DNA of 34,739 nt from Eubacteriaceae bacterium (GCA_012838085.1 DUPX01000063.1:1-34739); one strand, 5' to 3'. Counted from the stretch's first letter, positions 1 to 34,739 are shown. The notes: generated by a model from the sequence alone, not told the origin. Numbers and translations are program-made.

Positions 1-1
1 G

Positions 2-396
2 CAAGCATATCATTGCTTAAAAGAGCTGGAAAATAAGTGCAGTAGTTCTGCTGAGGTCTACCCGTTCTTTGATACCTTTGTAGAAATGATGGATAACACA
101 AATTCTTATATAAGACAAGGGGAATTATTCTGATTACAACTAATGGCAAGTGGGATGCTGAATATAAGATTGATGAAATAATTGATAAGTACCTACAGCA
201 CATTTTGGACGATAAGCCAATAACTGCAAGACAATGTATTAAAGCTTTGCCTTCTATTGTAAAATATAAAGCAGATTTAAAAGAGGATATTAAAAATGCA
301 TTAAAATGTGCCAATCCGTATATGTATAAAGATAATATGCAATCACTTGTATTCAGGGATATTCAAAAATCTTTGGATGCCATTGACAATCTTTAG
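2..396 (+). pseudogene. HEAT-like conserved hypothetical (SufBD-like), 5'-truncated and frameshifted
   Basis: The reading frame is open from base 2 to a TGA at 131-133 and ends in SYIRQGELF. The neighbouring frame then carries RGIILITTNGKWDAEYK and runs on to a TAG at 394-396, ending in DIQKSLDAIDNL. Restoring one A near 115 (AGACAAGG to AGAACAAGG) fuses both halves into one continuous alpha-helical protein with NSYIRTRGII at the junction. The sequence resembles a small conserved clostridial protein often labelled SufBD or HEAT-repeat protein. That identity is from memory and is moderate. The 5' end lies outside the window. A sequencing error cannot be excluded. Confidence 0.6.
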
Positions 397-523
397 TGAA
401 GATTATGAGTATTATTTATAATGCAAATCATGATGGTAAATGACCTATTGATCTATTTTACCGCCACTTATTATCCTCTTACCATATTAATATCCACTTT
501 TACCCTAATAGGTATAAATTTCT

Positions 524-667
524 CTATAAATATTCCTTACTTTCAGTGTTTCCAGCACAATATTCTAAAATATCACCCGGTTGGCAATTAAGTTCCCTGC
601 AAATCGCCTCTAGGGTGGAAAATCTAATAGCTCTAGCCTTATTTGTTTTCAGTATGGAAAGGTTAGC
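524..667 (-). pseudogene. Remnant of a YozG-like XRE regulator (C-terminal part)
   Basis: Read on the minus strand, 47 codons before a TAG encode ANLSILKTNKARAIRFSTLE, then AICRELNCQPGDILEY and a short tail. This is the recognition helix and C-terminal half of the small Cro/CI-type (YozG-like) regulators. The N-terminal half is missing: the codon just upstream of Ala is TAA, and no start codon or ribosome site precedes it. It is therefore a truncated relic with no expected function. Confidence 0.7.
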
Positions 668-727
668 TTAAGTTAAAGAAATTTTTAGGCTGAAAAGTTG
701 AAGAAGAACTTTCACCCATAAAAAATA

Positions 728-812
728 GGGCTGCACTCACCAGTATTCCTGAGTGGAGTCCTGCGGAGCAAATTATGGATGGTAACTCGCTATGCTCAAA
801 CAGTCCAGCCCT
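728..812. ncRNA. Candidate structured RNA, three-way junction
   Basis: Three nested pairings fit an 85-nt element. The closing stem is AGGGCTG (728-734) with CAGCCCT (806-812). Inside it are CACTCA (735-740) with TGAGTG (751-756), and GAGCA (767-771) with TGCTC (793-797). T-runs flank it on both strands (T818-824 on plus; A721-726, read as T on minus), so a bidirectional terminator is also possible. The strand is undecided. I do not recognise it as a named RNA family. Confidence 0.4.
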
Positions 813-1033
813 TTCGATTTTTTTATTTAGTGGATTCTTCTAACAAATTTCTCAAAGTCGAATTTTATTTAATATTTATTCTTTTCAGCAGTTTTTATCC
901 TAAGTCTATCTATATATAACCTGATAAGATAAAATCCGGATAGGTTAGAAGTGTGTTATAAATAAATTTACCAAGTGACGACTTGACGTCTGATGGCTAT
1001 AATACCCAATGAATGAAGATATAAATCAGTCAA

Positions 1034-1073
1034 AAAGCTTGGGCTGTTTAAACGAAGTGAGTTCCCAAGCTTT
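1034..1073. terminator. 10-bp perfect hairpin with 20-nt loop
   Basis: AAAGCTTGGG (1034-1043) pairs perfectly with CCCAAGCTTT (1064-1073) around a 20-nt loop. Read on the minus strand it ends in a short T-run, so it could end transcription from the lipoprotein gene that stops at 1277. The loop resembles part of the 728-812 element read on the opposite strand. Confidence 0.45.
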
Positions 1074-1276
1074 AGAATTTATCATCTGAATGAATTGTTG
1101 GTGTTATCTATCAATGCCATCGGAGGAACGGGTAATTTTATGCTAGAAATTAGTTCGCCTTCTTTATATAATATATATCAGTAGTTAATTGGTTATAGAG
1201 CGTACCATTAGTACATAGGGGTTGTAGGGAGTCTCCCGAAATTACCTTGTCGCTAATAGACTGTAATATCCCTGTA

Positions 1277-1801
1277 TTAAATTGTAAACTCCGCTGCCAA
1301 AAAGTATTTATCAAAATCCCCTGTATCCCTAAAGTCTAGAATATCCTTTATTATTCTATACTGGCCAGCCTCTAAACTCCCATAGAGCCAGTCCCAATCA
1401 ATCTCCCATTCTCCGCTATCACCTGGAGATAATTCATAGCCAATACTATTAAATCCATAGTTACCATCTATAATGACAGGTACCTCATACCAGCTATTAT
1501 TAAATTTTTGTTCTAATAAAAAGAATTCTCCATAGATACACTCTTTATCAGAATTGTTTTTTAATACCACAGTGATACCAGTAGCTGATATAGTATCATC
1601 CTTCCCAGCCATGGTAACACCAGGCAAGTTATTTACATCTTTATATATGGTAGGTTGTAAATCTTTAATATCTCCAGATTGGTTGGAGGTATTTAGATTT
1701 TCTTTCTCATTAGCAGATTTAACATGGTTATAATCTATGCACCCGGATAAAAAAAATAAACATAAAATAATAAGAATAGCTAAATATAAATATCTTTTCA
1801 T
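1277..1801 (-). CDS. Lipoprotein with bacterial Ig-like domain
   Basis: 174 aa. A hydrophobic signal peptide leads into the lipobox LSGC, so the protein is predicted to be lipid-anchored on the outer face of the membrane. After a Ser/Asn-rich linker, roughly residues 70-174 form a beta-rich domain with GITVVLKNNS, a central SIGYELSPGDSGEWEIDW and the end YFLAAEFTI. This pattern is familiar from the Big_14-type Ig-like domains of Firmicutes lipoproteins. The start ATG follows AGGAGG at a normal distance. The gene is monocistronic and divergent from the class V enzyme operon. The specific function is unknown. Confidence 0.8.
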   Translation of the reverse strand: MKRYLYLAILIILCLFFLSGCIDYNHVKSANEKENLNTSNQSGDIKDLQPTIYKDVNNLPGVTMAGKDDTISATGITVVLKNNSDKECIYGEFFLLEQKFNNSWYEVPVIIDGNYGFNSIGYELSPGDSGEWEIDWDWLYGSLEAGQYRIIKDILDFRDTGDFDKYFLAAEFTI

Positions 1802-1939
1802 AGAAATTCCTCCTCTAGTAATTAGACGCAGATAATATAAAAAAGTTCCATTAATATGGTATTATTGTGGTAAAATGAAATAAACTTTATTCACTATATT
1901 AAGTATATATGAAAATTACCTATTTTGGAGGCGGAAAAT

Positions 1940-3088
1940 ATGACTATTTACTTTGATAATGGAGCAACAACCTTTCCAAAACCGGAAATAGTATATAGGG
2001 AAATAGAAAAGACCATGAGAAGTTCCTCCAATCCTGGAAGATCAAGTCATAAAATGGCCTTAGAATCGGGCAGGATAATTTATAGAACAAGGGAATTATT
2101 AGCCCAGTTATTTTCCATTAATGATCCAATGAATATTGTATTTACCCAAAATTGTACTGATTCACTCAATTTAGGAATTAAAGGAGTGCTAAAGAAGGGA
2201 GACCATGTAGTAACTACCAGTATGGAACACAATTCAGTAATTCGTCCCTTAAAGACTTTGGAAGAGAGGGGAATAATAGAACTTACAATTGTAGAGGGTG
2301 ATAATAGGGGAATGGTGTCCAGCCTGGATATAGAAAAGGCAATAAAGCCCAATACTAAAATGATTATTACCACCCATAGCTCAAATGTGGTAGGCACCCT
2401 ACTGCCTATATCAGAGATAGGCCAAATTGCTAGAGAGCATAATCTGATTTATATGGTAGATGCTGCCCAAAGTGCAGGCATCTATGATATAGATGTGAAT
2501 AAGTCCAATATAGATTTATTAGCCTTCCCTGGCCATAAGGGATTATTAGGTCCCCAGGGGATAGGAGGACTATACATTAAAAGGGGTATAGAATTAGAAA
2601 CCCAGAGGGAAGGGGGAACAGGAAGCCAGTCAGAAATTTTAAGCCAACCTTTAATAATGCCAGATAGATATGAAAGTGGCACCTTAAATACAATAGGAAT
2701 TGCTGGCCTAGGGGCAGGGGTAAAATTCATTTTAGAAGAGGGAATAGATAATATCCGAAAGCAAGGGGAAAAGCTCACCCAATATCTAATAGAGGGCCTT
2801 TCAAAGATAGATAAGGTAATAATATATGGGCCAAAGGATGGAGAAAGACAGGCCCCTGTGGTGTCTATTAATATTGGAGAAGCTGATCCATCAGAAATCA
2901 GCTTTATTTTAGATAATAATTATGATATAGCCTGTCGCTCAGGACTCCATTGTGCCCCCCTAGCCCATAAGACAATAGGCACCTTTAATCGGGGGACTAT
3001 AAGATTTAGTATGGGATATTTTAACACCATAGAAGAAGGGGATAGGGTAATTCAAGCTATAGAAGAAATCAGCAAATGGGTAGGGTAG
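1940..3088 (+). CDS. Class V aminotransferase / cysteine desulfurase-family protein
   Basis: 382 aa, fold type I PLP enzyme. The N-terminal YFDNGATTFPKP is the class V signature. THSSNVVGT and VDAAQSAG are cofactor-pocket motifs, and Lys200 in PGHKGLLGPQG is the expected Schiff-base lysine. Cys332 and Cys338 in CRSGLHCAP are placed like the sulfur-accepting cysteine of desulfurases. Sequence style fits the EF2568-like (TIGR01977) subfamily, which may release sulfur or selenium from an amino acid. I use ATG 1940 because GGAGG at 1927-1931 sits 8 nt upstream; the in-frame TTG at 1925 overlaps that site. It is first gene of a tight four-gene operon, 12 nt before the next gene. The real substrate is unknown. 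Confidence 0.85.
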   Translation: MTIYFDNGATTFPKPEIVYREIEKTMRSSSNPGRSSHKMALESGRIIYRTRELLAQLFSINDPMNIVFTQNCTDSLNLGIKGVLKKGDHVVTTSMEHNSVIRPLKTLEERGIIELTIVEGDNRGMVSSLDIEKAIKPNTKMIITTHSSNVVGTLLPISEIGQIAREHNLIYMVDAAQSAGIYDIDVNKSNIDLLAFPGHKGLLGPQGIGGLYIKRGIELETQREGGTGSQSEILSQPLIMPDRYESGTLNTIGIAGLGAGVKFILEEGIDNIRKQGEKLTQYLIEGLSKIDKVIIYGPKDGERQAPVVSINIGEADPSEISFILDNNYDIACRSGLHCAPLAHKTIGTFNRGTIRFSMGYFNTIEEGDRVIQAIEEISKWVG

Positions 3089-3100
3089 GGAGAAAATACA

Positions 3101-3670
3101 TTGAAAAAATTTGATAGGGTTTATAAACACTATGATAAATTTATAGAGATGTTTAAATTTAACAAAGGAGAAGAAATAAAAGAAATATTAAACCTCCAAG
3201 GAGAGGAAGTAGTATTAGATATTGGCGGAGGTACAGGAAGACTGGCAGATTATATAAGCAGTGATTGTAAAATTGTCTATATCCTAGATGAAAGCGAGGG
3301 AATGCTTTCAAAGGTGAAGGCCAATGGAAAAGTAGTCCCCATATTAGGAGATGGATTGAATACAGATTTTGAAAACAATAGTATAGATATAGTTTTAATG
3401 GTGGATGTATTTCACCATATCGAAAATCAAAAGGGTCTTATTCAAGAGGCCTATAGAATACTTAAGGATAATGGGAAGTTGCTTATTTTAGATTTAGAAA
3501 AGAAAAATGCTAAGATTAGAATGCTAAGGGTCTTTGAATTTATATTATTTGGAAAATTGTATTTTAAAACCAGTGAGGAAATTCAAGAACTTATTAAGGA
3601 TAAATTTAAGATTAGAAATTTTATTGATAATAAATACTATTTTATTATTATTGGAGAAAAGAATGTTTAA
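3101..3670 (+). CDS. Class I SAM-dependent methyltransferase (first)
   Basis: 189 aa. Motif I is VVLDIGGGTGRLADY near residue 37, followed by an acidic residue in YILDESEGML and by FHHIENQKGLIQEAYRILKD, the usual post-motif region of small Rossmann methyltransferases of the UbiE/type 11 kind. The start is TTG 3101 with GGGAG at 3088-3092 overlapping the previous stop. The 3' end overlaps the next methyltransferase gene by 8 nt, so translation is probably coupled. The methyl acceptor cannot be inferred. Confidence 0.85.
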   Translation: MKKFDRVYKHYDKFIEMFKFNKGEEIKEILNLQGEEVVLDIGGGTGRLADYISSDCKIVYILDESEGMLSKVKANGKVVPILGDGLNTDFENNSIDIVLMVDVFHHIENQKGLIQEAYRILKDNGKLLILDLEKKNAKIRMLRVFEFILFGKLYFKTSEEIQELIKDKFKIRNFIDNKYYFIIIGEKNV

Positions 3671-4529
3671 GAAAATAAGGTTTTATATGAAATTAGCCAT
3701 AAAACTTTTAAATAAAAATGTTGTAAATAAAGAGGATTATAAAGAAGAATACAATAAGGTGTCCTCTACTTATACCCATTGGCTAGATAAGATGGGTCAA
3801 TTTACCGATAGGATAATAGATGAGGATATACATATAAATAGGAAGGTAAAAATACTAGACTTTTCTTGTGGAACAGGCTATATCACTAAAAAGCTTCTAG
3901 AAAAGGATATATATGGGGAAATGGAAATAATATCCGTAGATTACTCAGATAAGATGTTAGAAGAATTGAGAAGATTAGAGGATAATAGAATAACAATAGT
4001 TAATAGTGAGGGTATTGAGTTTTTAAGATCTACCGATGAAAGGTTTGATATGATATATTTTGGATGGGCCTTATCTTATTTTAACTATAGAGAATTATTT
4101 GAACTTTTTAAAAAGGTATTAAATCCTAAGGGAAGAGTAAAAATCATCACTAATGTTCAGGGCACCCTCTCTGGGATAGAAGATATATTTTTAAAGGTAA
4201 TGTATAAAAATCAAGGTCAGGTCATAAAGCCTATGGATATAAAATTCAATCTACCCAATGGGCAGGAAGGACTAACAAAATGGTTTAACCAATTTGGTTT
4301 TCAAGAGCTAAATGTAGAAGAAGAGGAATTAGTAGTTAGCTTTGATAAACCAGAAGAACTTCTAGACTGGCTAAGTGAAACAGGCGCAATAGCGGGAACA
4401 GCATGTATCTTTAAGGATTACCATTTAATAAAGGAAGATATAATTGAAGAAATTAGAAGAACAAAATATAAGAGGGGAAAATATCAAATAAATCATAAAT
4501 TTGCATATGGAACTTATAGACTGGAATAA
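3663..4529 (+). CDS. Class I SAM-dependent methyltransferase (second)
   Basis: 288 aa. Residues 65-72 LDFSCGTG form motif I, followed by IISVDYSDKMLEEL and then FDMIYFGWALSYF at the motif IV position. About 60 residues precede the Rossmann core and a large C-terminal half may bind substrate. The frame is open far upstream, but GGAG at 3653-3656, 6 nt before ATG 3663, sets the start inside the last codons of the preceding gene. It is not close in sequence to the first methyltransferase, so the two probably act on different positions or substrates. Function unknown. Confidence 0.85.
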   Translation: MFKKIRFYMKLAIKLLNKNVVNKEDYKEEYNKVSSTYTHWLDKMGQFTDRIIDEDIHINRKVKILDFSCGTGYITKKLLEKDIYGEMEIISVDYSDKMLEELRRLEDNRITIVNSEGIEFLRSTDERFDMIYFGWALSYFNYRELFELFKKVLNPKGRVKIITNVQGTLSGIEDIFLKVMYKNQGQVIKPMDIKFNLPNGQEGLTKWFNQFGFQELNVEEEELVVSFDKPEELLDWLSETGAIAGTACIFKDYHLIKEDIIEEIRRTKYKRGKYQINHKFAYGTYRLE

Positions 4530-4543
4530 CTCAAGGGGGAATC

Positions 4544-5824
4544 ATGGTGGGGGTAAATAATTATAAGATGTTAACAAAGATGTCATTTGATAGGAAGGTT
4601 ATTAAATCATTATTTGAAATATATAATATTCTTAAGGAAGATAAGAACTTTAATATAAATAAATATATAAAAATGATGTCCAGTATGTTAAAGGGAGAAA
4701 AATTAATAGAATTTGAAGATAAATACATTATTAGTGCCTTTTTACCACCCTTTCCTTCTAAGGCATTTTATACAAATTTAATGGCAGTCCCAGAATCAAA
4801 TAATATATTTACCCAGCAAATATATGGAAAGAGGAGTGGGCCTATTTCCTTTTATCTTTCACTTACTAATAAATGCCCTAATAATTGTTTATATTGTAGC
4901 ACAAAAAATCGAGTAGATGATAGGGAATTAACCACCCGAGAGTGGATAGATATTATTAGTAATATTCAAGATATGAATACCTCCATTATAGGCCTAACCG
5001 GCGGGGAGCCTATGGTGAGGGAAGATATATACCAAATAGTAGAGTCAATAGATGATAGAAGTGTATCCACCCTATTTACCAGTGGATTTAATTTAACATT
5101 GGAAAGAGCAAAGGAATTAAAGAAAAGGGGCTTATTTAGCATTGGAATAAGTTTGGATTCCTATGATAGAAAAAGACATAATGCCAATAGAAATAGTGAG
5201 CAGGCCTTTGACTATGCCATTAGGGCTATTCAAAACTCAAGGTCTGCAGGAATCTATACTATGGCACAGACAGTTATTTTAAAAGAGGAATTGGATGAGG
5301 AAAAACTCCTTAATTTTTTTAAATTCGCCGGTGAAATTGGGGTCCATGAAGTTAAGATCTTAGAACCAATTTTAAGTGGTAGCCTTTTAGGTGTAGAGGA
5401 TTTGGATAAGGTACTCTTTAGTATTGAAGATAGGAAGAAACTCATTAATATACAGCACAAGGCCAATAGAAAAGGGGGACTTCCGAAAATTACCACCTTC
5501 GCCTATACAGAAAGTAAGGAAAGATATGGCTGTGGTGCCGGCACCCAACATTCATATATAAGTGCATCTGGCCATCTATATCCCTGTGATTTTGTACCTA
5601 TGAGCTTTGGAAGTATTGGAGAAAAGGGGATAGAGGAACTATGGAAAGAAATGAATGAAATAATGGGTAAACCCAAAATAGGTTGCTTCGCCCAGAGGGT
5701 AAATAAAGAAGTTTATAAGAAGGCAAATAAAGAATTACCCTTAGTAAAAGAAGAATCCATAAAGATTTGTGAAAACAATATGACAAATGAATTTCCCCAA
5801 TATTATAAAGAATTACAGAAATAA
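4544..5824 (+). CDS. Radical SAM protein with atypical SPASM-like C-terminus
   Basis: 426 aa. Cys111, Cys115 and Cys118 in NKCPNNCLYCS form the CxxxCxxC site for the 4Fe-4S/SAM cluster, and GGEP at 153-156 binds SAM. The C-terminal part begins like a SPASM domain: Cys330, then SGHLYPC with Cys348 (CX13GX4C), then LWKEM. Only Cys381 and Cys409 follow, fewer than the full seven-Cys pattern, so any auxiliary cluster is incomplete or unusual. A helical region of about 100 residues precedes the core. AAGGGGG lies 4 nt before ATG. Last gene of the operon, 14 nt after the second methyltransferase. SPASM enzymes often modify peptides or small molecules; no precursor peptide gene is visible nearby. 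Confidence 0.85.
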   Translation: MVGVNNYKMLTKMSFDRKVIKSLFEIYNILKEDKNFNINKYIKMMSSMLKGEKLIEFEDKYIISAFLPPFPSKAFYTNLMAVPESNNIFTQQIYGKRSGPISFYLSLTNKCPNNCLYCSTKNRVDDRELTTREWIDIISNIQDMNTSIIGLTGGEPMVREDIYQIVESIDDRSVSTLFTSGFNLTLERAKELKKRGLFSIGISLDSYDRKRHNANRNSEQAFDYAIRAIQNSRSAGIYTMAQTVILKEELDEEKLLNFFKFAGEIGVHEVKILEPILSGSLLGVEDLDKVLFSIEDRKKLINIQHKANRKGGLPKITTFAYTESKERYGCGAGTQHSYISASGHLYPCDFVPMSFGSIGEKGIEELWKEMNEIMGKPKIGCFAQRVNKEVYKKANKELPLVKEESIKICENNMTNEFPQYYKELQK

Positions 5825-5880
5825 TGAGTGTTTAGAGAATGTACCCATGAAAACATTAAGTAGATGACCTTTAGAATTTT

Positions 5881-6090
5881 TTATTGAAATTCTTCCAGCT
5901 TATGTTTTAGATTAATGATTTGATTACAATGATGGTTTAAAAGTGTATCAGCAAACTTTAGTCTTCTAGATAAAATAATTTTTCCATTACTTGTTAAGGA
6001 GTTCACCTTATTTCGGTATAAGCTAATAAAAAAACTATGAATATAAATTTGAAGCTTTATATATTTCAATTGTATTTTTGATATTATCAT
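5881..6090 (-). CDS. Small ORF, possibly a diverged Spo0E-like protein
   Basis: 69 aa. A GAGGT ribosome site lies 7 nt upstream of the ATG, which is better than expected by chance. The C-terminal half (RNKVNSLTSNGKIILSRRL, then DTLLN) is loosely like the short helical Spo0E-type aspartyl-phosphate phosphatases, whose core is SQELD-LLN, but here three extra residues separate the two halves. The N-terminal part is Ile/Phe-rich and unlike that family. It may be a decayed Spo0E-like gene, a real orphan, or noise. Confidence 0.35.
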   Translation of the reverse strand: MIISKIQLKYIKLQIYIHSFFISLYRNKVNSLTSNGKIILSRRLKFADTLLNHHCNQIINLKHKLEEFQ

Positions 6091-6184
6091 TTGGCTACCT
6101 CAAGCTCCACACTATAAGTATGTTACTAATACCTATAGAACTAGTATATCATAAGGTAGCTATATTTCATCTATTTTTAATAAA

Positions 6185-6523
6185 TTAATTATTACCAATA
6201 TCTTTCCCATATTCTATCATAGCTTCCACTACATGAATTATTCTTTCCTGCTCTTTAGGATATAGGTTTTTTATTTTTTCTGAAAGTATGGAGGATTTTA
6301 TTTCACTGCCGGTATTTAAAACATCCATCAAAAGAAAATCTGATGTTATATTTAATGCATTTGCAATACGGATAAATGTTTCCAGTCTGGGGATTTTTAC
6401 TCCCCGCTCAATAGCACTAATATAATTAGGGCTCAAATTTACATGCTCTGCCAATTCTTCCTGTTTCATTCCCAAGACTTCTCTTCTCATTTGGATTCTT
6501 TTACCGATAGATTTTAAATTCAA
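6185..6523 (-). CDS. XRE-family transcriptional regulator
   Basis: 112 aa. Residues of roughly 3-60 form a Cro/CI-type helix-turn-helix: GKRIQMRREVLGMKQEELAE, then LSPNYISAIERGVKIPRLET and ANALNITSDFLL. A short helical tail follows. The frame is open to a TTG at 6538, but GGAGG lies inside that extension, 8 nt before a second TTG at 6523, so I start there. It stands alone, with no obvious target beside it. The helical tail may mediate dimerisation; no metabolite-binding domain is visible. Confidence 0.85.
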   Translation of the reverse strand: MNLKSIGKRIQMRREVLGMKQEELAEHVNLSPNYISAIERGVKIPRLETFIRIANALNITSDFLLMDVLNTGSEIKSSILSEKIKNLYPKEQERIIHVVEAMIEYGKDIGNN

Positions 6524-6692
6524 TGTGCCAACCTCCAATAGAGTTGCTTTGATACATTTAGTATAAATATTATATTTAGTTGATTACAGTATCTATTGGT
6601 AGAAGACTAATCCTATTGGAGTTGGTATTGTAAAGATTTAATATTTTTATGGATTGTTCGCTAATAAATTATTATAATATAAATATATAAAC

Positions 6693-6880
6693 TGGCAATA
6701 ATTTCATAATGGTTTTGAGAATAATGCTGATGATTATTTAAAAAGAACTATTATGGCAGAGAAGTGGTGTTAGCTATCACTGAAGGGAAGATAGATTTTG
6801 ACACCTAGGAACAGATATTCTGTGGTGAAATTGACAGGAAAAGGTCTAAAAGAGTGTTAGTGAAAATTATAGGTGAATAG
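6693..6880 (+). pseudogene. Decayed 3' copy of yjbQ
   Basis: This stretch matches the last third of the intact yjbQ gene (15262-15442) almost base for base, including ATAATGGTTTTGAG, AAAAAGAACTATTATGG and GTAGCTATCACTGA. One G is lost at the conserved MGRE codons, shifting the frame, and TGG has become TAG at 6806-6808. The terminal TAG is kept at 6878-6880, and weak similarity continues about 15 nt further. The 5' two thirds are absent. It is a dead fragment. Confidence 0.85.
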
Positions 6881-6943
6881 AATTGGAGACAGCAATCAAA
6901 ATTTTGGAAAACTCCATTTAATTACATTTAGGGGGAAAATAAT

Positions 6944-7279
6944 ATGAAAAAATTAGCTGTAATATTATTAATTATTTTAATTTTACTTACTGGCTGTTCT
7001 GGTAAAGTAACCATGAAAAATGTTTCTAAACAACCTAATTTCCGAGGAATAGTTACTGAAGTAAATGAACATTCTATTTTAGTGAAGGTCAACGAAGATG
7101 AGGATGAAATCCGCAGCAGCGATTTAATGAATGTATCCTTATCTATGGAGATTGAGGATAGCCTAAGGGAATTTAATGTAGGGGATAAGGTTCGGGTTTA
7201 TTATGATGGAAAGATTGCCGAAAGTTATCCTGCTCAAATTAATAAAGTATATACAATTATATTAGAGAACCCTTCTTAG
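6944..7279 (+). CDS. Small lipoprotein, DUF3221-like
   Basis: 111 aa. A Leu/Ile-rich signal peptide ends in the lipobox LLTGC, predicting a membrane-anchored extracytoplasmic protein. The mature part is one small beta-barrel-like domain: FRGIVTEVNEHSILVKV, an acidic stretch, then FNVGDKVRVYYDG and SYPAQINKVYTI. This layout matches DUF3221 proteins, whose function is unknown. AGGGGG precedes the ATG. The stop codon overlaps that of the convergent marR gene, inside a shared hairpin. Confidence 0.8.
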   Translation: MKKLAVILLIILILLTGCSGKVTMKNVSKQPNFRGIVTEVNEHSILVKVNEDEDEIRSSDLMNVSLSMEIEDSLREFNVGDKVRVYYDGKIAESYPAQINKVYTIILENPS

Positions 7280-7290
7280 GAAGGGTTCTC
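7265..7290. terminator. Hairpin shared by two convergent genes
   Basis: GAGAACCCTT (7265-7274) pairs with AAGGGTTCTC (7281-7290) around a 6-nt loop that holds both stop codons: TAG of the lipoprotein and TAA of marR. There is little T-run on either side, so termination may be modest. The stem codes for the last residues of both proteins. Confidence 0.6.
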
Positions 7291-7761
7291 AATCCTATTT
7301 TGCTTGCTTTTTAAACTATTTATAAAATTAGTAACCTCTGGCATTAACTCATTTGTCATATGGTCTAAAATGCTAATTAATGTATCTATATCTTCTTTTG
7401 GAGTAGATTTTTCCAATCTATCTAGCACCGTATCTATATATTGAGTTCTAATATAATAGTATTTATAAAACTTTTCGGTAGGTTTTAAATAATATTCCCT
7501 CTTATCTTCCTTAGATTGAATCTTTTTTATATAGCCTTTACTAATTAAATTGGCCACCCTATATGCCATATTAGATTGGGAAGTTTCCATAAATTCTGTC
7601 AGCTCTTTTATGGTAGGCATTTCCAGTGCATTTATTACCTCTACACAGAGTATTTCTGTGGGGGTTAAATTAGCTTCTCTTTCTTCAAAGCCTTTAAATA
7701 TACTTTTATAAAAGTTTAATTTAAATTTTTCATAAACATCCTTAAATAATTCTTCTAACAT
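7276..7761 (-). CDS. MarR-family regulator, probable fatty-acid synthesis repressor
   Basis: 161 aa. The winged helix spans about residues 33-95: LTPTEILCVEVI, then IKELTEFMETSQSNMAYRVANL, and a wing at KKIQSKEDKREYYLKPT. Helices at both ends would form the dimer interface. It is the last gene of the fab operon, 62 nt after fabZ, and matches the role of FabT/FabR-type MarR repressors in Firmicutes. By inference it binds the inverted repeat downstream of the acpP promoter and so controls its own operon. The ligand, probably acyl-ACP in such systems, cannot be seen here. Confidence 0.8.
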   Translation of the reverse strand: MLEELFKDVYEKFKLNFYKSIFKGFEEREANLTPTEILCVEVINALEMPTIKELTEFMETSQSNMAYRVANLISKGYIKKIQSKEDKREYYLKPTEKFYKYYYIRTQYIDTVLDRLEKSTPKEDIDTLISILDHMTNELMPEVTNFINSLKSKQNRIENPS

Positions 7762-7823
7762 AGCCCACCCTCACCATTTTTATTTCATAATATCAAATGG
7801 AATAATCAAATTCAAGCTGGATA

Positions 7824-8249
7824 TTATTTTATGGCAAAAGTAAGCTCTGCTGTACAGCATATTTCACCATCCACTTTTGCAATAGCTGAACCAAATCCTA
7901 TATTGCCTAATTGTCTCTTTAATTTACATTCTAAATAAAGTTGATCCCCAGGGAGGACTTCTTTTTTAAATTTGGCAGATTTTATTCCAGCAAAGAAGGC
8001 AATTTTACCCCTGTTTTCCTCTAATGACAAAAGGGCAATAGCACCTACTTGGGCTAAAGCTTCAATTATTAGCACCCCAGGCATTACATGATATTCTGGA
8101 AAATGACCTTGAAAAAAGTATTCATTTCTTGTGATATTTTTAATTCCTGCTGCCCAATTGCCTTCTTCTCCATCTATTATCTTATCTACTAATAAAAATG
8201 GATATCTATGGGGCAATATTTTCTCTATTTCATTAGAATTCAACTTCAT
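7824..8249 (-). CDS. fabZ: 3-hydroxyacyl-ACP dehydratase FabZ
   Basis: 141 aa, the normal length for FabZ. It dehydrates 3-hydroxyacyl-ACP to trans-2-enoyl-ACP in the cytosol. The hot-dog fold motifs [13 protein letters not shown] and [20 protein letters not shown] carry the catalytic His and Glu. The open frame extends 18 codons further upstream, but GGGAGG just before ATG 8249 fixes the start, almost touching the fabF stop. A decayed copy of this gene's 3' end lies near 16110-16235. Confidence 0.92.
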
Positions 8250-8250
8250 T

Positions 8251-9492
8251 TTATTCCTCCCATCTCTTAAATAATAGGGATACATTATGGCCCCCAAAAC
8301 CAAGGGAATTACTTAAGGCATAGTTTATTCTGCCCTCTATATATTTATTTTCCACTATATTTAAATCACATTCTGGATCATTAACCTTATAATTTATATT
8401 TGGAGGAATTATATTATTTTTAATGGCCAGTAGAGTAATCAAAGCCTCTATAGCCCCGCTTGCACCTAAGAGATGGCCCGTCATGGATTTAGTAGAACTC
8501 ACATAAATATCCTTATATCCTTCACCAAAAACCCTTTTTATTGCTAAGGTTTCATATTTATCATTAAGGGGAGTAGATGTGCCATGGGCATTTATATAGT
8601 CCACCTGAGATTTATCAATGTTCCCTTCTAAAATAGCATTTGCCATTGCCAGAGCTGCATATATTCCCTCACTATTGGGCTGGGTGATATGGCCTGCATC
8701 ACAGGTAGAACCATAGCCAATTATTTCACCATAGATTTTAGCATTTCTTTTCTTTGCATGATTAAGTTCCTCCAATACTAATACACCTGCCCCTTCTCCC
8801 ATAACAAAGCCGGACCTTTCCTTATCAAAGGGGATACTGGCCCTTTCCTTATTAGCTTGTTTTGATAGGGCTTTCATAGAGGAAAAGCCTCCTATCCCCA
8901 ATGGGGTAATGCTGGCTTCTGCCCCTCCAGCTAAAATAATATCGCTATAACCATCTTTAATACTCCGGAAGCCTTCACCAATAGCAGAATTTGACCCTGC
9001 ACAGGCGGTCACTGGACAGATACAAAAACCATGAAACCCAAAATAACTAGCCAGATGGGAGGCAGTAAGATTTACAATAGACATGGGAATAAAGAAGGGG
9101 GATATTCTTTCATAACCTTTATCCATCCCCTTTTCCTTTTCTCTTTCGATGGTTTCTAATCCTCCGATTCCTGAGGAAATATAAACCCCTGCCCTGTTCT
9201 TATCTATATCATCTAGGTTTATATTGCTGTCCTCTATAGACTTTATACCTGCTATTAATCCTAGAATATTTACCCTATCCATCCTATTAATGGATTTTCT
9301 ATCTAAGTATTCTAAAGGATCAAGATCTTTAACCTGGCCAGCTAGCTTTATTTGAAAGTCTTCAATATTAAAACTTTCTATTATATCAATTCCACATTTA
9401 GAGGTTTTAAGGCTTTCTAATATATCTTCTAAAGTATTGCCTATAGGGGATATGCCCCCTAATCCTGTTATCACTACCCGTCTTTTTGTCAT
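8251..9492 (-). CDS. fabF: Beta-ketoacyl-ACP synthase II FabF
   Basis: 413 aa, full length. It condenses malonyl-ACP with the growing acyl-ACP. The thiolase-fold catalytic triad is present: Cys164 in [14 protein letters not shown], the first His in [11 protein letters not shown] and the second in [13 protein letters not shown]. The product [13 protein letters not shown] is the usual KAS II N-terminus. Its ATG overlaps the fabG stop by one base (TAATG), so the two are translationally coupled. Confidence 0.95.
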
Positions 9493-10232
9493 TATATATT
9501 CATACCTCCATCAATGGATATAACCTGGCCTGTAATATAACTGGCCTCATCAGATACTAGAAAGTTTACCAAATGCCCTATATCTTCAGCCTTTCCAAAG
9601 TATTTTACAGGTATCTCTTCTAGCAATTTTTCTCTAACCTTATCATTTAATTTATTAGTCATATCAGTTTCTATAAACCCGGGAGCAATGGCATTGACCC
9701 GAATATTTCTACTTGCCAATTCCTTAGCTAGGGATTTAGTCATTCCAATTATTCCTGCCTTACTGGCGGAATAATTTGCTTGACCTGGGTTACCTCTAAT
9801 TCCTACTATACTTGAAATATTAATTATCCTACCATATCTATTCTTTGCCATAATTCTAGCTGCTAATTTCATGGTGTAAAAGGCAGAAAATAAATTGACT
9901 TCTATTACCTCTCTAAAGTTTTTTTCCTTCATGGAGATTAACAACCCATCCCTAGTGATTCCTGCATTATTTACTAAAATATCTATCTTACCAAATTGGT
10001 CTATAGATTCTCTAAAAACAGAGTCAACATCTTCCTCCTTACTCATATCCCCTTGAAGTATTATGGATTTAATGCCATATACACTACATTGTTTTTGTGT
10101 CTCCTCTGCTCCTTTTAAGTCATTATTATAATTTATTATAATATCAATATTTGATTGGGCTAATCTAATGGCTATAGCCCTTCCTATACCTTTTGATGCC
10201 CCAGTAATTAGTGCCACCCTTCTCTTTACCAT
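9492..10232 (-). CDS. fabG: 3-oxoacyl-ACP reductase FabG
   Basis: 246 aa short-chain dehydrogenase that reduces 3-oxoacyl-ACP with NADPH. The cofactor motif is TGASKGIGRAIA, followed by NNAGITRDGLL, the catalytic Ser in ISSIVGIRG, and YSASKAG holding the Tyr and Lys. The C-terminus has the FabG-typical SYITGQVISIDGGM. AAGGAGGT precedes the ATG by about 9 nt, within the end of the fabD frame, which overlaps this gene by 68 nt. Confidence 0.95.
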   Translation of the reverse strand: MVKRRVALITGASKGIGRAIAIRLAQSNIDIIINYNNDLKGAEETQKQCSVYGIKSIILQGDMSKEEDVDSVFRESIDQFGKIDILVNNAGITRDGLLISMKEKNFREVIEVNLFSAFYTMKLAARIMAKNRYGRIINISSIVGIRGNPGQANYSASKAGIIGMTKSLAKELASRNIRVNAIAPGFIETDMTNKLNDKVREKLLEEIPVKYFGKAEDIGHLVNFLVSDEASYITGQVISIDGGMNI

Positions 10233-11153
10233 CTAAGGCCACCTCCTTTACCAACTTCTTAATGGATTCCACATTATTTATAGATAAAACTCTTTCATCC
10301 TTAGCCATTCTCTTCACTAGCCCTTTAATGGTGTTTTTATGGCCAATTTCTATTATTAAGTCCACATCTTGGGCCAACAACCTTTCCAAACAATTCTTAA
10401 ATAAAACTGGGTTGGACACCTGTTTTGCCATAATATCCTTTATATCTCCATCACTATCAAAGTCACCCTTTAGATTGTATATTATTGGGATTTTGGGGGT
10501 CCTAAATTCCATATATTAAAAAACTTCTTTAGTTTAACCGAAACATCTCCCATATAGGAAGTATGAAAAGGTCCACTTGTGTTTAACTCCTTCACCTTAA
10601 AGCCATCATTTTTTAAATGTTTATTTACCTTATTAACTAAATCCTTATCACCTGAAATTACAATTTGACCTTTGGTGTTAATATTAGACACCTGGACAAA
10701 GTCAGTTTTATTAGAATAACTTTTACATATATTCTTTATTCCTACAAGGTCATCACTAAATACTGCTAACATTTTTGAATCTAATCTCTTGGAAACTTGA
10801 GCCATTTCCCTACTTCTATACTCAATCACCTTAAGTAATTCATCTTCATTTAAAACTCCAGAAGCATATAAGGCGGAGTATTCCCCTAAACTAAGGCCTA
10901 AAACTATGTCTGGCTTAATTCCATAGGATGCTAAAACCTTAGTTATGGCTATTTGGAAAACTAACATTAGAGGTTGAGTATATTCTGTTTGAGAGATGGT
11001 TTTTAAATCACCTTGAAAGGAGAGTTTTTTTAATGGAAAGTCTGCCTCTAAGGATTTATAATAATCTCTTATAAAGGGATATTCAGCATATAAATCCTGA
11101 CCCATCCCCTCCACTTGACTGCCTTGTCCTCCATATATATAAGCTATTTTCAT
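10165..11153 (-). pseudogene. fabD: Malonyl-CoA:ACP transacylase FabD, split by a frameshift
   Basis: FabD moves malonyl from CoA to ACP. The first frame (11153-10482) carries YGGQGSQVEGMG, Ser88 in GLSLGEYSAL and His197 in GPFHTSYM. It then runs off near 10517 into a non-homologous tail ending GPPKSQ. The second frame (from 10512) continues with FRTPKIPIIYNLKGDF, NPVLFKNCLERLL and EIGHKNTIKGL. Adding one A after TTTTTT near 10521 would join them as KKFFKYMEFRTPKIP. The second ATG has no clear ribosome site. The C-terminus runs 68 nt into fabG, longer than FabD usually is. Both active-site residues are intact, so this may be a recent lesion or a sequence error. Confidence 0.85.
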
Positions 11154-12208
11154 TTTTCACTATACTCCTTGATTATTTCTTTGATTATACTTTTTACAGT
11201 GACTATTTCTGTTATTTTATCTAATTTTGAACCTGCAAAAATTAAGCCATTATCTATATTTCCTTTTACTGAATTGATAAGAGCATCTGATATGCAAAAT
11301 GGGGTATTTTTCGGATCGCATGTTCGCAAACAATTGATACATCTATTTGATGGTATTCTTGATTTTTTTATTTTTTCTAATAAATTATTTCTTATTATTC
11401 TACCTGGCAACCCTGCAGGACTATCTATTATGGTTAAATCTTTTTCTTTTGAAGCAATAATAAATTCTTTGTATTTTATATCTGCATCACATTCATAAGT
11501 ACCTATAAATCTAGTACCTATTTGTATTCCTGTGGCTCCTAATTCTCTATATTTTTTCAAATCATATCCATCATAGACTGATCCTGCTACAAATAAGGGG
11601 ATATCTTTTCCCTCTTGGTTTTTTATAGCCTTCAAGTATTTTAAAATCTCTCTAGTCAATTTTTCTAGGCTTTTGCCCTTTTCTATTTCTTCCTTTTTAA
11701 AACCTAGGTGGCCTCCAGCCCCACTGCCTTCTAATACCACAAAGTCAGGAAGTCTATTATATTTTTTAAGCCAAACCTTATTAATTAGTTTTAAGGCTTT
11801 TAAACTGGATACTATTGGGGATATTAATATCTCCTCATCTTCTACAAGTTTAGGAAGGTTCAAAGGAAGGCCTGCACCGGATATTATATAGTCAACTTTT
11901 TCTTTGACTGCTTCTTTAACCAATTCCTCATATTGATTGGCAGCAACCATTATATTTACTCCGATTAAGCCTTTGCCCTTAGCAATTTTTCTGCCTAATG
12001 CAAATTCTGTTTTAAATCCCCGGATATTGGCTTCTAGAGCATTAGTATAAAAATCATCTTCCCTATACCCGATATTTACCATTGATATGGTTCCCATGGC
12101 ACCTTCCCTAGCTACTGCTCCGCTAAGTATGCCTAAAGAGATACCTACTCCCATTCCACCTTGAATTATGGGATATTCAGCGGTCTTATTCTTAATATTT
12201 AATTTCAT
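11150..12208 (-). CDS. NMO/FabK-like flavoprotein with four-Cys motif
   Basis: 352 aa TIM-barrel flavoprotein of the nitronate monooxygenase/FabK superfamily. YPIIQGGMGVGIS and GSGAGGHLG (about 162-169) are the usual flavin-site segments, with AGSVYDGYDL and GATGIQIGTRF near the phosphate site. It differs from FabK by a C-terminal cluster, Cys290, Cys293, Cys297 and Cys305, in CINCLRTCDPKNTPFC, which could hold an Fe-S cluster or metal. It overlaps the fabK 3' end by 17 nt and shares ATGA with fabD. The reaction is unknown: a second enoyl-ACP reductase or an accessory oxidoreductase are both possible. Similar proteins occur in other clostridia, from memory. Confidence 0.8.
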   Translation of the reverse strand: MKLNIKNKTAEYPIIQGGMGVGISLGILSGAVAREGAMGTISMVNIGYREDDFYTNALEANIRGFKTEFALGRKIAKGKGLIGVNIMVAANQYEELVKEAVKEKVDYIISGAGLPLNLPKLVEDEEILISPIVSSLKALKLINKVWLKKYNRLPDFVVLEGSGAGGHLGFKKEEIEKGKSLEKLTREILKYLKAIKNQEGKDIPLFVAGSVYDGYDLKKYRELGATGIQIGTRFIGTYECDADIKYKEFIIASKEKDLTIIDSPAGLPGRIIRNNLLEKIKKSRIPSNRCINCLRTCDPKNTPFCISDALINSVKGNIDNGLIFAGSKLDKITEIVTVKSIIKEIIKEYSEK

Positions 12209-13130
12209 TATAAATTTTCCCCAATTCTTCTTGATATTCCTCCATTAGGTTTTCTAGGATTTCTTCCACAGGCCTTATTTCCTCAATTTGACTTAATGTT
12301 AATCCAGCCATAAATGAGCCCTTTTCTAAATCCCCTGATTCCACTGCTGCCTTTAGGGCACCTAGTGTGTATTTTTCCAATTCCATTTTGTCCAATCCCT
12401 GTTTTTCCAATCTTAAATAATTTACTGCCATATTATTTTTTATTAATCTTAAGGGAAGACCATTTATTCTCCCAATTACCGTTACATTATTATATTTAGA
12501 CTTTAACAAAAGATTTTTGTATTCTTGATGGATAGGACATTCTACTGATGATAAAAACAATGTACCTATTTGAACTCCTATAGCTCCTAATATTTTAGCT
12601 GCTAAAATCTGCTTACCTGAAGCTATTCCCCCTGCAGCTATTATGGGGATGTTAACTCTATCTGCTGTTTGGGGAATTATGGTCATAGAAGTCATTTCAC
12701 CTATATGTCCCCCTGCTTCACAGCCCTCTACAATAACTCCATCTGCTCCACTTCTTTCCATCTTTACTGCCAATGTTGGGTTAGGCACTACGGGAAATAC
12801 CTTTATCCCTGCAACTTGCCATTTTTCAATATATTTACTGGGATTTCCTGCCCCTGTAGTGACAACAGGCACCCTTTCTTCTACAATTATTTCTGCTAAT
12901 TCATCTACATAATAATTTAATAGCATTAGATTTACACCAAAGGGTTTTTTAGTGAGAGATTTACATATATTAATTTCCTGTCTTAATTGGGCCCCAGTCA
13001 TATTACCAGATCCTATCACTCCCAATGCACCAGCTTCTGACACCTTGGCTGCGAATTTTCCATCAGCTATATGGGCCATGCCCCCTTGAATAATGGGATA
13101 TTTTATTCCTAAGATTTTTTCTAGATTCAT
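12192..13130 (-). CDS. fabK: Enoyl-ACP reductase II FabK
   Basis: 312 aa FMN enzyme that completes each elongation cycle by reducing enoyl-ACP. It shows YPIIQGGMAHIADG, KPFGVNLML, VEGCEAGGHIG and AAGGIASGKQ, then GAIGVQIGTLFLSS, all typical of FabK. The frame is open to an ATG at 13145, but AGGTG lies just before ATG 13130, so that start is preferred. It lies directly after fabH, the usual place for fabK in clostridia. No FabI is seen in this window. Confidence 0.9.
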   Translation of the reverse strand: MNLEKILGIKYPIIQGGMAHIADGKFAAKVSEAGALGVIGSGNMTGAQLRQEINICKSLTKKPFGVNLMLLNYYVDELAEIIVEERVPVVTTGAGNPSKYIEKWQVAGIKVFPVVPNPTLAVKMERSGADGVIVEGCEAGGHIGEMTSMTIIPQTADRVNIPIIAAGGIASGKQILAAKILGAIGVQIGTLFLSSVECPIHQEYKNLLLKSKYNNVTVIGRINGLPLRLIKNNMAVNYLRLEKQGLDKMELEKYTLGALKAAVESGDLEKGSFMAGLTLSQIEEIRPVEEILENLMEEYQEELGKIYNEIKY

Positions 13131-13138
13131 TTTTACAC

Positions 13139-14053
13139 CTACCATTCTAAATATGCTAAAGCCCAGGTCAATCCTGCACCAAAGGCGAAGAATAGTATTT
13201 TATCTCCATGCTTTAATCTACTCTCTCTATTAATTTCATCTAACAGTATAGGAATACTGGCTGAAGAAGTATTTCCCACCCTTTCTATATTGGATGGAAA
13301 TTTATCCATAGATATATTTAGGTTTTTTGCCAAAGTTTCTAAAATCCTTATATTGGCCTGATGGGATATGAAATAATTTATATCTTCTTTCTTTATATTG
13401 TTTATTTTTAGAAAGTTATCAATGGATTTACCTATGGTAGTTACAGCAAACTTATAAACTTCCCTACCTTCCATATGTAAGCCTTTAGTAGGATGGTCAT
13501 AGCTTAAAACCCTTTTATTCCTCTTAGTTCCAGAGCTGAATATACTATTTTTTTTAGAATATTCTAATAGGACTGCCCCTGCTCCATCACCAAAAAGTAC
13601 TGCCGTATTTCTATCAGAAAAGTCTAATATTTGGGAAAGGACTTCTGCACCTATTAGCAAGGCACATTCTCCTTCCTTAATTATACCCTCTACCAGCTTA
13701 AGACCTGCTACAAATCCGCTGCAGCCCATATTGATATCTAATGAGTAAGTCTCTTTACTAAAGCCAAATCTCTCCTGTACTTGACTGGCTAAATTAGGGA
13801 TAGCAAAAGATGTTGTACAGGTTACAACTACTATTGTTTTGACTCTTCTGATTTCCTCCTGGGAAAGGTTTAAATTCACTATTGTTTTTTCAATTAGATC
13901 AAATATTCCACTGTCCTCTACAAAATGTCTTTGTTTTATACCTGTTCTTGAACTTATCCAATCATCGGATGTATCCAAAAAGGTTTCAAAATAAAAATTA
14001 TCCACAACTTTTTTCGGCAGATAACTTGCGGTTTTTTTTATCCTAATACCCAT
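13139..14053 (-). CDS. fabH: Beta-ketoacyl-ACP synthase III FabH
   Basis: 304 aa, slightly short for FabH. It starts fatty acid synthesis by joining acyl-CoA to malonyl-ACP. Catalytic residues are Cys111 in DINMGCSGF, His231 in ISHQANIRI and Asn261 in VGNTSSAS. Near the N-terminus DDWISSRTGIKQRHF is the CoA/acyl-site segment. The ATG follows the acpP stop with no gap (TAAATG). The 3' end is close to fabK. The primer preference, straight or branched, cannot be read from this. Confidence 0.93.
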   Translation of the reverse strand: MGIRIKKTASYLPKKVVDNFYFETFLDTSDDWISSRTGIKQRHFVEDSGIFDLIEKTIVNLNLSQEEIRRVKTIVVVTCTTSFAIPNLASQVQERFGFSKETYSLDINMGCSGFVAGLKLVEGIIKEGECALLIGAEVLSQILDFSDRNTAVLFGDGAGAVLLEYSKKNSIFSSGTKRNKRVLSYDHPTKGLHMEGREVYKFAVTTIGKSIDNFLKINNIKKEDINYFISHQANIRILETLAKNLNISMDKFPSNIERVGNTSSASIPILLDEINRESRLKHGDKILFFAFGAGLTWALAYLEW

Positions 14054-14290
14054 TTAATTATCCGAGGATTCCTTTATATAATTAACTATCTCTCCAACAT
14101 TTTGTAGATTTTCTGCTTCTTCATCTTCTATGGTTAAGCCGAATTCTTCTTCTAGAGCCATAATTAACTCTACAATATCTAGGGAATCTGCTTCCAAATC
14201 TTCTATCTAATTACTTTCTAAATTTATTTCCTCTTCTGAACATCCTAAATTATTAACTAAAACTTTTTTTACTCTTTCAAAAATATCCAT
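14054..14290 (-). pseudogene. acpP: Acyl carrier protein with in-frame amber codon
   Basis: Read through, the frame is 78 residues, the normal ACP length. It starts MDIFERVKKVLVNN, contains [20 protein letters not shown] with the phosphopantetheine Ser36, and ends near [12 protein letters not shown]. Codon 28 is TAG (14207-14209), just before that motif, at a position that is often variable or aromatic in ACPs, so a Leu (TTG), Gln or Tyr codon is one base away. AAAGGAGA precedes the ATG, promoter and operator are intact, and fabH follows directly. It is either a nonsense mutation, a sequence error or readthrough. Many genes in this window end with TAG, which argues against TAG reassignment. 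Confidence 0.85.
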
Positions 14291-14320
14291 CTTAATCACA
14301 TCTCCTTTTTAGTTCAATAT

Positions 14321-14346
14321 ATTTAGTTAAAATAATTTAACTAAAT
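14321..14346 (-). promoter_or_regulatory. Likely MarR (FabT-type) operator
   Basis: ATTTAGTTAAA (14321-14331) and TTTAACTAAAT (14336-14346) form a perfect 11-bp inverted repeat with a 4-nt spacer. It lies just downstream of the -10 box and covers the expected transcription start. Its place suits repression by the MarR protein encoded at the end of the operon. That pairing is inferred. Confidence 0.7.
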
Positions 14347-14353
14347 TAGAAAC

Positions 14354-14382
14354 ATTATACCCAGGAGAATTTCTAATGTCAA
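14354..14382 (-). promoter_or_regulatory. Sigma-A promoter of the fab operon
   Basis: On the minus strand TTGACA (14377-14382) and TATAAT (14354-14359) are separated by exactly 17 nt, a full consensus promoter. It lies about 64 nt upstream of the acpP ATG, with the inverted repeat in between. Confidence 0.9.
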
Positions 14383-14779
14383 TAATTTTTATAAAAATTT
14401 TCAGACTCTACTGGTTCTTCCCTCTATTTTTTAAAATCATTCTATTTTATCTATTATTGGAGTATTCCACCTAAAAAAATTCCAAGGTCACTAAATACTT
14501 AAGGAAAATAAATTAAATTACCATAAAGTTATATAAATTAATAGGGATTTTGGCCACCCTTGTAGAAATATAAGACAAGAAAGGTCTAGATAATGAAATT
14601 ATCAGTTTAAAGTTATACCAGCAGTGGAAAGCAAATAGACTTTTAGGCCAAAAGACCAGGAAAGAGGATTAGAAGAACTGAAAAAGTAATGGACAAAGAC
14701 ATAATGGAAATCATACAAAGAAGGTGACAACCTAAAAGATTTACAATATACTACAAATAGTAAATCGGAGGGGATATTT
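14383..14779. other. Gene-poor stretch with a possible coding remnant
   Basis: There is no intact gene here. Around 14570-14730, plus-strand frames carry a protein-like piece (DKKGLDNEIISLKLYQQWK, then RLLGQKTRKED) and, after a shift, VMDKDIMEIIQRR before a TGA. This looks like an eroded helical gene that I cannot name. The rest is AT-rich with no clear signal. Confidence 0.25.
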
Positions 14780-14968
14780 ATGAGAAATTGTCATAGATGT
14801 AATATTGAAATGGTTGAAGGATTTGATATAAAAGTTGAAGGAGGGGCATATGGTATTAAAATCTCCGATGGCACAGGCATATTTGCTAAAAGAATTGAAA
14901 AGCCTAAAGTTGCAATTTGCCCTAAATGTGGGGAAATATCTTTATATATTGAGAATATTAATCTTTGA
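14780..14968 (+). CDS. Small zinc-ribbon protein
   Basis: 62 aa. Two Cys pairs, CHRC at the N-terminus and CPKC at residues around 50, would bind one zinc in a zinc-ribbon. Between them is a Gly-rich beta segment (GFDIKVEGGAYGIKI). Proteins like this are common in Firmicutes and are often called nucleic-acid-binding without evidence. GGAGGGG precedes the ATG. It is followed after about 57 nt by yjbQ on the same strand, possibly co-transcribed. Confidence 0.8.
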   Translation: MRNCHRCNIEMVEGFDIKVEGGAYGIKISDGTGIFAKRIEKPKVAICPKCGEISLYIENINL

Positions 14969-15025
14969 TAGCAAGAAGTTTAGTTGGAAACAGGGTAATC
15001 AATATTATAAAAAGGAGGGGAAAAA

Positions 15026-15442
15026 GTGAAATCCTATAGAAAGGTGTTGACATTTCAAACAAAAAACAGAAGGGAGCTTATCAATATTACCCCCAAAATA
15101 AGGGAATGTCTTAGGGAAAGTGGTATTAAGGAGGGTCTGCTTTTATGCAATCCTATGCATATAACATCTAGTGTCTTTATAAATGATGATGAAGCTGGTT
15201 TACATAGGGATTTTGAAATATTCTTAGAAAAGCTGGCCCCAGAAAAACCTTATGATCAATATTATCATAATGGTTTTGAGGATAATGCAGATGCCCATCT
15301 AAAAAGAACTATTATGGGCAGGGAAGTGGTGGTAGCTATCACTGAGGGAGAGTTGGATTTTGGCACCTGGGAGCAGATATTCTATGGTGAATTTGACGGG
15401 AAAAGGCCAAAAAGGGTCTTAGTAAAAATTATTGGTCAATAG
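15026..15442 (+). CDS. YjbQ/UPF0047 family protein
   Basis: 138 aa. The UPF0047 signature is complete: [20 protein letters not shown], then [19 protein letters not shown], then [20 protein letters not shown]. Conserved His/Asp/Glu residues suggest a metal or phosphate site. E. coli YjbQ has thiamine-phosphate synthase activity in vitro, and members are often named secondary thiamine-phosphate synthase. The start is GTG with GGAGGGG upstream. A dead copy of its 3' third lies at 6693-6880. Confidence 0.9.
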
Positions 15443-15500
15443 AAGGGGGGACAGTAGTTATTGGCTTTATAAAGATAATAAGTAACATGTTTATGTGGTT

Positions 15501-16031
15501 TTATTTCTGGGTTAAAAAAATATATAACACAGCTGTAAGAATTAAACCAATAACAAGAACAATGGCAAGTATTTTATTGCTCCTTTCTTGTTTTGCCCTT
15601 TCCTTCATTGTTTTACTATATTGGATTTGGTTTTCTAAGGCCTTTATATCATTAGAATAACAATCTTTCATTTCTTGGTCCAAACAGAGGGGCTCCCCCA
15701 ATCTTATTATTTCAAGGGCCTTATGGGGGTCTTGATATTTATTTAAAAATGCTATTGCTAGTGCTCTTATCAGGGAAAAAATCCATTGACAAGCTAATTT
15801 ATAGTTCTTATTATCCTGGGATATTTTTGATTTTAGGTCACTAAATTCTACTAAGATTTCTTCTTTAAGTATTTTGTAATAGTTATTTATAGTGCTTCTT
15901 GCCATATAGAAATTTAATCGGGAACGAAGCTTTTTATCAATATCTCCGATCATATCTTTACATCTTTGGATTATTTTATCCAGAGAGGCCTCTGGGTGTT
16001 CTAATAGATTAACGCTGGAATGTTTTGTCAT
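15501..16031 (-). CDS. Tail-anchored membrane protein of unknown function
   Basis: 176 aa. The first 140 residues are charged and helical (LDKIIQRCKDMIGDIDKKLR, later ALEIIRLGEPLCLDQEMKDC), with a repeat-like TPR/helical-hairpin look. The last 25 residues are a single hydrophobic span (ILAIVLVIGLILTAVLYIF) followed by LTQK, so the protein is probably anchored by its C-terminus with the bulk in the cytosol. The frame opens at an ATG inside GGAGG, so the next ATG (16031) is used. I recognise no family. Confidence 0.7.
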   Translation of the reverse strand: MTKHSSVNLLEHPEASLDKIIQRCKDMIGDIDKKLRSRLNFYMARSTINNYYKILKEEILVEFSDLKSKISQDNKNYKLACQWIFSLIRALAIAFLNKYQDPHKALEIIRLGEPLCLDQEMKDCYSNDIKALENQIQYSKTMKERAKQERSNKILAIVLVIGLILTAVLYIFLTQK

Positions 16032-16109
16032 ATTTTCCTCCATTTAATGCTTTTAGTTTATAATATTTAATAAATTTTCCTTAATATTGAATCAGTGGCA
16101 GGTATAGTT

Positions 16110-16235
16110 ATTTTATTTCATAATATCATAATGGAATAATTAAATACAAGCTCCCCACTTTTATGGTAAAGGTAAATTCACTAACTCAGCCTATTTCATT
16201 ATCTTTTTTTCAATAGCTCTTTCAAATATATTTTT
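16110..16235 (-). pseudogene. Decayed 3' copy of fabZ
   Basis: This matches the fabZ 3' end and the bases after it (7779-7880). TATTTCATAATATCA, AATGGAATAAT and CAAGCT are shared, followed by TTTATGG(C/T)AAA(A/G)GTAA and CAATAGCT. Read on the minus strand, fragments FERAIEKK, AEL and FTIK parallel [16 protein letters not shown] of FabZ, with shifts and a stop. The rest of fabZ is missing. The outer border near 16235 is approximate. Confidence 0.7.
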
Positions 16236-16384
16236 CTTATAGTCTATTTTTATCAATAATTTAAGGTTTCAATAATACATCTTTCTTCCATCACTTTATT
16301 CTTTTAGTGTTATAATAAAATCAATTGTAATTCTTATAACCTTCCATCATTGTTAAAAATAAAAGGATAATAAGGGGGAAGAAG

Positions 16385-16849
16385 ATGTTTATTCCAGGGA
16401 AAAGGTATCATTTCATACTAGAGGTATTATCTATTTTATTCATTATTGGATTATTGGCATTTTTCCTATTTAGCTGGGGCTCAATTCCTGATAAACTCCC
16501 TGGTCATTATAATGCTATGGGACAGATAGACAGGATGACAGGCAAGGGGCACCTAATAATAAACTATAGTATTATGTTAATCATGTATTTAGGAATGTCA
16601 ATTCTGGAAAGATTTCCCCAGGCATGGAACACAGGGGTAAGGGTAACTAAGGAGAATAGGATAAGAGTGTATAGTGTTTTAAAGTCTATGATAAAGACCA
16701 TTAAGTTTATCTTGGTGGCCACCTTTACTTATATTATTCTATCTGCTGCAAATGGGAAAGCTTTATCCTGGTGGTTTACTCCAGGTATTTTAGTTTTAAC
16801 CTTTGGGACTTTGGCTTATTTTTTAATAAAATTATATAGAAATAGGTAG
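16385..16849 (+). CDS. DUF1648-type membrane protein
   Basis: 154 aa. Four hydrophobic spans are visible. Between the first two lies WGSIPDKLPGHYNAMGQIDR, the hallmark of DUF1648 proteins (as in SdpI-type immunity and related regulators), where IPD-H-N-G-D is conserved. It is likely a small integral membrane protein of unknown role; a toxin-immunity function is only a family association. AGGGGG lies just upstream of the ATG. It stands alone. Confidence 0.8.
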   Translation: MFIPGKRYHFILEVLSILFIIGLLAFFLFSWGSIPDKLPGHYNAMGQIDRMTGKGHLIINYSIMLIMYLGMSILERFPQAWNTGVRVTKENRIRVYSVLKSMIKTIKFILVATFTYIILSAANGKALSWWFTPGILVLTFGTLAYFLIKLYRNR

Positions 16850-17174
16850 AGGCAAGAGATTACAAAATTTGAGGAAATAGCATAGGGTTCTACATTAAAC
16901 TCCATAATTATTTCCCAGGAAATAGTGAAAAAGAAAATGGAGAAAATTACATATACTATATTTTTGAAACCTAAGATTATTAATAATATCTATTGTATAA
17001 TATTATCAATGATAGTCTTGTAGTAGTGGATAGGGCTGTTTAAGAAAGGTCCATAGTATAATGGGATATATTATGATAATATACATTATATACATAGAGA
17101 TAAGTGGATATTTTGTCAAAGGTTGTCCTCTGACTAAAGAATAAAAAACTTTAAAGGATAAAAGGAGATGTAAT
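16850..17174. other. Intergenic, no gene seen
   Basis: AT-rich DNA with scattered short palindromes. A GGGCTGTTTAAGAAAGG stretch near 17034 is faintly like the loop of the 1034-1073 hairpin. I see no convincing gene, RNA or strong promoter. Confidence 0.4.
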
Positions 17175-17678
17175 ATGGAAGAAATTTTATCTTTAATAGA
17201 TAAATATCAGGTCTGGGTTATTTTTGCAATAATATTTTTTTCGCTATTATTATTAATTTTTATTATTATTCAAGGGGTTATCATCGGTAGGTGGAAGAAG
17301 AAATACTATAGTCTTATGGGGGACAAAGATTATAATTCGCTAGAGGAAATGCTAAGTGGACATAATGCCCAGGTTGGAAAGATTTTAGAAAATGTTGAAG
17401 AGATTTTAGAAAAACAAAAATATGTAGGGGATAAACTAGAACATTGTGTCCAAAGAGTAGGGATTACCCGATATAATGCCTTTAATGATATGGGCAGTGA
17501 CCTAAGTTATTCTGTGGCCTTATTAGATGGAAAGAATAACGGGGTAGTGATGAGTGGCATTTTTGGTAGGGACTTTTGTAATACTTATGCTAAACCTATA
17601 GAAAATGGAGAATCTACTTATATGCTTTCTGCAGAGGAAATATTAGCCTTAGATAGGGCAAAAAGGTCAAATGGCTAA
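17175..17678 (+). CDS. DUF4446 family membrane-anchored protein
   Basis: 167 aa. One N-terminal membrane span (residues about 14-38) is followed by a short helical linker with NVEEILEKQKYV. The C-terminal soluble domain has QRVGITRYNAFNDMGSDLSY, SVALLDGKNNGVV and TYAKPIENGESTYMLSAEE, which is the DUF4446 signature. The function is unknown; family members often sit near ParB/chromosome or cell-envelope genes. AAGGAGATG is the ribosome site. It is followed after 17 nt by the lipid kinase, with which it may be co-transcribed. Confidence 0.85.
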   Translation: MEEILSLIDKYQVWVIFAIIFFSLLLLIFIIIQGVIIGRWKKKYYSLMGDKDYNSLEEMLSGHNAQVGKILENVEEILEKQKYVGDKLEHCVQRVGITRYNAFNDMGSDLSYSVALLDGKNNGVVMSGIFGRDFCNTYAKPIENGESTYMLSAEEILALDRAKRSNG

Positions 17679-17695
17679 TTAGGGGGATAGGCAAA

Positions 17696-18607
17696 ATGGG
17701 AATATATTTTATAGTTAATCCGATAGCTGGAAAGGGGCAAACTGCTAGACTTGCCCAGGAATTTGAAAGGATTTTGCAGGAGAGAGGTATTAAATATAAA
17801 ATTGTATTTACCGAATATCCTGGACATGCTGCTAAATTAGCCGCAGAAATAGATGATAAGGAATTTTCCAAGGTGGTTTCTGTAGGAGGGGATGGGACAT
17901 TAAATGAAATACTCAATGGACTAAATATTGAAAAGTTTAGTCTGGGTATAATCCCAGCTGGTACAGGAAATGACCTAATAAAATCTGTAGATATTCCTAG
18001 TAATGTGATGGTGGCCTTTGAGGTAGTATTAAGTGGAGAAAAAAGGTCTATAGATATAGGCTATATTCAAAATAAAAGATTTATAAATGTGGCTGGCTTT
18101 GGCTTTGATGTGGAAGTATTAAGGGAAACTGAAAAACTTAAAAAGATTGTTAAGGGAAAAGTTGCCTATGTTTTAGGGGTGATAAAAGCCATAATCAGCT
18201 TTAAACCTGTAAAATTACATATTTCAATAGATGGGATAGAGTATAAACGGGAGGCTATGGTTTGCGCTATAGGAAATGGTCAATACTTTGGTGGTGGAAT
18301 GAAGATATTACCTAAGGCCGAATTAGATGATGGACTTTATGATATATGTATTATTAAAAAGCTTCCTAAACCAGTTTTGTTATATCACTTCCCTAAGGTT
18401 TTTAAGGGTACCCACCTAGAAATTCCTTGGGTGGAATATCTAAAGGGGAAAAATGTAAAGATACTTACCCAAGAACCAGTATTAGTAAATTTTGATGGAG
18501 AGGTTAGCCAACAGGAAGTCCCAGATTTTAATATTATTAAAAATGGGTTAAATATTTTAGTACCAAAAAAATCTGGTACTACTTTAGTCATAGAAAGGCA
18601 ATTTTAA
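17696..18607 (+). CDS. YegS/DagK-type lipid kinase
   Basis: 303 aa, typical length. FIVNPIAGKGQ opens the fold, VSVGGDGTLNEILNGL holds the GGDGT nucleotide loop, and IPAGTGNDLIKSV is the second nucleotide motif. Later NVAGFGFDVEVL and GGGMKILPKAELDDGLYDI complete the pattern of the diacylglycerol/sphingosine-like kinases (YegS/BmrU). It likely phosphorylates diacylglycerol or a related lipid at the membrane. The exact lipid is not determinable. AGGGGG sits before the ATG. Confidence 0.88.
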   Translation: MGIYFIVNPIAGKGQTARLAQEFERILQERGIKYKIVFTEYPGHAAKLAAEIDDKEFSKVVSVGGDGTLNEILNGLNIEKFSLGIIPAGTGNDLIKSVDIPSNVMVAFEVVLSGEKRSIDIGYIQNKRFINVAGFGFDVEVLRETEKLKKIVKGKVAYVLGVIKAIISFKPVKLHISIDGIEYKREAMVCAIGNGQYFGGGMKILPKAELDDGLYDICIIKKLPKPVLLYHFPKVFKGTHLEIPWVEYLKGKNVKILTQEPVLVNFDGEVSQQEVPDFNIIKNGLNILVPKKSGTTLVIERQF

Positions 18608-18668
18608 AACCTAGGGATGAATAAATAAAAGACTATTGCCCATAATAAGGCCAACGGAGGTGTTGGCT

Positions 18669-18953
18669 GTGATTATAGCAATAGATGAAAATTTACATCA
18701 TATTAAAACAGGATTACAACAATTAGGCTATAGTGTTGTGGATTTAAAGGAAAATCAATTGACAGATGTTATTATTTATTATAGAGATAGCCAAAGCAAT
18801 ATTTTTGAAGGGAATTTACATAATTCCTTTCTAAGTGGTCTTGGTGCAGAATCCGGGACTCTCCTTATAAATGGTTATGGTAAAACCCTTGAGGAAATTC
18901 AGGAGATTATAAAAAATAGAAGTTATTCACCTTTATTTACTAATCTTGAATAA
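18669..18953 (+). CDS. YkuS-like (UPF0180) small protein
   Basis: 94 aa. The N-terminal half, IAIDENLHHIKTGLQQLGYSVVDL, matches the opening of UPF0180/YkuS proteins, and the middle reads like the D-SNI/G motif (YRDSQSNIFEG). GGAGG at 18656-18660 lies 8 nt before GTG 18669; an upstream TTG (18636) and a GTG in the ribosome site are less likely starts. It lies 61 nt after the lipid kinase, likely the same transcript. Role unknown. Confidence 0.7.
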   Translation: MIIAIDENLHHIKTGLQQLGYSVVDLKENQLTDVIIYYRDSQSNIFEGNLHNSFLSGLGAESGTLLINGYGKTLEEIQEIIKNRSYSPLFTNLE

Positions 18954-19145
18954 TCCACCATGATATTCTATAAAATTTTGGCAGAAAATTAAACATAATC
19001 AAAAAATTAACAAAATAATTAAAGGATTAGGTTAGTTTATGTAGAATTTATATAAATAAGAAAGTCATTAAGTATATTGATGATATCTTAGATATAGATT
19101 TCACTGGCAAAGATAATATTAATAGAAAAGCAAGGGGGTAATAGG

Positions 19146-19694
19146 GTGAAAAGATCATTATACTTTCTATTCTTTTTGATTCTTGTTACATCATTGATAG
19201 TAGGCTGCAGTACCCAGAAAGTAACCAGTAAAATGTACTATATAGAGGAAAATGGAAAAAAGGATTATTTAGATGAAGAAAATAAAGATGTGGTAGAATT
19301 ATTAGCATTGATAGAGGCCTATGAGAAGGTAGAGAATGATTATGATTATAGGACGGTAGATAAGACGGCTAGATATCCCTATGTGACGGAAAGGTATAAA
19401 AACTTTAAGGAAACAGGTAGATGGGAAGAGGATATTAAGTGTGGAAAGATTTGCATGAAGTGGTGCAACTTTGAAATGAATTATATTAAATTTGATGAAT
19501 CCCTTCAAGAGGCAGAGGCGGACTATCTTACCTGCTTTACAGTGAAAGAATGTGGATGTTTAGAAGAGAGGGGATTTGAGGATGGAGCCACCTATCAAGC
19601 TCCCATAACCCTTCAAGCAAAAAAAGAAGATGGAAAGTGGAAGGTGGATGATTACACCTTTACTTCAAAAAATGCCAAAAAAATAAAAAATTAA
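19146..19694 (+). CDS. Cys-rich lipoprotein of unknown function
   Basis: 182 aa. A signal peptide ends at the lipobox IVGC. The mature part starts with Tyr/Glu-rich repeats of charge. It then holds six clustered cysteines besides the lipidated one: KCGKICMKWCNF and, about 25 residues on, TCFTVKECGCLEE. The end QAKKEDGKWKVDDYTF is like the closing strands of small NTF2-like or DUF lipoproteins. It starts with GTG after AAGGGGG. The clustered cysteines could bind metal or form disulfides. Family not recognised. Confidence 0.75.
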   Translation: MKRSLYFLFFLILVTSLIVGCSTQKVTSKMYYIEENGKKDYLDEENKDVVELLALIEAYEKVENDYDYRTVDKTARYPYVTERYKNFKETGRWEEDIKCGKICMKWCNFEMNYIKFDESLQEAEADYLTCFTVKECGCLEERGFEDGATYQAPITLQAKKEDGKWKVDDYTFTSKNAKKIKN

Positions 19695-19728
19695 GGGATG
19701 GATTCCACTATCCCTCTATTTTCTTAAT

Positions 19729-19770
19729 AATAAAAGTTCATCTCTCATATATGAGAGATGAACTTTTATT
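19729..19770. terminator. Perfect 42-nt palindrome, bidirectional terminator
   Basis: Bases 19729-19770 are fully self-complementary: AATAAAAGTTCATCTCTCAT at one end mirrors ATGAGAGATGAACTTTTATT at the other. It lies between the convergent lipoprotein and yyaC genes, and a smaller AGGGAT/ATCCCT hairpin precedes it. T-rich flanks occur on both strands. Confidence 0.85.
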
Positions 19771-20384
19771 TACCCCTCTAAGTAGCTAATTGCAATATCC
19801 TCTGGTTTTAAATTGGCACTAATTATTTGAAAATGCTTGTGGAGACCAGCAGCTATAATATCAGCTAAATTCATTACCAGGCTTAAACGAGTATTTTGTA
19901 ATATCCTATGCTCCATAAACCCCCCCACATTCACAATACCTTTGATATACATATCCCCCACCCAGGGCAAAGGCTTATTAACACCTGCCCCGGGTTTTAA
20001 AGGACCTGGCCCCAGGTTAATATATCCTATATTATTAAATTTTCCTAAGCAGGCATCTAATGCAATAATAAAAGGATTGGATATTTCTTCTTCAATCCTT
20101 TTTATATTATTTTCCAAATTCTTTGCATGGATAGGATCATCTAAGGTTCCCAGTATATGTATTTTATTATTATATGGGTTATTGTATAATTTATGTCCTA
20201 CTAATGGCCCTAAACAATCACCAGTAGATCTATCGGTACCTATACATAGAAGGACAATATTTTCTGATTTTTCTGTTATAGTATTATAAAAGCAGTCATT
20301 AAAACTATAAATAAATTTTGAAATAGCCCTTTGGTCTTTACTATCTATACTATAAATCCTGTCTTGGCTTAAGAATTCTTCCAT
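19770..20384 (-). CDS. yyaC: Spore protease YyaC family protein
   Basis: 204 aa. The core IVLLCIGTDRSTGDCLGPLVG, then HILGTLDDPIHAKNL, IIALDACLG and GPLKPGAGVNKPLPWVGDM is the conserved YyaC pattern, related to the germination protease GPR fold. B. subtilis YyaC is expressed in sporulation. This supports a spore-forming host. ATG 20384 is preferred over TTG 20390 because GGAGGAGG lies 6 nt upstream of the ATG. Its stop lies in the palindrome. Confidence 0.88.
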   Translation of the reverse strand: MEEFLSQDRIYSIDSKDQRAISKFIYSFNDCFYNTITEKSENIVLLCIGTDRSTGDCLGPLVGHKLYNNPYNNKIHILGTLDDPIHAKNLENNIKRIEEEISNPFIIALDACLGKFNNIGYINLGPGPLKPGAGVNKPLPWVGDMYIKGIVNVGGFMEHRILQNTRLSLVMNLADIIAAGLHKHFQIISANLKPEDIAISYLEG

Positions 20385-20501
20385 TGACAACCTCCTCCCT
20401 TAAACAGTATTTCCCTATTGAACAAATTTATTTATCAAAGAAAGGGAAAAAATGATACAATAAGGGAAAACCTTAAGTAAAAGCAAGGAGGGTATAATAC
20501 T

Positions 20502-21110
20502 ATGGAAACAATAGATTGCAGAGGTTTAAGCTGTCCCTTGCCAGTAGTGAAAACAAAAAAGGTGTTGGAGGACTTAAAAGAGGGCAGTATTGTTACTATT
20601 GTGGATAATCAGATGGCTAGGGAAAATATAAAAAGTCTTGCAAATAAATTAAATACCACCTATGAAGTGGAGGAAAAGGCGGGGGATTTTTATATAACCA
20701 TTACAAAAAAGCAAGAACCTCCTGAAGAAGATAAAGGCATAGACCAATCACCTAATAAGAATCCAGGGGTAGAGGATAATCTTGTAATACTAATAGGAAA
20801 TGATAAAATGGGTGTAGGAGAAGAGGAATTGGGAAATATTCTTATAAAGGGCTACCTATATGCCCTTACCGAAGTGGAACCTAGACCTAATAAACTTATC
20901 TTTGTAAATAATGGTGTAAAGCTAAATTGTAAAGGATCAGACTCTATAGAAAGCATACAAAGATTAGAGGATTTAGGAGTAGAGATCCTAACCTGTGGGA
21001 CCTGTTTGGATTATTATGACTTAAAGAAAGACTTACAGGTGGGAAGTATATCCAATATGTATACCATTGTAGAGGCATTAAACCAGGCAACAAATACTAT
21101 AGTGTTATAG
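20502..21110 (+). CDS. yedF: YedF-type sulfurtransferase-like protein (selenium metabolism)
   Basis: 202 aa. The N-terminal 70 residues are a TusA/SirA fold: DCRGLSCPLPVVKTKKVLED, with Cys in CPLP. The C-terminal half is DsrE-like and ends with VEILTCGTCLDYYDL, the cysteine motif of the selenium-associated YedF family (TIGR03527). Such proteins are thought to deliver sulfur or selenium. AAGGAGGG precedes ATG. It is followed by the DUF3343 gene after 21 nt and then mscS. No selD is in this window. Confidence 0.88.
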   Translation: METIDCRGLSCPLPVVKTKKVLEDLKEGSIVTIVDNQMARENIKSLANKLNTTYEVEEKAGDFYITITKKQEPPEEDKGIDQSPNKNPGVEDNLVILIGNDKMGVGEEELGNILIKGYLYALTEVEPRPNKLIFVNNGVKLNCKGSDSIESIQRLEDLGVEILTCGTCLDYYDLKKDLQVGSISNMYTIVEALNQATNTIVL

Positions 21111-21131
21111 AAATAGACAGAACAGAAAGGT

Positions 21132-21422
21132 ATGGCTATGGAGGAAAACTACTACCTAATCGCATTTAAATCCACCCATCATGGGATAGCTTTAGAAAAG
21201 ATATTACAGGAGGCAGGCAAGAGTTCTAGGATGATTCCCACCCCGAGGGAGATTTCTAATAGCTGTGGACTATCCCTTCGCTTTAATAGGGAAGATTTAG
21301 CATTTGTATTAGAAAAAATCCATACTAATAATATCTCTATTTATGGAATATATAGTGTAAATATCACCTATGGGAAGAAAAAAATTCAGTCAATAGCTAA
21401 GGGGGAAACTGATAATGTTTAA
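21132..21422 (+). CDS. DUF3343 protein
   Basis: 96 aa. YLIAFKSTHHGIALEKILQE, then RMIPTPREISNSCGLSLRF, matches DUF3343, a family with a conserved Cys suggested to carry sulfur or selenium in partnership with YedF and class V desulfurases. The ATG overlaps a GGAGG, and a second ATG two codons later is possible. Its 3' end overlaps mscS by 8 nt. The class V partner in this genome may be the 1940-3088 gene, 18 kb away. Confidence 0.85.
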   Translation: MAMEENYYLIAFKSTHHGIALEKILQEAGKSSRMIPTPREISNSCGLSLRFNREDLAFVLEKIHTNNISIYGIYSVNITYGKKKIQSIAKGETDNV

Positions 21423-22257
21423 AGATTTTCTTAATAAATTTGATATATCTAATCTTATGGTGGGGTTTTCCAAAAGGTTTTTTACCATTATATTGATAAT
21501 GGTAGCCATGAAGTTGGCCACAATATTAATTAATAGGCTTATTGATGGTTTTTTTAAAAAAAGGGAGATAGGAAAGTTTTCCATAGAACAAAGAAGGGCT
21601 GATACCCTCTCTACTATATTAAAGAGTGTATTTCGCTATACAATATATTTTATAGGTTTTATGACAATAGCCAGTTTTTTCGTAGATGTAACTTCCCTAA
21701 TAGCAGTGGCAGGAGTGGGTTCTTTAGCCATTGGTTTTGGGGCCCAAAGCTTAGTGAAGGATATAGTCACAGGATTTTTTATATTTCTGGAGGACCAATT
21801 TTCTGTAGGGGATTATATAACCACTGGAAATTTTGGAGGAATTGTAGAAGCAATGGGACTTAGAACTACCCAACTTCGGGCTTTTAATGGAGATTTGCAT
21901 ATTATACCTAATGGGGAGATTACCTGTATAACTAACCATTCTAGGGGTAATATGAGGGCATTGGTTGATGTATACATACCCTATGAGGAGGATATAAAAA
22001 GGGCTTTGGGTATTCTCAACTCATTAAGTGAAAAATTGGCTAGGGAAAATGAGGCTATAGTTGAAGGCCCCTATGTTTTAGGAGTTCAAGAATTAAGGGA
22101 TTCATCAATAAGTATTCGCATTATAGCTAAAACAAAGAACATGGAACAATGGTCAGTGGAGCGATTACTTCGTCAAGAGATTATGGAGACCTTTGGACGG
22201 GAAGGAATAAAAATTCCCTATCCCAAAAGGGCTGTTTTTATGGAAAAACCTGAATAA
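21415..22257 (+). CDS. MscS-family mechanosensitive channel
   Basis: 280 aa. Three membrane spans are visible, the third being the pore helix region VAGVGSLAIGFGAQSLVKDI with the Gly/Ala pattern of MscS. The beta domain follows: GFFIFLEDQFSVGDYI, VEAMGLRTTQLR and IIPNGEI. It opens when membrane tension rises and lets out osmolytes. The size suits the short YkuT/MscS group. The ATG overlaps the end of the DUF3343 gene. Confidence 0.9.
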   Translation: MFKDFLNKFDISNLMVGFSKRFFTIILIMVAMKLATILINRLIDGFFKKREIGKFSIEQRRADTLSTILKSVFRYTIYFIGFMTIASFFVDVTSLIAVAGVGSLAIGFGAQSLVKDIVTGFFIFLEDQFSVGDYITTGNFGGIVEAMGLRTTQLRAFNGDLHIIPNGEITCITNHSRGNMRALVDVYIPYEEDIKRALGILNSLSEKLARENEAIVEGPYVLGVQELRDSSISIRIIAKTKNMEQWSVERLLRQEIMETFGREGIKIPYPKRAVFMEKPE

Positions 22258-22275
22258 GATATTGGAGGTAGAGAA

Positions 22276-22473
22276 ATGGTAGAAGATTATTATTTGGGAG
22301 ATATTATTCAAACAAAAAAGGTTCATCCCTGCGGCTCTAATCAATGGGAGATTATTAGGGTGGGGATGGATTTTAAGATGAAGTGTCAGGGCTGTGGCAG
22401 AGTAGTTATGTTGCCTAGGCCAAAGTTTCAAAAAAGTGTTAAGAAGCTTATTTCTCGAAAGGGTGAAAGTTAA
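22276..22473 (+). CDS. DUF951 protein
   Basis: 65 aa. The protein has KKVHPCGSNQWEIIRVGMDF, then KCQGCGRVVMLPRPKF, which is the full DUF951 (YyzM-like) pattern with three Cys in a zinc-ribbon-like layout. This gene is a regular neighbour of mscS and rpsF in Firmicutes. GGAGGT lies 10 nt before the ATG. Function unknown. Confidence 0.85.
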   Translation: MVEDYYLGDIIQTKKVHPCGSNQWEIIRVGMDFKMKCQGCGRVVMLPRPKFQKSVKKLISRKGES

Positions 22474-22534
22474 AAAGTATTTAAAAACAGCCTATATCTA
22501 TTAAATATAGAAATATGCCAAGATATTTTTATTT

Positions 22535-22615
22535 TAGAGGACTTCTCTATTTTATCTAATACTTATTAAACAGGTATTTTTCAGAAATAAGTAAGGAAAA
22601 ATAGGGAAGTCCTTC
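22535..22615. terminator. Long interrupted hairpin between convergent genes
   Basis: GGACTTCTCTATTTT (22539-22553) pairs with AAAATAGGGAAGTCC (22598-22612) with one G-U pair. Inside, TACTTATT pairs with AATAAGTA. It forms an extended 75-nt hairpin between DUF951 (+) and the hydratase gene (-). It may end transcription in both directions, though the large loop is unusual. Confidence 0.5.
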
Positions 22616-22667
22616 AATATTTAATTCTGGGTTTTGAATTTATGGAAATTATTATGAAAAATGATAA

Positions 22668-23459
22668 TTATCTTATAGCTAAAGAAACACTTCCAAGGTG
22701 ATCAAATATTACATTAACTGTATCACCAGCTTTGATATCAAATACTGGGGTTAAGGATCCAGAGATTATGATTTCACCCTTTTTCATTTCCATACCTAAA
22801 TTTAGCAATTTATTTGCCAGCCACACCATTGAGTTTATTGGATTTCCCATAACTGCTGCAGAGGAACCATTTTGGACTAATTCCCCATTTAAGTATGCTG
22901 CCATTCCGATTAGTCTTAAGTCAAGGCCCTTCAGCTTGGTTATGCGGTTGCCCAATACAACGGCACCATAGGATGCGGCATCGCTTACTGTATCCTGTAT
23001 TTTTATTTTCCAATCTTTTACTCGGCTGTCTACTATTTCTAGGGCTGGTGCAATACCATAGGTAGCCTCAATGATATCGGTAGGCTTTACTGGATAGATA
23101 TCTTTTGTAATATCTTTACTTAAAATAAATGCAATTTCCGTTTCTATTCTTGGGGCAATGAAGTTATCCATATACAAGAAGTCCCCATCCAATAGCAATC
23201 CTTCAGAAGTAATAATTCCATAGTCTGGTTCTTGAACACCGATTTGATCTCTTATTGCTTTGTTAGTTAAACCGATTTTCTTTCCGATAACGTGTATTCC
23301 GTCAGCCTCTTTTAATTTTAATACCTCTAATTGAACTTCATAGGCTTCTTCAATGGTGATTTGGGGATAACGATCTGTTATTGCTTCAATAGGTGTGCAG
23401 GTTTTTTGAGCCGTATACAATTCATTTGCCAAATTCTTAATAATTTGTTTTTCTAACAC
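22668..23459 (-). CDS. 2-keto-4-pentenoate hydratase-like protein
   Basis: 263 aa. VIGKKIGLTNKAIRDQIGV, then YGIITSEGLL, then IAPRIETEIAFIL and GIAPALEIVDSRVKDWKIK are the MhpD/4-oxalocrotonate decarboxylase metal-site motifs, with acidic residues in RIETEIAF. The starting GTG overlaps an out-of-frame ATG; GGAGGAGG is 6 nt before the GTG. No other aromatic meta-cleavage genes are nearby, so it is either an orphan with a different substrate or part of a scattered pathway. Confidence 0.85.
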   Translation of the reverse strand: MLEKQIIKNLANELYTAQKTCTPIEAITDRYPQITIEEAYEVQLEVLKLKEADGIHVIGKKIGLTNKAIRDQIGVQEPDYGIITSEGLLLDGDFLYMDNFIAPRIETEIAFILSKDITKDIYPVKPTDIIEATYGIAPALEIVDSRVKDWKIKIQDTVSDAASYGAVVLGNRITKLKGLDLRLIGMAAYLNGELVQNGSSAAVMGNPINSMVWLANKLLNLGMEMKKGEIIISGSLTPVFDIKAGDTVNVIFDHLGSVSLAIR

Positions 23460-23619
23460 ATTATTCCTCCTCCATTTAATAATCCTAAAAAATAAGACAA
23501 GTATTATATTTTGTTGCTTTGATTATATGACCAATTATATAATAAATCAAGAAAACAAAATATACAGTAGTAAAGGGTATAAAAAATTATTAAAATTTAT
23601 ATCTTTTACAATAATAGTA

Positions 23620-23667
23620 TGATATAATTATAAATCGTAAATCCATGCCCTATTATATAGATAGGGC
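23620..23667 (+). promoter_or_regulatory. rpsF leader: extended -10 and hairpin
   Basis: TGATATAAT (23620-23628) is an extended -10 box with no clear -35. Downstream GCCCTAT (23647-23653) pairs with ATAGGGC (23661-23667) and CCG follows. Many Firmicutes have an S6:S18-binding leader here, and this hairpin may be its core, but I cannot match the consensus. Confidence 0.4.
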
Positions 23668-23695
23668 CGTTAGTCCAGATGGGAGGTGAAGAGCT

Positions 23696-23980
23696 ATGAA
23701 TAAATATGAAACCATTTTTGTTATCAGTCCAGAGGCTGATGAGGAGACTATTCAATCTTTAATCCAAAGAACGAAGGATATTATTGAAGAAAATGGTTCT
23801 ATTGAAAACGTTGAGGAGTGGGGTAGTAGAAAACTAGCTTATGAGGTAAAGGGATTTAGAGAAGGCTATTATGTACTTATGAACTTTACAGCAGAAAAAA
23901 ATGTTCCCGCTGAATTAGATCGTGTTTTCAAGATAACAGAGAATATTATTCGTCATATTATTGTTAGGGACGATAAATAA
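23696..23980 (+). CDS. rpsF: Ribosomal protein S6
   Basis: 94 aa. [20 protein letters not shown], then [20 protein letters not shown] and [17 protein letters not shown] are S6 signatures. It binds the central domain of 16S rRNA with S18. GGGAGGTG precedes the ATG. It opens the rpsF-ssb-rpsR operon; gaps are about 14 and 17 nt. Confidence 0.97.
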
Positions 23981-23994
23981 GGGGAGGTCTTACT

Positions 23995-24426
23995 ATGCTA
24001 AATAAGGTTAACTTGGTAGGCAGGTTGACTAGGGACCCGGAACTAAGATACTTGGGTAATGGTACTCCCGTTGCTAACTTTACCCTAGCTGTGAATAGGC
24101 CTTTTAAGAACAGAGAAGGAAATAGGGAGGCAGACTTTATAAATATCCAAGTATGGAGAAAACAGGCAGAAAATTGTGCCCAATATATAGGTAAAGGCAG
24201 TTTAGTGGCTGTTGCTGGCAGGATTCAAACCAGAAACTATGAGGCTGCCGATGGCCAAAGAAGATATATAACAGAAGTAGTAGCAGAGGAAGTGCATTTT
24301 CTTGATTCAAGGAATAAGTCAGACAATAGGGAATATGGTCAAAACTTCCCCCCTGAAGATAGTGATGTATCTTTAGAAGATAATGATTTATTTCCTATAG
24401 ATGATGAAAGTGAGCTTCCATTTTAA
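23995..24426 (+). CDS. ssb: Single-stranded DNA-binding protein
   Basis: 143 aa. The OB-fold runs from [15 protein letters not shown] through [29 protein letters not shown] and [15 protein letters not shown]. The acidic tail ends DDESELPF, the tip that recruits other replication proteins. GGGGAGGT lies before the ATG. It sits in the standard place between rpsF and rpsR. Confidence 0.97.
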
Positions 24427-24443
24427 GGAAGGAGGTAAGAAGC

Positions 24444-24671
24444 ATGGCTAAGGTTTATAGAAGACCTAAAAAAAAGGTTTGCAGTTTTTGTGTAGAAAAA
24501 GTGAATCATGTTGACTATAAAGATGTTAGAAAATTGAGTAAGTATATTACTGAAAGGGGAAAAATTTTACCCCGAAGAGTATCTGGTAATTGTGCTAAAC
24601 ATCAAAGGCAATTATCTACAGCAATTAAAAGAGCAAGAAGTATTGCCTTTTTACCATTTTCAGCAGAATAA
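24444..24671 (+). CDS. rpsR: Ribosomal protein S18
   Basis: 75 aa. Contains [20 protein letters not shown], then [24 protein letters not shown] and the later Cys make this the zinc-binding (C+) form of S18. AAGGAGGT precedes the ATG. Last gene before a strong terminator. Confidence 0.97.
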
Positions 24672-24677
24672 TCAATT

Positions 24678-24706
24678 ACCCATCCTATGGATGGGTTTAT
24701 TTTTTT
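24678..24706 (+). terminator. Rho-independent terminator after rpsR
   Basis: ACCCATCC (24678-24685) and GGATGGGT (24689-24696) with a 3-nt loop, then TTATTTTTTT. A strong intrinsic terminator. Confidence 0.9.
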
Positions 24707-24735
24707 AAAAAATTTTTCTGATAGATGATATTTCT

Positions 24736-24755
24736 GATATAATGATATTATCATT
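24736..24755 (+). promoter_or_regulatory. Extended -10 with overlapping palindrome
   Basis: TGATATAAT gives an extended -10 at 24736-24743 (TATAAT at 24738-24743). It overlaps a 15-nt palindrome AATGATATTATCATT (24741-24755), a possible operator for the downstream MazG-like/DUF2232/gdpP block. No -35 is clear. Confidence 0.4.
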
Positions 24756-24770
24756 TATGGAGGTGAATTT

Positions 24771-25094
24771 ATGACACCTACTAATAAGGATATTAGCATT
24801 ACTAAGAATATTCGTATGATTGAATGGCTTAAATGTGAATTACTGGCAGGAGTATCCAGCCTTTATGAATTGTGTTTCAAAGGGGCACAGGCTAGTCAAG
24901 AAGCAATTTCTGATGTATTAGCCAATATTATAATGGTGGCCTATTTAATGGGAAAAAGGTTAGGATTAAAATATTACGATATTGATTATAAACTTGAAGA
25001 AAAATTAAAGCTTGGCATTATAGAAGAACATGAAGCAGAAAAATGGTTTGGGGACTTATCGGACTTAAGCCAATACATAAAAAAGAATCGTTAG
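24771..25094 (+). CDS. MazG-like family protein
   Basis: 107 aa. The helical stretch EAISDVLANIIMVAYLMGKRLG is like the helical core of MazG-like proteins that sit before the DUF2232 gene in clostridia. It may bind or cleave nucleotides, but the acidic EExxE metal site is not evident here. GGAGGTGA lies before ATG. It is 12 nt from the next gene and probably co-transcribed. Confidence 0.75.
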   Translation: MTPTNKDISITKNIRMIEWLKCELLAGVSSLYELCFKGAQASQEAISDVLANIIMVAYLMGKRLGLKYYDIDYKLEEKLKLGIIEEHEAEKWFGDLSDLSQYIKKNR

Positions 25095-25106
25095 AGGTGT
25101 TAGACT

Positions 25107-26066
25107 TTGAATAGAAAAATAAGTACTGGTGCATTGACAGAAGGGGCAATTCTATCTGCTTTAACGGCATTATTAGGTATAATAAGCTACTATATACCCT
25201 TTCTTACACTGTTAATTTTTATTTGGCCTATTCCAATTATTATTTTAGGGAAAAAACATGGATTAGGGGTAAGTGTATTGGCTACTATTTCAGCAGGAAT
25301 ATTGCTAAGCTTATTTACCCCTTTATTATATTCGGTGCCCATTATCTTAATGTATGGTACACTAGGTATAATTTTAGGCTATGGCTACTATAAAAATGTA
25401 AGCATTTTAAAAACTATATTAGGGGGTTATTTTGTTTCCCTATTATCTACCATTATCTTATTACAATTCTATAGTATGTTTACGGGTATAAATATAATGA
25501 CAGAAATAACCCAAACTATGAGACTTGCTATGGAAGAAGTGGGTAATGTATATAATGCTATGGGCATGGATATGACCACCCTAGAGGGTGCAACAAAGCA
25601 AATGGAAGATATGATAAATCAAATGGCCCAATTATTCCCCGCCACACTAATATTGATACCAGCTATTGTAACAATGATTAATATGATTGCTTCTGGGAAG
25701 ATAATAAAGAGACTAGGCTATGATATTTCAGAGGTACCCCCCTTTAGAGAGTGGAGACTACCTAATTATGCTAGTATTGGTTTGTTTTTAATTATTACAA
25801 TAGCTATATTAGGTCAATATTTAAGTATACCTAGTTTTGATATTGTCTATAGAAATTTATTATACCTTACATTTATTTTATTTACAGTCCAGGGATTATC
25901 CTTTGTAGCAAAATATTTTCATACTAAGGGTTTTTCAAAGGGATTTACCATAGCAAGTGTTGTGATGGTCTTTCTTATTCCAATAGTCCATACAGTAGTT
26001 CAATTATTAGGCTTGGTAGATGTGGTATTTAACCTAAGGGATAAGATAAAGATAAATGAAGGCTAA
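25107..26066 (+). CDS. DUF2232 (YybS-like) membrane protein
   Basis: 319 aa with about eight hydrophobic spans. ALTEGAILSALTALLGIISY opens like S-component/ECF-type membrane proteins, and the middle has a soluble loop with MTEITQTMRLAMEEVGNVYN. The family (DUF2232, YybS in Bacillus) precedes gdpP and rplI in many Firmicutes. TTG start with AGAGGTG 8 nt upstream. Substrate, if any, is unknown. Confidence 0.85.
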   Translation: MNRKISTGALTEGAILSALTALLGIISYYIPFLTLLIFIWPIPIIILGKKHGLGVSVLATISAGILLSLFTPLLYSVPIILMYGTLGIILGYGYYKNVSILKTILGGYFVSLLSTIILLQFYSMFTGINIMTEITQTMRLAMEEVGNVYNAMGMDMTTLEGATKQMEDMINQMAQLFPATLILIPAIVTMINMIASGKIIKRLGYDISEVPPFREWRLPNYASIGLFLIITIAILGQYLSIPSFDIVYRNLLYLTFILFTVQGLSFVAKYFHTKGFSKGFTIASVVMVFLIPIVHTVVQLLGLVDVVFNLRDKIKINEG

Positions 26067-26083
26067 ATTATAGGAGGTATACT

Positions 26084-28096
26084 ATGGATAATAGCAAGTT
26101 TAGGAATATACTAATACCTGATACTACTATATATTTATGGATCATAGCTATACTTATTGGGATATCAGCCTTTTACAATAAGATTATAGGGGTAATAGGG
26201 GCTGTGGTTTTAGTATATTTAATATACTACAATTGGCGAATTGCCCGTGAAAAGAGAGCCCGTCTTACTGAATATGTAGAAAACCTATCCATTAATATTG
26301 ATGCTGCTACTCAAAAATCATTGTTAGAATTGCCAATACCTTTGGTAATAATAGAGGAAGATGGCATCATTATGTGGTATAATTCTGAGTTTTCAATTAT
26401 TTGTGAGCAGAAAGAATTATTAGAGGAAAAAATAAATGAGGTATTTAAGGATATAGATATTAAGGATATATTAGGAAATAATGATAAGGTAAAAAAACCT
26501 TTAATAGAAAATATTGAAGGACGGACCTATGAGATATTGAGTAACTCTGTAGAGGTATCAGGTTATAGGGGTGGAAGAAAGACTATAATTCTGCTTTATT
26601 TGATAGATAGGACCCTTTATTATCAAATGAAAGAAAAGTATAATCAAGAAAAACATACCATAGCCTTTATTCAAATAGATAATTATCAAGATGTCATGCA
26701 GTCCACCTCAGAAAACAATAGATCTTTAGTGGTGGCTGCTATTGATAGAAAGTTAAATAGATGGGCAACCCGACTGGATGCCCTAATAAAGAAATTTTCT
26801 AGTGATCAATATATCTTAGTTTTTGAAAAAAGACACTTAAGCTTAGTGGAAGAAAAGCGTTTTTCCATCTTAGATGAGGTTAGGGAGATTCAGGCTGGTA
26901 ATAAGATTCCCATTACCCTAAGTATTGGTGTGGGAGATGTGGGGGAACACCAAACTCCACTAACTTCCCAAGAAGCTGCCAGCGCTGCCTTAGATATAGC
27001 CCTTGGAAGAGGGGGAGACCAGGCGGTGGTCAAGAGTGGTGATAAACTTTCTTTCTATGGGGGCAAGAGTCAGGCGGTGGAAAGAAGTACTAAGGTGAAG
27101 GCAAGGGTCATGGCCCATGCCATTAAGCAATTTATAGAACAATCTGATCAGGTTTTCATTATGGCTCATAAGTTACCGGATTTAGATAGTTTAGGCTCTT
27201 CTTTAGGTATATATAGAGCCTGCAAGGCCTTAGGTAAGGACGGATATATAATTTTTGAAGAACCTAATCCAAATATTGATATACTTTATGGAAGACTGAT
27301 GGAGGAAGGCTATCAAGAGGTATTGCTACAACCTGATAGGGCTAAAAAAATGGTTACAGAAAACACATTATTAGTAGTATGTGATACCCATAGACCTAGT
27401 TTTACTCAGGATGCTTCTCTATTAGACCTTATAAATCATATAATTGTAATAGATCATCATAGAAGGGCAAGTGAATTTATAAATAATCCTGCCTTGGTGT
27501 ATTTAGAACCTTATGCTTCTTCCACCAGTGAAATGGTCACTGAGATTTTACAATATATTGTGGAAAAGGTGGAAATGGAGCCTATAGAAGCAGATGCCCT
27601 ATTGGCGGGAATATTTATAGATACTAAGAACTTTACCTTTAAAACAGGGGTTCGCACCTTTGAGGCTGCATCATATTTAAGGAGAAAGGGGGCAAATACC
27701 ATTACGGCTAGACAGTTATTTCAAAATGATATGTCTATTTTTATAGCAAGGGCAGAGGCGGTAAAAAATGCCCAGGTTTTCAGGGATAATATTGCAATAT
27801 CTATGAGTCCTTCTAATGTGAGGGATGGTCCTTTAATTGCCGCCCAGGCAGCAGATGAGCTATTAAATATCAATGGTATTACTGCTTCCTTTGTTTTGAC
27901 TTCCCATAAGAATCAAGTCTATATAAGCGGCCGTTCCCTTGGGGATATAAATGTTCAAGTTATTTTAGAAAAGCTTGGAGGGGGAGGCCATTTGGCAGTT
28001 GCAGGGGCCCAATTATTAGATGTGAGTTTTGAAGAGGCTATAGATTTATTAAAAAGTGCCATTGATGAATATATTAAGGAAGGTGAAGGAAAATGA
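26084..28096 (+). CDS. gdpP: Cyclic-di-AMP phosphodiesterase GdpP
   Basis: 670 aa. Two N-terminal membrane spans (about residues 13-50) are followed by a PAS-like domain (about 70-160), a degenerate GGDEF domain (about 180-320, with LSIGVGDVGE), then a DHH domain: MAHKLPDLDSLGSSLG, VVCDTHRPS and VIDHHRRASEF, and DHHA1 with LGGGGHLAVAGAQL. It cuts c-di-AMP to pApA at the inner membrane face. GGAGGT precedes the ATG. Its stop shares ATGA with rplI, so it is coupled to ribosomal protein L9. Confidence 0.95.
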   Translation: MDNSKFRNILIPDTTIYLWIIAILIGISAFYNKIIGVIGAVVLVYLIYYNWRIAREKRARLTEYVENLSINIDAATQKSLLELPIPLVIIEEDGIIMWYNSEFSIICEQKELLEEKINEVFKDIDIKDILGNNDKVKKPLIENIEGRTYEILSNSVEVSGYRGGRKTIILLYLIDRTLYYQMKEKYNQEKHTIAFIQIDNYQDVMQSTSENNRSLVVAAIDRKLNRWATRLDALIKKFSSDQYILVFEKRHLSLVEEKRFSILDEVREIQAGNKIPITLSIGVGDVGEHQTPLTSQEAASAALDIALGRGGDQAVVKSGDKLSFYGGKSQAVERSTKVKARVMAHAIKQFIEQSDQVFIMAHKLPDLDSLGSSLGIYRACKALGKDGYIIFEEPNPNIDILYGRLMEEGYQEVLLQPDRAKKMVTENTLLVVCDTHRPSFTQDASLLDLINHIIVIDHHRRASEFINNPALVYLEPYASSTSEMVTEILQYIVEKVEMEPIEADALLAGIFIDTKNFTFKTGVRTFEAASYLRRKGANTITARQLFQNDMSIFIARAEAVKNAQVFRDNIAISMSPSNVRDGPLIAAQAADELLNINGITASFVLTSHKNQVYISGRSLGDINVQVILEKLGGGGHLAVAGAQLLDVSFEEAIDLLKSAIDEYIKEGEGK

Positions 28097-28542
28097 AAGT
28101 GATATTACTTAAAGATATAAAAAGCCTTGGGAAAAAGGGGGACTTGGTGGAAGTAAGTGATGGTTATGCTAGAAATTACTTACTACCTAAGGGATTAGCT
28201 GTATTAGCCAGTGAGGGCAATATTAAAAAGGCTAAGGAAGAAAAAAAAGCCCAGGCAAAAAGAAAAGAAAAGGAAAGGCAAGAGGCCCAAGAACTAGCCC
28301 AAAAACTTTCAAATACAACAATAATTATAAAGGTAAAAGCCAGTGACGAGGGTAGACTTTATGGCTCGGTAACTAGTAAGGATATTGCTCAGGAACTAGA
28401 AAACCAAGCTAAGATAAAGGTGGACAAAAGAAAGATAAATTTATCTGAACCTATTAGATATATTGGGAATATTGATGTGGATATAAAGGTATATCCACAA
28501 ATTACAGCAACCTTTAAAGTTAAGGTTGAACCAGAGGAATAA
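28093..28542 (+). CDS. rplI: Ribosomal protein L9
   Basis: 149 aa. MKVILLKDIKSLGKKGDLVE and VSDGYARNYLLPKGLA are the L9 N-terminal domain, then a long Lys/Glu-rich helix, then the C-terminal globule with EGRLYGSVTSKDIAQEL. It overlaps gdpP by 4 nt. AAGGTGAAGG serves as ribosome site in the gdpP tail. Confidence 0.97.
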   Translation: MKVILLKDIKSLGKKGDLVEVSDGYARNYLLPKGLAVLASEGNIKKAKEEKKAQAKRKEKERQEAQELAQKLSNTTIIIKVKASDEGRLYGSVTSKDIAQELENQAKIKVDKRKINLSEPIRYIGNIDVDIKVYPQITATFKVKVEPEE

Positions 28543-28563
28543 GATATAAAGTAGGGGGATATT

Positions 28564-29901
28564 ATGAATGATATGATGGGCAGGGTTCCTCCCCAAAGCA
28601 TAGAAGCTGAGCAATCAGTGTTAGGAGCAATGCTACTAGATAGGGAAGCTATTGCCAGTGCTACAGAAATCTTAACTCCAGAGGACTTTTATAGAGAGGC
28701 CCATGGGGTAATTTTCGATGGAATTGTAAAACTTTATCAAAGGGGAGAACCAGTAGACTTAATAACCCTTCCAGAGCAATTAAAAAATACCAATATCTTA
28801 GAACAAGTTGGGGGAGTGGCATATATTTCAGATCTTGCTAATTCTGTACCCTCTTCTTCCAGCGTACTCCACTATGCTAAGATAGTGGAATCTAAATCTA
28901 TAATGAGAAAATTAATTAAGGCATCCTCCACTATTATGGACAAAAGTTATGAAGGGGTAGAGGAAGTAGACCAATTAATTGAACTTGCAGAAAAAAGGAT
29001 ATTTGATATTGCTCAAGGTCAATCCAGGGAAGGTTTTGTTCCTATTAGTGAAGCCCTTTCGGAAGCATTTGACAATATCGAAAAGAGATATCAGAGTAAG
29101 AGCAATATTACCGGCATCCCTACAGGATTTAGCGATCTGGATTTCAAGACCTCCGGTTTTCAAAAATCTGATTTAATATTGGTGGCCGCCCGACCTTCTA
29201 TGGGGAAAACAGCCTTTGCATTGAATATAGCTCAAAATTCCGCCATAAAGACAAAGATACCAGTGGCAATTTTTAGCCTGGAGATGTCTAGGGATCAATT
29301 AGTACAAAGGATGTTATCATCTGAAGCCCTTATAGATAGCCAAAAACTAAGAACAGGTGATCTTCAGGAAAGTGACTGGGGAAAGTTAGCAAGGGCAATG
29401 GCAGTATTATCAGAGGCCCCAATTTTTATAGATGATACTCCAGGAATAAGTGTAATGGAAATGCGGGCAAAATGCAGACGTTTGATGCTAGAACACGGAT
29501 TGGGAATGATTGTGGTAGACTATCTCCAATTAATGTCCGGAAGTGGAAGAAACGAAAATAGGCAGCAGGAGATTTCAGAAATATCTCGCTCCCTTAAGGC
29601 ATTGGCCAGGGAAATGAATTGTCCCCTTATAGCCCTATCTCAACTAAGCCGAGCCCCTGAAGCCCGTACTGATCATCGACCTATACTATCTGACCTAAGA
29701 GAATCTGGTGCCATAGAACAGGATGCCGATGTAGTAATGTTTTTATATAGGGATGAATATTATAATCCTGATACTGAGGAAAAAAATATAGGGGAACTAA
29801 GTATAGCCAAGCAGAGGAATGGCCCTACTGGGTTGATTAAATTAGTTTGGTTGGCTCAATATACAAAATTTGTAAATCTTGAAAGATTTGGAGAATCCTA
29901 A
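28564..29901 (+). CDS. dnaB: Replicative DNA helicase DnaB
   Basis: 445 aa. The N-terminal domain begins VPPQSIEAEQSVLGAMLLD. The RecA-like motor has Walker A ARPSMGKTAFALNIAQN, Walker B LGMIVVDYLQLM and the SREIS-like motif with SRSLKALAREM. The Arg-finger region follows at RNGPTGLIKLVW. It unwinds DNA at the fork. AGGGGG precedes ATG. A terminator follows. Confidence 0.97.
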   Translation: MNDMMGRVPPQSIEAEQSVLGAMLLDREAIASATEILTPEDFYREAHGVIFDGIVKLYQRGEPVDLITLPEQLKNTNILEQVGGVAYISDLANSVPSSSSVLHYAKIVESKSIMRKLIKASSTIMDKSYEGVEEVDQLIELAEKRIFDIAQGQSREGFVPISEALSEAFDNIEKRYQSKSNITGIPTGFSDLDFKTSGFQKSDLILVAARPSMGKTAFALNIAQNSAIKTKIPVAIFSLEMSRDQLVQRMLSSEALIDSQKLRTGDLQESDWGKLARAMAVLSEAPIFIDDTPGISVMEMRAKCRRLMLEHGLGMIVVDYLQLMSGSGRNENRQQEISEISRSLKALAREMNCPLIALSQLSRAPEARTDHRPILSDLRESGAIEQDADVVMFLYRDEYYNPDTEEKNIGELSIAKQRNGPTGLIKLVWLAQYTKFVNLERFGES

Positions 29902-29928
29902 ATAGCTCTAATTATAGGGCTATTTTTT
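29902..29928 (+). terminator. Rho-independent terminator after dnaB
   Basis: TAGCTCT (29903-29909) pairs with AGGGCTA (29916-29922), with a G-U pair, followed by six T's. The stem starts just after the dnaB stop. Confidence 0.8.
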
Positions 29929-30326
29929 GTGGGAAAATTAGGGATATGAAGTATGGGTTAAAAGAGTAGGGAACGACATCCTCGTAGTTCCGAGTATTTT
30001 TTAAAAAAATATTTTCATTACCTCCTCCGGAAATTTCGCCCTATTTTTTGGTAGGTAAACCTATTAAGGATAAAAAGAGCTCAATTAAGTGAAATACTTT
30101 TCTTTATGGTTATTGGAAATAATGCTTTAACAGTTTCCTTGTAGGGGTCGGTTTCCATGGCGACTGGACCATATTTTGTATTTCGCTGGTTTATAAAATG
30201 AGAATATATTCGAATATTTTATTAAATATCAAAAATAATATTCGCCTTTTCTTGATTTGCAGTAAGAAGTTTGGTAATATTACTTGGAGGATTTTAAGAT
30301 TTTTTTAAAAGAATAGAAGGTGAAAT
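29929..30326. other. Intergenic with several inverted repeats
   Basis: No gene is seen. GGAAC/GTTCC (29970-29991) is followed by a near-palindromic T/A run. CGAATATT (30211-30218) and AATATTCG (30237-30244) form an inverted repeat 80-115 nt before the next gene. GGTCGG...GGACC at about 30147-30170 is another small pairing. They may be operator or leader structures, but I cannot assign any. Confidence 0.35.
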
Positions 30327-31739
30327 ATGTTGAAAGAATACGATATTATAATTATTGGAGCAGGTCCAGCGGGTATATTTACTGCATTAGAGTTTTTCGA
30401 AAACAATGGTAAGGGGAGTATTTTAATTTTAGATATGGGCAGGGAAATAAAAAAACGTGTCTGCCCTGCACGAACAACCAATAAATGTATTAGTTGTAAA
30501 CCCTGTGCAATAACAAGTGGTTGGTCAGGGGCAGGGGCCTTTAGTGATGGCAAATTATCCCTTAGTCCAGAAGTGGGGGGGAATATACTAGACTATATGA
30601 CAGAGGAAAGGGCCCAATATTTGATAAATTATGCAGATGGATTTTATAAGCGCTTTGGTGCCCCTGATAATATACATGGTCTGAATGATAAGAGAATTGA
30701 TGAAATAAAATATGAAGCATCTAGACATAATATTCGGCTTATACCCTGTCCTGTAAGGCATTTGGGAACTGAGCAGGCCTTTGATGTATTAGAAGAAATG
30801 TATAATCATCTTATTAAAAGTGGAAATCTTACATTTATGGAATTAACAGAAGCTTTAGATATAATTGTTGAGGATGGTCTTGCAAAGGGTGTTATCATTA
30901 AGCAAAGAGATAAAGAGGAGGAGCAAGTACTAGGGAAATATATAATTGCCGCCCCTGGTAGAGGAGGGGCCCAATGGTTAAGCGAACAGACTAAAAAGCT
31001 ATCTATCCAAACCCTTAATAATGCTGTGGATATCGGTGTAAGGGTGGAAGTACCTAATAGTATAATGGATCATTTGACTAAGGATTTATATGAGGCAAAA
31101 CTGGTATATTATTCTGATACCTATGATAATAAGGTGAGAACTTTTTGTATGAATCCCGGTGGTGTGGTATCCCAAGAGAATTATGAAGGGGATATTGCCT
31201 TGGTAAATGGTCATAGTTATAGGGATGATAGATTAAAAACAGAAAATACAAATTTTGCCCTTTTAGTATCCACCAGCTTTACCCAGCCCTTTACCGAGCC
31301 TATAAAATATGGAAGATATATAGGTAATTTAGCTAATATGCTCACCGGAGGCGGGATAATGGTTCAAAGATTAGGGGACTTATTACAGGGTAGGCGTACT
31401 GATAATGATAGACTAAAGAAGTCCACCACCATACCTACGATGAAGCATGCAGTTCCAGGGGATTTAAGCTATGTGTTGCCCCAAAGATATTTAACATCTA
31501 TAATTGAATCCTTAAGGGCCTTTGATAAGATCGCCCCAGGGCTATATTCAAAGAATACCCTCCTTTATGGAGTTGAATGTAAATTTTACAGCAGTAAGGT
31601 AAAGGTGGGAGAAAATTTCGAAACAAAAATTAAAAATTTATATGCCATTGGTGATGGGGCTGGAATAACAAGAGGCCTTATGCAGTCATCTATAACAGGT
31701 ATAATTGTGGCAAGAGATATTTTAATGAAGATGAACTAA
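30327..31739 (+). CDS. FAD-dependent dehydrogenase (COG2509-like)
   Basis: 470 aa. The Rossmann FAD motif IIIIGAGPAGIFTALEF opens the protein. A Cys-rich region with RVCPARTTNKCISCKPC, then AITSGWSGAGAFSDGKLSLS, is characteristic of the COG2509 family of FAD-dependent dehydrogenases. Near the end IGDGAGITRGLMQSSITGII completes the FAD fold. Substrate unknown. Ribosome site GAAGGTG sits before the ATG. It is monocistronic with a hairpin at its end. Confidence 0.88.
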   Translation: MLKEYDIIIIGAGPAGIFTALEFFENNGKGSILILDMGREIKKRVCPARTTNKCISCKPCAITSGWSGAGAFSDGKLSLSPEVGGNILDYMTEERAQYLINYADGFYKRFGAPDNIHGLNDKRIDEIKYEASRHNIRLIPCPVRHLGTEQAFDVLEEMYNHLIKSGNLTFMELTEALDIIVEDGLAKGVIIKQRDKEEEQVLGKYIIAAPGRGGAQWLSEQTKKLSIQTLNNAVDIGVRVEVPNSIMDHLTKDLYEAKLVYYSDTYDNKVRTFCMNPGGVVSQENYEGDIALVNGHSYRDDRLKTENTNFALLVSTSFTQPFTEPIKYGRYIGNLANMLTGGGIMVQRLGDLLQGRRTDNDRLKKSTTIPTMKHAVPGDLSYVLPQRYLTSIIESLRAFDKIAPGLYSKNTLLYGVECKFYSSKVKVGENFETKIKNLYAIGDGAGITRGLMQSSITGIIVARDILMKMN

Positions 31740-31774
31740 TAATTTGGGAAGTCAAAAACTATCCCAAATTATTA
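31737..31774 (+). terminator. Hairpin terminator after the FAD dehydrogenase
   Basis: TAATAATTTGGGA (31737-31749) pairs perfectly with TCCCAAATTATTA (31762-31774) around a 12-nt loop. It starts in the stop codon. Confidence 0.7.
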
Positions 31775-31784
31775 AAATTCATTA

Positions 31785-31814
31785 TTGACAAGTCTATAGT
31801 CTTTATTGTAGTAT
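31785..31814 (+). promoter_or_regulatory. Probable promoter for tRNA-Lys
   Basis: TTGACA at 31785-31790 is a perfect -35. TAGTAT (31809-31814), 18 nt on, is the best -10. It lies 131 nt before the tRNA, so a long leader is predicted. Confidence 0.55.
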
Positions 31815-31839
31815 ATGTAATTGTGGGGTGGGAAAGGCA

Positions 31840-31890
31840 TAAGTAGGCAACCAATTTTGCTTGCAAAATTTCGTTGTTCACTTAGTCGGA
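31840..31890 (+). other. Large hairpin in the tRNA leader
   Basis: TAAGTAGGCAAC pairs with GTTGTTCACTTA (one mismatch, two G-U). The inner AATTTTGC/GCAAAATT pair continues the stem around a 2-nt loop. The structure lies between the promoter and tRNA-Lys. Function unknown; ends are approximate. Confidence 0.45.
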
Positions 31891-31945
31891 GACAATAAGT
31901 AGAGAGAACAAAAATAAATTGATAATTTCATACTAAATACAATAT

Positions 31946-32021
31946 GACCCATTAGCTCAGTAGGCAGAGCACCTGACTTTTAATCAGGGTGTCCGGCGTT
32001 CGAATCGCCGATGGGTCACCA
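31946..32021 (+). tRNA. tRNA-Lys (TTT anticodon)
   Basis: 76 nt with encoded CCA. Acceptor GACCCAT/ATGGGTC, D-arm AGCTCAGTAGGCAGAGC, anticodon stem CCTGA/TCAGG with loop CTTTTAA giving TTT, and T-arm GGCG-TTCGAAT-CGCC. All stems pair. Standalone gene. Confidence 0.97.
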
Positions 32022-32034
32022 TTTTTTATGATAC

Positions 32035-32058
32035 AGGGGGATTTTTATCTCCTTTTTT
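32035..32058 (+). terminator. Terminator after tRNA-Lys
   Basis: AGGGGGA (32035-32041) pairs with TCTCCTT (32048-32054), with G-U pairs, then T's. It is 13 nt past the tRNA. Confidence 0.6.
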
Positions 32059-32136
32059 ATTAAAAAGTATTACTTTTACACTAAATAAAAAACAGATTGT
32101 AAGGAGAGTATCCCCTGCTCGAATTTAGGAGTATAC

Positions 32137-33465
32137 TCAGACTGAAAGCCGTCCAAGACGATATTTTATGGCTAATTCTATCCAATAAATTATAGGCAAT
32201 AGAAAAAGATAAAAACTAAAGAGGATTCCTATAGGGCCTATTCCCATGGTGGTGAGGGGAATTAAGGCAGCAATATTCCAAGGAATTATAGGAGCAATTA
32301 CTATAGCTGAGTTTTCCAAATCAATTGCTAATTCTTCCCTTGATAGGTTATTTATCCTATAGTTTTTCTTACTTAATATATGGGTCAACATTACAGCTAA
32401 AACTTGGGTACAACCAATAATTGAAGTGGCTAAAGATATTAAAATAGTTTGCCCAAAGATTTTGTGTCTAGGCTTTTTTACATTGATTTTATCCACCACA
32501 AATTTTAATAAATCTGTCTCTTCAAAAATACCTGTAAAGGCAGAGGAAATAAATACTATTAGGCCACTTTTCATCATAGATAGTATGCCTCCACCCTGTA
32601 ACAACTCTGCTATTGGATGGATATCTTTCATCTTAAATCCAAATATTAAAAACTTCAAATTGTCCAAAAGACTAAATTTTTGAATACTAATACTAATAAT
32701 TAATGAGATTAGAATACTAATTAACATTGAAGCCTTTACATCCACTCTTAATATAGATAAAAGAATTATGCTAAAGGCAGGCAATAGCACCAATAGATTT
32801 GTATTAAAGATATTGCCAATTCCCTCAGAAAGAATGGAGGAAGTAGTTGAAATGGGGTATAAAAAAGATAAGACTCCATAGATAATAAGGGTTATAAAAA
32901 AGGGTATTATAGATGTCCTTATCATATTAGAAATATTTTTATATAAATCAGTATTGCTAATTTCAGCTACTAGGTTGGCACTAGAGGACATGGGAGAATT
33001 CCTATCACCTAGATAAGCTCCCGACAATACTGCCCCTGCTACTAGGGGAAGATAGACCTCTCCGCTTCTTGCCATGATCATAATAGCAATTCCAATTGTG
33101 CTGGCTGTTCCAAGGGAGGTGCCAATTAATAAGGAAACTACACAGGTAACTAAAAATGCAGAAAATATAAATAACTTAGGATGGATAAGTTTAATGCCAT
33201 AAAAGACAATGGTGGGAATAGTACCAGCAGCCATCCAAGTGGCAATAATTCCACCAATTAAAATAAATATCCTTAGGACTATCAGAGATTTTTTGCCACC
33301 TGTAAGACACATTCTTAATAATTCTTTAATAGGATAGCCATGTTTTTTCCCTATGTATATAAAAATCCCTAATCCAATGATTAGAGCATAGGCAGGGGAA
33401 ATACCCTTTATTGCACTTATAATTAAAAGGAGAAATAGGACAAAAAATCCCCAAAATATATCCAT
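32137..33465 (-). CDS. NhaC-type Na+/H+ antiporter family protein
   Basis: 442 aa with about eleven membrane spans. The repeats LLIGTSLGTASTIGIAIMIM and GAVLSGAYLGDRNSPMSSSANLVA are diagnostic of the NhaC/ion transporter superfamily, with AttSIIGCTQVLAVMLT-like residues in the second half. It likely swaps sodium or a small organic ion such as malate for protons or lactate. The ribosome site GGTGG is weak. It is convergent with the tRNA and divergent from mscL. Confidence 0.88.
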   Translation of the reverse strand: MDIFWGFFVLFLLLIISAIKGISPAYALIIGLGIFIYIGKKHGYPIKELLRMCLTGGKKSLIVLRIFILIGGIIATWMAAGTIPTIVFYGIKLIHPKLFIFSAFLVTCVVSLLIGTSLGTASTIGIAIMIMARSGEVYLPLVAGAVLSGAYLGDRNSPMSSSANLVAEISNTDLYKNISNMIRTSIIPFFITLIIYGVLSFLYPISTTSSILSEGIGNIFNTNLLVLLPAFSIILLSILRVDVKASMLISILISLIISISIQKFSLLDNLKFLIFGFKMKDIHPIAELLQGGGILSMMKSGLIVFISSAFTGIFEETDLLKFVVDKINVKKPRHKIFGQTILISLATSIIGCTQVLAVMLTHILSKKNYRINNLSREELAIDLENSAIVIAPIIPWNIAALIPLTTMGIGPIGILFSFYLFLLPIIYWIELAIKYRLGRLSV

Positions 33466-33667
33466 AGACTATCCACCATTCATTATTTTTACAAACTTTT
33501 ATAAAGGCCTTTTTTCTAATTTTACCATATATAAATAAAAATGTGTAAATCTATTAAAAGGGGTATAAAGAGGATATAATATAGTCAATATCTTTGTAAA
33601 AAAGAGTGTAAGCTATTATGGTAAATCTACCGAGAAAAATTTTTCACTATATAAGGGGGTAATAAAT

Positions 33668-34066
33668 GTGTTTAAAGAATTTAAGGAGTTTGCTTTTAAA
33701 GGTAATGTAATTGATTTGGCAGTAGGTGTTATCATTGGAGGAGCCTTTGGAAAGATTGTTACATCATTAGTTAATGATCTATTAATGCCTGCCTTAGGGA
33801 TTCTACTGGGAGGGGTAGACTTTACCCAGCTAAAATATGTGATAACCCCTGCCATTGGAGAAATCCCTGAATCAGCCATAATGTATGGAACCTTTATTCA
33901 ATCTATAGTAGATTTTTTAATTATTGCTTTTTCAATATTTGTTTTCATTAGATTATTTAATAGAAAAAAGAAAGAGGAGCCCGCCCCTGAACCAGAGCCA
34001 GCAAAACCTTCTCAGGAAGTATTATTATTGGAAGAGATTAGAGATTTACTAAAAAAGAATAATTAG
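33668..34066 (+). CDS. mscL: Large-conductance mechanosensitive channel MscL
   Basis: 132 aa, typical. The N-terminal [20 protein letters not shown] and [20 protein letters not shown] form the S1 and pore helix; the second helix is about residues 70-97; the tail [20 protein letters not shown] and [11 protein letters not shown] is the cytoplasmic bundle. It releases solutes under hypo-osmotic shock. GTG start, overlapping an out-of-frame ATG, with AAGGGGG upstream. Confidence 0.95.
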
Positions 34067-34303
34067 AAGAAAGTAAAATTAATAAATCTATAAAGGCTTT
34101 ACCCTTTTTCACAATATTTTTACTTCTGAATTAATAAATGAAAAGCATTAGAAATTAGAATAAATTATATTGAAAATTATAAATCTTTTGTATAAAATTA
34201 TACTACAATATTGGAATATTATGCAAATATTATACAAATATTACAAGTCTATATGAAGGCATCTATATAAGCACTTATTTGGATTATATGAAGGGGGATT
34301 TTC

Positions 34304-34739
34304 TTGAAAAATCTACTTAGCCTTTATTTATTTATTACTATTGTAGCAATTCAATTTTTTGTTGCGTACTTTTATTCTAAGAGTAGATTTCATTATAGAA
34401 CAACATTTCTTTTATTAACTATATGTATCAGTATATATTTGTTTGGTTATTTAATGATTTTAAATAATAACCTCCTTGAGGAAATGATTTTCTGGAATCA
34501 ATTTCAATACATAGTCTTACCATTTATACCCGCCTTATGGTTGTTATTGACCCTGCAATTTACTAATACTAGCTATTTTATTAAAAAGCCTTATATATTT
34601 TTGATGTTTTTAATACCTATAATAACTTTCTTTATTAGATTAACAAATTCTATTCATTATTTTTTTTATCAGGGCTATCAAGTAAAACCATTTCTTGGAT
34701 ATAATACTTTGGATATGGAAAGAGGTCCCTGGTTTTATA
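34304..34739 (+). CDS. Sensor protein with N-terminal 7TM domain (partial)
   Basis: The frame is open from TTG 34304, 6 nt after AAGGGGG, to the window end (145 codons). At least four hydrophobic spans are visible, with WNQFQYIVLPFIPALWLLL and, at the end, MERGPWFY. This is the pattern of the histidine-kinase N-terminal 7TM domain (7TM-HK). The output domain, kinase or GGDEF, lies outside the window. Confidence 0.75.
   Translation, partial: MKNLLSLYLFITIVAIQFFVAYFYSKSRFHYRTTFLLLTICISIYLFGYLMILNNNLLEEMIFWNQFQYIVLPFIPALWLLLTLQFTNTSYFIKKPYIFLMFLIPIITFFIRLTNSIHYFFYQGYQVKPFLGYNTLDMERGPWFY

Follow-up and report, generated by a model that had tools for sequence, protein, structure and literature searches.

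Four closely spaced genes in the genome of a Eubacteriaceae bacterium, encoding a class V PLP enzyme, two SAM-dependent methyltransferases (MT1 and MT2) and a radical SAM enzyme (rSAM), raise the question of whether they form a single pathway and, if so, what that pathway makes. An earlier note, made from the sequence, took them to be one operon whose PLP enzyme could supply sulfur or selenium from an amino acid to a methylated, radically modified product. In the window, by which we mean the whole 34,739-nt stretch of DNA analysed here, the four ORFs and their gaps of 12, −8 and 14 nt, all on the + strand, were recovered exactly as that note gave them, and Pfam and NCBIfam matches bear out its assignment of the families (Table 1). 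Promoter-like sites are no more frequent among the four genes than in shuffled sequences, and the + strand shows no terminator-like site between any of them. The gaps and the lack of a + strand terminator both agree with the claim of a single transcript, which is plausible, the transcript itself being what we infer from them.

Table 1. Positions of the main features in the window
Feature	Coordinates	Strand	Description
Class V PLP enzyme (P0001)	1940..3088	+	382 aa; TIGR01977 cysteine desulfurase/Sec lyase family
MT1	3101..3670	+	TTG start; 189 aa; class I SAM-dependent methyltransferase, UbiE-like core; accessory cassette member
MT2	3663..4529	+	288 aa; BioC-like class I SAM-dependent methyltransferase; core cassette member
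Radical SAM enzyme (rSAM, P0004)	4544..5824	+	426 aa; twitch-like C-terminus; core cassette member
rSAM N-terminal family motif FLPPFPSKAF	4739..4768	+	residues 66-75
YedF + DUF3343-like protein	20502..21422	+	TIGR03527 (YedF); likely to function together with the PLP enzyme

Searching one genome per GTDB species returned 20 close orthologues of rSAM at 40-78% identity, and whole-genome searches added two extra cassette sites. The close orthologues are found in Clostridium, Lutispora, Alkaliphilus, Anoxynatronum, Fusibacter, Petrocella, Maledivibacter and Oceanirhabdus, as well as in a Tissierellales MAG, other Firmicutes MAGs, two spirochaete MAGs and a Patescibacteria MAG. Linkage was counted over the 21 sites with visible upstream DNA (the window and 20 others); the count leaves out L035 and L049, whose rSAM gene stands at the edge of its contig. 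MT2 directly precedes the rSAM gene at all 21 sites, with gaps of −20 to +79 nt. Ahead of MT2, an intact MT1 is present at 16 sites, mostly overlapping MT2 by 4-11 nt; the gene is absent from four and broken at one, in Fusibacter sp. 3D3, whose copy (L042:4657-5128) carries an internal deletion with a change of frame. Relocation of MT1 was ruled out by searches of the genomes lacking it at the site, which returned generic methyltransferases only (50-78 bits versus 285-298 for true orthologues). Since these genomes hold no clear MT1 orthologue elsewhere, MT2 and rSAM are the core of the cassette and MT1 is a dispensable accessory. MT2 was not found elsewhere in the genomes of Alkaliphilus pronyensis and the Spirochaetales MAG of L049, where the rSAM gene sits at a contig edge.

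Across the 16 sites compared, pairwise distances of the three cassette proteins correlate with r of 0.96-0.98, values of a kind that shared ancestry inflates, and the three genes travel together, diverging in step. A divergent trio also occurs at L116 (28/27/36% identity). The genes flanking the cassette mostly differ between sites, and the full trio is rare in the class sample (3 of 391 genomes). Thus conserved co-occurrence, the check put forward in the earlier note, holds for MT1-MT2-rSAM, whose genes recur in this order, overlapping or nearly so, amid otherwise unrelated genes, and fails for the PLP gene, which among the visible sites adjoins the cassette in the window only. Taken together, MT1-MT2-rSAM is a compact unit of patchy distribution whose genes are passed on jointly in scattered anaerobic bacteria, and we found no papers describing it.

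Several other readings of the cassette were tried and rejected. Carriage by phages or plasmids was ruled out, as there is no viral relative, MT2 has no plasmid match and two plasmids carry only distant relatives of rSAM; a defence system was ruled out because PADLOC matches are generic only; and riboswitch or other RNA control was ruled out because no Rfam family adjoins the cassette in the window or at the 20 loci. Within 700 bp on either side of the cassette, small ORFs recur among close relatives only, which dismisses a conserved small peptide. No peptidase or transporter is conserved next to the cassette across the sites, and the absence of an adjoining precursor peptide, transporter or known pathway gene noted earlier was confirmed.

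Against TIGR01977, the model for cysteine desulfurases of the EF2568 type, the PLP enzyme itself scores 511 bits, above the cut-off of 377, and against the selenocysteine lyase SclA model 386 bits, below the cut-off of 525; it carries the motifs HKG and LHC, at residues 199 and 336. Its closest orthologues (72% identity) belong to two sister genera, G001 and G002, in which they lie directly upstream of a block running DUF4446-type, YkuS-like, YyaC-like, YedF, DUF3343 and mechanosensitive channel, several of these names being our assumption from reading the sequences. In G002 a YegS-like kinase accompanies the DUF4446-type protein, and rpsF-ssb-rpsR follow the channel. The rSAM gene is absent from both sister genomes, whose best matches are weak. 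The same block is present in the window at 17175-24671, separated from the PLP gene by about 14 kb that hold the cassette and a fatty-acid-synthesis cluster. At the PLP/MT1 junction G+C falls from 38.8% (PLP) to 28.2% (MT1), which agrees with the cassette having come to lie behind the PLP gene. The simplest reading is that the PLP gene is a housekeeping cysteine desulfurase/Sec lyase gene, an older neighbour behind which the cassette now sits, perhaps co-transcribed with it yet outside the conserved unit. Since it adjoins the cassette at no other visible site and its orthologues keep housekeeping neighbours in sister genomes without the cassette, the idea that its sulfur or selenium enters the product is left unsupported. 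Lin et al. (2015, PMC5322559) describe an association of Sec lyase family genes with YedF and DUF3343. The YedF of the window scores 227 bits against TIGR03527 (cut-off 110), and together with the DUF3343-like protein it is a likely functional partner of the PLP enzyme; a selD frame containing an in-frame TGA lies elsewhere in the genome (G000:C115:46925-47848), and with these three proteins it suggests that this organism uses selenium.

Downstream of the cassette, the − strand encodes a small helix-turn-helix regulator similar to phage RstR-type repressors (6185-6538; 65.6 bits, cut-off 80). The adjoining fatty-acid-synthesis cluster (7276-14053, − strand) comprises what we take to be a FabT-like regulator, FabZ, FabF, FabG, a FabD-like protein, two FabK-like proteins and FabH; G001 has no close match to this FabH, and in G002 the identity is only 41%.

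rSAM matches the Pfam Radical_SAM domain (PF04055, 1.8e-25) and, in part, SPASM (4e-6), and the Pfam scan of its sequence gave no domain beyond these two regions and no PqqD/RRE match. It carries the hallmarks of the radical SAM superfamily, CX3CX2C and GGE(P): all 21 sequences keep the cluster motif cysteines C111, C115 and C118 and residues G153-G154, and E155 is almost as constant. At the C-terminus, CX12GX4C (C330-G343-C348) is followed only by C381 and C409, consistent with the earlier observation of the start of a SPASM motif with just four C-terminal cysteines; C330, C348 and C381 are invariant in the 21 sequences and C409 is kept in 20. The seven-Cys SPASM motif reads CX9-15GX4C-gap-CX2CX5CX3C-gap-C (PMC6231123), and rSAM is not a full SPASM protein, as it has no CX2CX5CX3C block. 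SkfB and BtrN have been described as having a twitch domain (PMC6231123), for which we took as diagnostic a cysteine before and one after the β-hairpin and one after helix α2′, binding one auxiliary cluster. Judged by sequence, C330, C348, C381 and C409 occupy twitch-like positions, so that the C-terminus resembles a twitch rather than a full SPASM domain, and the missing SPASM cysteines would be absent because the domain is of this type.

No NCBIfam model reaches its cut-off with rSAM; the best are NirJ2 (130 bits, cut-off 500) and AhbD (116, cut-off 500), followed by PqqE (92, cut-off 381) and archaeal MoaA (91, cut-off 325). In a tree, some of whose long branches are of unsure place, the enzyme falls within a 42-row clade with support of 100/96, and an LPPFPSKAF-like N-terminal pattern is found in 40 of the 42 clade rows versus none of 21 other radical SAM rows. 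rSAM thus belongs to an unnamed, well-supported family. The AlphaFold2 model (pLDDT 90.9, pTM 0.92) has SkfB as its best PDB match.

MT1 matches Methyltransf_11 in Pfam (4.8e-20) and reaches no NCBIfam cut-off, scoring 48.6 and 47.9 bits against UbiE/MenG models with cut-offs of 216 and 158. The best HMM for MT2 is BioC, at 66.5 bits against a cut-off of 185. Its AlphaFold2 model (pLDDT 88.7) has BioC and JHAMT (juvenile hormone acid methyltransferase) among the nearest folds, the BioC match having a TM of about 0.56 by query, a level generic for class I methyltransferases; MT2 also has a helical N-terminus and a C-terminal region of its own. BioC and JHAMT methylate carboxyl groups of acyl-type substrates, and the fold is common to all class I methyltransferases.

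The surroundings of more distant rSAM relatives, in which neighbours without a family match presumably are what their sequences suggest, give a further view of the family. At L064 and L066 the gene is adjoined by a BioF/serine palmitoyltransferase-like enzyme, a FabF-like ketosynthase, an SDR, a lipid-kinase-like protein and a ThiL-like protein, with an ACP at L064; the cluster resembles an unassigned sphingolipid-like or polyketide pathway. Elsewhere the relatives stand beside KAS III (L067 and Haliovirga L113), an NRPS-like gene (L065), or an HpnA-like SDR and a methyltransferase (L118). At L060-L063 and L119-L122 a four-gene set is repeated, in which a family rSAM is joined by a GMC-type oxidoreductase and a pair of small ORFs, one of them membrane-like. 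Such surroundings of the rSAM relatives suggest chemistry on small molecules, in many cases with substrates of acyl type. Genes resembling acyltransferases and reductases also lie near a divergent homologue of MT2 (about 30%). As a separate observation, two relatives (L058:9282-10586 and L059:8755-10062) have lost CX3CX2C and have the same adjoining genes in both genomes; the aligned L058 protein keeps the first C-terminal Cys pair. These two are likely pseudo-rSAM proteins.

The computation shows a conserved unit whose proteins diverge together, an MT1 that can be dispensed with, the family motif and the arrangement of cysteines; from there we infer an order of steps, a substrate class and a product. 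We tentatively favor, as a possibility well short of probable, that MT1-MT2-rSAM works on its own as a tailoring unit, methylating a small molecule of acyl- or lipid-like kind from general metabolism and modifying it by radical chemistry. Genes for a scaffold enzyme, a carrier protein or a transporter are absent from the cassette; its substrate would be supplied by general metabolism without a scaffold gene, and the product would have no dedicated exporter gene. MT2 would probably carry out an O- or carboxyl-methylation of the small acyl- or lipid-like substrate. rSAM would then cleave SAM by means of its CX3CX2C cluster, and the 5′-deoxyadenosyl radical would abstract a hydrogen from the substrate, while an auxiliary Fe-S cluster in the twitch domain may accept an electron or bind substrate; the product would thereby become oxidised, cyclised or rearranged. 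MT1 may add an optional second methylation, and its absence or breakage at five of the 21 sites means that the product need not be doubly methylated. The PLP enzyme upstream would be a Se/S-delivery housekeeping gene, the cassette having come to lie behind it. The MT2-rSAM linkage, the coupled divergence, the MT2 fold near BioC/JHAMT and the acyl-type surroundings of distant rSAMs argue for this tailoring unit with moderate to low confidence; against it, with no scaffold, carrier or transporter gene in the cassette, the proposed substrate class is drawn only from distant relatives whose clusters differ from one another, and the fold similarity of MT2 to BioC is generic. More speculatively, we envision the cassette as a minimal, horizontally spread pathway for an undescribed radical modification of a common membrane lipid or acyl metabolite, carried out by an unnamed rSAM/twitch family whose other branches would serve acyl-carrier-dependent clusters.

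The resemblance of the three proteins to UbiE/MenG, BioC and NirJ2/AhbD could instead point to a cofactor or quinone module altering a tetrapyrrole, a quinone or a biotin/lipoate-type precursor; this is unlikely, as the scores are all far under curated cut-offs, no pathway genes adjoin, and the patchy distribution is unlike that of a core cofactor. RiPP maturation, in which an SkfB-like rSAM acts on a precursor peptide encoded elsewhere and the methyltransferases decorate it, draws on the RiPP maturases SkfB and, by fold, SuiB being the best matches of rSAM in sequence and fold. It is more doubtful again: the sequence matches span only the rSAM/twitch part (residues 98-366) and not an N-terminal peptide-binding domain, for which Pfam gives no match in rSAM, small ORFs within 700 bp recur among close relatives only, and no conserved peptidase or transporter accompanies the cassette.

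A true four-gene pathway in this lineage, with PLP-released sulfur or selenium built into a product that is then methylated, is very improbable. The 12-nt spacing on one strand, the lack of a + strand terminator between the genes and the YedF and SelD frames would suit it, but the PLP gene's single occurrence beside the cassette among the visible sites, the context of its orthologues in G001 and G002, on which we reject the link, and the G+C step at the junction do not. Least credible of all is a stress or defence role, with a viperin-like rSAM and ArsM-like methyltransferases modifying nucleotides or arsenic: a PADLOC viperin match of 57 bits is weak, viperin similarity is confined to the rSAM core, and the equally weak ArsM-model matches of MT1 and MT2 (25-33 bits) face cut-offs of 240 or more. 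Viperins are not known to carry a twitch extension, and the twitch-like extension of rSAM argues against this assignment.

What emerges is a conserved radical SAM family, as yet unnamed, whose methyltransferase partners are fixed; the analysis also illustrates how a true cassette can be told from a chance operon neighbour by conserved linkage. Carriers such as Clostridium senegalense, C. sulfidigenes, Maledivibacter halophilus and Oceanirhabdus are culturable, which brings a possible new reaction and metabolite within experimental reach.

Among known systems, the sporulation killing factor maturase SkfB, a radical SAM/twitch enzyme, shares with rSAM the core and a C-terminus of twitch-like pattern, with cysteines before and after the β-hairpin and another that follows at 33 residues in P0004 (C348 to C381) versus 34 in SkfB (C351 to C385). 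Unlike SkfB, rSAM has no recognised peptide-binding domain, CXC pair or precursor peptide, and the two are 20% identical in the fold alignment. The rSAM/SPASM enzymes NirJ2/AhbD and the PqqE family are its best NCBIfam neighbours, but rSAM differs from them in its scores (92-130 bits against cut-offs of 381-500), its gene partners and its lack of the full seven-Cys SPASM motif. For MT2, the malonyl-ACP O-methyltransferase BioC is the best match by both HMM and fold; unlike BioC, MT2 lies far under the curated cut-off, has no adjoining biotin genes, and adds its helical N-terminus and a conserved C-terminal NHKF segment. The PLP gene is accounted for by the Sec lyase family-YedF-DUF3343 selenium set (PMC5322559), since both sister genera share the gene block and the genome carries selD; this set is unrelated to the methyltransferase-rSAM cassette.
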